Shown one piece after another: positions 1 through 64,000 of a stretch of 64,000 nucleotides of DNA. The stretch comes from Fibrobacteraceae bacterium (GTDB lineage Bacteria; Fibrobacterota; Fibrobacteria; Fibrobacterales; Fibrobacteraceae), in contig JAGBSH010000021.1 in NCBI GenBank assembly GCA_017631885.1, positions 1 to 64,000 of the forward strand, in the 5' to 3' direction. The notes under the pieces were generated by a model. It did not search any database, was not told the origin of the DNA, and was given only the letters and a program-made list of their open reading frames with translations. Position numbers and translations under genes: made by a program. Position 1 is the first letter of the stretch; each line of letters starts with the position of its first letter.

Positions 1-430
1 GGCGATCTTGGCTTTTGTCATTACGAGCATAGCGAAGTAATCCAAAAACAAGTGTTGCTTGCAAAGAGATTGCTTCTGTCACTACGTTCCATCGCAATGC
101 ATGGTCCTTGAGCAAGTATCTTCGCAAGTGATAAGAAACTTGCGGCAAGTGTAAAAATAGGTTGTCATGGCGAGGAGTCTTTTAAGACGACGCGGCCATC
201 TGTTGGCAAGTTGTCATGGCAAGGAGATTACCACGCCGTGCTTTCTGCACGGCTCGTAATGATAAGAGGTGCGAGCAAGTATCTTCGCAAGTGATAAGAA
301 ACTTGCGGCAAGTGTAGAAACAAGTTACGATCGCGAGTAGATTGCCACGCCGTGCTTTCTGCACGGCTCGTAATGACAAGAGGTGCGAGCAAGTAGCTTC
401 GCAAGTGACAAGAGGTGCGCACAAGTTCAG
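1..430. repeat. Cluster of degenerate palindromic repeats (GTCATTGCGA type)
   Basis: No gene is visible here. Bases 18-100 are a diverged copy of the unit also found at 8247-8336 (same orientation) and 34881-34963 (inverted). A shorter direct repeat beginning GAGCAAGTATCTTCGCAAG recurs at 110, 273 and, slightly changed, 387. Two copies of a perfect seven-pair hairpin, GCCGTGC-TTTCT-GCACGGC, lie at 235-253 and 349-367, 114 bases apart, so this part is a short tandem duplication. Small open frames on the minus strand are by-products of the repeats. The core resembles the GTCATTGCGAG-type palindromes known from many bacterial genomes; the role is unknown. Confidence 0.8.
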
Positions 431-523
431 GAGCTATTCGGAAAAATTTAAATGCAGTTTTGGCTATTAAGTGATACTTTTTAAATATACTTGCTGCGGT
501 TTATGCCTACTTCCAAATTCTCG

Positions 524-559
524 TTAAAAAAAAGCGTTCCTTTTAAAAAGGAACGCTTT
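524..559 (-). terminator. Intrinsic terminator of trpS
   Basis: Perfect inverted repeat AAAGCGTTCCTTTT (531-544) and AAAAGGAACGCTTT (546-559). Read on the minus strand the hairpin is followed by a run of T (the A run at 526-533 on plus). It lies 16 bases beyond the trpS stop codon. Confidence 0.85.
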
Positions 560-575
560 ATGTTTAAATAAAGTA

Positions 576-1571
576 TTAAAAAGTTCCAAGAGTTTCGCGA
601 ACGATATCCATCATTTCTTTGGAGCGGATTCTTGCTTTTTCTTTTCCGTAGGCGAGAATTTTATCGATTTCTTCAGTATGGTTTAACAAGTGGAAGTATT
701 TTTCACGAGCAGGTCCAAGTTGTTCTTCTAAAACATTTTGAAGCTCTGCTTTTGCGTGCCCCCAGCCCATGCCACCAGCGCGATAGCGAGCAGCAAGAGC
801 GTCAGTTTGTTCTGGAGTTGCAAAAAGTTTGTACAACTTAAATACGTTGCAAGAATCAGGGTCTTTAGGTTCTTCAATTCCTTGAGAATTGGTAACAATT
901 TTACCGAGTTTCTTTTTGAGAGCCTTGCTTTCAAGGAAAATGTCAATGATGTTGTCGTAAGACTTGCTCATTTTACGGCCATCAAGCCCTGGAATTACAT
1001 CGGTAGATTCCTGAATCACAGGTTCTGGAACCGTAAAGACTTCTTTTCCAAAATGTTTATTAAAACGAATGGCTATATCGCGAGCAAATTCAACATGTTG
1101 CTTTTGATCTTTTCCGACAGGGACAATGTCTGCTTTAAACATTAAAATATCGGCATTCATTAAGCAAGGGTAGCCGTATAGCCCCATGTTTACATTGGCA
1201 TCTGGATCTTCGCCATTTGCCATATTTTTTGCGACCTTGTCTTTATAAGCATGAGCACGGTTCATAAAACCCTTTGGGGTAAAACAACTTAATGCCCAAC
1301 TTAATTCAAAAATTTCAGGAATGTCGCTTTGTTTGTAGAATAAACCTTCTTCTGGATTTAAACCAAGAGCAAGCCAAGTTGCTGCGACTTTATAAATATT
1401 TTCACGCATTTGAGCACCATTTTGAACCGTAGTCAAAGCATGGTAGTCAGCGATAAAATAAACGGTGTCGTAATTTTTAGAAAGTTCAAGGGCAGGGCGA
1501 ATCGCTCCGAGATAATTACCTAAATGGGGCGTTCCTGTTGGTTTAATTCCGGTAAGAGATGTCTTTTTCAT
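576..1571 (-). CDS. trpS: Tryptophanyl-tRNA synthetase
   Basis: Class I aminoacyl-tRNA synthetase that charges tRNA-Trp in the cytoplasm. The protein is 331 residues from the ATG at 1571, the normal bacterial TrpRS length. The HIGH-type signature is TPHLGNYLG near residues 14-22, and KMSKS is at 200-204 inside GLDGRKMSKSYDN. The PVGKDQKQHVEFARDIA segment typical of TrpRS is at about 151-167. A TTG eight codons upstream (1595) is open but adds residues the family lacks, and neither start has a clear Shine-Dalgarno. The gene stands alone on minus with its own hairpin terminator. Function is certain by motif; only the start is open. Confidence 0.95.
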   Translation of the reverse strand: MKKTSLTGIKPTGTPHLGNYLGAIRPALELSKNYDTVYFIADYHALTTVQNGAQMRENIYKVAATWLALGLNPEEGLFYKQSDIPEIFELSWALSCFTPKGFMNRAHAYKDKVAKNMANGEDPDANVNMGLYGYPCLMNADILMFKADIVPVGKDQKQHVEFARDIAIRFNKHFGKEVFTVPEPVIQESTDVIPGLDGRKMSKSYDNIIDIFLESKALKKKLGKIVTNSQGIEEPKDPDSCNVFKLYKLFATPEQTDALAARYRAGGMGWGHAKAELQNVLEEQLGPAREKYFHLLNHTEEIDKILAYGKEKARIRSKEMMDIVRETLGTF

Positions 1572-1864
1572 GCGGGTGAATTTAGAAAAATTCAATTGTG
1601 TTTAGGTTAATAAGAACAGAAATTTTATTCTTTTGGGATAGTTTGCGATAAAGCAAGTTCCGCCGTAAGTGACAAGAACATTATGCAAGTTTAAAAACAA
1701 AGGGTCTAGCAAGTTCGTTTTCAATGAGAACATCTACAAATTATAGAGGAAAATTAGTTTTTACTTCAAAGCAATGTTTTTCTTTACTTACTTTAAAAAA
1801 AAGAGAACGCTTTTTTATTCTCTTTTCTAGATTTAACAAAGTGGAATTGAATTTGAATTATACA

Positions 1865-2986
1865 ATGGTGGATTCGCCAGAAACTTTAAGGCAGTTACTA
1901 GATTGCCTTGAACTTTATGATATGGCCGCTCTTGATACCGAAGCCGATTCCATGTACCATTACAAAACACGTTTGTGTTTAATTCAAATAACTGTCGGAG
2001 ACTCTAATTGGCTTTTAGACCCATTGTCAGATTTAGATATTTCAGAAATATTTAAAACAAAGGCAATGCAAATTCTCCTTTTGCATGGTGCTGATTACGA
2101 TTTGCGATTACTTTTTCAAAAATATGGTTTTGTCCCTCGTTTAGTTTTTGATACAATGATGGCAGCAAAATTACTTGGAAAAGAACACTTGGGCTTGTCT
2201 AGTTTAGTTGAAGAATATTTTGGAATAACTTTAAAAAAAGACAACCAAAAAGCAGATTGGACTATTAGACCTTTACCAGAAGACATGAAAGATTATGCGG
2301 TTCATGACACTATTTATTTGCATGAACTAGCCGCAAAACTTGGAGAAGAGTTAATAGCTTGTGGCAGAATGTTATGGCATGCAGAAATTTGTTTGCAATT
2401 AGTAGAACATGCAAAAAAAATTCCTTTGCCTAAAGAAGAACCTTGGAAAATAACAGGTTCAAAACATTTACCGCCAAGAAGCCTTAATTTATTACGAGCT
2501 TTATTTAATTGGCGAGAACAAGAAGCAGAAAAGTTAGACAAACCGCCTTACAAAATATTGCCCCCGGATTTAATGCTTGCTATTGTTCGGGCAGCAAGTT
2601 CTACGTTTCCAGAACTAGATTTAAGCCGTTTACCACGACTTCCTCGTAGACTTTCTGGAGAAATTCTTGATTCTTTTGAATACACGCTTCAAGAAGCGAT
2701 GAAAGTTCCTGTAGAAGAATGGCCAAAAAAAGATCCAAGGCCAGAACCGCCATCTGTAGTTCCTGATGCAGACCTCCTTTTAGCCTTAAAATGTTGGCGT
2801 GATAAAAAAGCAGAGCAATTAAATATAGATGCCGCTATGCTTGGTAATAGAACCCAGTTAATAACTTTAAGTTTGCCAGTTGAAAACGATTGGTCTAAAC
2901 GTTATAATGAAGCCGGGCTTATGGCATGGCAACAAACTATTTGGAATGAAATCTTAAAAGAAAACATAGGAGACTCCACACTATGA
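1865..2986 (+). CDS. rnd: Ribonuclease D (DEDD 3'-5' exonuclease with HRDC region)
   Basis: RNase D trims 3' ends of tRNA precursors and other stable RNAs. The exonuclease domain fills the first ~190 residues: DTE (residues 24-26), LLHGADYDL, and the closing YAVHDTIYL with the YxxxD signature. The remainder fits one or two HRDC-like helical domains. The frame is open back to an ATG at 1724, but that extension covers a hairpin-like A/T tract and lacks homology; a TTG at 1853 would give MNYTM, matching the N-terminus of E. coli RNase D, and is the main alternative. The stop overlaps the ATG of the next small gene (ATGA). Confidence 0.9.
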   Translation: MVDSPETLRQLLDCLELYDMAALDTEADSMYHYKTRLCLIQITVGDSNWLLDPLSDLDISEIFKTKAMQILLLHGADYDLRLLFQKYGFVPRLVFDTMMAAKLLGKEHLGLSSLVEEYFGITLKKDNQKADWTIRPLPEDMKDYAVHDTIYLHELAAKLGEELIACGRMLWHAEICLQLVEHAKKIPLPKEEPWKITGSKHLPPRSLNLLRALFNWREQEAEKLDKPPYKILPPDLMLAIVRAASSTFPELDLSRLPRLPRRLSGEILDSFEYTLQEAMKVPVEEWPKKDPRPEPPSVVPDADLLLALKCWRDKKAEQLNIDAAMLGNRTQLITLSLPVENDWSKRYNEAGLMAWQQTIWNEILKENIGDSTL

Positions 2987-3090
2987 CAATAACGCAAATT
3001 CTATTAATAATACTTTTGTTTATGCTTTTAGCAGGAGTTCGTTATTTGCCAAAAATTATTTCAACATTTTGGGCAAAAATTAGGAAATAG
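2983..3090 (+). CDS. 35-residue TatA-like membrane peptide
   Basis: Very small gene: ATG at 2983 overlaps the rnd stop codon (ATGA), and an AGGAGA Shine-Dalgarno lies at 2968-2973, so coupled translation is likely. The peptide has a short N-terminal hydrophobic stretch (ILLIILLFMLLAG) followed by RYLPKI and a basic amphipathic tail ending AKIRK. This order (membrane helix, glycine hinge, KLP-like turn, amphipathic helix) is that of TatA/TatE, the pore subunit of twin-arginine translocation, but without the usual acidic tail. No tatC is in the window. It could instead be an unrelated membrane micropeptide. Confidence 0.5.
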   Translation: MTITQILLIILLFMLLAGVRYLPKIISTFWAKIRK

Positions 3091-3101
3091 AAATTTTGCA
3101 A

Positions 3102-3572
3102 ATGAAAAGTTTGGAAAAGCTTCTAGAACATTCTATTATCTGTCAAGCAAAAGTTATCGCGGCTTTTTATCCGATGGTAAACGAACCTGATATAACGAGT
3201 GCTTTAAAAATCTGGGCTAGTGAAAATAGGTTGTTGTTACCACGTTCATTGTCTTTTAGCCAAATGGACTTTTTTCAAGTAAATTCTTTGGAGTCAGATT
3301 TACAAAAAGGAAAGTTTGGCATTATGGAACCTAAAGAAACTTTACCCAAATATCAAGGTGAAATTCCGGTGTTTCTTGTTCCTGGTACAAAATTTTCTTT
3401 AGATGGTGCGCGTTATGGGCATGGCATGGGGTATTATGATCGATTTTTAGCCCAACACCCACAATCTTTTAAAATAGGCGTTTGTTATTTAGAACAAGTA
3501 TCAGAAACCCCTTTACAAGTTAAACCACATGATATTTTCATGAATGAAATTATTATTTTTGAAAAAAAATAA
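3102..3572 (+). CDS. 5-formyltetrahydrofolate cyclo-ligase family protein, short at the N-terminus
   Basis: 5-FCL converts 5-formyl-THF to 5,10-methenyl-THF with ATP. The C-terminal half is well kept: VPGTKFSLDGARYGHGMGYYDRFL contains the GxGxGYYDR signature, here GHGMGYYDRFL. The protein has about 156 residues, whereas the family usually has 180-200; the N-terminal helix with basic residues that help bind ATP is missing, and a stop at 3081-3083 in the same frame prevents extension. The start is ATG 3102 or TTG 3096; neither has a good ribosome site. It follows the TatA-like gene by 11 bases. Activity is uncertain because of the missing part. Confidence 0.75.
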   Translation: MKSLEKLLEHSIICQAKVIAAFYPMVNEPDITSALKIWASENRLLLPRSLSFSQMDFFQVNSLESDLQKGKFGIMEPKETLPKYQGEIPVFLVPGTKFSLDGARYGHGMGYYDRFLAQHPQSFKIGVCYLEQVSETPLQVKPHDIFMNEIIIFEKK

Positions 3573-3587
3573 CAGAAGAAATTTAAA

Positions 3588-4424
3588 ATGTTTAATAAGC
3601 AAAAAAAATATTTTAGAAATGATAATGAAAGGCGTCCCAAAGCGTCTGAAGTAGCTGTTGCTATGAGTGATGAAGGGTCTTTGCCACAAGTTGCTGTTGG
3701 TGGAATTCGTGAAGTGCGAGAACTTCTTGAAAAAGAACCAATGCGCGTACATAGAATTCTGTTTAAGCAGAATTCAGGCGATTCAAGACTTTATGCGTTA
3801 CAAAAACAAGCTAAAAAATTACATGTGCATGTCCAACAGGTTGAAGCGAGAATCCTAGATTCTTATGCCAAGCCCAATCAAGGAATCGTTGCTCTTTGTA
3901 ATGAAAAAACGCTTTTAAAATGGGATGAAATTTGTGCAGAATTTTTAGATGCAAAACGAAAAAATGAACAGAAATTAATTGCAGTAGCAACCAATATCGA
4001 AGACCCAAGAAATTTAGGAGCTTGTATTCGTTCCGCTCTTGGTCTTGGGGTTGATTTATTGCTTTTACCAGCAAAAGGCATGTGTGGCATAACTCCAACA
4101 GTTGCTAAAACATCTGCCGGAGCTTTAGATAAAATGCGGATATGTAGGCCAGAAAATTTAGAAGCCACGATAAGTGAATTGCGTACAGCAGGCTATCAGG
4201 TTTTAGGGCTTGATGCCGACACCGAAACCAATTTAGCGGGCTATGAATTTTCAAATCAAGTTGTTTTAGCTGTTGGTGGAGAAGATGTTGGTATTCCTCC
4301 ATTTATTCGCAAACAATGCGATGCAATTCTTCGCATTCCAATGAAACCAGAAGCGCATTCTTATAACGCTTCAGTAGCACTTTCACTAGGACTTTATGAA
4401 TGGGCAAGAACTAAACTAACATAA
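3588..4424 (+). CDS. TrmH/SpoU-family RNA 2'-O-methyltransferase (RlmB-like)
   Basis: SPOUT-class methyltransferase using S-adenosylmethionine to methylate a ribose in rRNA or tRNA; the domain layout best fits RlmB (23S rRNA G2251), but TrmH relatives are hard to separate by eye. After a basic N-terminal tail, residues ~35-110 form the substrate-binding domain (VGGIREVRELLE). The catalytic domain has motif 1 IEDPRNLGACIRSA, motif 2 VLAVGGEDVGIP and motif 3 IPMKPEAHSYNASVALSL, the last building the knotted SAM site. It is 278 residues, normal for the family. It lies 15 bases after the cyclo-ligase and is probably co-transcribed. Confidence 0.88.
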   Translation: MFNKQKKYFRNDNERRPKASEVAVAMSDEGSLPQVAVGGIREVRELLEKEPMRVHRILFKQNSGDSRLYALQKQAKKLHVHVQQVEARILDSYAKPNQGIVALCNEKTLLKWDEICAEFLDAKRKNEQKLIAVATNIEDPRNLGACIRSALGLGVDLLLLPAKGMCGITPTVAKTSAGALDKMRICRPENLEATISELRTAGYQVLGLDADTETNLAGYEFSNQVVLAVGGEDVGIPPFIRKQCDAILRIPMKPEAHSYNASVALSLGLYEWARTKLT

Positions 4425-4452
4425 ACACACACACAAATAAGGTAGGGTATAT

Positions 4453-6756
4453 ATGGGTGTAGGATTAAAAAATACTTTTTCAAAAAAGTTCACTTTTGGA
4501 GTTGCTTTTTTGATTAGTTCCATTTCAGCTTCGGCTAGCGAGATAAATGTCTCAGACGTTTCTTCGTTAATTGAAGCTGCAAAAAATGCAAAAGCTGGGG
4601 ATACAGTCTGGATTGCTCCTGGCGATTATGCATTTACAAGCTCAATGCGTTCAGATGATACATTTAACCATTTAGGCCAGGATAATGGTTATTTGTGGAT
4701 TGGAGCGAATGGCACAAAAGACAATCCGATTGTTTTTGCAGGCAGTGATCCTTCAAATCCGCCAGTTTTGAAAGGTCCTGGTTATTCTGATTATGGCATA
4801 CATGTCACAGGCGATTTTGTTATCTTAAAAAATATTGAAATCAAAACATTTGGCAAAGCCGTAATGGTCGATCATGCAAATGATGTGATTATTGAAGACT
4901 GCCATATCCATGATACCGGAACAGAAATTGTTCACGTTCGTGATAGTAGCCAACGAGTAATAATTAACAGAAACCTGATTCATGGTTCTGGTTCTCACAC
5001 GGGAAAATATGGTGAAGGTATTTATGTCGGAACCTATGGTGGGGATTGGGCATCTTCTTTAGAAAGCGAAAAATCAGCTGGCTATTGGGGGGCAAACGCA
5101 TCTGAATATCGTAAAAGCAGTTATGACTGGCGTGTAAATGACACGAAAATTACATGTAATGTCATTAAAGCAACTACGGCAGAAAACATAGATATTAAAG
5201 AAGGTACCGTAGGCGGTTTAATTCAAGGCAATATGTTTATTGCAGATTGGCTTGCAACTGAAGCCGGCGCTCCTGATTATGACGATGCTTACATAGATAT
5301 GAAAGGCGTTAAATGGGTTGTTTCTGGAAACCACATGTATGATGCAAAAAATACAAGTTTGCCTTATTATAACCCAAATTTCAAGTATTTTGTAGAAGAA
5401 GTGGCTCCAAGAAGTAGTTATTCTAATATTGGTAAATACGAGACCGCTGTTGGTTATACTGTTAGTGCCGATAGTTATGCTCAAAATGGGTGGTGTGATA
5501 ATAGTGCAAACGATCAAAATCAGTGTTTTGAAGCCGATAACTCTATTGTAAATGAAATCAAAGACGTCCGTAATGATTGCGAAGAATTGTTCAAAATTCC
5601 ATCTGCGCCAATCACTTATTCAAATACGGATTTTGATGCTTTAGATTCAAATAAATTAGGAAGCGAAATTCCGCCTTCTTCAAGTTCTAGTGAATCTGGA
5701 AATTCTTCAACTTCAACAAAACTTGAAGTTTATGAAGCAGAACTTGCAACCAATACAGATTGCATTAAGCAAGCTCATTCAGAAGCCTCTGGTGGTTATT
5801 ACTTGCTTACGAAAAAAGAAGGCGTAATAACATTTAATGTAAATGTTCCAAAAGCAGATACATACAAAGTAATTTTCCGCTATAACAATTCGGCAAATAA
5901 TGCAAAAACACAAGACATTTATGTAAACGATGTAAAAGTAAAATCGCAAGAATTCCCAGTAACGATTGAAGGCAATTTAGGTGGTGCTGCTGCTGCATTT
6001 GAAAGTTTAGAAATACCACTTTCTCTTAAAGCCGGTGCAAACACCATTAGCATAAAACCAAGCTGGGGTTATGTTGATATAGACTATATTGCAGTCCCAG
6101 TACCAGAAACAGGTTCAACTACAATAAAATCAGAAGTCTATGAAGCAGAACTTGCCACCAATACAGATTGTATCAAGCAAGCCCACGCAGAAGCTTCTGG
6201 TGGTTACTACTTGCTCACCAAAAAAGAAGGCGTAATTACATTTAATGTAAATGTTCCAAAAGCAGATACATACAAAGTAACTTTCCGCTATAATAATTCG
6301 GCAAATAATGCAAAAACACAAGACATTTATGTAAACGATGTAAAAGTAAAATCGCAAGAATTCCCAGTAACGATTGAAGGCAATTTAGGTGGAGCTGCTG
6401 CTGCGTTTGAAAGTTTAGAAATACCACTTTCTCTTAAAGCAGGTGCAAACACCATTAGCATTAAACCAAGCTGGGGTTACGTTGATATAGATTATATTTC
6501 TATCCCAGTGCCAGAATCTGGTTCGTCAAAAAGTTTAAACATTGTTTTAAATGTTAACTTAAAAACAGAAATTCAAGGGAAAAATATTGTAGTGCATACA
6601 AGTTCTTTGAAAACGAATTTTACTTTGTTAGACTTACAGGGTAGAATTGTAAAAACAGGAACTTTAAACGCTGGCAATACCATTATCTCTGTTGGAAATT
6701 CAGGGTTCTACCTCTTAAAGGTTGGAAACTTGTTAAGAAAAATACAGATAAAGTAA
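4453..6756 (+). CDS. Secreted parallel beta-helix protein with two CBM35-like modules and a T9SS-like C-terminal domain
   Basis: Probable secreted polysaccharide-degrading enzyme, perhaps a pectate lyase. A signal peptide (to about ASASA, residue 29) precedes a right-handed beta-helix region, residues ~30-390, with repeated strands such as FVILKNIEI, DVIIEDCHIHDTG and RVIINRNLIHGSG. A serine-rich linker (PPSSSSSESGNSSTS) leads to two almost identical ~128-residue modules beginning EVYEAELATNTDCIKQAH, with the YEAE start and SGGYY/NTISIKPSWGYVDIDYI features of CBM35. The last ~75 residues (LLDLQGRIVKTG ... GFYLLKV) look like a Por/type IX secretion sorting domain. An AAGGTAGGG ribosome site precedes the ATG. 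The catalytic family is not settled. Confidence 0.82.
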   Translation: MGVGLKNTFSKKFTFGVAFLISSISASASEINVSDVSSLIEAAKNAKAGDTVWIAPGDYAFTSSMRSDDTFNHLGQDNGYLWIGANGTKDNPIVFAGSDPSNPPVLKGPGYSDYGIHVTGDFVILKNIEIKTFGKAVMVDHANDVIIEDCHIHDTGTEIVHVRDSSQRVIINRNLIHGSGSHTGKYGEGIYVGTYGGDWASSLESEKSAGYWGANASEYRKSSYDWRVNDTKITCNVIKATTAENIDIKEGTVGGLIQGNMFIADWLATEAGAPDYDDAYIDMKGVKWVVSGNHMYDAKNTSLPYYNPNFKYFVEEVAPRSSYSNIGKYETAVGYTVSADSYAQNGWCDNSANDQNQCFEADNSIVNEIKDVRNDCEELFKIPSAPITYSNTDFDALDSNKLGSEIPPSSSSSESGNSSTSTKLEVYEAELATNTDCIKQAHSEASGGYYLLTKKEGVITFNVNVPKADTYKVIFRYNNSANNAKTQDIYVNDVKVKSQEFPVTIEGNLGGAAAAFESLEIPLSLKAGANTISIKPSWGYVDIDYIAVPVPETGSTTIKSEVYEAELATNTDCIKQAHAEASGGYYLLTKKEGVITFNVNVPKADTYKVTFRYNNSANNAKTQDIYVNDVKVKSQEFPVTIEGNLGGAAAAFESLEIPLSLKAGANTISIKPSWGYVDIDYISIPVPESGSSKSLNIVLNVNLKTEIQGKNIVVHTSSLKTNFTLLDLQGRIVKTGTLNAGNTIISVGNSGFYLLKVGNLLRKIQIK
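5725..6516 (+). repeat. Tandem duplication encoding two CBM35-like modules
   Basis: Two in-frame copies, about 5725-6108 and 6133-6516, 408 bases apart, are nearly identical in DNA as well as protein; long stretches match exactly and most differences are silent. This indicates a recent duplication or ongoing gene conversion. A short linker rich in Thr and Ser separates them. Confidence 0.9.
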
Positions 6757-6763
6757 ATAATCT

Positions 6764-6791
6764 AAGACCGGGTAAAACCGGTCTTTTTTTA
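6764..6791 (+). terminator. Intrinsic terminator after the beta-helix gene
   Basis: Stem AAGACCGG (6764-6771), loop GTAAAA, CCGGTCTT (6778-6785), followed by a T run. It begins 8 bases after the stop codon. Confidence 0.92.
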
Positions 6792-6834
6792 TTGTTATCT
6801 TTTTAATATTGAATTTTTTCTAGAGGCTTAATTT

Positions 6835-7701
6835 ATGTGGATTCTTATGGCTGTTCTTTCGGCATTTTTTGCTGGAGTAACGTCAATTCTTGCAAAATGT
6901 GGAATTCGGCATACGGATTCTGATTTGGCAACGGCTTTAAGAACCATAGTTGTTTTGATTTTCTCTTGGATTATGGTTTTTGTAGTCGGGTCTTTTGAAT
7001 CGATTTACAATATTTCAAGCCAATCCTTATTATTTCTTGTTTTATCTGGCTTAGCAACAGGTGCTTCGTGGATTTGCTATTTCAAAGCGTTATCTGTAGG
7101 AGACGTAAATAAAGTTGTCCCTATTGACAAATCAAGCACTATTCTTACGGTTTTACTTGCCATGATTTGTTTTGGAGAAACTAGCAATTTCTTATTCAAA
7201 ATAATTTCAACGACTATTTTGGGAATAGGAGTTTTTTTAATGGTTGAAAAAAAACAAGGAGAAAATGTTTCTTCCCAAAGAATTTGGCTTTTATACGCTC
7301 TTTTTTCAGCTATTTTTGCGGCCTTGACTTCTATTTTAGCAAAAGTGGGTATTACAGGCGTTGAATCTAATTTAGGAACAGCCATTCGCACCATTGTTGT
7401 TCTTGTGATGGCATGGGGAATTGTGCTTTTAAGAAAAAAACACAAAGGGCTATCTCAAATAAAAAAGAATGAATTGGCTTTTATTTTAGTATCTGGCTTA
7501 GCAACAGGTGCTTCATGGCTTTGTTTTTATTATGCAATCCAGAATGGAGAAGTCAGTATTGTTGTACCAATAGACAAATTGAGCATTTTAGTTAGCATAG
7601 CTTTTTCATTTTTTGTTTTTAAAGAAAAACTCTCAAAAAAAGCATTTACAGGTCTTTGTTTAATGGTTATTGGTACTTTGTTAATGACTTTTTCAAAGTA
7701 G
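6835..7701 (+). CDS. EamA/DMT-superfamily transporter
   Basis: Inner-membrane protein of the drug/metabolite transporter superfamily with two EamA halves of five predicted helices each. The two halves are visibly duplicated: LSAFFAGVTSILAKCGI (residues ~8-24) matches FSAIFAALTSILAKVGI (~157-173), both followed by TA[LI]RTIVVL, and SGLATGASWICYFKAL matches SGLATGASWLCFYYAI. Each half has a conserved VVPIDK. It is 288 residues, typical length. An AGAGG ribosome site precedes the ATG. The gene stands alone between a terminator and a repeat-rich gap. The substrate cannot be told from sequence. Confidence 0.88.
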   Translation: MWILMAVLSAFFAGVTSILAKCGIRHTDSDLATALRTIVVLIFSWIMVFVVGSFESIYNISSQSLLFLVLSGLATGASWICYFKALSVGDVNKVVPIDKSSTILTVLLAMICFGETSNFLFKIISTTILGIGVFLMVEKKQGENVSSQRIWLLYALFSAIFAALTSILAKVGITGVESNLGTAIRTIVVLVMAWGIVLLRKKHKGLSQIKKNELAFILVSGLATGASWLCFYYAIQNGEVSIVVPIDKLSILVSIAFSFFVFKEKLSKKAFTGLCLMVIGTLLMTFSK

Positions 7702-7895
7702 TTACACAGCTTTTTCTGTTTAAAACTTTCAAAAGTATCTAAAAATTTACAAACAAAATGTGATTTTTTTAGTTGATTTTATATAAAATACTAACAGATA
7801 AGAGTTGGGTGTTTTATGTTTTTGATTCGTCTGGTTTTACTTTTGGGCAGATTACGTTATGTACAAACGTAAATGTTTTTCTTTCTCCTTAATAT

Positions 7896-7929
7896 AAATA
7901 AACCTATTGAGTAATCAATAGGTTTATTT
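7896..7929 (-). terminator. Strong hairpin, probable terminator of the truncated gene at 7938
   Basis: Perfect 14-pair stem AAATAAACCTATTG (7896-7909) and CAATAGGTTTATTT (7916-7929) with a six-base loop. It lies 8 bases past the stop of the minus-strand gene fragment, as expected for that gene's own terminator. The T run is weak on either strand. Between 7702 and 7895 I see no gene; an 18-codon frame at 7816 lacks support. Confidence 0.6.
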
Positions 7930-7937
7930 AGTTTGTA

Positions 7938-8135
7938 TTAGTTTTTTACGCAGCGCAAATAACCTGTTGACCAAGATTTTCCACGGCCACCTATGTCAAT
8001 AGTTATTCGCCAATGATAAATATTTATTCCCCAAGCTCTATCGTAATCTTCAATTGGAGTAGCTGTCCAGAACATTGTATTTTGCCCCTCTATTTCTGAA
8101 TCTCCGTTCCTAGCATTCAAGCGAAGCAGGCTGCC
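7938..8135 (-). pseudogene. C-terminal fragment of a Fibrobacter succinogenes major paralogous domain protein
   Basis: The last ~65 codons of a minus-strand frame resemble the end of the Fib_succ_major domain (TIGR02145), a family of surface proteins largely typical of Fibrobacter: an FW[ST]AT block (MFWTATPIEDYDRAW), alternating strands, then a glycine/serine turn and the closing RCVKN. Upstream the frame runs into the dispersed repeat near 8190, where the translation turns into repeat-derived residues. The gene has therefore lost its N-terminal part, apparently at the repeat boundary. The domain assignment is from memory of the family pattern. Confidence 0.6.
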
Positions 8136-8189
8136 AACATTTCCTCTGCCAAGGCAGGGCGCAACCCCAGTCCAGGCAGAGGAAATTGT

Positions 8190-8410
8190 CATGGTGTATG
8201 TAGTGAGAGTTGTCATCGCGAACGCAGTGTGGCGATCTTGTTTTTTGTCATTACGAGCGTAGCGAAGTAATCCAAAAAAAACAAGTGTTGCTTGCAATGA
8301 GATTGCTTCTGTCACTACGTTCCATCGCAATGACAAGTTCAGGATTGTCATGGCGAATGAAATGAAGCCATCTAAAAACAAGTTGTCATCGCGAACGTAG
8401 TGTGGCGATC
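8190..8410. repeat. GTCATTGCGA-type palindromic repeat
   Basis: Bases 8247-8336 are almost identical to the reverse complement of 34881-34963, differing mainly in the length of an A run, and are similar to 18-100. Both outer ends read GTCATTRCGA...GCGTAGCGA..AGYAATC towards the middle, so the unit is an imperfect palindrome. Partial copies (TTGTCATCGCGAACG..GTGTGGCGATCT) flank it at about 8210 and 8384. From 8411 to 8557 I see nothing else. Confidence 0.85.
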
Positions 8411-8557
8411 TAACAACAAGTTCTCATATTGAGTGGCCTCGTGTTTAATGGCTATTTACTAGCAAAACCTTACATTTTGCAATACTTTTACAAACCTTCC
8501 CTTGCCAAGATTTTCACATAAGCTACATTTCTGCTGCAATTCCCGAATAGTGCGCCG

Positions 8558-8584
8558 CATCCAAAATCATTTGGATGTTTTTTT
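8558..8584 (+). terminator. Terminator-like hairpin just upstream of the Rpn gene
   Basis: Stem CATCCAAA (8558-8565), loop ATCA, TTTGGATG (8570-8577), then seven T. It ends 18 bases before the ATG of the Rpn gene, so it would block read-through transcription into that gene or act as an attenuator. Confidence 0.75.
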
Positions 8585-8602
8585 ATTTAAGGAATCCGCA
8601 CT

Positions 8603-9670
8603 ATGAAAAATCAGAAAAAACGCCTTGTAGCAACCACCCAAACAAGCGATAAACCTTACATTGTAAGGAATGCCGCTGGCGAAGAATTTCTTTTGCCGAC
8701 TTATCCAGAAACATTCCGCGCCTTAATGGACGACAAAGAACTTATCCGCGATTTTTTAAATAGTATTTTAGAACTTGATTATAAACATGAAATTACAGAT
8801 CTTTCGTATGAGTTTGAAAAATACATAGATGTATTCATGCCTGGCGATAAACCAATGAAATTAGATGTATGGGTTAAAACAAAAGATAATAGATTTATCA
8901 ATATTGAATTACAAAATCGTCAACACCCATTCTTTTATGATCGAATTCAACTTTACAACGCCTATCAAATTCTTAGAGGCAAATATGACTATAATAAATC
9001 AGAAACTTTTCTAGAGTATTCGGAAAAAGAAAAATCTACGCATTACTATGAAATACCGGAAACAGTCTCTATTTGGCTTTGCAATTTTAACATTTTAAAG
9101 CAGAAAAATATTTACAAAGATGTATGGACTGTTTATAGCGAAAACGATATCAAGGGCAAGAACGCTCGACCGATCTTCCCTAAAAATAAGTATATTATAG
9201 TTGACTTGCCAAAGTTTGCCAAACTTCGCCGAAACATACAATCACACGAAGATTTTTGGCTAAAGCTTTTACGTAAGGGTCCACTTGAGGTAGTAGGAAC
9301 ACGGGATTCGTTGCTTACTAAAGCATTAGAACGTTTGCGCGTGAGTAATGTAAAACCCAAATTTTTAAAAAATATGGAGAAAACTATGTTCGATACCAAT
9401 GCAGACAGAGCAATTTTGGCAGATGAAATGCTAAAAGCAGAAGCAAAAGCAATGCGTCGTGGCATGAAACGTGGTCTAGAAAAGGGCATGGAGAAAGGCA
9501 TGGAAAAAGGTCTTGCCCAAGGCATGGAAAAAGGCATGGAAAAGGGCCTGAAACAAGGAGCAAAACAAGCAAAAGCTAAATTTGCTGCTCGAGATAAGAA
9601 AATTGAAAAATTTTTGCGCTCAAATGGTGTTTCTCCGGAACTTTTAACCGCAGCATTGGCCATTAAATAG
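8603..9670 (+). CDS. Rpn-family recombination-promoting nuclease / putative transposase
   Basis: Member of the PD-(D/E)XK nuclease family of Rpn proteins (older names: transposase_31, PD-(D/E)XK nuclease family transposase). The N-terminal ~250 residues carry the family pattern: TYPETFRALMDDKELIRDFLNSIL, then the nuclease core MKLDVWVKT...FINIELQNR (D and ExQ), then HPFFYDRIQLYNAYQI. The C-terminus has a degenerate repeat of GMEKGMEKG-type units (about residues 290-320) before a final helix, a common tail in this family. Known Rpn proteins promote RecA-independent recombination or act as anti-phage factors. The gene is solitary, between repeats and a tRNA fossil. Confidence 0.85.
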   Translation: MKNQKKRLVATTQTSDKPYIVRNAAGEEFLLPTYPETFRALMDDKELIRDFLNSILELDYKHEITDLSYEFEKYIDVFMPGDKPMKLDVWVKTKDNRFINIELQNRQHPFFYDRIQLYNAYQILRGKYDYNKSETFLEYSEKEKSTHYYEIPETVSIWLCNFNILKQKNIYKDVWTVYSENDIKGKNARPIFPKNKYIIVDLPKFAKLRRNIQSHEDFWLKLLRKGPLEVVGTRDSLLTKALERLRVSNVKPKFLKNMEKTMFDTNADRAILADEMLKAEAKAMRRGMKRGLEKGMEKGMEKGLAQGMEKGMEKGLKQGAKQAKAKFAARDKKIEKFLRSNGVSPELLTAALAIK

Positions 9671-9845
9671 TTTTTTAACTTGCCGAATTTTCTATAACAA
9701 TTCAAAAACATAATAATATGCCAGATAGCTGAAAAATCATTCAATTTAATGTGAATTTTTAAACAAAATTCATATCTCATAAAACAAATTGTAAGTTTTT
9801 TGTTATATTTAAAAAGTCGTTTTTAGCAATGATGGCAAATTGGAT

Positions 9846-9907
9846 GGTGGATATAGTGCTTTTACATCGTTTATTTCAATCGTTAGAGCTATGGACTCAT
9901 AACCCTC
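9846..9907 (+). pseudogene. Apparent fossil of the 5' half of a tRNA-Met gene
   Basis: GGTGGATATAG (9846-9856) matches the usual 5' end of bacterial tRNA-Met. After some foreign bases, TTCAATCGTTAGAGC (9875-9889) matches a D-arm and ATGGACTCATAACCC (9891-9905) an anticodon arm with anticodon CAT. The anticodon stem no longer pairs properly and no T-arm or acceptor 3' strand follows, so it cannot be a working tRNA. It sits between the Rpn gene and the first polysaccharide gene. Chance similarity is possible. Confidence 0.4.
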
Positions 9908-9922
9908 TTATTTAATAAGATC

Positions 9923-10894
9923 ATGAATATAGTTTATGCAAGCGATGACAATTTTGCCGAAATAATGGGCGTATCCATACTTTCTTTGTTTGAAAACAAC
10001 AAGAATGAATTTAATATTAAAGTATATATACTTGATTCTGGTATAAAAGATGAAAATAGAGAAAAGTTAATTTCTTTAACAAAAAAATATGGTAACCAGT
10101 TATTTTTTATAAACACTCAAAATATTTCAAAAGAATTAAATAGTATTAAACAAGATCGTGGGGGAGCAAGTCAATTTGCTAGATTATTCCTTTCAAAATT
10201 ACTCCCAGATTCATGTGATAAAGTGCTTTATATTGATTGTGATACAATCATTAGGCATTCATTAAAAGATTTCTATGAAACTGATTTTGGTGAAAATATT
10301 TGCTGCGGTGTAATGGATTGCATTAGTAAGCAACATAGAGCAAAATTAGGATTAAAAGAGAATGAGACATATATAAATTCTGGAGTGATGTTAATAAATC
10401 TATGTACATGGCGAAATTATAATATTGAAGGAAAAATAAAATCGATTGTAAATAAGTTTGATGGACATGTTCCCTATGCAGATCAGGGAATCGTTAATTT
10501 GGCATTGCAAGGTCGTATAAAATGCGTTCATCCGAAGTATAATTGCATCTCGGTTTATACTGCATTTAGTTTTAATGACTTGTTAGAATATCGCCAACCA
10601 AGTGCTTGTCTTTCAAGTATTGAAATAGAAGAGGCTAAAATAGACCCTGTAATAGCGCATTTTGTTACATTATTTTGTATGTCTAGACCGTGGATAAAAA
10701 ATTCTCAAGGACCTTTTTTTGATGAATGGCGAGTTTATAAGCAAAAATCGCCATGGAAAGATTCTCCAGAACGAATGGAACGAAAAAGTTTAGTGCAAAA
10801 AATAAGTGGCATTTTATATAAGTATATTCCTAGGTGGATGAGTTTGACTATTCTTGGATTTTTACATGCAAGAGTGAAACCTAGAATAATGTAA
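9923..10894 (+). CDS. Glycosyltransferase family 8 protein
   Basis: GT8 enzymes (LgtC/RfaJ type) are retaining GT-A transferases that add galactose or glucose to surface glycans. The N-terminus MNIVYASDDNFAEIMGVSILSL is the classic GT8 start, the metal-binding DxD is in VLYIDCDTII (near residue 107), and YINSGVMLINL and YADQGIVNLAL are the other family blocks. It is 323 residues, normal. It opens a plus-strand cluster of cell-surface polysaccharide genes. The base composition is very A+T-rich. No clear Shine-Dalgarno is seen. Substrate and acceptor unknown. Confidence 0.9.
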   Translation: MNIVYASDDNFAEIMGVSILSLFENNKNEFNIKVYILDSGIKDENREKLISLTKKYGNQLFFINTQNISKELNSIKQDRGGASQFARLFLSKLLPDSCDKVLYIDCDTIIRHSLKDFYETDFGENICCGVMDCISKQHRAKLGLKENETYINSGVMLINLCTWRNYNIEGKIKSIVNKFDGHVPYADQGIVNLALQGRIKCVHPKYNCISVYTAFSFNDLLEYRQPSACLSSIEIEEAKIDPVIAHFVTLFCMSRPWIKNSQGPFFDEWRVYKQKSPWKDSPERMERKSLVQKISGILYKYIPRWMSLTILGFLHARVKPRIM

Positions 10895-10917
10895 TGTATT
10901 AAATGGATTGTTATATT

Positions 10918-12060
10918 ATGGCATTAAACTTGGATTATATTCCTAATAATATAAATACAGTTGTTATTGTAAATGACTTTGACTATGTTGAAGGTGGGGC
11001 TACTAAGGTTGCTTTAATGACAGCTGAAACTCTCGCAAAAATTGGGTATAATACTTTTTTATTTTCTGCAGTTTCAAACAAAAATATTTCTAAAATTCCT
11101 AACATTAACTATGTTTCTTCAGCACAGTATCCATCACTTTCAGATACAAATAAAATTCGTGGAGCGTTGAATGGAATTTATAATTTTAAAGCAAAAAATC
11201 ACTTTAAAAAACTTTTAAAAGAATTAGACCCCAAAACAACTTTAATACATATTCATTCTTGGACAAAAGCATTATCAAGTAGTATTTGGGATATAGCATA
11301 TTCAATGAATTTTCCGATTTATTTAACATGTCATGATTATTTTTCTGTGTGTCCTAATGGTGGTTTTTATAATTACCCACAAAATAAAATTTGTCATCTT
11401 AAACCACTGTCATTAAAGTGCGCGTGTTGTAATTGTGATTCTAGAAATTATGGAATAAAGTTGTATAGACTTGTCCGGACATTTGTTCAGAATAAAGTGG
11501 TTAATATATTTAAGAAAACGACAAAGTTTATATCAATTTCTGATTTTAGCGAAAATGTTTTAAAAGAACATTATCCTAAAGAAATTTCTTTTACAAGAGT
11601 TTATAATCCTATTGATAAAATAGAAATGACTGAAAAAATTAACCCAGAAAATGGAGAGTATTTTCTTTTTGCTGGTAGGCTTTCTAAAGAAAAAGGTTGT
11701 GACCTTTTTTGTCAAGCAATAAGTGATTTGGGGTTAAAAGGTATTGTTGTTGGTGAAGGTGAACAAAAAGATATTTTACAAAAACAATTTAAAAATGCTA
11801 ATATTGAATTTGTTGGATGGAAAAATCGAACTGAAGTTTTTGAATATATGAAAAAGGCTAGAGCGTTAGTGTTTCCTTCTCGATGGTATGAAACTGCAGG
11901 ATTATCAGTTTTAGAATCTCTATCAATCGGATTACCTTGTATTGTGTCAGATTGTTGTGCAGCAAGAGATTATATTAAAGATGAAAAAGACGGATGTTTG
12001 TTTTCGTCTTTGGAAGATTTAAAAAGGTGTTTGAGTAAGTATGAAAGGAATAGGATTTAA
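10918..12060 (+). CDS. Glycosyltransferase family 4 (GT-B) protein
   Basis: Retaining GT-B glycosyltransferase for the surface polysaccharide. The N-domain has VNDFDYVEGGATKVALMTAETLAKIGY (the glycine-rich acceptor loop); the C-domain has the phosphate-binding FAGRLSKEKGCDLF and the nucleotide-binding RWYETAGLSVLESLSIGLPCIVSD, the E-x7-E block of GT4. A cysteine cluster (CNCDSR region with CHLKPLSLKCACC) recurs in this GT4 subgroup. An ATG at 10903 is also in frame; 10918 is chosen because ATGGA at 10903-10907 can serve as a weak ribosome site. It follows the GT8 gene closely. Confidence 0.85.
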   Translation: MALNLDYIPNNINTVVIVNDFDYVEGGATKVALMTAETLAKIGYNTFLFSAVSNKNISKIPNINYVSSAQYPSLSDTNKIRGALNGIYNFKAKNHFKKLLKELDPKTTLIHIHSWTKALSSSIWDIAYSMNFPIYLTCHDYFSVCPNGGFYNYPQNKICHLKPLSLKCACCNCDSRNYGIKLYRLVRTFVQNKVVNIFKKTTKFISISDFSENVLKEHYPKEISFTRVYNPIDKIEMTEKINPENGEYFLFAGRLSKEKGCDLFCQAISDLGLKGIVVGEGEQKDILQKQFKNANIEFVGWKNRTEVFEYMKKARALVFPSRWYETAGLSVLESLSIGLPCIVSDCCAARDYIKDEKDGCLFSSLEDLKRCLSKYERNRI

Positions 12061-12071
12061 GTGAGTATACT

Positions 12072-13319
12072 ATGGATGCACAAAGTAGAAAAACCTATAT
12101 ATTTTTTGCTACAGATGTTGTGACTATTAGCGGAGCTCCTTTATATTATTTAAATAAAAAAAAATATTTGGAGTCAAAGGGATGGACGGTTTTGATTTTT
12201 TCCTTTGTTAAAGGGGTTCCTGGTTTGACAGGATTGAATTTATATCACAAACTTGTTATTCCAGAGTTGAAATTTTTTCCATATTTTTATACAAAAAAAA
12301 AGCAAAAAAAAATTATAAACATCATTTTGGGGAAAATACCTTTTTCTCAAGAAATAATAATAGAAACAAGTCATCCATTGTCAGCTCCTTGGGCGGAAAT
12401 TATTGCAGAAAAACTTCAATGTAAACATTTTATTTATTCGTTAGCAGAACGTGTGAATTCTTATGGAATAGATTTTTATAAGTATCTTCTTTTTAAGTTT
12501 CAACGTAGAGAATTAGTTGGTATTCATACTCACTCAATTCCTAGCATAATGGGAAAATCACTAGATGATGAAAATTATAAAGTTCCCTCATTGAGTGTTT
12601 TACCCACTCATACGATAACAAATGTTGCGAAAATAGATTTTAATAAATCTAAAATTTTACCTAACAGGGTTAATATTATAAGTATAGGTAGGCCCAATAA
12701 ACCATATTTTTTACCAACAATGAAATCATTCAAAAATTATGCAAAAGACAATCCGCAAATATTATTTAATTTAATAATTGTAGGTGATGATTCCGCAATA
12801 TTAAAAAATCTTAAGTCTATGTGTATGGAGTGTTCTAATGTAAATATGGTAACGATGGGAGAATTGTTCCCTATACCAGAAGATTTATTAGCGTGTGTTG
12901 ATGTGTGTATAGCTTCTTCTGGTTCTGCAACATTGGCAAAAAAATTTGGGCTTGCGACCATTAGTATAGATGCAAAAGATTTAAAACCAATAGGCATTCT
13001 CGGATATAACGCAACAAATTCTTTATTTCGCTCTGAAAAAGAACCCCCTATAGAACTTTCAATACTACTTGATTGTATTTTAAAGAAAAAAGAAGTACAA
13101 TCAAATTTTGTTTTGCCTGAATCATATGGAAAAATCGAGAATTATTATAGTCACTTTCATTTTTTAGAAAAATCTGAACCAGAAAAAAAATACTATCGAT
13201 TTTCTCAAGTTAAGAGTCGAAATAAATTAATTGTATTAGGGGGGATTTTTATTGGTTTGAATAATTGCAATCGAATTGCTAAAGTGATAAAAAGATTTAA
13301 AAAGGTAATACTAAAATGA
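12072..13319 (+). CDS. Probable GT-B fold glycosyltransferase
   Basis: 415 residues without a confident family name. The layout is that of a GT-B enzyme: an N-terminal Rossmann-like part with FFATDVVTISGAPLYYL, a middle loop containing IETSHPLSAPWAEIIAEKL, and a C-terminal part with IISIGRPNKPYFLPTMKSF, LIIVGDD and a SSGSATLAKKFG nucleotide-site-like block. The C-terminus is basic (KVIKRFKKVILK), suggesting membrane association. It lies 11 bases after the GT4 gene, and its stop overlaps the next ATG (ATGA). The context strongly supports a role in the same polysaccharide; donor and acceptor are unknown. Confidence 0.65.
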   Translation: MDAQSRKTYIFFATDVVTISGAPLYYLNKKKYLESKGWTVLIFSFVKGVPGLTGLNLYHKLVIPELKFFPYFYTKKKQKKIINIILGKIPFSQEIIIETSHPLSAPWAEIIAEKLQCKHFIYSLAERVNSYGIDFYKYLLFKFQRRELVGIHTHSIPSIMGKSLDDENYKVPSLSVLPTHTITNVAKIDFNKSKILPNRVNIISIGRPNKPYFLPTMKSFKNYAKDNPQILFNLIIVGDDSAILKNLKSMCMECSNVNMVTMGELFPIPEDLLACVDVCIASSGSATLAKKFGLATISIDAKDLKPIGILGYNATNSLFRSEKEPPIELSILLDCILKKKEVQSNFVLPESYGKIENYYSHFHFLEKSEPEKKYYRFSQVKSRNKLIVLGGIFIGLNNCNRIAKVIKRFKKVILK

Positions 13320-14416
13320 CTCCTTATCTTTTTGTTTTTTTTATTTCATCTTTATGTTGTTTTTTTGCATATCTTTTTAAAAAGAAAAAAAGTGTATTTA
13401 TTTTCTTTTCCTTAATTTCAATAATATTACCAAGTTTATTATCGGGTTTTCGTGATACTTCTGTTGGAATAGATGTTGATTTGTACGGAGTTAGGGTTTT
13501 TGAACAATCGGCTTATTTGCGTTCTTTTGCTGATGTATTTAATTATTCTAAAGATTATGGTGTAGAATTATTTTATGTAATCATAAATGTAATAGTTCAA
13601 TTATTTTCGAATAATATATTTTGGCTTTTTTTTATTCAACAAGTTTTTGCTTTGTCAATAGTAAGCATTACATGTTATAGAATGAAAGAAAAAATAAATG
13701 CCCCTTTGCTTTTTACAATTTATTTGTTGTATTATTTTTGTTTGTCAATGTGTCATTTACGGCAAATGTTTGCTGTGGCGATTGCCTTACTAGCATTTTC
13801 TTTCTTGATAGAAAAAAAATGGAAGGTTTATATAATACTTTTATTAGTTGGATTCTTTTTTCATAAATCAATATTATTTTTGTTGATTTTATTACCATTA
13901 AATTTAATTACTGAGCGGGAACAATCTGTAAAAAAAAGATATTTCTTTTTAATCTTTATTATGGGAAGTGTAATGTATTTCTTTTTTCCTATGATTCTAG
14001 CTGCTATGGTGGCGTCTGGGGTAATGGATACTAAGTATATGTTGTATGCTTCTCAAGAAGGTAATCAAGTTCATAAAATAGATTTTCTTATTACGTTATG
14101 CTTATTTCTATTTTCCTTTATAAGAGAACGTTATTATTTTAAAAATAATATTAAGGTTTTGTGTATTCTAATTATTTTCGTTTTATTATGTGGTGTTTAT
14201 AATGATGTTGCTACACGCATAGCATATTATTTGAATTTTTATTTATTTCTTTTCATCTTAATGTTGTCTTATAATGGAAAATTCAAATTAAATAAGAAAG
14301 AATGTATTTTTCTTTGTATGATCTTAATACAATTTTTGTACTTAGGGATAACTTCAGGTTTTTCTAGAGTTATTCCGTATACATCAAAAGTATTAGGTTT
14401 GATTGATTATTGGTAG
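13316..14416 (+). CDS. EpsG-family / Wzy-like polysaccharide polymerase
   Basis: Integral inner-membrane protein of 366 residues with about ten hydrophobic segments. The segment SGFRDTSVGIDVDLYGVRVFEQ fits the EpsG-family signature (R..[ST]VG.D...Y), and CHLRQMFAVAIALLAF is a second conserved block. EpsG/Wzy proteins join lipid-linked repeat units on the periplasmic side. Its presence with a flippase at 22006 suggests a Wzx/Wzy-dependent pathway. The ATG overlaps the previous stop (ATGA). It is extremely A+T-rich: the 60 bases from 13381 contain only 10 G or C. Confidence 0.85.
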   Translation: MTPYLFVFFISSLCCFFAYLFKKKKSVFIFFSLISIILPSLLSGFRDTSVGIDVDLYGVRVFEQSAYLRSFADVFNYSKDYGVELFYVIINVIVQLFSNNIFWLFFIQQVFALSIVSITCYRMKEKINAPLLFTIYLLYYFCLSMCHLRQMFAVAIALLAFSFLIEKKWKVYIILLLVGFFFHKSILFLLILLPLNLITEREQSVKKRYFFLIFIMGSVMYFFFPMILAAMVASGVMDTKYMLYASQEGNQVHKIDFLITLCLFLFSFIRERYYFKNNIKVLCILIIFVLLCGVYNDVATRIAYYLNFYLFLFILMLSYNGKFKLNKKECIFLCMILIQFLYLGITSGFSRVIPYTSKVLGLIDYW

Positions 14417-14449
14417 AAAATTTTATCTTAATTTTGTTATTTTTTTTTT

Positions 14450-15559
14450 ATGAAAAAAGACATAATCACCGTTACCTCTCCGTTGCTTCCGTCATTGGAA
14501 GAATTTGAACCATTACTCAAGGATATTTGGGAGCGTAAGTGGCTCACTAATAATGGTCATTATCACAAAGAACTTGAAAAAGCTTTGGCTGAATATCTTG
14601 GCGTAGAATATATAAGCCTTTTTACGAACGGAACACTTCCGCTTATTACAGCTCTTCAAGCGATGCGTATTACCGGCGAAGTGATTACCACTCCTTATAG
14701 TTTTGTTGCCACAACACATTCTATCTGGTGGAATGGACTAAAACCAGTGTTTGTGGATGTGGACCCCACAACAGGCAATCTTGACCCACAGAAAATTGAA
14801 GAGGCTATTACACCAAAGACAACAGCCATTATGCCTGTACATGTGTATGGTAATCCATGTGATATTGATGCTATTCAAGAAATTGCGGATCGTTACGGAC
14901 TTGCTGTTATTTACGATGCGGCTCATGCTTTTAATGTAAAAATTGATGGTAAAACCATTCTTGATGCTGGTGATATGAGCACCCTTAGTTTTCACGCTAC
15001 AAAAACATACAATACGGTTGAAGGAGGAGCACTCATTTGTCGTGATGCTAGAACAAAAAAACGCATTGATTATCTCAAGAATTTTGGTTTTGCAGGCGAA
15101 ACAACAGTGGTCGCTCCAGGAATCAATAGTAAAATGGATGAAATACGTGCAGCATACGGATTGTGTAATCTTAAACATATCGATAGCGCCATAGCAGCTA
15201 GAAAGAAGGTCGCTCAAAAGTATCGTGCCGCATTAACCAATGTTACTGGTATTTCTATGTTTAACGAACGTGATGATGTGACATATAATTACTCATACTT
15301 TCCAATTTTTGTAAATGAAAAAGAATATGGAATTAGCCGCGATGCTCTTTATGAAAAAATGAAAGAACAAAATGTTCTTGGCCGTCGTTATTTTTATCCA
15401 CTAATTTCAGATTTTGCGATATATCGAGGATTACCTTCTGCATCTAAAGAAAATCTTCCTGTAGCTACACGAATGGCTAATGAAGTGATTTGTTTGCCCA
15501 TGCATGCTAGTCTTACAGAAGATGATATTGAAAGGATATTAACATTGATTGTGAAATAA
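14450..15559 (+). CDS. DegT/DnrJ/EryC1/StrS sugar aminotransferase (VioA-like)
   Basis: PLP-dependent enzyme that aminates a nucleotide-linked 4-keto-6-deoxy sugar. PLP-binding Lys185 is in SFHATKTYNTVEGG, and Asp156 in YDAAHAFN binds the ring nitrogen. Strings such as WLTNNGHYHKELE, SLFTNGTLPLITALQ and ITTPYSFVATTHSIWWNGL closely recall VioA, which makes dTDP-4-amino-4,6-dideoxyglucose (Qui4N) in O-antigens; this sub-assignment is from memory. It is 369 residues, normal. The gene is less A+T-rich than its upstream neighbours, suggesting a different origin. It begins the sugar-modifying half of the cluster. Confidence 0.88.
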   Translation: MKKDIITVTSPLLPSLEEFEPLLKDIWERKWLTNNGHYHKELEKALAEYLGVEYISLFTNGTLPLITALQAMRITGEVITTPYSFVATTHSIWWNGLKPVFVDVDPTTGNLDPQKIEEAITPKTTAIMPVHVYGNPCDIDAIQEIADRYGLAVIYDAAHAFNVKIDGKTILDAGDMSTLSFHATKTYNTVEGGALICRDARTKKRIDYLKNFGFAGETTVVAPGINSKMDEIRAAYGLCNLKHIDSAIAARKKVAQKYRAALTNVTGISMFNERDDVTYNYSYFPIFVNEKEYGISRDALYEKMKEQNVLGRRYFYPLISDFAIYRGLPSASKENLPVATRMANEVICLPMHASLTEDDIERILTLIVK

Positions 15560-15574
15560 AATTATATTTCATTT

Positions 15575-17020
15575 ATGACCAAGAATGAACTACTAGAAAA
15601 ACTTAAAGACATTGAATGGGATGACTTTGAGGTGAAAGAAGCAGCCGCAGAACTTCCTAAAAATATTTGGGAAACAGTAAGTGCTTTTTCTAACACATCT
15701 GGTGGGTGGATTGTTCTTGGAGTTAAACAGGTTGGAAAAAAATTTGAAATTTCTGGTGTTAAGAATGGAGAAAAAATAGAATCGGATTTTTTTAATGTTC
15801 TTAATGCTAAACAAAAGTTGAATCATCAAATTTCTGTTTCTGCTAAAAAGTATAAAATACAAGAAAAATTAGTTATTGCTTTTTTTGTGCCATCTTCTTT
15901 AATTAAACCAATATACGTTAATTCTTTACAGAATACTTTTTTACGTTCTGGTAGTGGTGATAGGCGGGCTTCCGAAATTGAAATCAATGCGATGTTTCGT
16001 GATCAAGCCTTTGGAACAAAAAGTGAACAAGTAATAGATGGCTCTTCTATTAAAATGTTAAATCAACATTCTTTACGAGCTTATCGAAATAGAATAGCTA
16101 ACGTTAATCCAAGTTTTCCATACAATGAACTTTCGACAAAGGATTTTTGTGAAAAAACAGGTATAACACGAAAAGGTTTATTAACCTATGGTGGTCTGTT
16201 GATGCTAGGAAAACGAGATGAAGTTCAATTACATATTAGTAATTTTTGGATTGATATGCTTGAAATTCCTGGAATTTCTCTTGGAGAGGCAGAACCGCGT
16301 TATACGTTTCGTATGCCTGAACAAGAAAATATTTGGGAATATTATAATGTTTTGATTCAGCGTTTACGGCTTCATGTTGATGCTCCGTTTACTGCTGGTC
16401 CAAATGGTTTTGCTCCAGATGATAATTCAGAACTTTATGCATTGCGTGAAGGTCTTGTGAATATGCTTGCTCATGCAGATTATTTTAGCCCAATGCATTC
16501 AACAGTAAGGGTATTTACCAATCGTATAGAATTTCAAAATGCGGGGCGTTTTATGTTTGATTTGAGTGATATAAAGAAACAAATGCATTCAATGCCAAGA
16601 AACCCTGAGCTTATTAAACTTTTTCGATTTGCCAAGTTGAGCGAAAATGCTGGTTATGGTATTGATAAAATGCTGACATGGGAAAAATTAACGCAAAATT
16701 CTGTTGAATTTACAAGTGATTTAGTTTGTTCAACGGTAACGTATTTCCGAGGAACTTCTGCAAGCAAACAAAAAAATGTCCCAGAAAATGTCCCAGAAAA
16801 TGTCCCAGAAAATGTCCCAGAAAATGTCCCAGAAAAACCGAAACGAGAAATTCTTGAATTATTAAAAGATAATCCCTATATGACCATGAGTGATTTGGCA
16901 AAGAGATATGTTGTGGATATAAAAACAATCAAGCGTGATATAGAAAGTCTAAAGCAAAGGGGCTTGCTTATCCGTATTGGCCCAGATAAGGGTGGTTATT
17001 GGAGAGTTGTTGAAAAATGA
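15575..17020 (+). CDS. AlbA/Schlafen-type ATP-binding putative regulator with winged-helix C-terminus
   Basis: 481 residues. The N-terminal Schlafen/AlbA_2 domain shows EVKEAAAELPKNIWETVSAFSNTSGG and IVLGVKQ. The middle has the RecG-like HATPase_c_4 region with ALREGLVNMLAHADYF and RIEFQNAGRF, then AGYGIDKML. A linker of five NVPE units (about residues 401-420) joins a C-terminal winged-helix region (MTMSDLAKRYVVDIKTIKRDIESLKQRGLL). Such proteins are annotated as transcriptional regulators or divergent AAA-4 proteins; the real function is poorly known. Here it interrupts a polysaccharide operon and overlaps the next gene by ATGA, so it is co-expressed with it. Confidence 0.85.
   Translation: MTKNELLEKLKDIEWDDFEVKEAAAELPKNIWETVSAFSNTSGGWIVLGVKQVGKKFEISGVKNGEKIESDFFNVLNAKQKLNHQISVSAKKYKIQEKLVIAFFVPSSLIKPIYVNSLQNTFLRSGSGDRRASEIEINAMFRDQAFGTKSEQVIDGSSIKMLNQHSLRAYRNRIANVNPSFPYNELSTKDFCEKTGITRKGLLTYGGLLMLGKRDEVQLHISNFWIDMLEIPGISLGEAEPRYTFRMPEQENIWEYYNVLIQRLRLHVDAPFTAGPNGFAPDDNSELYALREGLVNMLAHADYFSPMHSTVRVFTNRIEFQNAGRFMFDLSDIKKQMHSMPRNPELIKLFRFAKLSENAGYGIDKMLTWEKLTQNSVEFTSDLVCSTVTYFRGTSASKQKNVPENVPENVPENVPENVPEKPKREILELLKDNPYMTMSDLAKRYVVDIKTIKRDIESLKQRGLLIRIGPDKGGYWRVVEK
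16775..16834 (+). repeat. 12-base tandem repeat, five exact units, encoding (NVPE)5
   Basis: AATGTCCCAGAA is repeated five times without a mismatch from 16775 to 16834. The unit is a multiple of three, so gain or loss of units would change the length of the linker before the winged helix but not the frame. Confidence 0.95.
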
Positions 17021-18219
17021 AAAAGTTGATGCTCCTTGGCGGATTGCGCTACTTGTTGCCTGTAATAGAGGAGGCTCACAAGTTGGGCATCTATGTAATT
17101 ACAGCTGATTACTTACCAGATAATATTGCTCACAAATATTCCGACGAATACTGTAATGTGAGTATAATCGACAAAGAAGCTGTTCTTAAAGCAGCACAAG
17201 AACTAAAAATTGATGGAATTCTTTCGCATGCAGTAGATCCAGGCGTTGTTTCTGCTGCTTATGTAGCAGAAAAAATGGGACTGCCGTTTCAGTGCAGTTA
17301 TGAGGCTGCTTGTATTTTGCAAGATAAGTCTCTTTTTCGCAAGTTTCTTACCGAACACGGGTTCAACTGTCCGAAGGCGAAGGGATACGACAACGCTGAG
17401 GATGCTCTAAAAGACATTGACTATTTCAATTGGCCTGTTATTGTGAAGCCGGTGGATTCCGCAGGCAGCAAGGGAGTGACGAAAGTCGAAGAGAAAGCCG
17501 ATTTACAAAAGGCTATTGAAACTGCCCTTTCCGCCTCGCTCTCTAAACATTTCGTAATTGAAGACTTCTTGGACAAGGTGGGGGCGCAGTCTAGTGCAGA
17601 CATTTTTACTATAGATGGTAAACTTGTGTATCCAGCTTATTCTGACCAGTTGTTTGACAAGAATGCAGCCAACCCATACACGCCTGCTATTGAAATTTGG
17701 CCGGCCTCAATGGAGCAAAATTTTCAGGATGACTTGACTGCGCAGTTGCAGCGACTGTTCTCGTTGCTCGGCGTGAAATCAGGCATCTACAACGTGGAAA
17801 GTCGGGTATGCTCTGATGGCAGGGCTTATATTATGGAGGTAAGTCCCCGAGGTGGTGGAAACCGCATCGCAGAACTGCAGGACATGGCGACAAGCCAGAG
17901 CCTAATCGTAAACGAAATCAAGAAAGCCCTCGGCATGTCGCTTGACAAGATCACAGCACCCAAATACGATGGAATCTGGTGCAACTATATTTTGCACACA
18001 AATAAATCAGGCGTATTTGAGGCAATAGATATCAATCCCGAATTTCAAAAAAAACATATTCGTGACATTGGATTAATCGTAAAGCCCGGTGATAAAGTAG
18101 CTCCCTTTACAGGGGCAAATGCTTCTATCGGCACACTCTTCCTTCGTTTTGAAACACGTCAAGAATTAGAAAATGCTTTGAACAATTCAGCATCTTGGAT
18201 GCAAATCAGAGTGAAATAG
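17017..18219 (+). CDS. ATP-grasp ligase (carbamoyl-phosphate-synthase-like)
   Basis: 400-residue ATP-grasp enzyme, a family that joins a carboxylate to an amine through an acyl phosphate. The preATP-grasp part begins MKKLMLLGGLRYLLPVIEEAHKLG. The ATP-binding part has WPVIVKPVDSAGSKGVTKV, HFVIEDFLDKV, and the metal-binding YIMEVSPRGGGNRI. This subgroup often sits in surface-glycan loci, and a plausible job is amidation of a sugar amino group with an amino acid or similar acid (inference). It overlaps the regulator by ATGA. Its base composition is clearly richer in G+C (28 of 60 bases from 17461), pointing to a separate origin. Confidence 0.82.
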   Translation: MKKLMLLGGLRYLLPVIEEAHKLGIYVITADYLPDNIAHKYSDEYCNVSIIDKEAVLKAAQELKIDGILSHAVDPGVVSAAYVAEKMGLPFQCSYEAACILQDKSLFRKFLTEHGFNCPKAKGYDNAEDALKDIDYFNWPVIVKPVDSAGSKGVTKVEEKADLQKAIETALSASLSKHFVIEDFLDKVGAQSSADIFTIDGKLVYPAYSDQLFDKNAANPYTPAIEIWPASMEQNFQDDLTAQLQRLFSLLGVKSGIYNVESRVCSDGRAYIMEVSPRGGGNRIAELQDMATSQSLIVNEIKKALGMSLDKITAPKYDGIWCNYILHTNKSGVFEAIDINPEFQKKHIRDIGLIVKPGDKVAPFTGANASIGTLFLRFETRQELENALNNSASWMQIRVK

Positions 18220-18227
18220 GGTAAAAT

Positions 18228-19193
18228 ATGAAACCAATTGGCGGATACTTTGAATGGGAATTTTCACTTGTAAAAAAAACAATACTGCATGAAAATGCGG
18301 TTTACTTGAATAGTGGTCGCCATGCCTTAGAATATATTTTGCAGGGCTTACAAAATATAAAGTGTCTTTGGATCCCATATTTCACTTGTGATGTCGTATT
18401 GCAGCCATTACAAAAACTCAATATTCCCTATAAATTTTATAGGATTAGTGCGGATTTAGAATTGAGTGAAAATATTGAATTGGGAGATGGAGAATATCTG
18501 CTCTACACCAATTATTATGGAATTAAGGATGATTATTGCAATCAAATCGCTGAAAAATATGGCGATAGAGCCATTATTGATAATGCCCAAGCTCTTTTCT
18601 GTAAGCCGATTGTAGGGAAGAATCAATTCTATAGTCCACGCAAGTTTATGGGAATGCCCGATGGCGGTATAGCAGTGACGAATTTTCCAAATACCGAAAA
18701 CCTATTGCCCGTTGACCAGTCTTTTGACCGTTGTTCTCATCTGTTGAAACGACACGAATTGATTCCCGCTGAAGGATACAATGAGTTTAAAGAAAACAGC
18801 AGGAAAATTACGGCCGCTCCGCTATCTCAAATGAGCACAATTTCTCAAAAAATTTTCAAATCCGTTGATTTGGAATTTATCAAAAAACGTCGTCGTGAAA
18901 ATTTTGAGACTTTGCATAAGAGCCTTGGAGATTCGAATAGGTTAAATATTTCTTCTTTGGATTCTTTTGAGTGTCCTTTGGTCTATCCGTACTGGTCTGA
19001 CGATGCGGAACTGAAAAAGAAACTTATCGAAAAAAGTATATTTGTTGCTACATACTGGCCGAATGTCTTTGAGTGGTGCAAGCCAGATGATTTAGAATAT
19101 AATCTAGCATCGAATGTGGTTTGCATCCCCATAGATCAAAGATATGAAATTGAAGATATGGATAGAATTGTAAAGGAGATTGAAAGATGTTAA
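18228..19193 (+). CDS. Divergent PLP-dependent aminotransferase-like protein of a glycan cluster
   Basis: 321 residues, shorter than typical DegT enzymes (~370). The fold is still recognisable: YLNSGRHALEYIL as the PLP phosphate-binding start, IIDNAQALF (Asp118) in place of the ED/DAAHALG block, and FYSPRKFMGMPDGGIAVT, where Lys139 sits in the Schiff-base lysine position. The match to DegT is weak, so it may be an aminotransferase acting on an unusual sugar or a related lyase or dehydratase. An AGGG sits before the ATG. Its end overlaps the next gene by 7 bases, so the two are translated together. Confidence 0.65.
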   Translation: MKPIGGYFEWEFSLVKKTILHENAVYLNSGRHALEYILQGLQNIKCLWIPYFTCDVVLQPLQKLNIPYKFYRISADLELSENIELGDGEYLLYTNYYGIKDDYCNQIAEKYGDRAIIDNAQALFCKPIVGKNQFYSPRKFMGMPDGGIAVTNFPNTENLLPVDQSFDRCSHLLKRHELIPAEGYNEFKENSRKITAAPLSQMSTISQKIFKSVDLEFIKKRRRENFETLHKSLGDSNRLNISSLDSFECPLVYPYWSDDAELKKKLIEKSIFVATYWPNVFEWCKPDDLEYNLASNVVCIPIDQRYEIEDMDRIVKEIERC

Positions 19194-19804
19194 AGGGAAA
19201 ATTTGTTTATTTACGAATGATTGAACTTGCTGATGTAGAATTGACATATGGGTGGCATAACGATTGTGAACTACAGAAGATGACGTGTGGTCCAATCCGT
19301 GTCGTATCTAAAGAAATTGAGAAGAACTGGGTGCTGTCCAAAACAACTAATAATGGGAAGGATATCTATTTGTCTATTTGTTTAAATGAAAATGATAAGA
19401 TGATAGGACTGATATCAATTAACGATATAGACTTTCTCAACAGAAAATGCAATTGTGGAGGCATTCTTATAGGTGATAAGGATTATCGTGATGGTGTTGC
19501 GTATCGTGAATCGTTAAAAATGATGCGGGCTTATGTTTTTGAGCAATTGAATATGAATAAGCTTACGGGAAAGTGCTTAGAATCACATGTTTTATCTCGT
19601 GCTGATATGGAGTCTGCAGGTTATAAATTAGAAGGAACATTGAGGGATGAAGTGTATAAGAACGGAATCTTTCATAATGTTCTCTGTTATTCCTTGTTAA
19701 AAAGTGAGTATAGTGAGTTTAAGTCTTTGTATGATGATGAAGATAAATACTTGCTCGTTTTTGCAAGGATGGTAAGAAAAATTAAAAAAGAGTTAAAACA
19801 ATAG
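19187..19804 (+). CDS. GNAT-family N-acyltransferase
   Basis: 205 residues of the RimJ/RimL-like GNAT type: MLKGKFVYLRMIELADVELTYGWHND at the N-terminus, MIGLISINDIDFLNRKCNCGGILIGD as the central strands, then ESLKMMRAYVFEQLNMNKLTGKCLE and AGYKLEGTLRDEVYKNG for the acyl-donor side. GNATs of this kind in polysaccharide loci acylate amino sugars such as 4-amino-4,6-dideoxyhexoses. A strong AAGGAGAT ribosome site lies within the end of the preceding gene. Immediately followed by an acyl carrier protein gene, it may take its acyl group from that carrier rather than from CoA (inference). Confidence 0.85.
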   Translation: MLKGKFVYLRMIELADVELTYGWHNDCELQKMTCGPIRVVSKEIEKNWVLSKTTNNGKDIYLSICLNENDKMIGLISINDIDFLNRKCNCGGILIGDKDYRDGVAYRESLKMMRAYVFEQLNMNKLTGKCLESHVLSRADMESAGYKLEGTLRDEVYKNGIFHNVLCYSLLKSEYSEFKSLYDDEDKYLLVFARMVRKIKKELKQ

Positions 19805-19820
19805 CAAAAAGGAAAAACTT

Positions 19821-20045
19821 ATGGATATCAAAGAATTCATTTTAAAATTCGCAGAAGAAATTGAAATTGAGAATCAGGAGGATTTAACTCCTGATACCGT
19901 ATTTCGTGATTTGGAAGAATGGTCTTCTTTGTCAGTCATGGTGTTTATCGCCTTTGCCGATGAAAATTTTGGAAAGCAAATCGGGGACAAGCAAATCGCT
20001 GAATGCAATACAATTCAAGATCTTTATAATCTAATGAAGGCATAA
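19821..20045 (+). CDS. Acyl carrier protein
   Basis: 74-residue acidic helical protein with the ACP pattern: DLTPDTVFRDLEEWSSLSVMVFIAFADENFG, where the second Ser of the WSSLS block stands in the DSL position for the phosphopantetheine arm. The usual Asp before the serine is absent, which is tolerated in many specialised ACPs. An AAGGA ribosome site precedes the ATG. The gene is followed after 2 bases by a KAS III gene. It is a dedicated carrier for the acyl group made by the next two genes rather than the housekeeping AcpP (inference from context). Confidence 0.85.
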   Translation: MDIKEFILKFAEEIEIENQEDLTPDTVFRDLEEWSSLSVMVFIAFADENFGKQIGDKQIAECNTIQDLYNLMKA

Positions 20046-20047
20046 AA

Positions 20048-21202
20048 ATGGCAATCATGAAGTTTAATGGAATCGGCATCACTGCAATGGCTGGTGCTGT
20101 GCCGAGTCATGTTGTTGAAAATTTGAAATATACAGATCATTTTTCGCCAGAAATGGTTAAGGAAGTGGTAGAAAAGGTCGGTATTTACGAACGTCGTTTT
20201 GCAGACGAGAAAACATGCTCTAGCGACCTGTGCTTTGCCGCGGCTCAAAAGTTAATTCTTGATAATAATATCAATCGAGATGAAATAGACTTGCTAGTGT
20301 TTATTTCTCAAACAGCGGATTACCGCATGCCAGCAACATCTATTACATTGCAACATCGTTTAGGGTTGAAGAACTCTTGTATTGCATTTGATGTAAATCT
20401 AGGATGTTCCGCATTTCTTTACGGGATGTCAGTTGTTTATAGTATGGTGTCATCCGGAAATATTAGGAAAGCATTGATTCTCGATGGAGAAACTAGAAGC
20501 AAGGTGTATGGGCCGAGAGATAGACGTTCTGCCTTTATCTTTGGCGATGCTGGCGTTGCAGCACTTGTCGAACGTAATCCCAAGTTCGGTGATTCATACA
20601 TATCTTTGAATTCTGATGGCTCCCGAGCTGACCTGATTATGATTAAAGCAGGCGGTTATCGTCACATGTCCACTCCTGAAACCCTTAAGGAACGTGTTAT
20701 TGATGAATATGGCAATATGCGTAGTGATGAACAGGGGTATATGAAGGGTGGGGATGTTTTCAATTTTGTCATTCGTGAGATTCCGCGAGATATCAAGAAT
20801 ACCCTTGCGACAGCGAATGTAACTGCAGATCAAATGGATTATATTGTATTCCATCAAGCAAATAATTTCATCAATTCCTACATAGCCAAGAAAATGAAAT
20901 TGAATGTGGAAAAAATCCCGCACACAATTGAAAAATTTGGAAACACATCCAGTGTTAGTGTTCCTCTTACCATTGTGAGCGAATTGAACGGAAAACTTGA
21001 TGGACAAAAGACATTGCTGATGAGTGCATTCGGAGTGGGTATGACTTGGGCGTCAGGAATTATTCCTTTTGTTGATTGTAAAATTAGTGATATTGTTGAA
21101 GTTGAAAATGGACTCCCTTGTGATGAGTTTCTTCGTCGTGATTATACACCGATTGAGGGGGGGGCTGAAGAATCCACAACGAACCCCAAAAAAGAAGATT
21201 AG
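20048..21202 (+). CDS. Beta-ketoacyl-ACP synthase III-like enzyme
   Basis: 384-residue thiolase-fold condensing enzyme of the FabH family, somewhat longer than housekeeping FabH (~320). The catalytic triad is complete: Cys120 in NLGCSAFLYG, His269 in VFHQANNFI and Asn299 in KFGNTSSVSVPL. GDAGVAALVE and MSAFGVGMTWASGII are further family blocks. FabH-type enzymes condense an acyl-CoA with malonyl-ACP to give a 3-oxoacyl-ACP. A ~40-residue hydrophilic C-terminal tail (EESTTNPKKED end) is unusual. Lying between an ACP and an SDR gene, it very probably starts a short acyl chain for sugar decoration. Confidence 0.9.
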   Translation: MAIMKFNGIGITAMAGAVPSHVVENLKYTDHFSPEMVKEVVEKVGIYERRFADEKTCSSDLCFAAAQKLILDNNINRDEIDLLVFISQTADYRMPATSITLQHRLGLKNSCIAFDVNLGCSAFLYGMSVVYSMVSSGNIRKALILDGETRSKVYGPRDRRSAFIFGDAGVAALVERNPKFGDSYISLNSDGSRADLIMIKAGGYRHMSTPETLKERVIDEYGNMRSDEQGYMKGGDVFNFVIREIPRDIKNTLATANVTADQMDYIVFHQANNFINSYIAKKMKLNVEKIPHTIEKFGNTSSVSVPLTIVSELNGKLDGQKTLLMSAFGVGMTWASGIIPFVDCKISDIVEVENGLPCDEFLRRDYTPIEGGAEESTTNPKKED

Positions 21203-21213
21203 TTGAGGTTTAT

Positions 21214-21975
21214 ATGTTCAATCCCTTTTCATTAGAAAATAAGACTATTTTAATAACTGGTGCATCTAGTGGTATTGGTCGTCAATGTGCTATTGATTGT
21301 TCCAAAATGGGAGCGAAAGTTGTTCTTATTGCTCGCAATGAAGAAAGGTTAAATGAAACGCGTTCTATGATGGAAGGGAATGGACATGTGCTAGTTTGTC
21401 AGGATTTGACCTGTTTTGAGAAGATTCCCGATATTGTAAAAAATATTGTCAAACAGATAGGTGCTTTGGACGGTGTTTTGCATTGCGCCGGTATTAGCAA
21501 TACGGAACCGCTGAAACTTTATGGCGTAGATCGTCTGGAGGAGTTCTTTGGGGCGAATGTCTTTGGTGCTGTAATGCTGACTAGGGAAATTTGCAAACTG
21601 AAAAACATCAACAAAAATGGTGCAAGTATTGTCTTTTTTGCATCTGTAGCTGGCATTGTAGGAGAAAGTTGCAAATCTGCGTATTCAATGACTAAGGGTG
21701 CTTTAATAAGCGGAACACGAGCATTAGCAGTGGAATACTCCAAAAAGAATATACGTGTAAACAGTGTTTCTCCAGGTGTAATTGAAACACCGATTAATGC
21801 AAAGCAGAAATATATGGTGGAGCCTGAATTGAGGGCTCAATTTGAAGCCAAACATCTTCTAGGACTTGGAAAAACGACAGACATTTCTAATGCGTGTATC
21901 TATTTACTTTCGGATGCAAGCCGTTGGGTAACTGGGCAAAATTTAATTGTTGATGGTGGTTATACGGTAAGATAG
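21214..21975 (+). CDS. Short-chain dehydrogenase/reductase, FabG-like
   Basis: 253-residue classical SDR: cofactor motif TGASSGIG (15-22), catalytic Ser144, Tyr157 and Lys161 (FFASVAG, AYSMTK), and the C-terminal VTGQNLIVDGGYT typical of 3-oxoacyl-ACP reductases. In this setting it would reduce the 3-oxoacyl-ACP made by the upstream KAS III to a 3-hydroxyacyl-ACP. A GAGG ribosome site lies 7 bases before the ATG. It could instead reduce a keto sugar, but the neighbouring ACP and KAS genes favour the acyl role. Confidence 0.9.
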   Translation: MFNPFSLENKTILITGASSGIGRQCAIDCSKMGAKVVLIARNEERLNETRSMMEGNGHVLVCQDLTCFEKIPDIVKNIVKQIGALDGVLHCAGISNTEPLKLYGVDRLEEFFGANVFGAVMLTREICKLKNINKNGASIVFFASVAGIVGESCKSAYSMTKGALISGTRALAVEYSKKNIRVNSVSPGVIETPINAKQKYMVEPELRAQFEAKHLLGLGKTTDISNACIYLLSDASRWVTGQNLIVDGGYTVR

Positions 21976-22005
21976 TTTAAAAAGAAAAAGTTAGTGGAAT
22001 TTTTT

Positions 22006-23457
22006 ATGTCCCTAAAATCGTCTGTTATAACCTCACTTATTTGGAAATTCCTTGAGCGTATAGGCACTCAAGGAGTCCAATTTGTTGTTGCGATTGTTTT
22101 AGCGCGTTTGCTATCTCCATCGGATTTCGGTTTGATTGCTTTGGTAACCGTTTTTGTGACGATTGCAAATGTTTTTGTTCAAAGTGGATTAAATACTGCT
22201 TTAATACAGAAGAAAAATGCGGACAATTTAGATTTTTCAACGGTCTTTTTTACAAGTTTGGCTTTATCGCTTATTTTGTATGCTGGATTGTTTTTATCGG
22301 CACCATTAATTGCAAAATTTTATAACAACCAGTTAGAACTAATACCTGTCATTCGTGTGCTAGGCTTAATGCTTCCGCTAGGTGCGTTGAATTCAATTCA
22401 GGAAGCCTATGTGGCTCGCAACATGATGTTCAAAAAACTTTTTTATCGGAGTATAGGAGCTATTATTCCGGCTGGTTTAATTGGCGTGGCTGTTGCATAT
22501 TTAGGTTATGGAATTTGGGCACTTGTTGCTCAACAACTCGCAAATAGTTTGTTAGTTTGTATTATTATGTGGTTTACTGTTAAATGGAGACCAAATTTTT
22601 CGTTTTCATTTGAGCGGTGGAAAGGTCTTTTTTCTTTTGGTTGGAAACTTCTTTGTTCGGCCTTATTAGATACATTTTATCGAAATATGAGAAATCTTGT
22701 TATTGGCAAAATGTTTACCTCTGCAGATTTAGGGTATTATAATCGTGGAGATCAATTTCCCCATTTAATCATCAACAATTTAAATGACTCGATTCAATCG
22801 GTAATGTTACCATCTCTTTCTTCTGTACAAGACGACAAAATTCGTTTAAAGAATTTGGCTCGTCGTTCAATTGTTACAAGTTCGTTTTTAATTTTGCCTT
22901 TAATGGCTGGTTTGGCGGCTGTTGCTGAGCCACTAACTCTTGTGATTCTTGGCGAAAAGTGGCTCCCAGCAGTGCCTTTTATTCAAATTTGTTGTTTTAG
23001 TTATGCATTCTGGCCAATTCATACAACCAACCTTTCGGCTATTAATGCTGTTGGGCGTAGTGATGTATTTTTAAAACTTGAGTTTATAAAAAAAGGGTAT
23101 GGTTTTGTAGTGCTTCTTCTTGCAATCTGGTTATTTCGTTCGCCAATCGGCATTGCAATGAGTGTGGTCATTACAGCTCCTATTGGGGCGTTTGTAAATG
23201 CTTTTCCTAATAAAAAACTTTTAAATTATGGATATTTAGAACAAATGAAAGATATTTTGCCTTCGTTTGTTTTATCTCTTGTGATGGGGTGTGGGGTTTA
23301 TGCCTTATCTCAAGTTTGGATTGGCTCACCTTTAATACAATTGATTTTTTTTACTATTATAGGTTCAGTTTTTTATCTTGGAATAGCCAAATTATTTCAC
23401 TTTGAATGCTTGGATTATTTGATTAATACGATAAAAGAGTTTCGGAAAAGAAAATAG
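22006..23457 (+). CDS. Wzx-like polysaccharide flippase (MOP superfamily)
   Basis: 483-residue membrane protein with about 14 hydrophobic segments. The start SLKSSVITSLIWKFLERIGTQGVQFVVAIVLARLLSPSDFGLIALV is typical of the WzxC/polysaccharide_synt group. Such proteins flip lipid-linked sugar units from cytoplasm to periplasm, to be joined by the polymerase at 13316. A GTG at 21994 is in frame, but ATG 22006 is chosen because GTGGA then lies at good ribosome-site distance. It is the last gene of the polysaccharide cluster and meets a minus-strand gene tail to tail after 6 bases. Confidence 0.92.
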   Translation: MSLKSSVITSLIWKFLERIGTQGVQFVVAIVLARLLSPSDFGLIALVTVFVTIANVFVQSGLNTALIQKKNADNLDFSTVFFTSLALSLILYAGLFLSAPLIAKFYNNQLELIPVIRVLGLMLPLGALNSIQEAYVARNMMFKKLFYRSIGAIIPAGLIGVAVAYLGYGIWALVAQQLANSLLVCIIMWFTVKWRPNFSFSFERWKGLFSFGWKLLCSALLDTFYRNMRNLVIGKMFTSADLGYYNRGDQFPHLIINNLNDSIQSVMLPSLSSVQDDKIRLKNLARRSIVTSSFLILPLMAGLAAVAEPLTLVILGEKWLPAVPFIQICCFSYAFWPIHTTNLSAINAVGRSDVFLKLEFIKKGYGFVVLLLAIWLFRSPIGIAMSVVITAPIGAFVNAFPNKKLLNYGYLEQMKDILPSFVLSLVMGCGVYALSQVWIGSPLIQLIFFTIIGSVFYLGIAKLFHFECLDYLINTIKEFRKRK

Positions 23458-23463
23458 TTTAAT

Positions 23464-24354
23464 TTACTGATCCTTCAGTCTTTTAAGTGGACCTTCAAAT
23501 TGTTCTATTAATTTATTTATTGGTTCGGTTCCTTTAAAAAAAACTTTTGAGTCAAACCCATCATCAGCAGTTAAATGGCATTTTTTTAAAGCTTCTTTTA
23601 CAGCTTTAGCACCTACTTGCGCTTTCCACGATTTAAAACCAATTTTAAAACGTCTTTCAACTTCTTTTTCTCGGAAGCCCCAAAGTTTTTTTTCTTTTTC
23701 CTTGTATACAACATCAATAAACCCACCAGATGGGTTATCTAGCTTACAATTAAACTGCCTTAATTTAGCGTCAAATTCACGATAAGTTAAGGCATAGTAA
23801 TTTTTATCTATACTTCTAGTTTTTTTCTCAATGAAGTTTTTTAAAAAATAAATTTCTGTATCATTAGGATACTTGCGTTGTATTTTTTTGTATTCCTTGT
23901 ATTGATTAAGTTCATTTGCAGCAGTTCTTATAGCTAGTTCTCGAAAATCATTAATCGAAGAATTTACAACACGCCCATTTTTATATAAAATGTATATAAG
24001 CATAAGTAATGCTATTCTTTTATTTCCATCATGAAATGCATGATTTTTTACTAGACCAAAGAATAAAGTTGCTGCAATTGTTTCCAATTTAGTCCATTTA
24101 TAGGATTCCCCAAAAGAAACTATTTGACGACCAATAGCGGATTCAAGAAGAGAAATATTTTTTATTCCTATAAACATTCCTTCTTCTTTATCATTTTCAA
24201 GAAAATAATCTGCCAATAAGTAATATCCACGAAGGACTTCGTTATTTGTTACAAGGTTAACATTCTTTATTTTGTGAGGCCAATCTTGATACTTCATTAA
24301 AGACTTGTATTCATATTCGTATTTTTTTTTGAGCTCTTTACAAATATATTCCAT
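23464..24354 (-). CDS. Doc/Fic-domain protein without a visible antitoxin
   Basis: 296 residues. The Fic motif HAFHDGNKR (105-113) has the Doc-type form with Lys in place of Gly, and the upstream block NISLLESAIGRQ resembles the active-site flap of Doc. Doc toxins phosphorylate EF-Tu; other Fic proteins AMPylate targets. A C-terminal half of ~140 basic residues is not part of the usual 126-residue Doc and is not recognised. No Phd-like antitoxin gene lies on either side (upstream is a non-coding gap with a transposase remnant; downstream is the flippase). It may be a remnant, a regulated single-gene enzyme, or use the C-terminal half for control. Confidence 0.8.
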   Translation of the reverse strand: MEYICKELKKKYEYEYKSLMKYQDWPHKIKNVNLVTNNEVLRGYYLLADYFLENDKEEGMFIGIKNISLLESAIGRQIVSFGESYKWTKLETIAATLFFGLVKNHAFHDGNKRIALLMLIYILYKNGRVVNSSINDFRELAIRTAANELNQYKEYKKIQRKYPNDTEIYFLKNFIEKKTRSIDKNYYALTYREFDAKLRQFNCKLDNPSGGFIDVVYKEKEKKLWGFREKEVERRFKIGFKSWKAQVGAKAVKEALKKCHLTADDGFDSKVFFKGTEPINKLIEQFEGPLKRLKDQ

Positions 24355-24453
24355 TATACATTTCCTTTTCTCAAAAGGTTATACACAATCTCAAAATAAG
24401 AAATATAACTTTTTTTAAGGATATGAAACATATGCATGTCCTCCCCCCCATAA

Positions 24454-24690
24454 TTAAGACTATTCCCAACTAAACAAAAACCAATTCAGCCTTGTCAAGG
24501 ACCTACCTTTTCTAGCCCAAAAACAGACATAAAGAAACTAACACATTCCGAATCGGAAATTATCAAAAGCGGAATAGAATTAGAAGCTGGCATACCTGCA
24601 AATGAAATTTGCAACCGTCTGAACATTTTACGCCCAACGCTTTATCAATGGAAAAGAAAATACTTTAACCCCATTCTAAAAATGGGGTAG
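24454..24690 (+). pseudogene. Remnant of an IS3-type transposase OrfA (helix-turn-helix)
   Basis: The frame is open between stops at 24451 and 24688 but has no start codon. Its C-terminal part (ELEAGIPANEICNRLNILR then TLYQWKRKY) has the helix-turn-helix pattern of HTH_Tnp_1 proteins from IS3-like elements. No OrfB or inverted repeats are seen nearby. A short hairpin CCCCATT...AATGGGG overlaps its end. Elsewhere in the gap 24355-24831 I see only A/T-rich sequence and a run of seven C at 24443-24449. Confidence 0.5.
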
Positions 24691-24831
24691 CTGACACCCA
24701 ATAAAAAAAGCGTTTTTTATCTTATTTTGTTTCACTTCTTGTTTTTTTTATTATATTCCAAGTTAGAATAGTGCTAAAAATGCTTTTTTAGGCAATTTTG
24801 GGCTTTTAACCTAAAATTTTAAGACTTATTT

Positions 24832-25425
24832 ATGAATCGTTATGATCTTGTTTTGCTTGGCCTTATCCTTGAAAAGGATTGTTGTGGCTATGATATCATA
24901 ACTCAAATCAGAGAACGTGAATTAGACCGTTGGGCTAAAATCAGTACATCGACTGTTTATACGCGTTTGGCTAAGCTTGAAAAAACAGGTTTTATTGTTG
25001 GGCATATTGAAAGGGAAGGGAACCGTCCAGAAAGAACGGTTTATTCGCTTGCCGAAAAAGGTTTGGATTTGTTCCGCAAAGAAGTAGTGCGCCATTTAAC
25101 GGGTTTTAACGATGACCCGCGCACGCTTGGTTTTGCGTTTCTTTATGGTATTGAACCTAAAGAGGTTGTTCGGGCTCTAGAAGCTCAAGAACGCCAACTT
25201 TTACGCGAAGTGGAACGTTTGAATAAAATGATTGAAGACGAACCGAAACCTACTCTTTACCCAGAAGGTCCGTTTTTGAATTGTATGAGTCGCGATCATA
25301 TTTTGGTTGAATTGAAGTATGTTCGTGCGGCAATTTCTATTTTGAAAGACCCAAGTAGAAATACCAAGTTAGATAGGTATTTTGGTATTAACTTCGGGGC
25401 AAGGAACTTTAACCAACAAGATTGA
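24832..25425 (+). CDS. PadR-family transcriptional regulator
   Basis: 197 residues. The winged-helix domain is at the N-terminus: LVLLGLILEKDCCGYDIITQI, then STSTVYTRLAKLEKTGFIVGHIEREGNRPERTVYSLAEKG, which is the PadR pattern. A C-terminal helical part (residues ~110-185) is for dimerisation and fits the PadR_2 (Vir_act_alpha_C-like) type. It lies 27 bases before the GH94 phosphorylase gene on the same strand, so it probably controls that gene and itself; the signal may be a cellodextrin or another metabolite (inference). Confidence 0.88.
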   Translation: MNRYDLVLLGLILEKDCCGYDIITQIRERELDRWAKISTSTVYTRLAKLEKTGFIVGHIEREGNRPERTVYSLAEKGLDLFRKEVVRHLTGFNDDPRTLGFAFLYGIEPKEVVRALEAQERQLLREVERLNKMIEDEPKPTLYPEGPFLNCMSRDHILVELKYVRAAISILKDPSRNTKLDRYFGINFGARNFNQQD

Positions 25426-25452
25426 TTTTTTTCACACTCTCACGGAGAAACT

Positions 25453-27972
25453 ATGGCAAAGAAACCATGTAACAAAAAATGCGCTTGCAAAGCTTCACCA
25501 AAAAAGCCTGCTTCTAAGGCTTATGGTTACTTTGATGACGCAAATAAAGAATACGTGCTCACCACACCAGCTACTCCAATTAAATGGTGTAACTATGTTG
25601 GCACATTGAACTTTGGTGGTATCGTTGATACAACCGGTGGTACTCTTATTTGTAAAGGGGACCCTGCTCTTAACCGTATTACCAAGTACATTGCTCAAAT
25701 GCCTAACTCTGATTTTAAGGCAAGCACTATTTATATCCGCGTTAAAGATGGCAAGGGTTACAAGGTATTTTCTCCATTCGTTACTCCTACACTTACCAAA
25801 ATGGATAAGTGGGAATGCCATGTTGGTCTTTCTTACAGCCGTTGGATTGCAGAAGCTTACGGGCTTCGCGTTCAGGTAACGATTTTTGTTCCAACTGGTT
25901 CAAATACTCTTTTGCAAGATATCCAAGTAACAAATATTGCTGGCCCTGCTAAAGAAGTTGACATTATTCCTGTTTATGAATTCAGCCATTTTGAAGCAGA
26001 AAAGCAGCTTACAAACGCTGACTGGGTTCCACAGACAATGACCCTCAAGGCTCACAAAGAAAAAGACGGCCACTTGGTTCTTGAACAATACGCTTATATG
26101 AAACGTGATTTTGCTGTGAACTATGTAACAGCTGATTGCAAAGTTTCAAGTTTCGATGGCGATCGTCGCGTCTTCCTTGGCCAAAACGAAATGGGCTCTT
26201 GGGCAAATCCACTTTCTTTGCAAAACAAAGAACTTTCTGATAGCGAATGCGATCGTGGCGATAACATTGCTGCCCTCATGATTCATGCTGGCAAACTCGC
26301 TGCTAAGAAATCTTTCCGCACTTGTACACAACTCGGTCAGGAACAGAGTTTAAAGGTTGCTGCTAAGGCAATTAAAAAGTATCGTGACTTGAAGAATGTA
26401 GATAAGGCTTTTGATGAACTTGCAAAATTCTGGGAAAACTACCTCTCTACTATTCAAGTAGAAACTCCAGATGCTGCATTTAACTCTATGGTGAACGTTC
26501 ACAACCCACGTCAGTGCCACACCACAAAGAACTGGAGCCGTTACCTTTCCCTTTATCAATTGGGTTATGGTACAAGCCGCGGTATCGGTTACCGCGATTC
26601 TAGCCAGGATTTGATGGGCGTTATGAGCCATATGCCAGAAGAAGCTCTTGTGCTTGCTAAAAACCTCCTTTCTGTACAACGTCCAGAAGGTAATGCAATG
26701 CACCAGTACGCTCCACTTGCTCTTGAAGAAGATACTGGTAACGAAGCAAATGCCGGTGACTCTCGCGAAAAAGCTGGCGTTCTCGATGAAAAGGGTAAAC
26801 CAGCTTATGCCGATTGGTATGGCGATGACCACCTTTGGATTGTTCTCACTGTTGCAAGTTACTTGAAAGAAACTGGCAAAATGGAACTTCTTGACGAAGT
26901 GATTCCGTTCTACGAAGCTGGTAAAAAACGTGCTGACCGTGAAAAGGGAACCGTTCTTGAACACTTGAAACGTTCTTTGAACTTTACTCGCACTCACCTT
27001 GGTAAAAACAAGCTTCCGCTCCTTGGCTTTGCTGACTGGAACGACTGCATGAACTTGCCACTTGGTGCTGAATCTTCTTTCAACGCTGGTCTTTATGCAA
27101 AGGCTTTGCTTGAAATGATGGATATTTGCGAAACTCTTGGTGATACAAAGTCCGTAAAAATGTATAAGGGCTGGTACGAAGATATCAAGAAAGCATTTAA
27201 CGATGCTGCTTGGGATGGCAAGTGGTGGATCCGTTGGTTCGATAAAGAAGGTAACGCTTACGGAACTCACAAAGCTAAGTATGGTAAAATCTACTGTAAT
27301 AGCCAATCTTGGTCTGTAATGAGTGGTATCGCTTATGGCGAACGCGCTGTTATGGGTATGGATAGCTTGAACAAGTTGCTCAATACAGCAAATGGTGTTA
27401 AGAGTTCTACTCCTGGCTACCGTGGCTTTGATGGTCGCGTTGGCGGTATTTCTACATACCCTCCTGGAGCAAAAGAAAACGGTGGTATTTTCCTCCATAC
27501 AAACCCATGGGTTATGATTGCTGAAACAATCCTTGGTCGTGGTGATAAGGCATTCCAGTACTACAACCAGATTAACCCAGCTTCTAAGAATGCTAAGCTT
27601 GATGAATTCGAATCCGAACCATATTGCTACCCACAGAATATTCTCGGTGACGAACACAAGCAATTTGGTATGGGCCGTAACGCATGGCTTTCTGGTACAA
27701 GTTCTTGGACATACCAAGCTGCAACCCAATATATTATCGGTGTTCGCGCAGGCCTCCAAGGTCTTGTAGTTGATCCATGTATTCCTTCTTCTTGGAAGGG
27801 TTTCACTGTGACACGTAAATTCCGCGGTGCCACTTATGAAATCACTGTCAAGAACCCGAAGGGCGTTTGCAAAGGCGTTGCTTCTATGGTAGTTGATGGT
27901 AAGGAAATCGATTCTAATGTAGCACCAATCTTTACAAAGGGTGTGCATAAAGTCGAAGTTACTTTGGGTTAA
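25453..27972 (+). CDS. GH94 cellobiose-phosphorylase-type enzyme
   Basis: 839-residue glycoside phosphorylase that splits a beta-linked disaccharide with phosphate to give a sugar 1-phosphate, saving ATP. The match to clostridial cellobiose phosphorylase is clear: YGYFDDANKEYVLTTPATP start, GIGYRDSSQDLMG, the catalytic acid Asp531 in ADWNDC (527-532), GGISTYPPGAKENGGIF, and DPCIPSSWKGFTVTRKFRGATYEITVKNP. The family also holds laminaribiose and cellobionate enzymes, so the substrate is likely but not proven. An extra N-terminal stretch of ~22 residues, MAKKPCNKKCACKASPKKP, is Lys/Cys-rich and not in known relatives. Good ribosome site (GGAGAAA). Confidence 0.92.
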   Translation: MAKKPCNKKCACKASPKKPASKAYGYFDDANKEYVLTTPATPIKWCNYVGTLNFGGIVDTTGGTLICKGDPALNRITKYIAQMPNSDFKASTIYIRVKDGKGYKVFSPFVTPTLTKMDKWECHVGLSYSRWIAEAYGLRVQVTIFVPTGSNTLLQDIQVTNIAGPAKEVDIIPVYEFSHFEAEKQLTNADWVPQTMTLKAHKEKDGHLVLEQYAYMKRDFAVNYVTADCKVSSFDGDRRVFLGQNEMGSWANPLSLQNKELSDSECDRGDNIAALMIHAGKLAAKKSFRTCTQLGQEQSLKVAAKAIKKYRDLKNVDKAFDELAKFWENYLSTIQVETPDAAFNSMVNVHNPRQCHTTKNWSRYLSLYQLGYGTSRGIGYRDSSQDLMGVMSHMPEEALVLAKNLLSVQRPEGNAMHQYAPLALEEDTGNEANAGDSREKAGVLDEKGKPAYADWYGDDHLWIVLTVASYLKETGKMELLDEVIPFYEAGKKRADREKGTVLEHLKRSLNFTRTHLGKNKLPLLGFADWNDCMNLPLGAESSFNAGLYAKALLEMMDICETLGDTKSVKMYKGWYEDIKKAFNDAAWDGKWWIRWFDKEGNAYGTHKAKYGKIYCNSQSWSVMSGIAYGERAVMGMDSLNKLLNTANGVKSSTPGYRGFDGRVGGISTYPPGAKENGGIFLHTNPWVMIAETILGRGDKAFQYYNQINPASKNAKLDEFESEPYCYPQNILGDEHKQFGMGRNAWLSGTSSWTYQAATQYIIGVRAGLQGLVVDPCIPSSWKGFTVTRKFRGATYEITVKNPKGVCKGVASMVVDGKEIDSNVAPIFTKGVHKVEVTLG

Positions 27973-27987
27973 TTCTAGAGTAATGTG

Positions 27988-28024
27988 AAAAGTTCCCGCG
28001 GTGTAACCGCGGGAACTTTTTTTA
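27988..28024 (+). terminator. Intrinsic terminator of the GH94 gene
   Basis: Perfect 14-pair stem AAAAGTTCCCGCGG (27988-28001), loop TGTAA, CCGCGGGAACTTTT (28007-28020), continuing into T. It starts 16 bases after the stop codon and is unusually G+C-rich for the region. Confidence 0.95.
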
Positions 28025-28071
28025 TTAAACAATAAAATGCGAAAAATTATTAAACAATAAATGCAAAAAAA

Positions 28072-28584
28072 CTATTTAAGGGATTTTTTATCAAACCAAC
28101 GATAGCGGCCTAAAAAGCGAATTTTTGAAGGAACAACAAGAAATGTACAAGAAATTTCAACGGGAGCGTTTTTAGGGAGAGCATTTACACCAACAGCTAT
28201 TCGAGCATGTTTTCCGTTTTCTTCAAGCAGTTGTACGGCAAGGGTAGAAGCCCCATCAATAACACTTGGTTGTTCGTAAAAATCAGGAGCCGATTGAACA
28301 AAACCTTGTAATTGCACTAATTTAAGCGTTTCATTTTCGTGTAATAAAGGTAATGCGGCCGCAAGCACATTTAAAAAACAAGTCACAGATGCATCGGTAG
28401 CCGCTTCTTTTGAAACAACATCAGGAACTCTACCTGTGGGCATGTAATCTCCAGAAATAGGTAATTGCCCTGAAACATAAATGAAATTGTCTGCCCGAGT
28501 AGCAGGAATATACGATGCGAGCGGGGTAGGTGGCGAAGGGAGCGTTAAAGAGAGGTCTTGCAACTTTTGTAAGATTTCTTTCAT
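28072..28584 (-). CDS. RidA/YjgF-family protein (UK114-like subgroup 1)
   Basis: 170-residue trimeric small protein. The subgroup pattern is SLTLPSPPTPLASYIPATRADNFIYVSGQLP, then KEAATDASVTCFLNVLAA, VQLQGFVQSAPDFYEQPSVIDGAS and HARIAVGVNALPKNAPVEI. RidA proteins deaminate reactive enamine/imine by-products of PLP enzymes, but the arginine expected in archetypal RidA is at a different place in this subgroup, whose exact reaction is not known. The gene stands alone, convergent with the GH94 gene and divergent from ettA. No Shine-Dalgarno is visible. Confidence 0.88.
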   Translation of the reverse strand: MKEILQKLQDLSLTLPSPPTPLASYIPATRADNFIYVSGQLPISGDYMPTGRVPDVVSKEAATDASVTCFLNVLAAALPLLHENETLKLVQLQGFVQSAPDFYEQPSVIDGASTLAVQLLEENGKHARIAVGVNALPKNAPVEISCTFLVVPSKIRFLGRYRWFDKKSLK

Positions 28585-28814
28585 AAAAAAGAAAATAAGT
28601 TTTTATACAAATAAATGCAAGTTTTTTAAAAGAAATCTGAATTTTTCTACGAATCCTTATTTAACACTATAAAAATGCGGATTCTGTATTAAATTAGGCA
28701 TTTTTTTAGATTTTATACATGGCTTTTTTATTTTGGAGATAAACTTTTTTTTATCTTGGTTATTATAATAATAGAATAATGACTAAAAACTAGCTAACAT
28801 TTTTGGAGAAAAGT

Positions 28815-30503
28815 ATGGCTGAAAAAACTGCTGAAAAATTTGTGTTCTACATGCACCGGATGTCAAAAATTTACCCTCCGGGAAAAGAAGTTTTAAAAGA
28901 TATTTCTCTTAGTTTTTATTACGGAGCTAAAATCGGTATTATCGGTACAAATGGTTCTGGTAAATCAACGCTTCTTCGTATTATGGCAGGCATTGATAAA
29001 GAATTTCAAGGTGAAGCATGGATTGAACCAGGTAGAACAGCGGGGTATTTGCCACAAGAACCACAATTAGACCCGAATTTGACTGTTAAAGAAAACGTAA
29101 TGCAAGCTGTTGCTAAAAAGCAAGCCGTTCTTGATCGTTTTAATGAAATTTCTATGAAATTTGCAGAAGAAATGTCTGACGATGAAATGAACGCTTTAAT
29201 GGAAGAACAAGGTCAACTGCAAGATATTATTGACGCTCAGGATTTGTGGAGCTTAGACAGAAATATTGAAATTGCAATGGATGCTTTGCGTTGTCCTCCT
29301 GGAGATTGGCCTGTAACCAACCTTTCTGGTGGTGAAAAACGCCGTGTGGCTCTTTGTCGCCTTCTTTTAGAAGAACCAGATTTATTATTGCTCGACGAAC
29401 CAACAAACCATTTAGATGCAGAATCTGTGGCTTGGCTTGAACGCCATTTGCGTGAATACAAAGGCTCTGTAATTCTTGTAACCCACGACCGTTATTTCTT
29501 GGATAATGTAACTGGCTGGATTCTTGAAATTGATAGAGGCCGTGGAATTCCTTGGCAGGGGAATTATGCAGAATGGCTTGACCAGAAACTTGAACGTTTG
29601 CGCACAGAAGAAAAAGGTGAATCAGATCGCCAGAAAAGACTTTCAAGAGAACAAGAGTGGGTTAGACAAAGCCCGAAAGCAAGGCAAGCAAAAAGCAAAG
29701 CACGTCTTAAAGCTTATGAAGAACTTTTGGCAGAAGATAAACGCGAACAAGTCCGTGTGGCGCAAATTACCATTCCTAATGGAAAACGCTTGGGCGATGT
29801 GGTTATCCAGGCAGAAGGCTTACGTAAGGCATTTGGTGAAAAGCTTTTATTTGATAACTTGAGCTTTACTTTGCCGCGTTCTGGAATTGTTGGCATTATC
29901 GGGCCAAATGGTGCTGGTAAAACCACTTTATTTAAAATTATTACTGGCCAAGAACAAGCCGATGCTGGCTCTTTGAAAATCGGTGAAACGGTTGAAATTA
30001 TTTCTATGGAACAGGGTAGAGATTCTCTTGATGATTCTAAAACTGTCTGGGAAACAATTAGCGGCGGGCTAGATGAACTTGTTATTGGCGAACGTAAAAT
30101 GAATAGCCGCGCTTATTGTGGGCTTTTCAACTTTACTGGTGCTGACCAGCAGAAGAAACTTTCAGTTCTTTCTGGTGGTGAGCGCAACCGCGTTTTAATG
30201 GCAAAAAATCTCCAGAAGCCAGGGAACTTGTTGTTCCTTGACGAACCGACAAACGACTTGGATATTGAAACGTTACAAGCATTGGAACAAGCTGTTTTAA
30301 GATTCGCCGGCTGTGCTGTTATTATTTCCCACGACCGCTGGTTCTTAGATAGAGTAGCCACTCATATTCTTGCTTACGAAGGCGATTCGCAAGTGGTGTG
30401 GTTTGAAGGCAACTGGAGCGAATACGAAGCCGACAGGCGTAAACGTCTTGGTGAAGATGCTGAAAATCCAAAGCCAATTCGCTACAAAACGTTAACGCGT
30501 TAA
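28815..30503 (+). CDS. ettA: ABC-F protein EttA (translational throttle)
   Basis: Soluble ABC-F ATPase with two nucleotide-binding domains and no membrane part. Walker A motifs are GTNGSGKST and GPNGAGKTT, signatures LSGGEKRR and LSGGERNR. The linker KSKARLKAYEELLAEDKREQ and the strong match to EttA from the first residues (KFVFYMHRMSKIYPPGKEVLKDISLSF) favour EttA, which binds the ribosomal E site and gates the first peptide bond according to ATP/ADP. An in-frame TTG at 28803 overlaps the GGAGA ribosome site, so ATG 28815 is the true start. 562 residues, as expected. An ABC-2 permease gene follows directly. Confidence 0.93.
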   Translation: MAEKTAEKFVFYMHRMSKIYPPGKEVLKDISLSFYYGAKIGIIGTNGSGKSTLLRIMAGIDKEFQGEAWIEPGRTAGYLPQEPQLDPNLTVKENVMQAVAKKQAVLDRFNEISMKFAEEMSDDEMNALMEEQGQLQDIIDAQDLWSLDRNIEIAMDALRCPPGDWPVTNLSGGEKRRVALCRLLLEEPDLLLLDEPTNHLDAESVAWLERHLREYKGSVILVTHDRYFLDNVTGWILEIDRGRGIPWQGNYAEWLDQKLERLRTEEKGESDRQKRLSREQEWVRQSPKARQAKSKARLKAYEELLAEDKREQVRVAQITIPNGKRLGDVVIQAEGLRKAFGEKLLFDNLSFTLPRSGIVGIIGPNGAGKTTLFKIITGQEQADAGSLKIGETVEIISMEQGRDSLDDSKTVWETISGGLDELVIGERKMNSRAYCGLFNFTGADQQKKLSVLSGGERNRVLMAKNLQKPGNLLFLDEPTNDLDIETLQALEQAVLRFAGCAVIISHDRWFLDRVATHILAYEGDSQVVWFEGNWSEYEADRRKRLGEDAENPKPIRYKTLTR

Positions 30504-30504
30504 T

Positions 30505-31155
30505 ATGGTTAAATTCAAGGTGCTTTTATTGCATGAATGGCGGCTCCTTATGCGAGAGCCGCGATTCGTGTTGCTCCTTTTATTGCCAAGCTTTTTACTC
30601 CTTGGAGTGCGATTGTTAAATGCTGAAAGCTTTTTACAATTGCCTCTAGATTTTATAAAATTCTTGCTTTTGCTTCTTGGGGCAATGAACTCTACAATGA
30701 CGTTTCCATTTGCCGCCGATGCATTTGCAGGGGAGCGAGAACGAAATACGTTAGAACTTTTGCAATTAGCGCCAGTTTCTCCAAAAACGATTTTCTTTGC
30801 AAAACTCATGACCATTTTGCCGTTTGCTGTTTTTGGTGCCGTTTTAGCTCAAATTGTCTTTTTATTTATGTGTAAAGCTATTCCTGGAATGATTATTTTT
30901 ATGGCGTTTTTAGGAGCGATTAGTTTTGCGTTATTATTTAATGGTTTGACTTTACTCCTTTCTTTGCGTTCAAAAACTGTTCGTGCAGCCACGCAAACAG
31001 CTGCACTTATTTCGCTTCCATTTTATTTTTTGATTCAAGCATTTTACGGCAAGTTTTTCTCTTGTTTAGAAATTCCGCTTGCGATTTTAATTTTTTCCAT
31101 TCTTTTTTTGCTTGCGTCTGCACATTTTTCATTAAAGAAATTTTTAGAGAGTTAA
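30505..31155 (+). CDS. ABC-2-type transporter permease without a partner ATPase
   Basis: 216-residue membrane protein with about six hydrophobic segments. The first cytoplasmic part LLLHEWRLLMREPRFVLLLLLPSF and the loop FAGERERNTLELLQLAPVSPKTIFFAKLM are characteristic of ABC-2 export permeases. It begins one base after the ettA stop codon, so both are made from one message, but ABC-F proteins do not energise permeases; a transporter ATPase must be encoded elsewhere. It is roughly the size of CcmB, though specific CcmB features are not evident. The stop codon coincides with the beginning of a structured repeat. Confidence 0.75.
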   Translation: MVKFKVLLLHEWRLLMREPRFVLLLLLPSFLLLGVRLLNAESFLQLPLDFIKFLLLLLGAMNSTMTFPFAADAFAGERERNTLELLQLAPVSPKTIFFAKLMTILPFAVFGAVLAQIVFLFMCKAIPGMIIFMAFLGAISFALLFNGLTLLLSLRSKTVRAATQTAALISLPFYFLIQAFYGKFFSCLEIPLAILIFSILFLLASAHFSLKKFLES

Positions 31156-31255
31156 GGACCGTAGTCCGTTAGGATTCGAACCGACATTTTGGGCGGTTTG
31201 AACGAAAACGCGAAGCGTTATAGCGCAAGGGCCTGGTCAGACGAATGTGTGAAAC
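31153..31255 (+). repeat. Hairpin-rich dispersed element, copy 1
   Basis: This stretch aligns with the reverse complement of 33865-33983: TCCGTTAGGATTCGAACC here against CCCGTTAGGGTTCGGACT there, and GGGCCTGG against AGCCCGG at the far end. It folds into TTCGAACCG (31175-31183) with CGGTTTGAA (31194-31202), nine pairs with one G-T, and AACGC-GAA-GCGTT (31207-31219). The corresponding stems in copy 2 differ in sequence but still pair. Not identified as any known RNA; neither strand has a matching gene. Confidence 0.6.
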
Positions 31256-31259
31256 TCCA

Positions 31260-31454
31260 TAAATCAAAACTCCTTTTATACGTTTTGTTTTACATCTAGT
31301 TTACATAATATATATTATCGGAAGTTTTGAAAGGAGGTGGGAACATAACAGTTTTTCGATAAAATAGTCAATTCTCTGCGTTTTTGCGAGATTTTATAAA
31401 TATGAATGTTTTTAATAGCGAAAACCTCTATTTTAAAACTTTCTATTTTCTATA
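31260..31454 (+). promoter_or_regulatory. Gap with promoter-like A/T tract and an orphan perfect Shine-Dalgarno
   Basis: No gene is seen. A T/A-rich stretch with TTTACA and TATATT-like boxes (about 31288-31318) is followed at 31329-31339 by GAAAGGAGGTG, an eleven-base perfect complement of the usual 16S rRNA 3' end, yet no start codon follows at a usable distance (next frame GTG GGA ACA stops at TAA). The lipoprotein gene begins 120 bases further on. This may be the 5' leader of that gene, an eroded leader peptide, or chance. Confidence 0.4.
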
Positions 31455-31466
31455 ATGTTGTTTTGT

Positions 31467-32114
31467 ATGAAAAAAGCGTTTTTTTGTTTTTTGGTTTGCG
31501 TTTTTTTAGTGGCTTGTGCGTCTATGCAAAAAGCAAAGATTGCAAGTATTTTGACGCAGACTAAATTTGAGTTTTCTTCGGTTTATTTGGATTCGGTTAA
31601 TGTTTCTTCTGACCTTTTTGAACATATTGGGACGGCGACAAAAAGTCTTTTGCCTAACCCACAAGTTGTTGTGATTGTTCAAGATTTGGCTCGTGGTATT
31701 ATTTCTTCGAAGCTTGCTGATGCTTATATTTCTTGCGAATTTTTGACCGAGCTTCCTTTAGATGCGGATTCTTTGTTTGTGCAAAATGTTTCGGCTACTC
31801 TTCTTTTGGATTCTTTGTACGAAGTTCCTATTTATGCAAGTCCTGAGACTGTTCTTGTGCCTGGTAAGCAATCTGTTAAATTATCTACAAAAATCCCTGT
31901 AGATGCTCGCTTGTTTAAGATTCCAGATTTGAAAAAGATTGCGGCTAAAGGTTCTGTTTTTGTTTCGTTTAAGAAAGATTCTGAACCTGTGTCACTTCCC
32001 CTTGATTTTGTGAAAGAATTTTCTGAAGAAGAAAAGAAAGTTTTATTTGAAACGGCTCGGGAAAAATTGTTACATTCCTTGGTCGGAGATTGGGTTAAAT
32101 CAATATTACCGTGA
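31467..32114 (+). CDS. Predicted lipoprotein of unknown function
   Basis: About 215 residues. The N-terminus MKKAFFCFLVCVFLVACASM is a type II signal peptide with lipobox LVAC, so the mature protein would be anchored to a membrane by its first cysteine. The rest is beta-rich with repeated pattern SSVYLDSVNVSSDLF, SATLLLDSLYEVPIY, TKIPVDARLFKIPDL, which suggests an immunoglobulin- or LEA14-like sandwich built to handle paired strands; this is a weak inference. An ATG four codons upstream (31455) is also in frame. It lies 6 bases before the M3 peptidase gene and is probably co-transcribed. Confidence 0.75.
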   Translation: MKKAFFCFLVCVFLVACASMQKAKIASILTQTKFEFSSVYLDSVNVSSDLFEHIGTATKSLLPNPQVVVIVQDLARGIISSKLADAYISCEFLTELPLDADSLFVQNVSATLLLDSLYEVPIYASPETVLVPGKQSVKLSTKIPVDARLFKIPDLKKIAAKGSVFVSFKKDSEPVSLPLDFVKEFSEEEKKVLFETAREKLLHSLVGDWVKSILP

Positions 32115-32120
32115 GGTTTT

Positions 32121-33812
32121 ATGTCTAGAATGTTTGTGCCTGAAAATTTAAATGTAGATTCCCCTAACGAAGTGGAAACTCTTTATAAACAACTTGCCGA
32201 AACTCCCCTTGAAAATACGGTAAGTGCTTTACGCGAGTGGATTCTTTGTATTAGTGAACTAGATTCTGTTTTGTCAGAGGTTTCTGCTAGGCGTTATGTC
32301 GCTATGACTTGTAATACTAAAGACCCAGAAGCGGCTAAAGCTTATGAAGAATTTGTAGAAAATATTGCCCCGATTCAACAAAAATACCATGATCTTTTGA
32401 ATAAAAAAATGATCGCTCACCCATCGTTAAATGAATTGAATGATGAATTTGGTGTGTATTTCCGTTCGGTTAAAGTTTCTCTTGATTTATTTAATGAAAA
32501 GAATATTCCATTAGAAACAGAAGTTCAAAAAGAATTGCAAGCGTATCAAAAAATTACGGGAAGCATGTCTGTAATGCATAATGGCGAAGAAAAAACGCTC
32601 CAGCAAATGTCTAATTTACTTGAATCTAATGATAGAGAAATTCGTAAAGAGGCTTGGGAAAAGATTCAAAACAGGCGTTTACAAGATAAAGATAAATTGA
32701 ACGAAGCTTTTGATAAATTATTTAAACTTCGCAATACAATTGCTAAAAATGCGGGTTGCAACGATTTTATTGAATACATTTATAAAGCTAAAAATCGCTT
32801 TGATTATTCGCCAAAAGACTGCTACGCGTTTCATGAAACTATTGAAAAACTCATTTTGCCATTGCAGAAAAAAATGTATGAAACGCGTAAAAAGCAAATG
32901 AATCTTTCGGTTTTATGCCCATGGGATGTTTCTTGTGACGCTCTTTTCCGCGCTCCCCTTTCTCCTTACAAAGATGGAAACGAACTCATTGAAAAATGCG
33001 CCAGGATTTTTGAAAAATTAGATTCTCGGGCAGGGGCTTGGTTGCGCCAAATGCAAACAGAAAAGCTTATTGACCCAGAAAGTCGTTTAGGAAAAGCTCC
33101 TGGTGGTTACCAAATTGGTTTTGACGAAAGCCGTAGGCCTTTTATTTTTATGAATGCTGCTGGTTCTGACCGCGATATTTACACTTTGCTTCACGAAAGC
33201 GGGCATTCATTCCACCAATTCTGCATGGCAAATCAGCCTATTTCAGCTTACAGAGATATTCCTTCTGAAATCGCAGAAGTAGCTAGTATGAGCATGGAAT
33301 TAATTGGTGCTTCTCAGATTCAGGAGTTCTACCCTAATTCTGAAGACGCGGCAAGGAGTCGCCAGGGTGTTTTAGAAGACGTAATTTGGCTTTTCCCGTG
33401 GGTCGCTTGTATTGATAGTTTCCAACACGAACTTTATAAACGAGAAAACCATACTGTGAAAGACCGTGAAGAAATTTGGCTTTCTATTATGAATCGTTAC
33501 GATGCAGGCGTAGATTATTCGGGTTATGAAAATATTTTAGCCAATCTCTGGCAAAAACAGCTTCATCTTTTTGAATGCCCGTTCTATTATATTGAATATG
33601 GAATCGCAGAACTAGGTGCTCTTCAAGTTTGGAATAATTTCCGCGAGAACCCTAAAAAAGCGTTTGACATGCTCTTTGAAGCAGAAAGTCTCGGTAGCAG
33701 CCGTCCACTTCCAGAATTATTCAACAAAGCAGGTATAAAATTTGACTTTTCTCCAAAAACGGTAGAACCGCTTGTTCAAGCGATTTGGGACGAATACGAA
33801 AAGACAAATTGA
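32121..33812 (+). CDS. M3-family oligoendopeptidase (PepF-like)
   Basis: 563-residue zinc metallopeptidase that degrades oligopeptides in the cytoplasm. The zinc site is HESGHSFHQF with His358, Glu359 and His362, and the third ligand is in IPSEIAEVASMSMELIG. Other M3 blocks are GGYQIGFDESRRPFIFMNAAG and the C-terminal YYIEYGIAELGALQVW. It has no signal peptide. The length is that of the pepF/M3 oligoendopeptidase group. A GAGG ribosome site precedes the ATG. No clear T-run terminator follows; a palindrome at 33845-33865 may serve. Confidence 0.92.
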   Translation: MSRMFVPENLNVDSPNEVETLYKQLAETPLENTVSALREWILCISELDSVLSEVSARRYVAMTCNTKDPEAAKAYEEFVENIAPIQQKYHDLLNKKMIAHPSLNELNDEFGVYFRSVKVSLDLFNEKNIPLETEVQKELQAYQKITGSMSVMHNGEEKTLQQMSNLLESNDREIRKEAWEKIQNRRLQDKDKLNEAFDKLFKLRNTIAKNAGCNDFIEYIYKAKNRFDYSPKDCYAFHETIEKLILPLQKKMYETRKKQMNLSVLCPWDVSCDALFRAPLSPYKDGNELIEKCARIFEKLDSRAGAWLRQMQTEKLIDPESRLGKAPGGYQIGFDESRRPFIFMNAAGSDRDIYTLLHESGHSFHQFCMANQPISAYRDIPSEIAEVASMSMELIGASQIQEFYPNSEDAARSRQGVLEDVIWLFPWVACIDSFQHELYKRENHTVKDREEIWLSIMNRYDAGVDYSGYENILANLWQKQLHLFECPFYYIEYGIAELGALQVWNNFRENPKKAFDMLFEAESLGSSRPLPELFNKAGIKFDFSPKTVEPLVQAIWDEYEKTN

Positions 33813-33844
33813 TTTAAATTTTTTTCCTTTTTTATGATGGCGTT

Positions 33845-33985
33845 ACCTAGGTTTAAAACCTAGGTCCGGGCTGTTGCGTTATCTCGTGTCAACGCAATTT
33901 GTAAAAAAATGCGTGCCACTCGTCCGTTCAGCCTCATGGTCCCCCATGAGTCCGAACCCTAACGGGCTTCCATCCCTAACGCTCT
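33845..33985 (-). repeat. Hairpin-rich dispersed element, copy 2 (inverted)
   Basis: On the minus strand this aligns with copy 1 at 31153-31255. It contains three clear stems: TTCAGCCTCATGG (33927-33939) with CCATGAGTCCGAA (33944-33956), 13 positions with one mismatch; TTGCGTT (33874-33880) with AACGCAA (33891-33897); and the palindrome ACCTAGGTTT/AAACCTAGGT (33845-33865), which may belong to the pepF-like gene as terminator. Nothing protein-coding is seen in 33813-34079. Confidence 0.6.
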
Positions 33986-34035
33986 TGATTTTTAGCTAAA
34001 AATGGAGATTTTTCAAAAAAAAACGCCAAAATCAC

Positions 34036-34064
34036 TTGCCAAAGGCCCTTTAAAATTCTAATAT
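34036..34064 (+). promoter_or_regulatory. Sigma-70-type promoter of the tRNA-Ser/rpoZ unit
   Basis: TTGCCA (34036-34041), a 17-base spacer, and TAATAT (34059-34064), giving a predicted start near 34071, about 9 bases before the tRNA. Both boxes are close to consensus and the spacing is ideal. Confidence 0.75.
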
Positions 34065-34079
34065 TGTCGCGCATCCTTT

Positions 34080-34164
34080 GGAGGGATGGCCGAGTGGTTT
34101 AAGGCGCACGCTTGGAAAGCGTGTTTACTTCACTGTAACGAGGGTTCGAATCCCTCTCCCTCTT
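34080..34164 (+). tRNA. tRNA-Ser (anticodon GGA)
   Basis: Cloverleaf with acceptor GGAGGGA/TCCCTCT (first pair G-T), anticodon stem CACGC/GCGTG around the loop TTGGAAA (anticodon GGA, reading UCC and UCU), a long variable arm TTAC-TTCACT-GTAA as expected for serine, and T-arm GAGGG-TTCGAAT-CCCTC. No CCA is encoded. The base in discriminator position 73 is T, while serine tRNAs normally have G, a small oddity. No terminator separates it from rpoZ 24 bases downstream. Confidence 0.93.
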
Positions 34165-34187
34165 TTAAAACTTTTTAAGGTGGTACC

Positions 34188-34520
34188 ATGTCCGATCAAA
34201 GAGTCTATCTGGATGATATTTACGCTAGCAAGGAAAGCGAAGGTTCTGTTTTCCGTGCCGTTGTTATGATGGCACAGGAAGCTCGTTTCATTAACCAGCA
34301 ATCCATTGATGGTTTTATCAATCTAGAAAAAAAGCCAACTACAATTGCTATGTACAAGTTTAAAGAAGGTCGTTTGGCTGTGTCAGAAAAATCTTCTGCA
34401 CGCGCAAAGGCTTCTGAATTTGAACAAGTAGCTGTAGAACCAGAACAAGTTGTACCACAAGAAGAAATTGTAGAAGCTCCTCTCGAAGTTTCTGATGCAG
34501 CAGCTGCTGATTTGTTCTAA
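34188..34520 (+). CDS. rpoZ: RNA polymerase omega subunit, divergent
   Basis: 110 residues. The segment VFRAVVMMAQEARFINQQ followed by KKPTTIAMYKFKEGRL matches the omega core (xRxxLVxxAaxRARQL ... KPttiAleEi..Gki). Omega helps assemble and stabilise RNA polymerase by holding the beta' subunit. A ~45-residue acidic, alanine-rich C-terminal tail (EPEQVVPQEEIVEAPLEVSD) extends beyond the core. An AAGGTGG ribosome site is well placed. Because no terminator lies between, it is probably transcribed with tRNA-Ser from the promoter at 34036. Confidence 0.78.
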   Translation: MSDQRVYLDDIYASKESEGSVFRAVVMMAQEARFINQQSIDGFINLEKKPTTIAMYKFKEGRLAVSEKSSARAKASEFEQVAVEPEQVVPQEEIVEAPLEVSDAAAADLF

Positions 34521-34542
34521 TTTTTTAACCTCCGTTGTTTTA

Positions 34543-34576
34543 ACCTCTTTCTTTTTAGAAAGAGGTTATTTTTTTT
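34543..34576 (+). terminator. Intrinsic terminator of rpoZ
   Basis: Stem AACCTCTTTCT (34543-34553), loop TTTT, AGAAAGAGGTT (34558-34568), followed by A and eight T. Confidence 0.95.
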
Positions 34577-34667
34577 ACAATTTCTTGTGACCTTAAACAG
34601 AATGATTTTTGAGTTAGTCTTCTTTATTAAATACCTTTTTATCTTTATTAATCATTTATTTCTGCAA

Positions 34668-35160
34668 AGCCTAAATGTGAGCCTGCCACGAGGCATAAGA
34701 CCTCTCGCCATGACAATCTTTTTGCACTTGCCCGCAGTTCTTGTCACGAGTTTCTTGTCATTGCGATGGAGCGAAACGATTTTTTCGCGAAGCCTAAATG
34801 TGAGCCTGCCACGAGGCATAAGACCTCTCGCCATGACAATCTTTTTGCACTTGCCCGCAGTTCTTGTCACGAGTTTCTTGTCATTGCGATGGAGCGTAGT
34901 GACAGAAGCAATCTCATTGCAAGCAACACTTGTTTTTGGATTACTTCGCTACGCTCGTAATGACAAAAGCCAAGATCGCCACGTCGTCTTAAAAGACTCC
35001 TCGCGATGACAATCCTACACTTGCCCGCAGTTTTTGTCACGAGTTTCTTGTCATTGCGATGGAGTGAAACGATTTTTTCGCGAAGCCTAAATGTGAGCCT
35101 GCCACGAGCCACACTTGTGGCGTGGTGGAAGCAATCCCATTGCCAACAGATGGCTGCAAA
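34668..35160. repeat. Large block of GTCATTGCGA-type palindromic repeats with a 123-base tandem duplication
   Basis: A unit starting AGCCTAAATGTGAGCCTGCC occurs at 34668 and again exactly 123 bases on at 34791; the two copies are almost identical over more than 100 bases. A third, shorter start of the unit is at 35084. Between the second and third lies the palindromic element (34881-34963) that is nearly identical, inverted, to 8247-8336. Open frames here on both strands are repeat by-products without ribosome sites. Bases 34577-34667 hold nothing recognisable. Confidence 0.9.
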
Positions 35161-35171
35161 ATGAGAATTCT

Positions 35172-35214
35172 TAAAACAAAAAAAAACAGCACTTCATTAT
35201 GAAGTGCTGTTTTT
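35172..35214 (-). terminator. Intrinsic terminator of gapA
   Basis: AAAAACAGCACTTCAT (35182-35197) pairs with ATGAAGTGCTGTTTTT (35199-35214). On the minus strand it is followed by a T run (A-rich tract at 35173-35186 on plus). It lies about 30 bases past the gapA stop. Confidence 0.9.
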
Positions 35215-35244
35215 AAGTAAAATTTAAAGCGTTGCTTTAAAAAA

Positions 35245-36315
<1,071 letters not shown>

Positions 36316-36364
36316 TTAAATTGTTTGACTTTAAGTAATTATTTTTTCATTTTATTGCAAAATT

Positions 36365-39300
36365 ATGAGAAAAAAAATGTTTTTACATCGCTTATTTCGA
36401 TTAAAGTTCCTTTTTGGGGCGCTTTTCTTTCTTTCTTGTGCTGCTCAAGATCCAAGTCAGTTTATAGAAAATACTTCTGGTTCAAGTGCTGAACGTTCTC
36501 TTGAAGATGGAACTCAAGAAGAAAAATCAGCTTACTCCCCTGTTTCTAGCACTTATAAAACAACAGAAACTCCGGGAAACATTGTTCGAAAAGGTTTTTC
36601 TTTTACTTTACCTGATTCTCTTTATGAATTGACTGGAGACATTGACGATTCTTCAATGCCGGTTGAATTTTTTAGAACAAAAGGAGCTTTACGAGGTGAA
36701 ATTCGTTTTCAAGAAGTGAACTCTACAACTTTGGCCGAATTTGCTAGAACAGAAATGCATTCTAGAAGAAAGTCAAATAGTAAAAACATTTATAGCGAAT
36801 TACGCCCTTTTGAACACGATAAAATTTCTGGACTTTTTTGGGAAACTGCTGATGCTTTAGGACAAGATACTAGCATAGCTTGTGGACTTGTTGTTCAAGA
36901 CGAAAATACCTTCTACACCGCTACCCTTTTCTCTGATTCGGCTTACGACAAAAATGATTTTTTTGAGCTATGGAAAAAAACATTTGAAATGCTCCATTTT
37001 AACTTTGGGCAGACCGCATATTCTGGTCCGGAACTTTCTCCGGAATTTGTAAAAGAATATAAGTCAAATGCTTTAGGTTATACCTTTGAAACTTCTGACA
37101 CTATCTGGCACTTTTGGAAAGGTATTTCAGCTCAAAATGCTGACCCAGACCTTGTTTTGTCAAATGTAAAAGAAGAAGTTTCGTTTTTTGTTTATGGCGC
37201 TAAAGTGCCTAGCGATGAAGTGAGCGAAAGGGACTTGTTTAAAGTATTGTTACGACGTTTAGGTATTTCAGAATCTCCTGAAAATATTACCACGAAACGT
37301 AAAAAAGAAAACGGCCGTTCTGTTGCTTATTTTGAAACGACAAGAGTTCTCGGAGAATATGATTTCAAATACCGCGGAAAATTTATTTACGAAAATGGAC
37401 GAGGGATTCTTGCGGCTGGTTGGACTCAAGGTGTTTTGGCGTCTGCTTATAAGAAAGCAATTGATAAAGCACTTGATGGCATAGAAATGCAAGATATGGC
37501 AGAAAATACCAATGATGCTAAAACTGCCAAATTTAACGCAGCCGTTTTAAGTGAAACTGGTATTTTAAGGCTTGAAGAAAACCAACCGCTTGCGGCTCTT
37601 GCATATTTTGAAAGTGCAAACAGAATGGACCCAGATGAACCACTTTACTTGATAAATTGTGGCTTTGTTTACCAATTAAAAGAACTTTATGGCCCTGGTA
37701 TCAATCACTTTCAAAGCCAAATGCCACTAGTAGAAAAAAATGCAAAATTACTTGCCATTTTAGGTGAAATGTATGAAGCCATTTATGATTATGGAAACGC
37801 AAGGCGTTATGTAGAACTAGCTCTCCGTTATACGCCCAATGACCCAGAAAAAACAATTAACTTGAGTGATGCTCTTTGGGGTTTAGGACAACGTAACCAA
37901 TCATTAGATGTGGTTCTTAATTTATATGAAAAGCAACCTTCTTCAAGGCTTGGCGTTTATGCCGCAAGAACATATATGGGGTTAGATCAATATGCAGAAG
38001 CGGTTGAATTATTGAATGATGCTTATGCCCAATTTGGTATTTCAAAAGAACTCGGTTCTTCTTTGATGGAAGCGTTGTTGTTTTTAGGGCGTTACAATGA
38101 AGCTCTTGCTATAAGTGAAGAAACCTTAGCGTTAAGCAAAAATGACCCGAAAATTTTAATGTATCGCGGAAAAATTCTCTTTTATCTAAAAAATTATAAA
38201 GAAGCCGAAAAAGTTTTAAGCAAAGCATTTGCCTTGCAAAAAGATAATGATGAAATCAAAAACTTCCTTTCTTCAACAAGAGCCTTTTTAGGAAAAGCAG
38301 ACAATAAAGCTTTAAAAACGCCTATTCAACCTGTTGAACCTAAAAGAAAACTCTCTGATATGATTTCAAAAAAAGCCTTGCAAAATGCTAAAGATGAAGG
38401 CTTCCCTGCTATGGTTCATTTTAGAAGAGAATCTTTGAAATCTCCGAAAAAAGAAAACTGGACGCATACAGAAGAAATGCTTGTTGAAATCATTGATTCT
38501 CGTGGAACAGGAATGTTCCAGGAATTTACTTATCCATTTTTACCTGGTTATGATAGAATTTATTTGAACGCTCTTGAGATTTATGATTCTACATACAAAT
38601 TAAAACATAGCGTTCCATTGAATAATTCTTATATCACTTATTCGACTGAATCTGGTGAAAGTAATGAATCACAAACGGCTCATTTTCCTTTGCCAAAACT
38701 TTCTCCAGGCGATTTAATTTATTTGCAAGTTTCAAGAACTGGACTTAATGATATAGGACTTGTTCCTTATTTAGAATATCGCTCTGGAATGGAAATCCCT
38801 GTTGCGCAGACTTCTTTTAGAGTTTATGCTGATACTAATCGTTTTTCTCTTGAAGAATATGGGCCACTAGAACGTGAAGATTTAGCAGATGGCCGTGAAT
38901 GGAAAATGGAAAATCCTGTGATTATTCGAAATGAAATTTATATGCCAGATTACAGAGATTTTGGTGCAGGACTTTTAATTTCTAGTAAAAGAGATTGGGC
39001 TGAAGTTGGTGCCGATTATGAAAATTTAATTCGACACCAATTTAAAAACGCTGTTGCTGTCCGAGAAAAAGCTTTTGAAGTTAAAGGTAATTTGCTTGGT
39101 AAAGACGCGATGTTTGCCATAATTCATTTTGTTCGCGATAATATTCGCTACAGAGATACGCAATTTGGTGGGCATTCTATTATACCGCAACTTTCTGAAA
39201 AAACATTGAAAGATTATCGTGGTGATTGTAAAGACCAAGCTCTACTTTTAAAAGAAATGCTAGCAACTATTGGAATAAAAAGCCATTTAACGTCAATTCC

Positions 39301-40135
39301 ATTAACCGGGAATGGTTATGCTAACTTACCGACTATCCAGCAATTTGACCACATGATGCTTTATATTCCGGCTCAAGATGGAATACCTGAAATGTGGGTT
39401 GACCCCACTGATAAAACAGGAAACGATAGGCCTGTTCCGCTTGATATGGAAGGAAAAACCGCATTTATTATTGATGGAAAAAATAGCCATATTCGTACAA
39501 CCCCAATACTTGAAGATTCTCAAGAACACAAAGCATCTTTTGCCCACAAAGTTCATATCTCTAAAAATGGCTATGCTGAATTCAGAGATTCTTTGCAGTT
39601 AGAAGGTAAATTTGCTTCAACTCTTAGAAATATTTTCTACAGTAAAGACCAAAAACAACAAGAAAAACTTTTGGAAAATTTACTTCGTGAAGGTATTCCT
39701 GATGTACAACTTTCACAAATGCGCATAGAAAACTTAACAGAATTTGATAAACCGTTACGCCTTGTGGCTACATTTGCTAGCAAGAATTATTTTGGACAAA
39801 GTGCAGACGGTATAAAAGGACACTACCCTAACATTTGGGAACGTTCTATGCTTAAACTTCCTAAAATCAATCGTAGGCATTTACCGATACGCATTCCTCA
39901 TGAAACCCAGTTTGTCTCTTCGTTAGAAATTTCTACCGAAAACAGATTGTCGGTTCAAATTACCCCACCAAAACCATTAAACCGCCCTTTAGATTATGTT
40001 TCTTTGAATAAAGGAAATAATCTACTCGAATGGACTACGTTTGCATTATATGCTGAACCAGGCGAATACGAGAAAATTCGTGAAGAATGGATGTATCTTT
40101 TAAAAGAAACAAGCCCGTTAATCACAATCCGTTAA
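36365..40135 (+). CDS. Large lipoprotein with TPR repeats and a DUF3857/transglutaminase-like module
   Basis: 1256 residues. The signal peptide ends in lipobox FLSC, so the protein is probably lipid-anchored outside the cytoplasm. Residues ~50-360 are beta-rich and unnamed. TPR-type helical repeats fill ~390-640 (AVLSETGILRLEENQPLAALAYFESA, PEKTINLSDALWGLGQ, ILMYRGKILFYLKNYKEAEKVL). A DUF3857-like beta domain (~690-880) precedes a transglutaminase-like core with Cys955 (YRGDCKDQALLLKEML), His996 (FDHMMLY) and Asp1013 (WVDPTDKTG), a complete triad. Such proteins may cleave or cross-link peptides or merely bind; the substrate is unknown. It is divergent from gapA. Confidence 0.82.
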   Translation: MRKKMFLHRLFRLKFLFGALFFLSCAAQDPSQFIENTSGSSAERSLEDGTQEEKSAYSPVSSTYKTTETPGNIVRKGFSFTLPDSLYELTGDIDDSSMPVEFFRTKGALRGEIRFQEVNSTTLAEFARTEMHSRRKSNSKNIYSELRPFEHDKISGLFWETADALGQDTSIACGLVVQDENTFYTATLFSDSAYDKNDFFELWKKTFEMLHFNFGQTAYSGPELSPEFVKEYKSNALGYTFETSDTIWHFWKGISAQNADPDLVLSNVKEEVSFFVYGAKVPSDEVSERDLFKVLLRRLGISESPENITTKRKKENGRSVAYFETTRVLGEYDFKYRGKFIYENGRGILAAGWTQGVLASAYKKAIDKALDGIEMQDMAENTNDAKTAKFNAAVLSETGILRLEENQPLAALAYFESANRMDPDEPLYLINCGFVYQLKELYGPGINHFQSQMPLVEKNAKLLAILGEMYEAIYDYGNARRYVELALRYTPNDPEKTINLSDALWGLGQRNQSLDVVLNLYEKQPSSRLGVYAARTYMGLDQYAEAVELLNDAYAQFGISKELGSSLMEALLFLGRYNEALAISEETLALSKNDPKILMYRGKILFYLKNYKEAEKVLSKAFALQKDNDEIKNFLSSTRAFLGKADNKALKTPIQPVEPKRKLSDMISKKALQNAKDEGFPAMVHFRRESLKSPKKENWTHTEEMLVEIIDSRGTGMFQEFTYPFLPGYDRIYLNALEIYDSTYKLKHSVPLNNSYITYSTESGESNESQTAHFPLPKLSPGDLIYLQVSRTGLNDIGLVPYLEYRSGMEIPVAQTSFRVYADTNRFSLEEYGPLEREDLADGREWKMENPVIIRNEIYMPDYRDFGAGLLISSKRDWAEVGADYENLIRHQFKNAVAVREKAFEVKGNLLGKDAMFAIIHFVRDNIRYRDTQFGGHSIIPQLSEKTLKDYRGDCKDQALLLKEMLATIGIKSHLTSIPLTGNGYANLPTIQQFDHMMLYIPAQDGIPEMWVDPTDKTGNDRPVPLDMEGKTAFIIDGKNSHIRTTPILEDSQEHKASFAHKVHISKNGYAEFRDSLQLEGKFASTLRNIFYSKDQKQQEKLLENLLREGIPDVQLSQMRIENLTEFDKPLRLVATFASKNYFGQSADGIKGHYPNIWERSMLKLPKINRRHLPIRIPHETQFVSSLEISTENRLSVQITPPKPLNRPLDYVSLNKGNNLLEWTTFALYAEPGEYEKIREEWMYLLKETSPLITIR

Positions 40136-40167
40136 GAATTTTAATTTTACCTTGTTATATTTAAATT

Positions 40168-41391
40168 ATGAATATGCTAAAAGTTGTTCCTGATTTGAAT
40201 AAAATCGCAAGACCTAACTGGATTGAAATCAATCTGGACGCTCTTTGTGAAAATGTTGCTTTTATCCGTAGCCAAATTCCAGTTGGTACCAAAATTCTTT
40301 TGCCCGTAAAAGCAGATGCTTATGGGCATGGTTCTTTAGCTTGCTCTTTTGCAGCGAAGGAATGTGGTGTTGATTTCTTAGGTGTTGCGCATATAAATGA
40401 AGGAATTTTACTTAGACAATATGGTATTGATTTACCAATATTAGTTCTTGGGCCTTGTACGCCAGCTGATTTTGCGTATTTTGTGGAATTTCAGTTAACT
40501 GCGACTATTTCTGATTTAAAAACAGCTATTGCTTTTGATTCTTTTTTAGAAGAAACAGAAACGTCTTGCAAAGTGCATTTGAAAATTGATACTGGAATGA
40601 ATCGTTATGGTTTAAAAGCTGAAGATTTTGAATCGATTCGTGAAATTCTTAAGTTAAAGCATATTAAAGTTGAAGGCATGTTTACACATTTGGCAACAGC
40701 TGATATGCCTAATAATCCAGGGACTCAGAATCAAATTAATCGTTATACGCGATTAGTTCATGTTTTAGAATCTGAAAATTTACGCCCTGAAATTTGCCAT
40801 TGTTCAAGTTCTGCCGGAACACTTCAACACCCAGAAACGCATTTTGATATGGTTCGCCCGGGGCTTGTGCTTTATGGTTACAATCCAATGGGGGCTTTTC
40901 CATCGCCTTGGAATATACACCCCATTATGAAAATTAAAGCCACTGTTCGTCATATTCACGAAATTAATCCAGGTGAAGCTGTTTCTTATGGTGGTTATTG
41001 GGTAGCTCGCCAACCTACAAAAGTGGCTACAATTGCTATGGGTTATGGTGATGGCTTTTTACGTGGCGAATACAATAAAGGCTTTGTAAAAATCCGAGGC
41101 CAACTCTGCCCTATTCTTGGGCGTGTTTGTATGGACGCTACTATGGTTGATGTAAGTCATATTCCAAATATTCAGGTGGGTGAAGTAGTTGATATTGTCA
41201 ATGGAGAATCTGATTTTAAAATTTCAATGGAAAGTGTAGCTGAAGAACACCACACGATTCCTTACGAAATTACAGTCCGCGTGGCAAGAAGACTTTACCG
41301 AAAATATATCTGGAAAAACCGAATGCTTCGTTGGGATGACTTACAAAAAGAGCTTAAAATACCTGCTTTTAAAGAATATCCTTACCGTTGA
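40168..41391 (+). CDS. alr: Alanine racemase
   Basis: PLP enzyme interconverting L- and D-alanine for peptidoglycan. Lys48 in LPVKADAYGHG binds PLP; catalytic Tyr274 is in AVSYGGYW; the C-terminal CMDATMVDVS block and YEITVRVARR are standard. 407 residues is a little longer than the usual 360-380, owing to a basic C-terminal tail (IWKNRMLRWDDLQKELKIPAFKEYPYR region). It lies 32 bases after the large lipoprotein gene. A poorly conserved gap with A/T-rich sequence follows before the next gene. Confidence 0.95.
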   Translation: MNMLKVVPDLNKIARPNWIEINLDALCENVAFIRSQIPVGTKILLPVKADAYGHGSLACSFAAKECGVDFLGVAHINEGILLRQYGIDLPILVLGPCTPADFAYFVEFQLTATISDLKTAIAFDSFLEETETSCKVHLKIDTGMNRYGLKAEDFESIREILKLKHIKVEGMFTHLATADMPNNPGTQNQINRYTRLVHVLESENLRPEICHCSSSAGTLQHPETHFDMVRPGLVLYGYNPMGAFPSPWNIHPIMKIKATVRHIHEINPGEAVSYGGYWVARQPTKVATIAMGYGDGFLRGEYNKGFVKIRGQLCPILGRVCMDATMVDVSHIPNIQVGEVVDIVNGESDFKISMESVAEEHHTIPYEITVRVARRLYRKYIWKNRMLRWDDLQKELKIPAFKEYPYR

Positions 41392-41553
41392 TTCATTTAT
41401 TAGGTTAGAATTAGCGTTTTTTTTATTGAGCCAAAATTCAAATACTTTCTATTCCTTAAAAACAAGTGTAAAAAAAGACTTTTTTTTTAAAAGAGCATTG
41501 AGAAATTATTTATTTTTTACTTACTTATTGTTCGCTTTTTAAGGAATTTCAAA

Positions 41554-43251
41554 ATGGCTAAAAAACAAAAAGGTGCTTTAAAGATTACTTTAGCACTTGG
41601 ACTTGTTGGGATTTTGCAAAAACGCAAATTAGATAAAGCTTCTAAAAATTGTAAAAAAGCTCAAGCATCAACTTTAAGAAGTATTCTTGAATATGCTAAA
41701 GATTCCGAATGGGGTGTAAAACATAAATATGCTGAAATTTTAACAGCATCTAGTGACGAAGAATTATTTAAAAAATTCCAAGAAAATGTTCCTCCATGCG
41801 ATTACGAAGATTTGCGCCCTTATGTTGAACGCCATAAAAATGGTGAAGCCAATGTGCTTTTCCCTGGTAAACCTATGATGTATGCCACAACAAGTGGTAC
41901 TACAAAAGAGCCTAAATGGATTCCGATTACTGACGAATATTATTCAAATGTTTACAGTAAAATGAGTAAACTTTGGCTTTATTCTTTTATGATGCATAGA
42001 CCAAAAGTTTTCTATAATGTTTGCACTTCTATTGTTGGAAAAGCGACAGAAGGGACTGCTCCAGATGGCACTCTTTATGGTTCTGTTTCTGGTGTGACTC
42101 GCCGTGATTGTCCAGAATTTATCAAAGCCCTTTATGCAGAAAGCGATCAGGTTTATAATATTTCTGATTACAAAGCTCGCTATTATACCATTATGCGTAC
42201 AGGCATTGAACATGATGTTCATTTAGTAGTTACTGCAAACCCTTCTACTATTGTAGAAATGCAAAATAACGTTAATGAATTTTTTGACGCTTATGTAGAA
42301 GATATTGAAAAAGGAACTTTGAACGAAAACTTGCCAATTGCTCCAGAAATTCGAAAAATAATCGCGGCAAGATTTTCTCCAAATCCAGAAAGAGCTCAAG
42401 AATTGCGTGAATTGAAAGCTAAATACCCAAATATTTTGCCTAAACATTATTGGCCAAATTTACAAGTCCTTACTACTTGGAAATGCGGTAATACACATGT
42501 GTATTTAGATAAATTCAAAGATTCTTTCCCAAAAGACATGTTGCACCAAGAATTTGGTTATTTTGCCTCAGAATGTCGTGCAGGGCTTGTTATGAATGGT
42601 GCTGATGATACTGTTCTTTTCCCACACATGCATTATTTTGAATTTGTAAAAGCTGAAGAATTAGACTCCCCTAATCCAACATTTTTGCAATTACATGAAA
42701 TCAAAAAAGGTGAACGTTACGCGATTTATGTGACTACATTTGCTGGTCTTTATCGCTATAATATGAACGACCTTGTTGAAGTAACTGATTTTTATGGAAC
42801 AATTCCTACTATTCAGTTTGTGCAAAAAATTAACGGTATTATTTCTTTGACAGGTGAAAAATTGCACGAAAAGCAATTTATTACTGCCGTTCAGCAAGTT
42901 GAAAAAGAAACAGGCAATAGACTTAAATTCTTTGTTGGCTTTGCTAATATTCAAGAATCCAATTACTCTTTCTATTATGAATTTGCTGATAAAAATACAA
43001 CACAGGAAACGGCAGAAAAATTCTCCGAACTTGTTGATAAATATTTGAAAGAAGTAAACTGTGAATACGAAACCAAAAGAAATTCTTTGCGTTTAAAAGC
43101 ACCTCTGTCATTTAGACTTCAAGAAAATTCTTTTGAAACGTTTAAATCTCGTTGTATTGACGAAGGTGCCAGAGACGGACAATTTAAATTGAATCTTTTG
43201 ATGCAGGATGAAGTCCGGCATGAAAAGTTCAAGAAATTGATTCTTGAATAA
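41554..43251 (+). CDS. GH3-family acyl-adenylate-forming enzyme (auxin-responsive-promoter family)
   Basis: 565 residues. The ATP-binding motif is TSGTTKEPKWIPITDEYY, and FGYFASECRAGLV, GLYRYNMNDLVEVTDFYG and ISLTGEKLHEKQF correspond to later motifs of the GH3 fold. Plant GH3 enzymes join amino acids to auxin or jasmonate; bacterial relatives are common in Bacteroidota and Fibrobacterota but their substrates are largely unknown. A hydrophobic N-terminal stretch (LKITLALGLVGIL) may associate with membrane. An AAGGA ribosome site precedes the ATG. The stop shares one base with the next ATG, so it is coupled to a HAD phosphatase. Confidence 0.88.
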   Translation: MAKKQKGALKITLALGLVGILQKRKLDKASKNCKKAQASTLRSILEYAKDSEWGVKHKYAEILTASSDEELFKKFQENVPPCDYEDLRPYVERHKNGEANVLFPGKPMMYATTSGTTKEPKWIPITDEYYSNVYSKMSKLWLYSFMMHRPKVFYNVCTSIVGKATEGTAPDGTLYGSVSGVTRRDCPEFIKALYAESDQVYNISDYKARYYTIMRTGIEHDVHLVVTANPSTIVEMQNNVNEFFDAYVEDIEKGTLNENLPIAPEIRKIIAARFSPNPERAQELRELKAKYPNILPKHYWPNLQVLTTWKCGNTHVYLDKFKDSFPKDMLHQEFGYFASECRAGLVMNGADDTVLFPHMHYFEFVKAEELDSPNPTFLQLHEIKKGERYAIYVTTFAGLYRYNMNDLVEVTDFYGTIPTIQFVQKINGIISLTGEKLHEKQFITAVQQVEKETGNRLKFFVGFANIQESNYSFYYEFADKNTTQETAEKFSELVDKYLKEVNCEYETKRNSLRLKAPLSFRLQENSFETFKSRCIDEGARDGQFKLNLLMQDEVRHEKFKKLILE

Positions 43252-43946
43252 TGTCTTTTGAATTTTTAGAAAATTCTTTTAAATCAGTTGAAGCCGTTAT
43301 TTTTGATCTTGACGGAACGCTTTATGATTTTAAAGGCTTGCCGCGACGCCTGGTTTTAAATGCTCCTTTTCAAATGTTTAAAATTAGGGCGGAGCGAGAA
43401 GCCAGAAAATCTTTAAAAGGTTGTGATTTAAAAAACAAAGCAGAATGGCAAAAAAGTTTTTTTGAATTAATTGCTCAGTTTGCTAAAATTCCTTTTGAAA
43501 AAGCTAAAAACTGGTATAAAGATTTTTATTGCCCTTACATGGTAAAAATCCTAAAAAAATATTACTCGGTAAGGCCAGAAGCCCTTGAAATTTTTAAGAA
43601 TCTAAAAAAGGCTAATATTAAAATTGTTGTTTTTTCGGATTACCCTTTGGTTAAAGAACGTTTGAATGCAATTGGCGTTAATACTGAAGATTTTGATTAC
43701 CTTGTTTCGGCAGAAGATTTCGGAGCGTTAAAACCTACCCCACGGCCTTTTTTAGAAATAGCGGAATATTTGAAAATCCGACCAGAAAATGTTTTAGTGG
43801 TTGGCGATAGAATGGATACAGACGGAAAAGGCGCAAAAGACGCAAAAATGCAATTTCTGCACACAGAATCTCATAAAACTCCAGCCAATGATTCCGTTGT
43901 TTCTTGGAAAGATTTTTTAGAAATCGTTAAACGCGTTATAGCTTAA
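43251..43946 (+). CDS. HAD-superfamily hydrolase
   Basis: 231-residue phosphatase-type HAD protein: motif I VIFDLDGTLYDF with the nucleophile and acid aspartates, motif II VVFSDYP, motif III Lys in SAEDFGALKPTPRPF, and motif IV VVGDRMDTDGKGAKDA. The cap between motifs I and II is of the helical C1 type. It starts on the last base of the GH3-family gene's stop codon (TAATG), so its substrate may be connected with that enzyme. Its 3' end overlaps the ribD end by 11 bases, tail to tail. Confidence 0.88.
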   Translation: MSFEFLENSFKSVEAVIFDLDGTLYDFKGLPRRLVLNAPFQMFKIRAEREARKSLKGCDLKNKAEWQKSFFELIAQFAKIPFEKAKNWYKDFYCPYMVKILKKYYSVRPEALEIFKNLKKANIKIVVFSDYPLVKERLNAIGVNTEDFDYLVSAEDFGALKPTPRPFLEIAEYLKIRPENVLVVGDRMDTDGKGAKDAKMQFLHTESHKTPANDSVVSWKDFLEIVKRVIA

Positions 43947-45000
43947 AAGAATTGTTTTTATATAAATGTAACGTATCTTCTTTGAGAGAAATAATTTCTT
44001 GAGGTGTTTTTAAGTAAGAGTTCAAAAAAGGAACATCAATCCCTTTTTCTAAAAATTTATTTGAACACCATAAATGAAATTTATTCCAAATGCCACTTTT
44101 TAAAATTTCTTCTAAAAGTATTTTTCCAGGTTCCACCATTAAACGATGGATTCCAAGATCAGCTAAATATTTTAACATAAAAAGCCAATTTTCTTTAAAA
44201 TTTTCACTTGGTAATAAAACAATTTCTGCTTTCCCTTTTAATTGCTCTTGAGGGTTTTGAGAAAATACAATTGTTTTTCCTTTTGAAAAAAGCTTTAAAT
44301 CTTTTGGCAAAATAGTTGATAAGCCAAAAATGATTTTTATAGGAGAATTACCTTCAACGAGCCTAACATCAAGACTTGGATTATCTAATAACGCCGTTCT
44401 TGAGCTAACAAGAATTGCATCTGAATAAGAACGTAACCGATGATTTTTTTTATTGGCTTCAGAGTGAGTTATGGCTACTTGTGTATAATCATTTAAAGCA
44501 ATAAACCCATCTGCACTGACGGCTAGTTTAAGTTCAATAAATGGAAACTTATTAAAAACAAAGTAATCGTAAGCTTCAAAAAAATGTTCGATTTCAGAAA
44601 AGAGTTCTTTATCATTTTGACAAGCTTCTAAACCTTCAAAAACTTCTATGCCGGCATTTTCAAGGATTTGGCGTGATTTATTGCGGACTAACGGATTAGG
44701 GTCTTTATGGGCAAAAAACACGCGTTTAATGCCCGAAGCGATAATTGCTTCTGTACAAGGTGGTGTTCTGCCATAATGACAACAAGGTTCTAATGTAACA
44801 TAAAGGTCTGCGTCTTTTGCATTTTCTGAAGCCGTTTGCAAAGCCATAACTTCGGCATGAAAACTCCCGGGGCTTTGCGTTTGCCCTTTGGCGCAAACGG
44901 AGCCGTTTTTTACAACAACGGCTCCAACGGCTGGGTTTGGTCGGCTAGTGCCTATGGCACACCTTCCAATCTCTAGCGCATACGCCATCCAAGGTTTCAT
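43936..45000 (-). CDS. ribD: Riboflavin biosynthesis protein RibD (deaminase/reductase)
   Basis: Bifunctional enzyme for the second and third steps of riboflavin synthesis. The N-terminal zinc deaminase has HAEVMAL and PCCHYGRTPPC; the C-terminal reductase begins around residue 150 (FIELKLAVSADGFIA) with AILVSSRTALLDNPSLDVRL for NADPH and substrate binding. 354 residues, normal. No FMN riboswitch is seen upstream because the gene is coupled (ATGA) to an upstream envelope protein gene. Other rib genes are not in the window. Confidence 0.95.
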   Translation of the reverse strand: MKPWMAYALEIGRCAIGTSRPNPAVGAVVVKNGSVCAKGQTQSPGSFHAEVMALQTASENAKDADLYVTLEPCCHYGRTPPCTEAIIASGIKRVFFAHKDPNPLVRNKSRQILENAGIEVFEGLEACQNDKELFSEIEHFFEAYDYFVFNKFPFIELKLAVSADGFIALNDYTQVAITHSEANKKNHRLRSYSDAILVSSRTALLDNPSLDVRLVEGNSPIKIIFGLSTILPKDLKLFSKGKTIVFSQNPQEQLKGKAEIVLLPSENFKENWLFMLKYLADLGIHRLMVEPGKILLEEILKSGIWNKFHLWCSNKFLEKGIDVPFLNSYLKTPQEIISLKEDTLHLYKNNSFKL

Positions 45001-46199
45001 TTACAAAACTCCGATAGAGATTGGAAGCGAGAAAAATCCATTTTCTCGATAGCCGACAAAACAGCATCTTTTTCAGTTTTCCCGACACCAGTTTTAGACT
45101 GCGAACAAAAAATACCATTCTTATGAAATTCTAGAGAAACTTGATAAGAACTCAACTGTTTTAACGAACGTTTAGATTCTGTCGCCACTTTGGTTTCAAG
45201 AGACGCATTGGGCACGACATTTACTGAAAAGCCTAAATTCGCAGCAAGCCCTTTAGAAATAGCAGAACAAATAGAGGCTTCTTCTAAACATTTCACATCA
45301 ATTTTACATTCTCTGGTTTTATAACTATAAGAAACTTCTTGTTTTCCTAAATTTTTGAAATTTGAAAAACGAAAAGAAAGAGTCGGTAAAATTTCAACCA
45401 CAAAAGGTTTTAGTGTTAACTTGTCAAACGGAATTTCTATTAAAATTTCACCTTTTGCATCGCTAGTCTTTTCAAATAAAACTTTACTTTTATGCGATAC
45501 ATAAACAGAAAAATCTGGTACTGGTTTGTCTTTTTTCTTGACAATCACACTAAAAATAAAAGGCCTGTTGTTTTGTAATTGTAAATCAGAATTTTTATTC
45601 ACAACTATTTCTATATCACGAAGTTCACTTTCAATTCGATTTAAAATTTCTGAATATTGCGATTTTAATTCTAAAGCAGCAGGTAAAGGCTTGTAAAATT
45701 CATGTTCTTTAATGTAAGTCGTATATTTTTTCGAAAGTATTTTTACATCTTCTAAAGTTTTCAAAGCTTGTTGATAACGAAATTCAGAAATTAAAGAACT
45801 TGCTTTAGTTTCTTTAGAAGAAATTTCTTTTTGAATTTTTTGCATTTCTCGAGCTATAGCAGCTGTTAAAACATCTAAATCAAGAGTCGCCGTCGCAGAA
45901 AAAGTGTCGCCCTTTTTTTCTCCTTGAATAACACGCACTCCTTTTAATTCTAAATCAGTAGAAAGATTTTTTTCAGAAAGAAAAAAAGAACCTATGTGAG
46001 AATCTTTTTCGTTTTGAATTTCGGCTTGCTTGTAAATACTAGACGCTTTTACATGTACAGAAATTTGTTTTGCAACTCCAGCGATAGCTATTGCATCGGC
46101 ATCGGCCTGAGATTTTGTAGAATACGCTGTATAAGTTAAAACCTCTGCTTTTAGAAAAGCAAAAGATAAAATGCAGAAAAGCAGAAGTTTTTTAACCAT
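44997..46199 (-). CDS. Secreted LPP20/FlgT-like envelope protein of unknown function
   Basis: 400 residues with a signal peptide (MVKKLLLFCILSFAFLKA). Residues ~20-130 show the pattern of LPP20/FlgT-type domains: a block SQADADAIAIAGVAKQISVHVKASS, then GDTFSATATLDLDVL, where an input/stress-related lipoprotein domain has similar alternation. A coiled-coil-like helix follows (EISSKETKASSLISEFRYQQALKTLEDV), then an Ig-like part with SVIVKKKDKPVPDFSVYV, and a closing alpha/beta domain. No lipobox. It starts a minus-strand unit that includes ribD through an ATGA overlap. Confidence 0.65.
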   Translation of the reverse strand: MVKKLLLFCILSFAFLKAEVLTYTAYSTKSQADADAIAIAGVAKQISVHVKASSIYKQAEIQNEKDSHIGSFFLSEKNLSTDLELKGVRVIQGEKKGDTFSATATLDLDVLTAAIAREMQKIQKEISSKETKASSLISEFRYQQALKTLEDVKILSKKYTTYIKEHEFYKPLPAALELKSQYSEILNRIESELRDIEIVVNKNSDLQLQNNRPFIFSVIVKKKDKPVPDFSVYVSHKSKVLFEKTSDAKGEILIEIPFDKLTLKPFVVEILPTLSFRFSNFKNLGKQEVSYSYKTRECKIDVKCLEEASICSAISKGLAANLGFSVNVVPNASLETKVATESKRSLKQLSSYQVSLEFHKNGIFCSQSKTGVGKTEKDAVLSAIEKMDFSRFQSLSEFCK

Positions 46200-46211
46200 A
46201 TTTAAAATGTC

Positions 46212-46574
46212 TTAATTATGAGGTAATACTTTTTTAGGAGGAACAGCTAAAAAGCCCCCTTTAATGTTACGCACATCATAACCTTGACTCATTAAAAATT
46301 CAGAAGCCATTGCACTTCTTTTTCCTGAACGGCAATAAACTAAAATAGTTTTCTTTTTAGGAAGTTCAGTAAAACGAGTTGAAATTTCATTTAATGGAAT
46401 CGTTAAAGTCCCTGTCACACTACCTTCAGCCACTTCAGCAGGGGTGCGAACATCCAAAAAAACAGCTCCTTTTTTAGACAAAGCAACAGCTTCATCCCAT
46501 TCAATATTTTGAATAGTTGATTCCGCAAAAAGCGTTACAGCTAAAAACAAAAGTGCCGAAATAAATTTTTTCAT
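46212..46574 (-). CDS. Periplasmic rhodanese-like protein
   Basis: 120 residues: signal peptide (MKKFISALLFLAVTLFAES) then a single rhodanese domain with GAVFLDVRTPAEVAEGSVTG and active-site Cys81 in VYCRSGKRSAMAS. Rhodaneses carry sulfur as a persulfide on this cysteine; exported single-domain forms occur in many Gram-negatives. The ribosome site is the perfect GGAGGT at good distance. It lies 12 bases upstream of the LPP20-like gene, so the two are probably co-transcribed. Confidence 0.9.
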   Translation of the reverse strand: MKKFISALLFLAVTLFAESTIQNIEWDEAVALSKKGAVFLDVRTPAEVAEGSVTGTLTIPLNEISTRFTELPKKKTILVYCRSGKRSAMASEFLMSQGYDVRNIKGGFLAVPPKKVLPHN

Positions 46575-46635
46575 AAATACCTCCGAAATAATGGTTAATA
46601 TTAGAAATAAAATCCTTTAAAACAAACAATTGTGA

Positions 46636-47919
46636 TTAAAAAGTCAATATATCTCTTTCAACTTCATTAAATGATTGGATCCAATAAATAAAAATCCCGC
46701 CATAAACTTTTCCTGAATCTTCAATCAAAGGTAAAACATCAAATTGTCCCCAGACATCAATGTTTTCTACATCTTTTTTAACATGGAAAAATTTTGAAAA
46801 TGGGAAAATTTCAGAATATTCCTTAAAGTTTTCCAAATGTTTATAAAAATAAGAAAGCCATTCTTTTTTCAAGTTTTCTAATTTTTCAATTTTTTTCATT
46901 TTTAAATCGTCTGGAGATTGTTCTCCCATATCTAAAGCAAAACCTCTATTACAACCAAGAATTACGCCATCTAAATCACACCAAAAGACTCGCAAAGAGG
47001 GACTTTTCATTAAGCCCATAATTAAATTTTCTGCATCAAATTTTGTAATAGAAGAAAGAGGTGGTATAGGAAGCCTACGAGCTGAACCATACATCACAAG
47101 ACGCCCGTCTAAATCTTTATCTATAACTCCACATATTTCAAACCATATTCCACGATTACCTGAAGCACGCAAACGAACGCGTAAAATTCTAGAATTTTCA
47201 GCATAAATATCTTTACCATTCTTTAAAAATTCTCTCACACGAAAATTAATTTCATCTTCTAAAATAGCACAATCGCTACTTAAAATTAAATCATGTAATT
47301 GGTAATTCCCTGCCGATTTAGAAATAACCCAGTGTCTTTTTTCAACAAGATCATTTAATAAAGTAAGTTCTCTAGTTTCAACATCCAATTTCCATAATAA
47401 ATCAAAAGAAGTAACTTGAAGGTGGCGTTCTTGGTATTCAATTTTTTTCTCTAAATTTTGTAATCGCATCAATTCATTTTTATTTTTCATGAAAGCCACT
47501 AAAATAGAACCTGTTTTCCCCCAGTTGATTTTACGCAACGCAAGAACAACCCATGTATTGTCTTCTTTATATGAAAAATTGGATAATCTAATGTAGATTT
47601 CTTGAGTTAAGCCTGTTGTTTTTATATTCTCTATCGTTGAAAAAAGTAATTGGTGGAATTCTTCAGCCACAATATCTGAAAAAATGACATTTTTCCGCAA
47701 TAAGCGGTAATACTGTTCTGGGTTTCTAGTTGGATATACTTGTAAGCATTTTAAATTTTCAAAGGAAAGCAAAAAGAGAATACCATCTTGCAAAGACATC
47801 AAATCATGATACATATTTTCTTTTCGCTTGTAAAGCAAAAAAATTCGAAAGTAAATAATTCCAAATACCAATAAAAAACCAATTACGGTTAAAAGAGCAT
47901 AAAGAGGCGAATAATCCAT
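46636..47919 (-). CDS. Membrane-anchored PAS-like sensor protein without output domain
   Basis: 427 residues. One N-terminal membrane helix (LYALLTVIGFLLVFGIIYFRIFLLY) is followed by three PAS-like segments: ILFLLSFENLKCLQVYP, FDLLWKLDVETRELTLLNDLVEKRHW, and LRVFWCDLDGVILGCNRGFALDMG, the last a clear PAS signature. A short coiled coil joins the first two. No histidine kinase, GGDEF or other output domain follows. ATG 47919 is preferred over 47949 because AGGA precedes it. It may pass a signal to a separate kinase or be a degraded sensor. Confidence 0.65.
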   Translation of the reverse strand: MDYSPLYALLTVIGFLLVFGIIYFRIFLLYKRKENMYHDLMSLQDGILFLLSFENLKCLQVYPTRNPEQYYRLLRKNVIFSDIVAEEFHQLLFSTIENIKTTGLTQEIYIRLSNFSYKEDNTWVVLALRKINWGKTGSILVAFMKNKNELMRLQNLEKKIEYQERHLQVTSFDLLWKLDVETRELTLLNDLVEKRHWVISKSAGNYQLHDLILSSDCAILEDEINFRVREFLKNGKDIYAENSRILRVRLRASGNRGIWFEICGVIDKDLDGRLVMYGSARRLPIPPLSSITKFDAENLIMGLMKSPSLRVFWCDLDGVILGCNRGFALDMGEQSPDDLKMKKIEKLENLKKEWLSYFYKHLENFKEYSEIFPFSKFFHVKKDVENIDVWGQFDVLPLIEDSGKVYGGIFIYWIQSFNEVERDILTF

Positions 47920-48020
47920 ATTTTTCCTAAAAACAAAAAAATCACTCATTAAAATACTTTTTCTTTTACACTAAAGTGAAAAAAAAGCATAAAAAGAAAT
48001 ATTTCTAGGCACAAAAAAAC

Positions 48021-48752
48021 TCAATTATTTTCCTTTATTCTTAGATTTCTTTTTAAAATTCTCCAATAAGATGCTGAATAATTTGTAGAAACTGCTTTTT
48101 TAGCAAATGAAAATTCTAAACTATTAAAACAAAAAGTAATTCCAATATAAAATTGCGTTAAAGGGTGTCTATAGGAGGCTTCGACCCTAAACGCTCCTTT
48201 TTGAAATAAATGCCCTATTTGCCAAAAAGAAATCAACTCTTTTACGTATTCAAAATAAATACTATAATACTCCCATTTTAAAGAAAACCCAGCGGTTAAG
48301 AAAGAATATTTTTCTCTTGAATTTCCATACGCACCTTGAATGGTATAAGGGCCATAAAAGAAATTAGTGCTAATTAAAAAAGAATGATTTAACCAAGTAT
48401 TTTCTTTTGGAAGCATTTCTAAAGAGGTTTTATATTTAGAAGAAATACTAAAAAACTTTTTAGAAAAAGCTCCACCCCATTCACCACTGATTCTTGTATA
48501 AATAGAATCTAAAACAACATATTCACTTTGAAAATGCCCTTTTAATTTCCATAAGGGCCAATTAGCATAAAATCCAAATTTCCAATAATCAGAAACATTT
48601 TCAACAGTTTCTCCAAAAAGAGCGACTTCAAAATCTTTATTTGAAGCCATTCTATCCGTAAATGTATTTACAGAAAAATCATAAGCGAGCATTTCGTTTT
48701 CTGCAAATACAAATGTATTAAGGACGAAGTACAACGCTAATAGTTTTTTCAT
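48021..48752 (-). CDS. Secreted protein of unknown function, perhaps an outer-membrane barrel
   Basis: 243 residues with a signal peptide (MKKLLALYFVLNTFVFA). The mature part is rich in aromatic residues and alternating strands such as WKFGFYANWPLWKLKGHFQSEYV, YTIQGAYGNSREKYSFL, SLKWEYYSIYFEYV and FRVEASYRHPLTQFYIGITF, which fits a small outer-membrane beta-barrel. I do not recognise the family. It starts inside the last 35 bases of the upstream lamin-tail gene with a GGGGA ribosome site, so the two are translationally coupled and probably act together at the surface. Confidence 0.65.
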   Translation of the reverse strand: MKKLLALYFVLNTFVFAENEMLAYDFSVNTFTDRMASNKDFEVALFGETVENVSDYWKFGFYANWPLWKLKGHFQSEYVVLDSIYTRISGEWGGAFSKKFFSISSKYKTSLEMLPKENTWLNHSFLISTNFFYGPYTIQGAYGNSREKYSFLTAGFSLKWEYYSIYFEYVKELISFWQIGHLFQKGAFRVEASYRHPLTQFYIGITFCFNSLEFSFAKKAVSTNYSASYWRILKRNLRIKENN

Positions 48753-50124
48753 AATTCCCCGAAATAAATTTTATGAAATAGATTCCTGGATAATATTTTC
48801 TAATTGGAATTAAAAGCCAGTTCTCTTTAGAGGCATCTTCAGTATGCTGCCAAAGTAAATTTCCGTGTTCATTAAAAAGTAAAACTGAAACATTTACATT
48901 CCCTTTTAACCGAACTCTACATTCATTGACTTTTTTTTGTGAAAAAAGGCGAGAATTCCATTCAACAGTAAAAGGAAGATTTTTTAATTCTTTTTTTGAA
49001 AGTCTTTTATTTTGAATGCCAGGAGTATTTTCTTTTTTTCTTGATAAAACATTAAACCCAGAAGGGCAAAGAGAATGCTCTTGTTTATCCCAATTCACAC
49101 ATTCAAGTGTGTCATTTAAAAAACAAAGACAAAGTGTATCGGCTGTATTTTTTAACGCGCCGAAATTGGCTTTAGAAAGCCGGACTTCATTAAAACCTAT
49201 TTCTTCTCTTAAAGCTATTGTATCTTTTGTAAAAAGGATACTTTCATAAGGCATGGCTTTTTTTAAAGCAATATCTGCACGGTTACAAAAAGAAAAGCCA
49301 TTTAAAGGTAAATCAACTGGTAATAAATTGTACATTTCAACCCATTCAGACTTACCTTCTTCTGGACAAAAATGAATTTCAGTTAATGATAAAGGTATTT
49401 CTTTTTTTGAAATTAAAAGAGTTTGAAGAGAATCATTTTCTGGGAAATCATCATTTAATAAAAGAATGTCTAATAATTCAGGGCTTCCATCTGATGGAAT
49501 TTCCAATGTCAAATTTGAATAAAGGTTTAAAGTATCTTCTGTTATTTTATTAGAAAAATCCAGCTTAGAACTTTTAAAAGCTACTTTTGCTGAATCACAA
49601 TTTTTTAAAGCCAGACTTACTTTAAATTTATCTTGTAGAAAAGTTTGTTTTAAAATTTCAATTTGACAATCTTTAACGCTTTTTTCAAACAACGGATTCG
49701 CTAATCCAGGCGAAGGATTGGTATAAACCCAAGAATTTAAAGAATCTTCTTTTTGTAAAGATTTGCCCGCTTTGGGGTTAGGTAAAAAGACCGAATCTTT
49801 GCAAGTTCCTTGCCTTAAAAGCCATTCAGTTTCTCTAGAATTGGGTAATGGAGAAAATTCTAGTGGTAAACAAATCAGACCGTCACGTTTTATACAAGTT
49901 GTTGTATCTCGGTGTAAAAGAAGACGGTTTCCATTTAAGCCGAAATAAGGTATTTCTGTTTTACCTTCTTGCTTTATAAACAGAGTATCTTTTGAAAGAT
50001 TTGAATCTAAAGCGATTTCAAGAAATTCTCCAAAAGAATCAGTTGTGTCAGTTGGGTCTGGATAAAATTCCACAAATGACGGACAAGCGATGGCGCTTGC
50101 CAAAAGAGTGTTGAAAAATAACAT
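48718..50124 (-). CDS. Secreted lamin-tail-domain protein with T9SS-like C-terminal sorting domain
   Basis: 468 residues. A signal peptide (MLFFNTLLASAIA) leads to CPSFVEFYPDPTDTTDSFGEFLEIA, the start of a lamin-tail domain; a second one begins SLTEIHFCPEEGKSEWVEMYNLLP (residue ~255). The last ~70 residues (SVLLFNEHGNLLWQHTE ... YYPGIYFIKFISG) resemble a type IX secretion sorting domain. The protein is probably exported to the cell surface and may bind DNA or glycans, as other extracellular lamin-tail proteins are thought to. An AAGAAGG ribosome site lies ahead of ATG. Confidence 0.72.
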   Translation of the reverse strand: MLFFNTLLASAIACPSFVEFYPDPTDTTDSFGEFLEIALDSNLSKDTLFIKQEGKTEIPYFGLNGNRLLLHRDTTTCIKRDGLICLPLEFSPLPNSRETEWLLRQGTCKDSVFLPNPKAGKSLQKEDSLNSWVYTNPSPGLANPLFEKSVKDCQIEILKQTFLQDKFKVSLALKNCDSAKVAFKSSKLDFSNKITEDTLNLYSNLTLEIPSDGSPELLDILLLNDDFPENDSLQTLLISKKEIPLSLTEIHFCPEEGKSEWVEMYNLLPVDLPLNGFSFCNRADIALKKAMPYESILFTKDTIALREEIGFNEVRLSKANFGALKNTADTLCLCFLNDTLECVNWDKQEHSLCPSGFNVLSRKKENTPGIQNKRLSKKELKNLPFTVEWNSRLFSQKKVNECRVRLKGNVNVSVLLFNEHGNLLWQHTEDASKENWLLIPIRKYYPGIYFIKFISGNYEKTISVVLRP

Positions 50125-50152
50125 GAAAGCCTTCTTAAGGCTATGAAAACCA

Positions 50153-51073
50153 CTATTCTATAGCGTGGTCATTCGGGAGAATATAAGCAAGCGGATTCAC
50201 TGCATTACCATCACGCCAAACTTCGTAATGAAGGTGAGGCCCAACAGAACGCCCTGTGTTTCCCATATATCCAATAATTTGATAACGGCTAACGAATTGT
50301 CCTGGTTGCACAATGTAACGTTCCATGTGCCCATATTTTGTGACAAATCCGTTTCCATGGTTCAAAGCAACGTAATTACCGAAGCTTGAACTTTTTTGAG
50401 CGATTTGAACTACCCCATCAGCTGCGGCATAAATAGGAGTCCAAGTTACATTAGAGATATCTACCCCATAATGCATTTTACCTAATTCACCAGTAACAGG
50501 GTGAGTTCTGCGGCCAAAAGCCGAAGCGTAGCGACCGCTAGAAGGAGATATGGACGGAATAAAACGCCAACTTTCGCGTTGCCTGTCCATAAAATTTCCT
50601 AATGATTTAAAGGCTTCTTGATTTTTTTGAACTTTATTCAACAAGTGTTCGACAGATTCTTCAGCATCAGAAGAAAGTGCAACAGATGGAGAAATAAAAC
50701 GCTTAAAACGTTCTTCTGGTAAAACTTCACCACCAGTTCCCATAGCACGAACCGAATGATCTAGTGGTTGAAGTCCGGCTTTAGCGTAAAGCAAATCTTC
50801 AGAAGAAAAATAAGAACTCATTTGTTCATTTAAAGTATTGCTTTCTTGATACAAAGCGTGCAAATTTTCTTGAAGAGATTCTCTTTGTTCTAAAGTTTCT
50901 TGCAAAAGGTGCTCATACCCTAAGAACAAAGTGGTTTGCAATACGAGTAAAACTATTCCTAAGCAAACTAGACGACGCACCCAAGGCCACAAGGTAAAAA
51001 AGACATGTGGAAGTCTTAACGTCTGCGACTTTGCAGAACCTTCTAAAAAGATTTGGGTGCGAAAAAATTGCAT
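50153..51073 (-). CDS. M23-family (LytM) peptidoglycan endopeptidase
   Basis: 306 residues from ATG 51073 (a TTG at 51091 is also open). A basic N-terminus and one membrane helix (LVCLGIVLLVLQTTLFLGY) anchor it to the inner membrane; residues ~55-165 are coiled coil; the C-terminal ~110 residues are the LytM domain. Zinc ligands are His/Asp of HYGVD and the last His of HLHYE, with GHMERY for catalysis, so all residues are present and the enzyme should be active. It resembles the MepM/NlpD-type division and elongation hydrolases. Confidence 0.92.
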   Translation of the reverse strand: MQFFRTQIFLEGSAKSQTLRLPHVFFTLWPWVRRLVCLGIVLLVLQTTLFLGYEHLLQETLEQRESLQENLHALYQESNTLNEQMSSYFSSEDLLYAKAGLQPLDHSVRAMGTGGEVLPEERFKRFISPSVALSSDAEESVEHLLNKVQKNQEAFKSLGNFMDRQRESWRFIPSISPSSGRYASAFGRRTHPVTGELGKMHYGVDISNVTWTPIYAAADGVVQIAQKSSSFGNYVALNHGNGFVTKYGHMERYIVQPGQFVSRYQIIGYMGNTGRSVGPHLHYEVWRDGNAVNPLAYILPNDHAIE

Positions 51074-51112
51074 CGGGCGATAATTTAGCAAACTTTCTTG
51101 TAAAGTTCAAGT

Positions 51113-52585
51113 TTACTTTTCTCTTATAGTATAGATTACTAAAGAACCGCCATATTCATAAGAAACTACAAGAAGAGGTGTGTTTGTAGGGCTTTTTTCT
51201 TTAGGAATAAAGAGCAAACCTTCGGGGCCACGGTCTTGAGGATCCATAAAAAATGCTTTATACTGCGGATTTTCGCCATTTTTCAGTTCAAAAACAATAA
51301 TTCCACTCATGCGTTCTAAAGCGACAAAGGCGTATAATTTGCCAGAAATTTCTCCCACCACCACATTTTCTGGTTCTGAACCTTTTGAATTACTCCTAGC
51401 ATTGACTTTAACTTTTCCTTTTTTAGAGTTCCAATTAAAGTATTTTGGGGCTAATTCTTCCATTTTTTTCTCAATGAAATTTCCACTATCCCATATTAAT
51501 TTGCCGTTTTTGCCATCAAAAAGGCTTATGGAACGCGTTCCATACGAATAAAAAGCTTCACATTCTCCTTTAGAATTTTTCTTACAAGCGTCTTTTGCCA
51601 GTTTGATATCTGATAAAGCTTCTTCAATTTCTGGAGTAAACACTTTTTTGTCTAAAGTTTCTCCAACGATGCGTTTTTTCCATTTTAAAGCATCTTTCCA
51701 AAAAGAATAATCCATATCGGCACCTTCATTGGCCGTAATTATAAAATGATTGTTTTTATGTTGAAATAAAGCAATTCCATCAGGTTGGCGTAAACCCAAT
51801 AAAGGCAAATTATCCCAAATGATTTTTTCACCTTTACGAACGACAATGGCATTTTCTTTTTGACTATGATCTAGAGTCCCTAATCCGAAAACTTCTGAAA
51901 TTTTAGCATTTGGGATATCAATTTGGGCAATAGCGTTATTTTCTTGTAAACTGACATAAGCAGTTCTAGAATCTTCTGAAATGGTGATATATTCTGGTTC
52001 AAGGGATTTGAAAAAAGATGCCGGACCACTTGTTCTAACGCCAGATGCAATCAATTTTGTTGAATCTAAATGGTTAAACTGTAAAAGTTGAACTTGCATT
52101 TTTTCAAGTGACAAGAGAAGAACCGCTCCATCTGGGTCACTAGAATTGTCATCGGTCGGAGCGCCTTCACAAGCTCCTAATAAAAATTTTCCATTTGGGG
52201 TAAATGTCACCATGTCTAAGCCAGGACATGTTTTAAATTCTTGTTTTAAAACTAAAGAATCTTCGTAAGTGTATAAACGAAGTAGGCCAGATGTTGCGTT
52301 TCCTGGAAATGCTATTGCAAATGTTTTTTCAAAAATAGTAATACTTGCTGCGGCTTCTCCTAAATCTTTTGTAGCAAGTAAAGCAGGCGATTCTGGTTTT
52401 GATAAATCTATTTCATAAAGATTTTTACCACCGATTCCGTATAATTTTTTATTAAGCGAGGAATAAGCGGAAATTTCTATTTCAGTGAGTGATAAGCGTG
52501 AAACAGGTTTTAAAAATTCACCTTCTTCAAAGACTTCAGCAAATGCAAATGCACTTAGCAATAGAAATAAAAAAAGAAATCGCAT
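51113..52585 (-). CDS. Secreted choice-of-anchor I family beta-propeller protein
   Basis: 490 residues with signal peptide (MRFLFLFLLLSAFAFA). The family is marked by GFLEP..-like blade repeats: VTFTPNGKFLLGACEGAPTDD, EPEYITISEDSRTAYVSLQENNAIAQIDI, KNNHFIITANEGADMDY and the C-terminal DPQDRGPEGLLFIP with LLVVSYEYGGSLVIY. These proteins form a beta-propeller outside the cytoplasm and are often found next to phosphatases; catalytic function is not established. It lacks an evident anchor at its C-terminus. AAAGG precedes the ATG. Confidence 0.8.
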   Translation of the reverse strand: MRFLFLFLLLSAFAFAEVFEEGEFLKPVSRLSLTEIEISAYSSLNKKLYGIGGKNLYEIDLSKPESPALLATKDLGEAAASITIFEKTFAIAFPGNATSGLLRLYTYEDSLVLKQEFKTCPGLDMVTFTPNGKFLLGACEGAPTDDNSSDPDGAVLLLSLEKMQVQLLQFNHLDSTKLIASGVRTSGPASFFKSLEPEYITISEDSRTAYVSLQENNAIAQIDIPNAKISEVFGLGTLDHSQKENAIVVRKGEKIIWDNLPLLGLRQPDGIALFQHKNNHFIITANEGADMDYSFWKDALKWKKRIVGETLDKKVFTPEIEEALSDIKLAKDACKKNSKGECEAFYSYGTRSISLFDGKNGKLIWDSGNFIEKKMEELAPKYFNWNSKKGKVKVNARSNSKGSEPENVVVGEISGKLYAFVALERMSGIIVFELKNGENPQYKAFFMDPQDRGPEGLLFIPKEKSPTNTPLLVVSYEYGGSLVIYTIREK

Positions 52586-52617
52586 ACAAATTAACCTTTT
52601 TAATGTTTTTTCTAAAT

Positions 52618-53346
52618 CTATAAATTTTCGTTTTGTGATAAAAGTAAAGTATTTAAAACAAGTGAAGCCAAAGTTAATCCAAATGTAGCCGTAACAGTAA
52701 CAACACTTCCAAGTGCAGGCTTAGAACCTTTTTCTAAAATGTCACAATAACCAGTTTTTGGATTTTCAAGGCTATAAACCACTTCAAAATTTCCAGAAAA
52801 CCCTTTTTTTCGCAAAATTTGACGTAATTGTTTTCCAAGAGGACAACCGACACTTTTCCAAATATCGCTGTGTCGTACAAAAGTCGGGTCTGTGCGGCCA
52901 GCTGCCCCTAAAGAAGAAAAAAGAAGCACTTGTTTTTCTGTGCTAGATAAAATCAAATCCACTTTTGCCTGCATTGAATCAATTGCATCAATAACCACAT
53001 CAAAAGATTCTAACGAAAATTTTTTAGCGTCTCCTGGATTATAAATTTCAATTCTTGGTTCTATTATTACATCGGGAACAATTTCTGTAAGTCTTTTGGC
53101 TAAAACTTCTACTTTGGCTAAACCAAGAGTTTCTTTTGTGGCTGGTAGTTGTCTGTTTACATTGGAGGCTACTACAAAATCTGGGTCTACTAACACTAAA
53201 TGTTTAATACCTGAACGGACTAATGCTTCTGCACACCAACTCCCCACGCCTCCAACTCCAAAAAGAATAACTTTTACTTTTGAAAGTTTGTCTAAACTTT
53301 CTTTACCATAAAGAGGAATTAACCGCGAAAAAAAATCCATTTGCAT
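52618..53346 (-). CDS. tcdA: tRNA threonylcarbamoyladenosine dehydratase (TcdA/CsdL)
   Basis: 242-residue E1-like ATP-dependent enzyme that cyclises t6A37 in tRNAs decoding ANN codons to ct6A. The nucleotide-binding loop is GVGGVGSWCAEALVRSG (30-46), the adenylation part is VIDAIDSMQAKVDLIL, and LGAAGRTDPTFVRHSDIWKSVGCPL is specific to TcdA rather than ThiF or MoeB. Normal length. It is the first gene of the minus-strand run ending at ribD; the upstream gap 53347-53645 separates it from the divergent DUF748 gene. Confidence 0.92.
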   Translation of the reverse strand: MQMDFFSRLIPLYGKESLDKLSKVKVILFGVGGVGSWCAEALVRSGIKHLVLVDPDFVVASNVNRQLPATKETLGLAKVEVLAKRLTEIVPDVIIEPRIEIYNPGDAKKFSLESFDVVIDAIDSMQAKVDLILSSTEKQVLLFSSLGAAGRTDPTFVRHSDIWKSVGCPLGKQLRQILRKKGFSGNFEVVYSLENPKTGYCDILEKGSKPALGSVVTVTATFGLTLASLVLNTLLLSQNENL

Positions 53347-53645
53347 AAAACAAAATTTAAATAATCTAACAAAATAATGTCAAATCATTGTTTTATTTCA
53401 AAATGGTTTTGAATGTTACGTTTTTTTTATCAAAAGAAGCGTTGCTCAATAAAATGGCTCTTTTGGAAAAAGAATAGGTCTATTTTAAAATTTTTGAAAT
53501 GGTTACAACAAAAGTATCTAAGCCATTATTTATACCATAAAATTTGTTTCTAGAGGCAAAAACGGGTTCAATTTAAAAAATCAGAAATTTTTATTGTTTT
53601 ATTTTTTATATACTTTGAAATACTCCTGAAAATAGGTGGTTTTAT
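53347..53645. other. Divergent intergenic gap with nothing recognisable
   Basis: About 300 bases of A/T-rich sequence between tcdA (minus) and the DUF748 gene (plus). No open frame with a ribosome site, no stable hairpin with T run, and no repeat shared with other parts of the window. Promoters for both genes presumably lie here, but no convincing box pair stands out. Confidence 0.6.
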
Positions 53646-55541
53646 ATGAAAATTTTCAAAAAACTTTTAGCTGTTTTTTGTGCTTTAATTTTAGTTCTTG
53701 CTTTGTTTATTCAATTTCTTTTCCCGCCAATTGCTGCGTCTTATGTAGAGAAACATTCCGCAGAATGGATTGGCAGGCAAGTAAAAATCAATGATTTTCA
53801 TTGGAGCCTTTTATCGTTTGAAATCCATTTAAATGGCGTTACTTTGTTTGAACAAGATAACCAAACTGAATTTGTTGGTTGGGATAATTTTTCTTTAGAT
53901 ATTTCACCACTTGCTCTTTTAACAGGTACTGGAAAATTAGAATCATTAAAATTAAATGGCTTACGGGCAAATGTAATTCAAAATGGAGAACATTTTAATT
54001 TTTCTGATATTTTAGATTTTTTGAATAAACAAAATCAAGATTCTCTTTCAATAGCCCAAAAAGAAAAAACAGATGTAATTGAAAATCAAAAACCTATTGC
54101 AGATTCTCTAAAAACAGCCAAAGATTCTATTCAAAATTCTCAGGCAAAATTTGTGAATCCTTTAAAATCGCTCCCTATAAAAGTTCAACTTGAAAACATT
54201 GATATCAAAAATGTTTCATTGTCTTATAAAGATATTGCTACGAAAAGAGAATTGATTGTTGAAAAAATTTCTGTATCTATTCCTGAAATTAGCTCAAAAA
54301 ATCCAGAAGCCAAAGTACTTGTTCATGCTGAATTTCCATTAGGCGGAAAATTTGATTTAACGACAAATGTTAATTTGGATAGTGGGCTCTTCAAAGTGAA
54401 TACAAACCTTAATGAATATAACCTTGAAAACGCTTTTTCAATAGCTCGTTCTATTGTTCAAATAGATTTGTTAAAAGGGAATTTTTCTTTAAAAATCAAT
54501 GCTGATGGTTCCATTTCAGACCCGCTTTCTACTGTAGTTTCTGGGGCTATAAAAATGAAAGATGTTCAGCTCAAAGAATCTGCTGGCGGTGCTTATGAAT
54601 TGAATTATTTTGGAACAGGTTTTACAGGCGTTTCAATAGCTCAAAATAAAATTCCTGTTGATTCTTTGATTGTTAATGGGGTTAATGCTCATTTTGATTT
54701 ATTTAAAAACACAAACAATATTGCAAAGCTTTTAAAACAAGAGCCAAAAGAAGAAAGTAAGGATTCTACCATTCAAGCTATTCCAAAGGAACTTGCAAAA
54801 AACACAGAAGATTCTGTTTCCTTAAAAACTACCCCAGACACAACTTTTGCTGAAAAGCCCAAAACCAAAGAAAAACTTCCAGAAATCACACTTAAAACAT
54901 TAGATATTTCCAATGTTAAATTTACTCTCAATGATTACTCTATTAAAAAGCCAATGCATTATACAGTTAGAGATATTCAAGTATCCGGAAAAGATATTTC
55001 TATGAAATCATTAGGTATCAAAGTTTCAATGCATTTTCCGCAAAGTGGCTCATTGAATCTTGATTTTAAAGGCTCTCCAAGTGATTTAACTACAATGAAA
55101 ATCAATTTACTTATTTCACAAATGGCTTTACAACCATTTTCACCATATTCGATTCATTTCACTGGTTTTCCTTTGAAAGCAGGAACTTTAAATGTAGAAA
55201 GCCATACCAATATTCTTAAAAATGAATTAGACAGTAAAAATTCTGTTTTAATCCACAAAATTGATGTCGAAGATAAAGTGAAAAATATTGAACCAGAATT
55301 TTCTATACCAATGAAAGTCGGGCTTTACTTGCTTAAAGATAGAAAAGATGATATTAAAATTGATTTACCTGTTAAAGGAAACATCACGGACCCGGAATTT
55401 TCTTTTGGAAAAATTATCTGGAAAACTTTCTGTAATTTGATTGTGAAAGTAGCTTTAACGCCTACAAAATTATTGACGGCTCCGGTTGACGCTTTGACAA
55501 GTGAGGATTCTGAAGAAAAAGCTAATACTTCAGAAGATTAA
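53646..55541 (+). CDS. DUF748/AsmA-like envelope protein
   Basis: 631 residues with an N-terminal membrane helix (KKLLAVFCALILVLALFIQFLFPP). The following HSAEWIGRQVKINDFHWSLLSFEIHLNGVTLFEQ is the AsmA-type start, and LESLKLNGLRANVIQNGEHFNFSDIL is the DUF748 repeat block. A long low-complexity stretch rich in Lys, Asp and Thr (~370-420) splits the protein. AsmA-like proteins bridge inner and outer membrane and are thought to carry phospholipids. A GGTGG ribosome site precedes the ATG. It is shorter than E. coli YhdP or AsmA paralogues but complete. Confidence 0.82.
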   Translation: MKIFKKLLAVFCALILVLALFIQFLFPPIAASYVEKHSAEWIGRQVKINDFHWSLLSFEIHLNGVTLFEQDNQTEFVGWDNFSLDISPLALLTGTGKLESLKLNGLRANVIQNGEHFNFSDILDFLNKQNQDSLSIAQKEKTDVIENQKPIADSLKTAKDSIQNSQAKFVNPLKSLPIKVQLENIDIKNVSLSYKDIATKRELIVEKISVSIPEISSKNPEAKVLVHAEFPLGGKFDLTTNVNLDSGLFKVNTNLNEYNLENAFSIARSIVQIDLLKGNFSLKINADGSISDPLSTVVSGAIKMKDVQLKESAGGAYELNYFGTGFTGVSIAQNKIPVDSLIVNGVNAHFDLFKNTNNIAKLLKQEPKEESKDSTIQAIPKELAKNTEDSVSLKTTPDTTFAEKPKTKEKLPEITLKTLDISNVKFTLNDYSIKKPMHYTVRDIQVSGKDISMKSLGIKVSMHFPQSGSLNLDFKGSPSDLTTMKINLLISQMALQPFSPYSIHFTGFPLKAGTLNVESHTNILKNELDSKNSVLIHKIDVEDKVKNIEPEFSIPMKVGLYLLKDRKDDIKIDLPVKGNITDPEFSFGKIIWKTFCNLIVKVALTPTKLLTAPVDALTSEDSEEKANTSED

Positions 55542-55614
55542 ATAAGTTCTAGAAGCGAAAACTTACACAAAGATAATTGTGCAAGATAGATAGCCTAGTG
55601 CTAAAAGTTGAAAA

Positions 55615-56343
55615 TTATTTTTTGTATTCTAAAAGTTCTGGTTTGCCGTTTTGCATTTTTAAATAATGCAACGAAAAAAGCCATTGCCCAGGAGATGCGA
55701 CTATTCCGTTTTGAACGTTCCAAATTCCAGGAATATGATGATGCCCATGAATAAAGAAATCACAATTATTCTCGTTCATTAAACGTATGCCAGCATCAAG
55801 ATATTCTTTTAAATGAATGGTTCTATTTTCGCCATATTTTCGGCTATTTTGCCCAACAAAACGAGCAAGAGACATTCCGGCATCTGGGTGAATCAAACGA
55901 AAAAGCGTTCTGTTTAATGGAAAATCTAAAACTTTACGAACTATGCGATAACCTTTGTCTGAAGAGGCTAAGCCGTCGCCATGTTGCAAAATAAGTCGTT
56001 TGCCTTGTAATTCTAAAATAAGTTGTTTGCCCGTTTTTACACCCAAAGACTTTTCAAAAAAATCGCCCAACGCAAAATCATGGTTCCCCATTAAATAGTG
56101 AACATTTACGCCTTTATCCACTAAATCACCAAGAGTTCTGTAAAGAGGCAAGTGATCTCTAGAAATATAATAGCGGTATTCGTACCAAAATTCAAAAAGG
56201 TCGCCGATAAAAATTATATGGGACGCATTTTCAGAGCATTCTTTTAAGCATTTTACCAATAATGATTCTCTGTCTGTATGAGAACCTTCAGGATTAACGC
56301 CTAAATGCGCATCTGAAAAAAAATAGGCCGCTTTTTCTTGCAT
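55615..56343 (-). CDS. lpxH: UDP-2,3-diacylglucosamine diphosphatase LpxH
   Basis: Calcineurin-like metallophosphatase for lipid X formation in lipid A synthesis. Metal ligands are in FSDAHLG (near residue 10), FIGDLFEFW, LMGNHDF and HGHHHIPG, as in LpxH; the LpxH-type insertion with LPLYRTLGDLVDKGVNVHY and FPLNRTLFRLIHPDAG supports it over other phosphatases. 242 residues, matching E. coli LpxH. It is divergent from the lipoprotein gene at 56393. Together with lnt nearby it shows a Gram-negative outer membrane. Confidence 0.9.
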   Translation of the reverse strand: MQEKAAYFFSDAHLGVNPEGSHTDRESLLVKCLKECSENASHIIFIGDLFEFWYEYRYYISRDHLPLYRTLGDLVDKGVNVHYLMGNHDFALGDFFEKSLGVKTGKQLILELQGKRLILQHGDGLASSDKGYRIVRKVLDFPLNRTLFRLIHPDAGMSLARFVGQNSRKYGENRTIHLKEYLDAGIRLMNENNCDFFIHGHHHIPGIWNVQNGIVASPGQWLFSLHYLKMQNGKPELLEYKK

Positions 56344-56392
56344 GTCACTAATTTAAGAAAATATTCTAAAAAAAGTATTCTAATTTTACTCT

Positions 56393-56965
56393 GTGTGTTT
56401 CTTTAGAAAAATTTTCCCGTTTCTTTTGATTGTTGTGCTCTCAGCTTGCACAGCAGCGCATTTTGATGGTAGCTCATTAGAAACAACACCTATTTCTCAA
56501 AATTTAAATTCTACCAAAATAAAAATGCAAATCAATGGGATTCATACAGAAATTGCTCCTAATTTAAAGAATCTATACGCTCACACACTTGAAAAAGCAT
56601 CCTGTTCAGAAAAACAATTGATTTTATCTATTGAAGGAAAAGTTGATTCTAAAAAAAACAGTGCTTGGTATCTAGGCATGGCTCTTTTTATTCCATTTTG
56701 GCCCGCAATGCCTTCTCACACCACCCTTTCTTATACTTTAAATGCTTCGTTATTTTGTGAAAGTAATTTAAAATCTCAAATTAAATTGCAAGAAGATGAA
56801 GAAGTCTCTTTATTTTTCTATGGAGCTATTCGCATGGCTCCGATAAATGAAGCTTCTGATATGATTCACCGAAAATTTGCAGCAAGATTAGCAAGTGCTC
56901 TTTATGATAACAAACCTACAGACGCTTCTATTTTTGCCGATTACACCATTAACAAAGAGAATTAA
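56393..56965 (+). CDS. Predicted lipoprotein of unknown function
   Basis: 190 residues from a GTG start. The signal peptide ends in lipobox LSAC (residues ~16-19), so the mature protein begins with a lipid-modified cysteine. An internal hydrophobic stretch WYLGMALFIPFWPAMPSHTTLSYTL and the beta-like pattern around it recall small lipoproteins of the YajG or GNA1162 kind, but no family is recognised with confidence. The rsmI start codon follows one base after the stop codon, so the two genes are probably co-transcribed. No Shine-Dalgarno is visible for the GTG. Confidence 0.7.
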   Translation: MCFFRKIFPFLLIVVLSACTAAHFDGSSLETTPISQNLNSTKIKMQINGIHTEIAPNLKNLYAHTLEKASCSEKQLILSIEGKVDSKKNSAWYLGMALFIPFWPAMPSHTTLSYTLNASLFCESNLKSQIKLQEDEEVSLFFYGAIRMAPINEASDMIHRKFAARLASALYDNKPTDASIFADYTINKEN

Positions 56966-56966
56966 T

Positions 56967-57659
56967 ATGCACACACTTTATATTGTCGCTACCCCAATTG
57001 GAAACTTAGAAGACATAACATTTCGTGCAATCAGGACTTTAAAAGAAGTGCCATTGATTCTTGCAGAAGACACTCGCCATTCTAGATTGTTACTTGACCA
57101 TTATGGCATAAAAACGCCAATGGAAGCTTACCATGATTTTAATAAAGAAAAAGTAACTCCAAAATATGTGGATTATTTAAAAACAAGTGGTGATATTGCT
57201 TTGATAAGTGATGCTGGCACTCCTGGAATTGCTGACCCAGCGTTTAATTTAGTTCGAGAATGTGTTCGCGAAGGGATAACTGTATGCCCTGTCCCTGGTG
57301 CATGCGCTATGATAAACGCTTTGATTGCAAGCGGACTGCCGACAGATAGATTTCGGTTTGAAAATTTTTCACCAAAGAAAAGCGCTCAACGCTTGCGCGT
57401 TTTAGAAGATTTAAAAACAAATGCAGATTCTACAGTTATTTTTTACGCAAGTCCACACAACCTTTTAAAATTTCTTGAAGAAATTAAAACTGTTTTTGGT
57501 GATATTACAATTGTTTTAGCTCGAGAACTCACAAAGAAATTTGAAGAACATTTGCGCGGGACTCCAGAACAATTACTTGAACATTATAAAGAAAGAACAC
57601 CTAAAGGTGAATTTGTTTTAATGTTTCACCCACAAGGAAAAGGTGGAATGATTTTATGA
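56967..57659 (+). CDS. rsmI: 16S rRNA 2'-O-ribose C1402 methyltransferase RsmI
   Basis: 230-residue member of the tetrapyrrole-methylase fold that methylates C1402 in the decoding centre. The family start MHTLYIVATPIGNLEDITFRAIRTLKEV sets ATG 56967 as the true start although the frame is open further back. Other blocks: AEDTRHSRLLLDHYGI, LISDAGTPGIADPAF, PVPGACAMINALIASGLPTDRF and ELTKKFEEHLRGT. It is a little short at the C-terminus compared with E. coli RsmI (286), ending after the catalytic domain and lacking the C-terminal helical domain. It overlaps lnt by ATGA. Confidence 0.93.
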   Translation: MHTLYIVATPIGNLEDITFRAIRTLKEVPLILAEDTRHSRLLLDHYGIKTPMEAYHDFNKEKVTPKYVDYLKTSGDIALISDAGTPGIADPAFNLVRECVREGITVCPVPGACAMINALIASGLPTDRFRFENFSPKKSAQRLRVLEDLKTNADSTVIFYASPHNLLKFLEEIKTVFGDITIVLARELTKKFEEHLRGTPEQLLEHYKERTPKGEFVLMFHPQGKGGMIL

Positions 57660-59596
57660 AATTCTCCTTTTTAACTTTTTTGAAAGAAATGACTACGGTT
57701 CAAAAAGTATTCTTGTTGTTACAACTTTTTTGGGCTGGTTTTGCTGTGATTTCAGCCCCAGATACTCCAGGACTTTACACACAGAATTTGCAATTTTTGC
57801 CTCTTGTTTTTGCTTTGCCTTTCTTTATTCCCAAATGCTTGTGGAATAAATCAATTAAGTCAAAATTTGCCACACATGTTTTTTGGTTTTCAGGCATTGC
57901 GTTTTTAGGATTAGCTTTAGACTACCTTTTAAAAAGCCACGCGGGTATTGTTCAATTAGCTATTGCCACTTTACCGGCTTTTGCTATTTGGCTTTTCAGA
58001 TTTATCCGGTGGAATATAAATTCCATTCGACAAAAAGAATGTTTACAAGCACTTGCATTTTCCTCAATTTCTTGGTGTGCTTATGCTCTTGCGTTTCCAC
58101 CACTTCCTTTAGGGATTCTAGCTCCCCTTCTTTTAGTTCCTTGGTTTCTTGTTTTGAGTAGATATTCTAAACAAGCTGTTTTGTTTGCCACTTTCTGGTC
58201 TGGCATGCTTTACAATACCATTAACTATTACTGGATTTATAACGTGATGAAAGTCGGACCAGCAGGTTTGATTCTCTTTGGTTTATTTTTACTTATTTGC
58301 TATTTCAGTTTGTATAATGTAATTGCGGCATTTGTTTTTGTGGCGATAAGGAATTTAAAGCAAAAGAAAATTTGGTTGCTTCTTTTTCCACTATTTTATG
58401 CAGGCCTTGAAATGACCCGCACCTATGGTGATTTTGCGTTCCCATGGAGCCATTTAGGATACGCTTTTGGAAACCATTTAGAACTTTTACAAATGCTTTC
58501 TTATATTGGGATTTTTGGTTATACCGCTTTAATTCTTTATTCTAATATGGCTATTGCTTATGGCATTTTACATAAAAAACGTTTACTTTTTTCTATTCCA
58601 ATTATTCTTTTAGCTATCCTTTTTGTGCATGGTTCTATTGTTCTTTCTAAAGAAGAAGCAAAGCCATTTTATGTAAAAAATGCAAATGAAAACCCCAAAA
58701 TAGCTCTTGTCCAGCCAAGCATTCCGCAAACAGCTAAATGGAGTAAAGCTTATTTAGATTCTGTTGTGGGTAAAACGCTTTCAATGGCAAGAGACAGCAT
58801 CCCGAGAGATTCTGTAGATTTAATTGTCTTTGCTGAAACAGCAGTCCCAGACCATTTAAAAAGACAACCTCTTGTACAAAGAAAAATTCACAATCTAGCT
58901 ATAATGAAAAATGCTCCCATTTTAACAGGGGCTTTAGATTATTTAAGACTTGATGCGTCTAAAAATTCTCCTAAACGTTACGAGGTTTATAACGCCGCCT
59001 TTTTCTTTAGAGAAGATAACACTGTTCCTTCAAGATACATAAAAAAACACTTAGTTCCTTTTAGTGAAAGGATTCCTTTTGACGATGTTTTCCCTATTTT
59101 GAATTATGTGGATTTTGGTGAAGGCGATTTTGTAGCCGGTAAAGAAACGCCGGTTTATGAACCATTTTTCTGGACACCATATATTTGTTACGATGCCATT
59201 TTTGGAGATATTATCCGCGAGGCAATACGAAGTGGTTCTAAATTAATGGTCAATATTACAAATGATGGTTGGTTTGGAAAAAGTACTGCCCCAAGTCAAC
59301 ATCTGAATTTAATTCGTTATCGAGCTATAGAACATGGTTATCCTGTGGCACGAGTGGCTAATAGTGGGATTTCTGCTTTTATTGATCAGTATGGCCATTA
59401 TAGCGAAAAAACGTCTCTTTTTACTGACCGCGTTCTGATTTCTTCAATACCTTTACGGCACAGAGATACGCTTTATTTTAATATAGGCGACTTTGTTGAA
59501 AAAGGTCTTTTAATCTTTTTTGCTCTTTACCTAATCACATTGTTCGGGTTTAAAATGGGATTAAGATTGAAAAAGGAAAAGTTTAAGCAAGTTTAA
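57656..59596 (+). CDS. lnt: Apolipoprotein N-acyltransferase
   Basis: Adds the third acyl chain to lipoproteins in the inner membrane. The C-terminal nitrilase domain has the triad Glu in VFAETAVPDHL, Lys in YIKKHLVPFSERIPF and Cys in YICYDAIFGD. The membrane part includes LAFPPLPLGILAPLLLVPWF and FPWSHLGYAFG, both typical. At 646 residues it is ~130 longer than E. coli Lnt, owing to extra hydrophobic segments at the N-terminus (residues ~15-125). The several lipoproteins of the window would be its substrates. It meets the next minus-strand gene tail to tail with a 4-base overlap. Confidence 0.93.
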   Translation: MKFSFLTFLKEMTTVQKVFLLLQLFWAGFAVISAPDTPGLYTQNLQFLPLVFALPFFIPKCLWNKSIKSKFATHVFWFSGIAFLGLALDYLLKSHAGIVQLAIATLPAFAIWLFRFIRWNINSIRQKECLQALAFSSISWCAYALAFPPLPLGILAPLLLVPWFLVLSRYSKQAVLFATFWSGMLYNTINYYWIYNVMKVGPAGLILFGLFLLICYFSLYNVIAAFVFVAIRNLKQKKIWLLLFPLFYAGLEMTRTYGDFAFPWSHLGYAFGNHLELLQMLSYIGIFGYTALILYSNMAIAYGILHKKRLLFSIPIILLAILFVHGSIVLSKEEAKPFYVKNANENPKIALVQPSIPQTAKWSKAYLDSVVGKTLSMARDSIPRDSVDLIVFAETAVPDHLKRQPLVQRKIHNLAIMKNAPILTGALDYLRLDASKNSPKRYEVYNAAFFFREDNTVPSRYIKKHLVPFSERIPFDDVFPILNYVDFGEGDFVAGKETPVYEPFFWTPYICYDAIFGDIIREAIRSGSKLMVNITNDGWFGKSTAPSQHLNLIRYRAIEHGYPVARVANSGISAFIDQYGHYSEKTSLFTDRVLISSIPLRHRDTLYFNIGDFVEKGLLIFFALYLITLFGFKMGLRLKKEKFKQV

Positions 59597-60207
59597 TTTT
59601 TTGAATTTTCACTTGTAGAAATTTTTTTCTTTTCTCTTCTTTTGTCTAAGAACGGTCTAACTATACTTGTGATATTCATTGCAAATCCAATAATCATAAG
59701 CATACTTGCCGCATAAGCTCCATGTGCTGCTTCGGCAAAAAGAATAGCCCCTAAACCTAATTTTTCAAAAATTATAGTTAACTGGTCTAGATAAATCCAC
59801 ATGGCGCTAAAAGAACAAAGCCCCATAACTAAAGAGCCTAGTGGCGAGAACCATGCAAAAATAGAAGCCAATAAAACTCCAATAAATATGATATAAAGCA
59901 CATAAGAAGGTTGCTCAAGAGCAGCAATTTGTTTAAACGCTTCTGGATTTGCTTTTTCTAAACTTAACAAACGTTTTTGAAATGTTTCATTGTCTTTTAA
60001 ATCGTCTTTAAAAGAAATTCCATTTGCTAATTCGTAAGCATTAAAAGAGGCTATTTTTTTTGCTCCATCTGTTACGCCCGGTGTAGAAGCACAAGAAAAA
60101 ATAACTAAAGGCATTAAAAACGCAAGAAAAACAAACAAAAATGGAATCGACGTTAAACGACGAAAGTGTTTTGCTAAACGTGGCTTTTGGTCTTCAGCAA
60201 TAGGCAA
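59593..60207 (-). CDS. Membrane protein of unknown function
   Basis: 204 residues, with about four hydrophobic segments: near residues 22-40 (FLFVFLAFLMPLVIFSC), ~100-120, ~125-140 and ~155-175. A start at TTG 60207 is chosen because a perfect AGGAGG lies six bases ahead of it. The loop between the first and second segment (about 60 residues) is soluble. The CAST after the first helix could suggest a lipobox but there is a charged, rather long N-terminal lead. No family is recognised. Confidence 0.7.
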   Translation of the reverse strand: MPIAEDQKPRLAKHFRRLTSIPFLFVFLAFLMPLVIFSCASTPGVTDGAKKIASFNAYELANGISFKDDLKDNETFQKRLLSLEKANPEAFKQIAALEQPSYVLYIIFIGVLLASIFAWFSPLGSLVMGLCSFSAMWIYLDQLTIIFEKLGLGAILFAEAAHGAYAASMLMIIGFAMNITSIVRPFLDKRREKKKISTSENSKN

Positions 60208-60381
60208 AATAAACCTCCTAAAATGTTTGGTAGAAAATAGTAAATCTTAAGAAAAGACAAAACATTTTATCATTAAAAAACGACAACAGTTCTGTATTGC
60301 TTAGTTTTAGGCAAAAAAAGAGTATTTAAAGCCTTTTGAATATGTATCTTTAAAAAGTACGTTGTAAAATAGAGGCTTTTT

Positions 60382-60726
60382 ATGTTAGCAAAAACCGCAA
60401 AAGAATTTCACGCCGAAAAAAAAGGAAATTGTGCAGAATCTGTAGCATACGCTTACCTTGTATCGAAAAATACTTCTTTAAATGAAATGGAATTAGTACT
60501 TGCTGAAATGAAACTTTGTGGTGGCGGGCGGGCACCAAACGGCTTGTGTGGAGCCCTTTATGCGGCTCTACGTTTTGCAAAAAGTGAAAACAAACAGGCG
60601 ATTCAAGAATATTTTGAAAAAAATGCTGGCGGAATATGTTGTAAAGATATCCGCCCAGCAAAAATAACACCTTGCAATCGCTGTGTAGAAATCGCAGCAG
60701 AAGCTATTGAAAAACTAGATACCTGA
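60382..60726 (+). CDS. C_GCAxxG_C_C-family probable redox protein
   Basis: 114 residues rich in cysteine: GNCAESV, KLCGGGRAPNGLCGAL, GGICCKDI and TPCNRCVEIA. The spacing fits the C_GCAxxG_C_C family of small redox-active or metal-binding proteins, although the central motif here is CGGGRAPNGLCG. No signal peptide, so cytoplasmic. The exact reaction is not known. It stands alone; its 3' end overlaps the convergent transporter gene by 12 bases. Confidence 0.75.
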   Translation: MLAKTAKEFHAEKKGNCAESVAYAYLVSKNTSLNEMELVLAEMKLCGGGRAPNGLCGALYAALRFAKSENKQAIQEYFEKNAGGICCKDIRPAKITPCNRCVEIAAEAIEKLDT

Positions 60727-61398
60727 ATCTTCTGTTTTTACGCGTTTTCTTAAAAAATGAATTAGAGCATACGCAATAGGAGTGGCAGCAATTGCTTCTA
60801 CCCCTAGTTTTGCGATATATTGTACGCCTATCATAGAAACAATATCTTGCATAGGAACTGTTCCATAAAAGGCTACTAAAACAAAAAGCGATGTATCTAA
60901 AAAATGCCCAAAAACAGAAGAACCAATAGTTCTGACCCAAAGTTTGGCTTGCCCTGTTTTCTTTTTGATTTGAACCATTAACCAAGCGTTTAAAAGTTCT
61001 CCTAAAAGGAAGGCTAGTAAAGAAGCGATTGTGATTCGCGGGACATAAGAAAATAAAAGGCTATAAGCTTTTGCTGTTTCTGATGCGTGTTCTGGGTAAG
61101 GCAATAAAACACCTATAGAAGTAAACAGCACTAAGAAAATATTGCAAGAAAAAGTAAGCCAAATAACTTTTTTAGCTGTTTTGAAGCCGAAAACTTCTGT
61201 TAAAACATCTCCTAGCATGTAAGCCAATGGAAAAGTCAATGTTCCGGCATCAAATAATGTTATCGGGCCAACTGCTATAAGTTTTACAGCCATAATGTTT
61301 GCTGTTAAATAGCAAGCCACCATAAAACCGGAAATCACCACTAAAGGAGAAAATGGATCTTTTCGGTTTTTTACAGGGTTTTCCGAGACCTGGTTCAT
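60715..61398 (-). CDS. Queuosine-precursor-type transporter (VUT/YhhQ family)
   Basis: 227-residue inner-membrane protein with about six helices. The family pattern is VVISGFMVACYLTANIMAVKLIAVGPITLFDAGTLTFPLAYMLGDVLTEVFGFKTAKKVIW, with the D...GDxLTEVYG block, and SSVFGHFLDTSLFVLVAFYG later. E. coli YhhQ imports preQ0/preQ1 for queuosine in tRNA. The start at ATG 61398 follows a GGAGGT ribosome site; an earlier ATG at 61410 overlaps this site and is unlikely. No preQ1 riboswitch is evident upstream. Confidence 0.9.
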   Translation of the reverse strand: MNQVSENPVKNRKDPFSPLVVISGFMVACYLTANIMAVKLIAVGPITLFDAGTLTFPLAYMLGDVLTEVFGFKTAKKVIWLTFSCNIFLVLFTSIGVLLPYPEHASETAKAYSLLFSYVPRITIASLLAFLLGELLNAWLMVQIKKKTGQAKLWVRTIGSSVFGHFLDTSLFVLVAFYGTVPMQDIVSMIGVQYIAKLGVEAIAATPIAYALIHFLRKRVKTEDSGI

Positions 61399-61493
61399 AT
61401 AAACCTCCATGTTTATGAACGCCACAAATATAAAAAGATTATTCCAAAAATAAAGCCTTTCTAATTATTTCTATCTTTTGACTTGGAGTTTTT

Positions 61494-64000
61494 ATGAAAA
61501 AATCTTTTTTATCTCAATATGGTTTTCTTTTAGCAAGTGCCGGATTCTTTCTGCTTTTGCTTCTTTTCATTTTTAGAGCTTTTGTTTTTGATAGTTCTAC
61601 CCTAATGCTTAATAGCGACCAGTTAAATGGTATTGGTAGCCGTATTTTAAGAGCAGAAAATGCTATTGTCACAGAATGGGATGATTCTAGACTTGGCGGT
61701 GTGCCAACCATTGATGCTCTTTTTGCAGATGTTTATCACCCACTTGTTTGGGTGCAATTTATTACAGACCCAGCAAGAGCGGTTGGTTTTAAATTTATTT
61801 TAACCATCTGGGTGGCATTTTGTTCTGCATTACTTTTAGCTAAAACTCTAACCCAAAACAATTGGTTTTCAGCGTTACTTGCATTTCTTTACGCGCTTTC
61901 GCCTCAATATTTTACTTACATCTACGGCGGACACGACGGAAAAATGATGGTGTTTGCTATAGCACCACTTGCTTTGCTTTCTATCAGAAAAATTATTCGT
62001 GAAGGGAAACTAGCACACGTTTTTTTACTTGCTCTTTGCATTGTCTGGATGATTTTAGGCTCACACTTGCAGCTTACTTACCTTTTCTTGTGGGGTGGCG
62101 GTTTCTATGCGCTTTATGAAACATTTACCCTTATCGCTTCAAAAAAAATACGCATACAGCGATTGTTAGCTACTGCAATTGCGCTTGCTTTTGGTTTACT
62201 TCTTTCTGCATTCCAGCTTTTACCACCTTACCTTTATACCACAAGAGATTCGGTTCGTGGAACCGCAGAAAAAACAAATTACGGCCACGCTGTTAGCTGG
62301 TCTTTGCACCAAGAAGAATTAGGAGCTTTGCTTATTCCTGGGTTTATTGGTGTAGATGTTTACGAACAAAACAAAAATACAAATGAAGTAGAAGGTTCTT
62401 CATTTGTAACTTACACGCCACAAGATTTCCGGTATGGTTCTCCATTTTATTGGGGCCACAATGCGTTTAAATTAAACCACGATAGTTGCGGGACAATTCT
62501 TACATTCCTTGCTTTCTTGTGCTTTTTTATTCCGGGCAAAAAGCGTTATGCAGCGTTTTGGTTTTTAGGTTCTGTACTTGCGCTTTCTTATGCAATGGGC
62601 GCGCATTCTCCGCTATTTTCTCTTTGGTATGAAATTTTACCAGGCGTGAAAAATTTCAGAGCTCCAAGTATGGCTTTGTTCTGGTTACCACTTGCCGCTC
62701 TTATGATGGCAGCTCCTGTACTTAAGTCTTTTGGCAATCAAGAACAAACAAAGCATCTTGGCAAAGGCGTTTTCCTTTTTGCCGTTCTTTTAGGCATTCT
62801 TACAATAGCTAGGTTTAATTGGGAGACATTCCTTTCGCCTGTTGGTTTAGTGGTTTCTATTCTTTATGGCATTCTCTTTGTCGGAACAGTCCATTTATCA
62901 GAAAAAGATCAAAGGTTGTCTTGGCAAGCTTTCAGTAATGCTTTTACTTCCGGTTTTGAAGGAACATCAAAAATTTTACTTATTTCATTGTTCCTCCCCT
63001 TCCTTTTAATAGGAGCATTTTTCCTTTCAGGACAAAATTTGTTAGAAAATCCTGTAACAGCTCCTTACTTTAAGCCTTTACAGTTAGAAGCCATGAAAAT
63101 GGGTGCAACCAAAATGTTGCCTTCTTTACTTTTGGTGCTTATTTCTAGTGGTGTTGTGTTCTTTATTTTAAAACTTTCCAAATTTTCAAACAAAAATGCG
63201 GCTTTGATTCTTGCTCTCGTTGCTTCTGTGGAATTGTTCTTTATTAATGGCGTTTTTGTACAGAATGTTCCTAAAGAATCTTATATACAGCCAAATAATC
63301 GTTTAATTGCCGCTATTAAACAAACAAATGATTCTCTGAATATTCCAAGAGTTCTTTCTCTTTCTAAGAACAATGCCCTTTCCGGAAATATTTTCCCTGC
63401 TTATAATCTTAGAAATGCTGGTGGTTTTCATGATAACGAATTAGCTTCTTATCAAGCGTTCAGAGGTGGCCCTAGTAGCGCTAATTTTATGATTGGGTTA
63501 GATAAACAAGGTGGAGCTCGACCATTTTTGGATTTAGCTAACATTGGAAGCATTATTTTTGATATGCCTCAAGGGACAACTTATATGCCTAACCCTACGG
63601 CAATGGGCGAAGGATTCCTTTACGGAAATGCTGTGGTTATGGATGATGCGACAGCTATTGAAACATTAAAAACAGCTGTTGTTCGCCAAGTTCAACAAGA
63701 AATGCCAAAAGATTCTCTAGATTCTAATGGAGCCATTGATTCTCTTCTTAAAAAAGAACCTGAAGGATTTTTATACAGAGAAACACTTATTTTGTCAGAG
63801 AAACCTTCTATTTCTATGGATCAAGGTGTTCCTAATGGAAAAGCTGTGCTAATTGCAAGGCCTAAAATGGATACACAGGTTTTTGAAGTGGAGTCTGACC
63901 GCGAAGCAATGCTTTTTGTGAGTGGTAATTACCACCCTTACTGGAAAGCATTTGTAAATGATAAACCAGCAAAAGTTTATAAAGCATTTACTACATTCCG
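61494..64000 (+). CDS. YfhO-family membrane protein, 3' end beyond the window
   Basis: Open frame from ATG 61494 (TTGGAG ribosome site) to the end of the window, about 835 codons so far without a stop. The N-terminus has a membrane helix (FLLASAGFFLLLLFIFRAFVF), then VLNSDQ-like loop MLNSDQLNGIG and more than ten further hydrophobic segments, including FAIAPLALLSI and AFGLLLSAFQLLPPYLYTTRDSVRG. This layout with a large periplasmic loop near the end fits the YfhO/GT-C-like group, thought to transfer sugars in the membrane. The absence of a downstream end is only because the window stops here. Confidence 0.82.
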   Translation, partial: MKKSFLSQYGFLLASAGFFLLLLLFIFRAFVFDSSTLMLNSDQLNGIGSRILRAENAIVTEWDDSRLGGVPTIDALFADVYHPLVWVQFITDPARAVGFKFILTIWVAFCSALLLAKTLTQNNWFSALLAFLYALSPQYFTYIYGGHDGKMMVFAIAPLALLSIRKIIREGKLAHVFLLALCIVWMILGSHLQLTYLFLWGGGFYALYETFTLIASKKIRIQRLLATAIALAFGLLLSAFQLLPPYLYTTRDSVRGTAEKTNYGHAVSWSLHQEELGALLIPGFIGVDVYEQNKNTNEVEGSSFVTYTPQDFRYGSPFYWGHNAFKLNHDSCGTILTFLAFLCFFIPGKKRYAAFWFLGSVLALSYAMGAHSPLFSLWYEILPGVKNFRAPSMALFWLPLAALMMAAPVLKSFGNQEQTKHLGKGVFLFAVLLGILTIARFNWETFLSPVGLVVSILYGILFVGTVHLSEKDQRLSWQAFSNAFTSGFEGTSKILLISLFLPFLLIGAFFLSGQNLLENPVTAPYFKPLQLEAMKMGATKMLPSLLLVLISSGVVFFILKLSKFSNKNAALILALVASVELFFINGVFVQNVPKESYIQPNNRLIAAIKQTNDSLNIPRVLSLSKNNALSGNIFPAYNLRNAGGFHDNELASYQAFRGGPSSANFMIGLDKQGGARPFLDLANIGSIIFDMPQGTTYMPNPTAMGEGFLYGNAVVMDDATAIETLKTAVVRQVQQEMPKDSLDSNGAIDSLLKKEPEGFLYRETLILSEKPSISMDQGVPNGKAVLIARPKMDTQVFEVESDREAMLFVSGNYHPYWKAFVNDKPAKVYKAFTTF

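What the first reader, a model, noticed from the sequence alone, without database searches (positions are those of the whole stretch)
17017..21975. Custom acyl-chain module inside a surface-polysaccharide cluster
Seen: ATP-grasp ligase, divergent PLP enzyme, GNAT, ACP, KAS III (complete Cys-His-Asn triad) and SDR lie in close succession with short gaps or overlaps, downstream of a VioA-like aminotransferase. Known: VioA makes dTDP-Qui4N, and anthrose-like sugars carry a 3-hydroxyacyl group on that nitrogen. Inference: KAS III plus SDR make 3-hydroxyacyl on the dedicated ACP, and the GNAT moves it to a 4-amino sugar; the ATP-grasp may add a further amide-linked acid. This would be an ACP-fed sugar acylation route, which I do not recall as described.
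Basis: partly seen in the sequence, partly recalled or inferred. Interest (0 to 1): 0.65.

Follow-up and report, generated by a model that had tools for sequence, protein, structure and literature searches.

The report
Dedicated acyl-chain supply for a sugar
A Fibrobacter-like bacterium carries, inside a surface-sugar gene cluster, a small private fatty-acid-type module that most likely builds a short 3-hydroxyacyl group and hangs it on an amino sugar; the principle was already described in other bacteria, but the combination with an amide-bond ligase and a second PLP enzyme is a new variant.

Summary
They sit in a Wzx/EpsG surface-polysaccharide cluster downstream of a DesI/VioA-like aminotransferase, although a Schlafen/AlbA_2 gene (15575-17020) lies between. 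The core interpretation (KAS III + SDR make a 3-hydroxyacyl chain on a dedicated ACP for N-acylation of a 4-amino sugar) is well supported by conserved synteny: an acyltransferase-ACP-KAS III-SDR cassette recurs in dozens of Bacteroidales loci and other Fibrobacterota. The novelty claim fails: the Pseudomonas syringae viosamine island (2011) and the Flavobacterium psychrophilum O-antigen (2019) describe the same ACP-fed sugar acylation. The less expected result concerns the ATP-grasp. In Fibrobacterota this aminotransferase is followed by an ATP-grasp in 53 of 59 loci, usually without KAS III; the single locus with a VioB/PglD-type acyltransferase lacks the ATP-grasp. I therefore propose that the ATP-grasp acylates the sugar nitrogen (probably with an amino acid) and the GNAT caps it with the ACP-borne 3-hydroxyacyl group, as in the known residue Qui4N-[N-(3-hydroxybutyryl)-alanyl]. 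This order is inferred. KAS III was probably acquired from Bacteroidales. New variant of a known kind.

The parts
14450..15559 (+). DegT/DnrJ-family sugar aminotransferase, DesI/VioA-like; predicted dTDP-4-amino-4,6-dideoxyhexose (Qui4N) synthase
   Evidence: Pfam DegT 341 bits; NCBIfam DesI best at 302 bits but below the 650 cut-off; PDB 2po3 237 bits, next best 174; a 71% identical homologue sits directly after rfbA-rfbB in L211
15575..17020 (+). Schlafen/AlbA_2 + HATPase_c_4 + HTH protein between aminotransferase and ATP-grasp; probably regulatory or an insertion, not a biosynthetic part
   Evidence: Pfam; a homologue follows the aminotransferase in L154, L174 and L203 as well
17017..18219 (+). 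ATP-grasp carboxylate-amine ligase; predicted to amidate the sugar 4-amino group with an (amino) acid
   Evidence: Pfam ATP-grasp_4; LAL_C2 26.8 bits, just under its 29.4 cut-off; PDB L-amino acid ligase BL00235 E 3e-18; an ATP-grasp follows the DesI-like aminotransferase in 53/59 Fibrobacterota loci
18228..19193 (+). divergent fold-type-I PLP enzyme (DegT-like), partner of the ATP-grasp
   Evidence: no Pfam/PDB sequence hit; AlphaFold model pLDDT 87.5 and top 50 PDB matches all DegT-type aminotransferases; Lys139/Asp118 invariant
19187..19804 (+). GNAT N-acyltransferase, predicted to use the ACP-borne acyl group
   Evidence: Acetyltransf_3 45 bits, PseH model 33.5 bits below cut-off; GNAT fold of SpeG/RimL type by Foldseek; directly precedes the ACP here and in L065 and L128
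19821..20045 (+). dedicated acyl carrier protein, acceptor Ser36 (WSSL)
   Evidence: PP-binding 28.9 bits; Ser36 invariant in 8 homologues; genome has one ACPS-family phosphopantetheinyl transferase match
20048..21202 (+). 3-oxoacyl-ACP synthase III with Cys120-His269-Asn299
   Evidence: only PF08541 protein in the genome; nested among Bacteroidales cluster enzymes
21214..21975 (+). SDR, predicted 3-oxoacyl-ACP reductase (TGASSGIG and SAYSMTK motifs)
   Evidence: adh_short_C2 186 bits; translation; an SDR lies beside KAS III in 73 of 80 named loci
21994..23457 (+). Wzx-type flippase of the same cluster
   Evidence: Polysacc_synt_3 346 bits
9923..14416 (+). remainder of the polysaccharide cluster: GT8 (9923-10894), GT4 (10903-12060), an unassigned protein (12072-13319), EpsG-type polymerase (13316-14416)
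   Evidence: Pfam

Best explanation
A surface-polysaccharide sugar-decoration operon. The aminotransferase makes dTDP-4-amino-4,6-dideoxyhexose (most likely Qui4N) from the RmlA/RmlB product (inferred from homology and synteny). KAS III condenses acetyl-CoA (or another short primer) with malonyl on the dedicated ACP, and the SDR reduces the 3-keto group, giving 3-hydroxyacyl-ACP (3-hydroxybutyryl if acetyl-primed; inferred). The ATP-grasp ligates a carboxylic acid, probably an amino acid supplied or shaped by the second PLP enzyme, to the sugar 4-amino group, and the GNAT caps the aminoacyl nitrogen with the 3-hydroxyacyl chain from the ACP. The product would be an N-(3-hydroxyacyl)aminoacyl-4-amino-4,6-dideoxyhexose, which glycosyltransferases, Wzx and the EpsG-type polymerase build into a polysaccharide. 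Shown: gene content, catalytic residues, conserved order, linkage across genomes. Inferred: every substrate and the order of the two amide-forming steps. I put the core ACP-fed N-acylation at about 0.8 and the aminoacyl spacer at about 0.5.
For: Catalytic residues intact. ACP within 1.2 kb of KAS III in 67/80 named loci and SDR in 73/80; most of the 13 loci scored without an ACP are tandem KAS-SDR-KAS arrays whose ACP lies further upstream. The full order ATP-grasp-PLP2-GNAT-ACP-KAS-SDR recurs in a Bacteroides MAG (L065: PLP2 53, GNAT 44, ACP 64, KAS 79, SDR 69% identical), and ATP-grasp-PLP2-GNAT-ACP-KAS in an Akkermansia MAG (L128). DegT-ATP-grasp linkage in 53/59 Fibrobacterota loci, against 0/8 loci with a distant DegT; 40 of the 59 were taken by the DegT search alone. 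Where this DegT has no ATP-grasp but has the ACP/KAS set (L033, L087, L090, L098, L103, L115) a VioB/PglD-like acyltransferase is present instead. Core DegT-ATP-grasp-PLP2-GNAT without ACP/KAS in L155. RmlB present in the genome (455 bits); rfbA-rfbB-DegT(71%) with NeuD-like, ACP, SDR and KAS III in one Parabacteroides record. Qui4N carrying N-[(R)-3-hydroxybutyryl]-L-alanyl is a known natural residue (Hafnia alvei 1205, cited in PMC3210612).
Against: In other Fibrobacter loci a GNAT follows a distant DegT and precedes ACP-KAS without any ATP-grasp (L034, L036, L037, L043, L046), so a GNAT of this general kind does not require an aminoacyl acceptor. The ATP-grasp substrate and the PLP2 reaction are unknown. 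The aminotransferase falls short of every NCBIfam equivalog cut-off. RmlA/RmlB were not found in the part of the window examined; RmlB is on another contig. No expression or chemical data.
Confidence: 0.55

Rival explanations
1. One reading: GNAT transfers the 3-hydroxyacyl group from ACP directly to the 4-amino sugar (as VioB/WfpG are proposed to do) and the ATP-grasp/PLP2 pair serves another substituent or another sugar in the repeat.
For: Direct acylation is the proposed pathway in P. syringae and F. psychrophilum; GNAT-ACP-KAS occurs after other DegT enzymes without an ATP-grasp.
Against: ATP-grasp is the near-universal partner of this aminotransferase in Fibrobacterota, usually as the next gene, and the LbH acyltransferase is absent where ATP-grasp is present, which suggests the ATP-grasp takes the sugar nitrogen.
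Confidence: 0.27
2. The ATP-grasp loads a carboxylic or amino acid onto the ACP (BtrJ-like, from memory), and KAS III/SDR elaborate that starter; GNAT moves the finished chain.
For: ATP-grasp and ACP lie in one operon-like run; ACP-acylating ATP-grasp enzymes are known from antibiotic pathways (own knowledge).
Against: Close ATP-grasp homologues (75-88% identical) stand beside the aminotransferase in many loci with no ACP or KAS at all.
Confidence: 0.07
3. The KAS III acts as an acyltransferase (CerJ/DpsC type) or the acyl group is O-linked, the GNAT being unrelated.
For: Some KAS III homologues are acyltransferases (own knowledge); the 384-aa protein has a C-terminal tail of about 30 aa that most homologues lack.
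Against: Complete Cys-His-Asn condensation triad, adjacent reductase in 73/80 loci, best PDB hits annotated as 3-oxoacyl-ACP synthases, and an N-acyltransferase at the adjoining position in many loci.
Confidence: 0.06
4. The set is housekeeping fatty acid synthesis that happens to lie here.
For: It is the only KAS III (PF08541) in this genome.
Against: Sister genomes up to 100% complete lack any KAS III; canonical FabH of other genera in the family scores about 102-133 bits, cluster types about 67-102; the gene is nested in Bacteroidales polysaccharide-locus enzymes; two FabB/F-type synthases lie elsewhere in the genome.
Confidence: 0.02

Closest known systems
Viosamine island of Pseudomonas syringae pv. 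tabaci (vioA, vioB, vioM, vioR, vioS, vioT, acp; PMC3927599)
   Same: VioA-type aminotransferase, KAS III, 3-oxoacyl-ACP reductase, small ACP and N-acyltransferase in one island; product dTDP-Qui4N carrying 3-hydroxybutyryl; deletion of vioR removes the modified sugar
   Different: No ATP-grasp or second PLP enzyme among its seven ORFs; has a methyltransferase; decorates flagellin, not a Wzx/EpsG polysaccharide. No sequence-level comparison could be made here
Flavobacterium psychrophilum O-PS R1-group genes wfpC-wfpG (PMC6519341)
   Same: O-PS-specific ACP, 3-ketoacyl-ACP synthases, reductase and acyltransferase proposed to feed an N-acyl group to a 4-amino sugar nucleotide, in Bacteroidota
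   Different: Two synthases giving 3,5-dihydroxyhexanoyl, PglD-type acyltransferase, UDP-QuiNAc4N acceptor; no ATP-grasp mentioned in the passages read
E. coli plasmid locus rmlB-rmlA-wzx-DegT-GNAT-PLP enzyme-ATP-grasp-GT (NZ_LR890610.1, L213)
   Same: 59% identical aminotransferase next to rmlBA, with GNAT, a PLP enzyme and an ATP-grasp
   Different: PLP enzyme shows no homology to PLP2 and looks like a fold-type-II amino-acid enzyme; ATP-grasp only 26% identical over 237 aa; GNAT not recognisably related; no ACP/KAS; analogous, not homologous in these parts

Membership tests
Viosamine-island-type ACP-fed sugar N-acylation | C4 sugar aminotransferase of VioA/DesI type | tested here: inconclusive
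   DesI is the best NCBIfam and PDB match but below the equivalog cut-off; an rfbA-rfbB-linked 71% homologue supports a dTDP-sugar
Viosamine-island-type ACP-fed sugar N-acylation | dedicated ACP with phosphopantetheine serine | tested here: met
   Ser36 invariant; the modification itself is not testable here
Viosamine-island-type ACP-fed sugar N-acylation | KAS III with complete catalytic triad plus 3-oxoacyl reductase-type SDR | tested here: met
Viosamine-island-type ACP-fed sugar N-acylation | LbH (VioB/PglD-like) N-acyltransferase | tested here: not met
   a GNAT stands in its place; the LbH type occurs in sister loci L033, L087, L090, L098, L103
Viosamine-island-type ACP-fed sugar N-acylation | 3-hydroxyacyl group on the sugar nitrogen of the glycan | not testable with these tools
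   needs glycan chemistry
Amino-acid-ligase-type ATP-grasp acting on amino sugars | ATP-grasp fold related to carboxylate-amine ligases | tested here: met
   (LAL_C2 itself is just under its cut-off)
Amino-acid-ligase-type ATP-grasp acting on amino sugars | sugar amine as acceptor | not testable with these tools
   supported only by linkage to the aminotransferase
Housekeeping FabH (fatty acid initiation) | conserved in close relatives | tested here: not met
   no KAS III at all in many near-complete Fibrobacter genomes

The most novel reading that the evidence does not exclude
A hybrid pathway in which an ATP-grasp ligase and its partner PLP enzyme first hang a custom amino acid on the 4-amino sugar nucleotide, and a GNAT then caps it with a 3-hydroxyacyl chain from a private type II fatty-acid module, giving N-(3-hydroxyacyl)aminoacyl-Qui4N. 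In Fibrobacterota the DesI-like aminotransferase/ATP-grasp pair is a general aminoacyl-sugar platform with swappable capping modules.
Probability: 0.4. Interest if true: 0.55.

Novelty: new variant of a known kind. Interest (0 to 1): 0.4.

Why it matters
It gives a testable genetic basis for a class of known glycan decorations, N-(hydroxyacyl)aminoacyl sugars. It suggests that rumen and gut bacteria exchange short-chain acyl-supply cassettes between phyla to vary surface sugars. It also points to a Fibrobacter-wide aminotransferase/ATP-grasp pairing that I found no description of in the open-access papers searched.

Tried and rejected
Housekeeping FabH: rejected by distribution. PLP2 by sequence: Pfam, NCBIfam, PDB phmmer and profile searches gave nothing useful; only structure prediction placed it. 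An early Fisher test of ATP-grasp versus LbH acyltransferase on KAS loci alone was not significant (p 0.15-0.17), partly because distance limits missed acyltransferases in L033 and L087; the larger aminotransferase-centred set replaced it, but 19 of its 59 loci were collected through ATP-grasp, PLP2 or KAS searches or are the window itself, so that figure is mildly biased. Literature searches for ATP-grasp genes in Qui4N or glycyl/alanyl sugar clusters found nothing relevant; the library is open access only, so absence there proves little. The PLP enzyme of the E. coli analogue is not homologous to PLP2. An Azospirillum plasmid KAS III locus had no neighbouring ACP and was not followed.
Full report
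Observation. They belong to a polysaccharide cluster running from a GT8 gene (9923) through a GT4, an EpsG-type polymerase and a DegT aminotransferase (14450-15559) to a Wzx flippase (21994-23457).

Are the parts intact? KAS III Cys120, His269 and Asn299 are invariant in seven homologues and its best PDB relatives are annotated 3-oxoacyl-ACP synthases. The ACP acceptor Ser36 is invariant, in a WSSL motif rather than DSL, and the genome has one ACPS-family phosphopantetheinyl transferase match. The SDR has TGASSGIG and SAYSMTK motifs in its translation. The PLP enzyme has no family match by sequence, but the AlphaFold model (pLDDT 87.5) matches DegT-type sugar aminotransferases throughout the top 50 PDB hits (TM-score by query length 0.53-0.65), with Asp118 and Lys139 invariant. 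The GNAT model has a SpeG/RimL-type GNAT fold, which does not settle its substrate.

Is it a real module? Yes. A scan of one genome for each of 84,980 species gave 80 best KAS III loci, nearly all Bacteroidales. ACP lies within 1.2 kb in 67, SDR in 73, and an LbH or GNAT acyltransferase within 2.5 kb in at least 43 (tandem KAS-SDR-KAS arrays make the ACP figure a lower bound). In Fibrobacterota an ACP-KAS set recurs in about 17 loci. The complete order ATP-grasp-PLP2-GNAT-ACP-KAS-SDR is found in a Bacteroides MAG (L065), and the same order without a detected SDR in an Akkermansia MAG (L128).

Origin. The window's KAS III, with 92% identical copies in another Fibrobacter (L032) and a horse-faeces MAG (L049), nests inside a Bacteroidales clade (support 0.99); identity to Prevotellaceae copies is 83%, but 66% or less to the other Fibrobacterota copies. 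Lateral transfer of the acyl cassette is the simplest reading. It is not housekeeping FabH: in the family, genera with canonical FabH score about 102-133 bits against PF08541, while Fibrobacter (g6) and this genus hold only cluster-type enzymes (about 67-102 bits) or none.

What the sugar is. The aminotransferase is nearest DesI, whose product is dTDP-4-amino-4,6-dideoxyglucose (Qui4N; own knowledge), though below the equivalog cut-off. The genome has RmlB. In a Parabacteroides record a 71% identical aminotransferase directly follows rfbA and a dTDP-glucose 4,6-dehydratase, and the same record carries a NeuD-like acyltransferase, ACPs, SDRs, an AMP-binding protein and KAS III. In an E. coli plasmid a 59% identical one follows rmlB-rmlA-wzx and is followed by GNAT, a PLP enzyme and an ATP-grasp.

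The role of the ATP-grasp. Searching with the aminotransferase itself and reading the surroundings shows that in Fibrobacterota 53 of 59 close homologues are followed within 5 kb by an ATP-grasp, 51 within one gene; 40 of the 59 come from the aminotransferase search alone. None of 8 loci with a distant DegT has one. The only locus of the 59 with a VioB/PglD-type acyltransferase (L033) lacks the ATP-grasp, and so do the Bacteroidales loci L087, L090, L098, L103 and L115. Behind the ATP-grasp the next genes vary: PLP2, a second ATP-grasp, an opine-dehydrogenase-like protein, a PaaK/CapK-like ligase, an SDR, a decarboxylase-like PLP protein, or GNAT with or without ACP-KAS-SDR (several of these names are my reading of the sequences, not tested). 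The pattern fits an aminoacyl-sugar platform with exchangeable caps. Matching natural residues are known: Qui4N bearing N-[(R)-3-hydroxybutyryl]-L-alanyl in Hafnia alvei 1205, and N-acetylglycyl-Qui4N in E. coli O121, both cited in PMC3210612.

Mechanism proposed. dTDP-Qui4N from the aminotransferase; ATP-grasp amidates N4 with an acid, probably an amino acid shaped by PLP2; KAS III and SDR make 3-hydroxyacyl-ACP; GNAT caps the aminoacyl nitrogen.

Comparison with the known. ACP-fed N-acylation of a 4-amino sugar is described: the P. syringae viosamine island, where the vioR deletion removes modified viosamine (PMC3927599), and F. psychrophilum wfpC-wfpG for 3,5-dihydroxyhexanoyl-QuiNAc4N (PMC6519341). 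In both, ACP as acyl donor is itself a proposal from genetics and structure. The window differs in the acyltransferase class and in the ATP-grasp and PLP2. Tandem KAS-SDR-KAS loci seen here (for example L034, L102, L103, L115, L126) resemble the two-synthase arrangement of F. psychrophilum; that link is an inference.

Verdict. Observation confirmed; interpretation partly supported; not a new principle but a new variant, with a Fibrobacter-wide aminotransferase/ATP-grasp association as the most useful new lead.

Noticed in passing
whole genome; Fibrobacteraceae genomes: Genus Fibrobacter (g6) and the window's genus appear to lack canonical FabH: many 99-100% complete genomes have no KAS III at all, while sister genera have one. 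The window's genome has two FabB/F-type synthases, so fatty acid initiation may be FabH-independent.
   Followed up: partly
window 15575-17020: Schlafen/AlbA_2-HATPase-HTH gene with a VPEN tandem repeat; homologues (65-79% identical) occur just after the same aminotransferase in L154, L174 and L203, which suggests a recurrent insertion or a cluster regulator.
   Followed up: partly
L033, L034, L040, L046, L102, L103, L115, L116, L123, L126: Tandem KAS III-SDR-KAS III arrays behind one ACP, a layout suited to two rounds of chain extension as proposed for 3,5-dihydroxyhexanoyl in F. psychrophilum.
   Followed up: partly
L049 (JAKSHX010000012.1): A MAG titled 'archaeon' carries a KAS III 92% identical to the window's and grouping with Fibrobacter; the title is probably wrong.
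   Followed up: no
window 23464-24354: Fic/DOC-family gene on the opposite strand immediately after the cluster.
   Followed up: no
window 8603-9670: PD-(D/E)XK nuclease-family transposase gene just upstream of the cluster, with MEKGMEKG-type repeats in its C-terminal part.
   Followed up: no
L148-L151 and similar loci: Opine-dehydrogenase-like and second ATP-grasp genes follow aminotransferase-ATP-grasp(-PLP2), hinting at alanopine-like or dipeptide-like sugar substituents.
   Followed up: no
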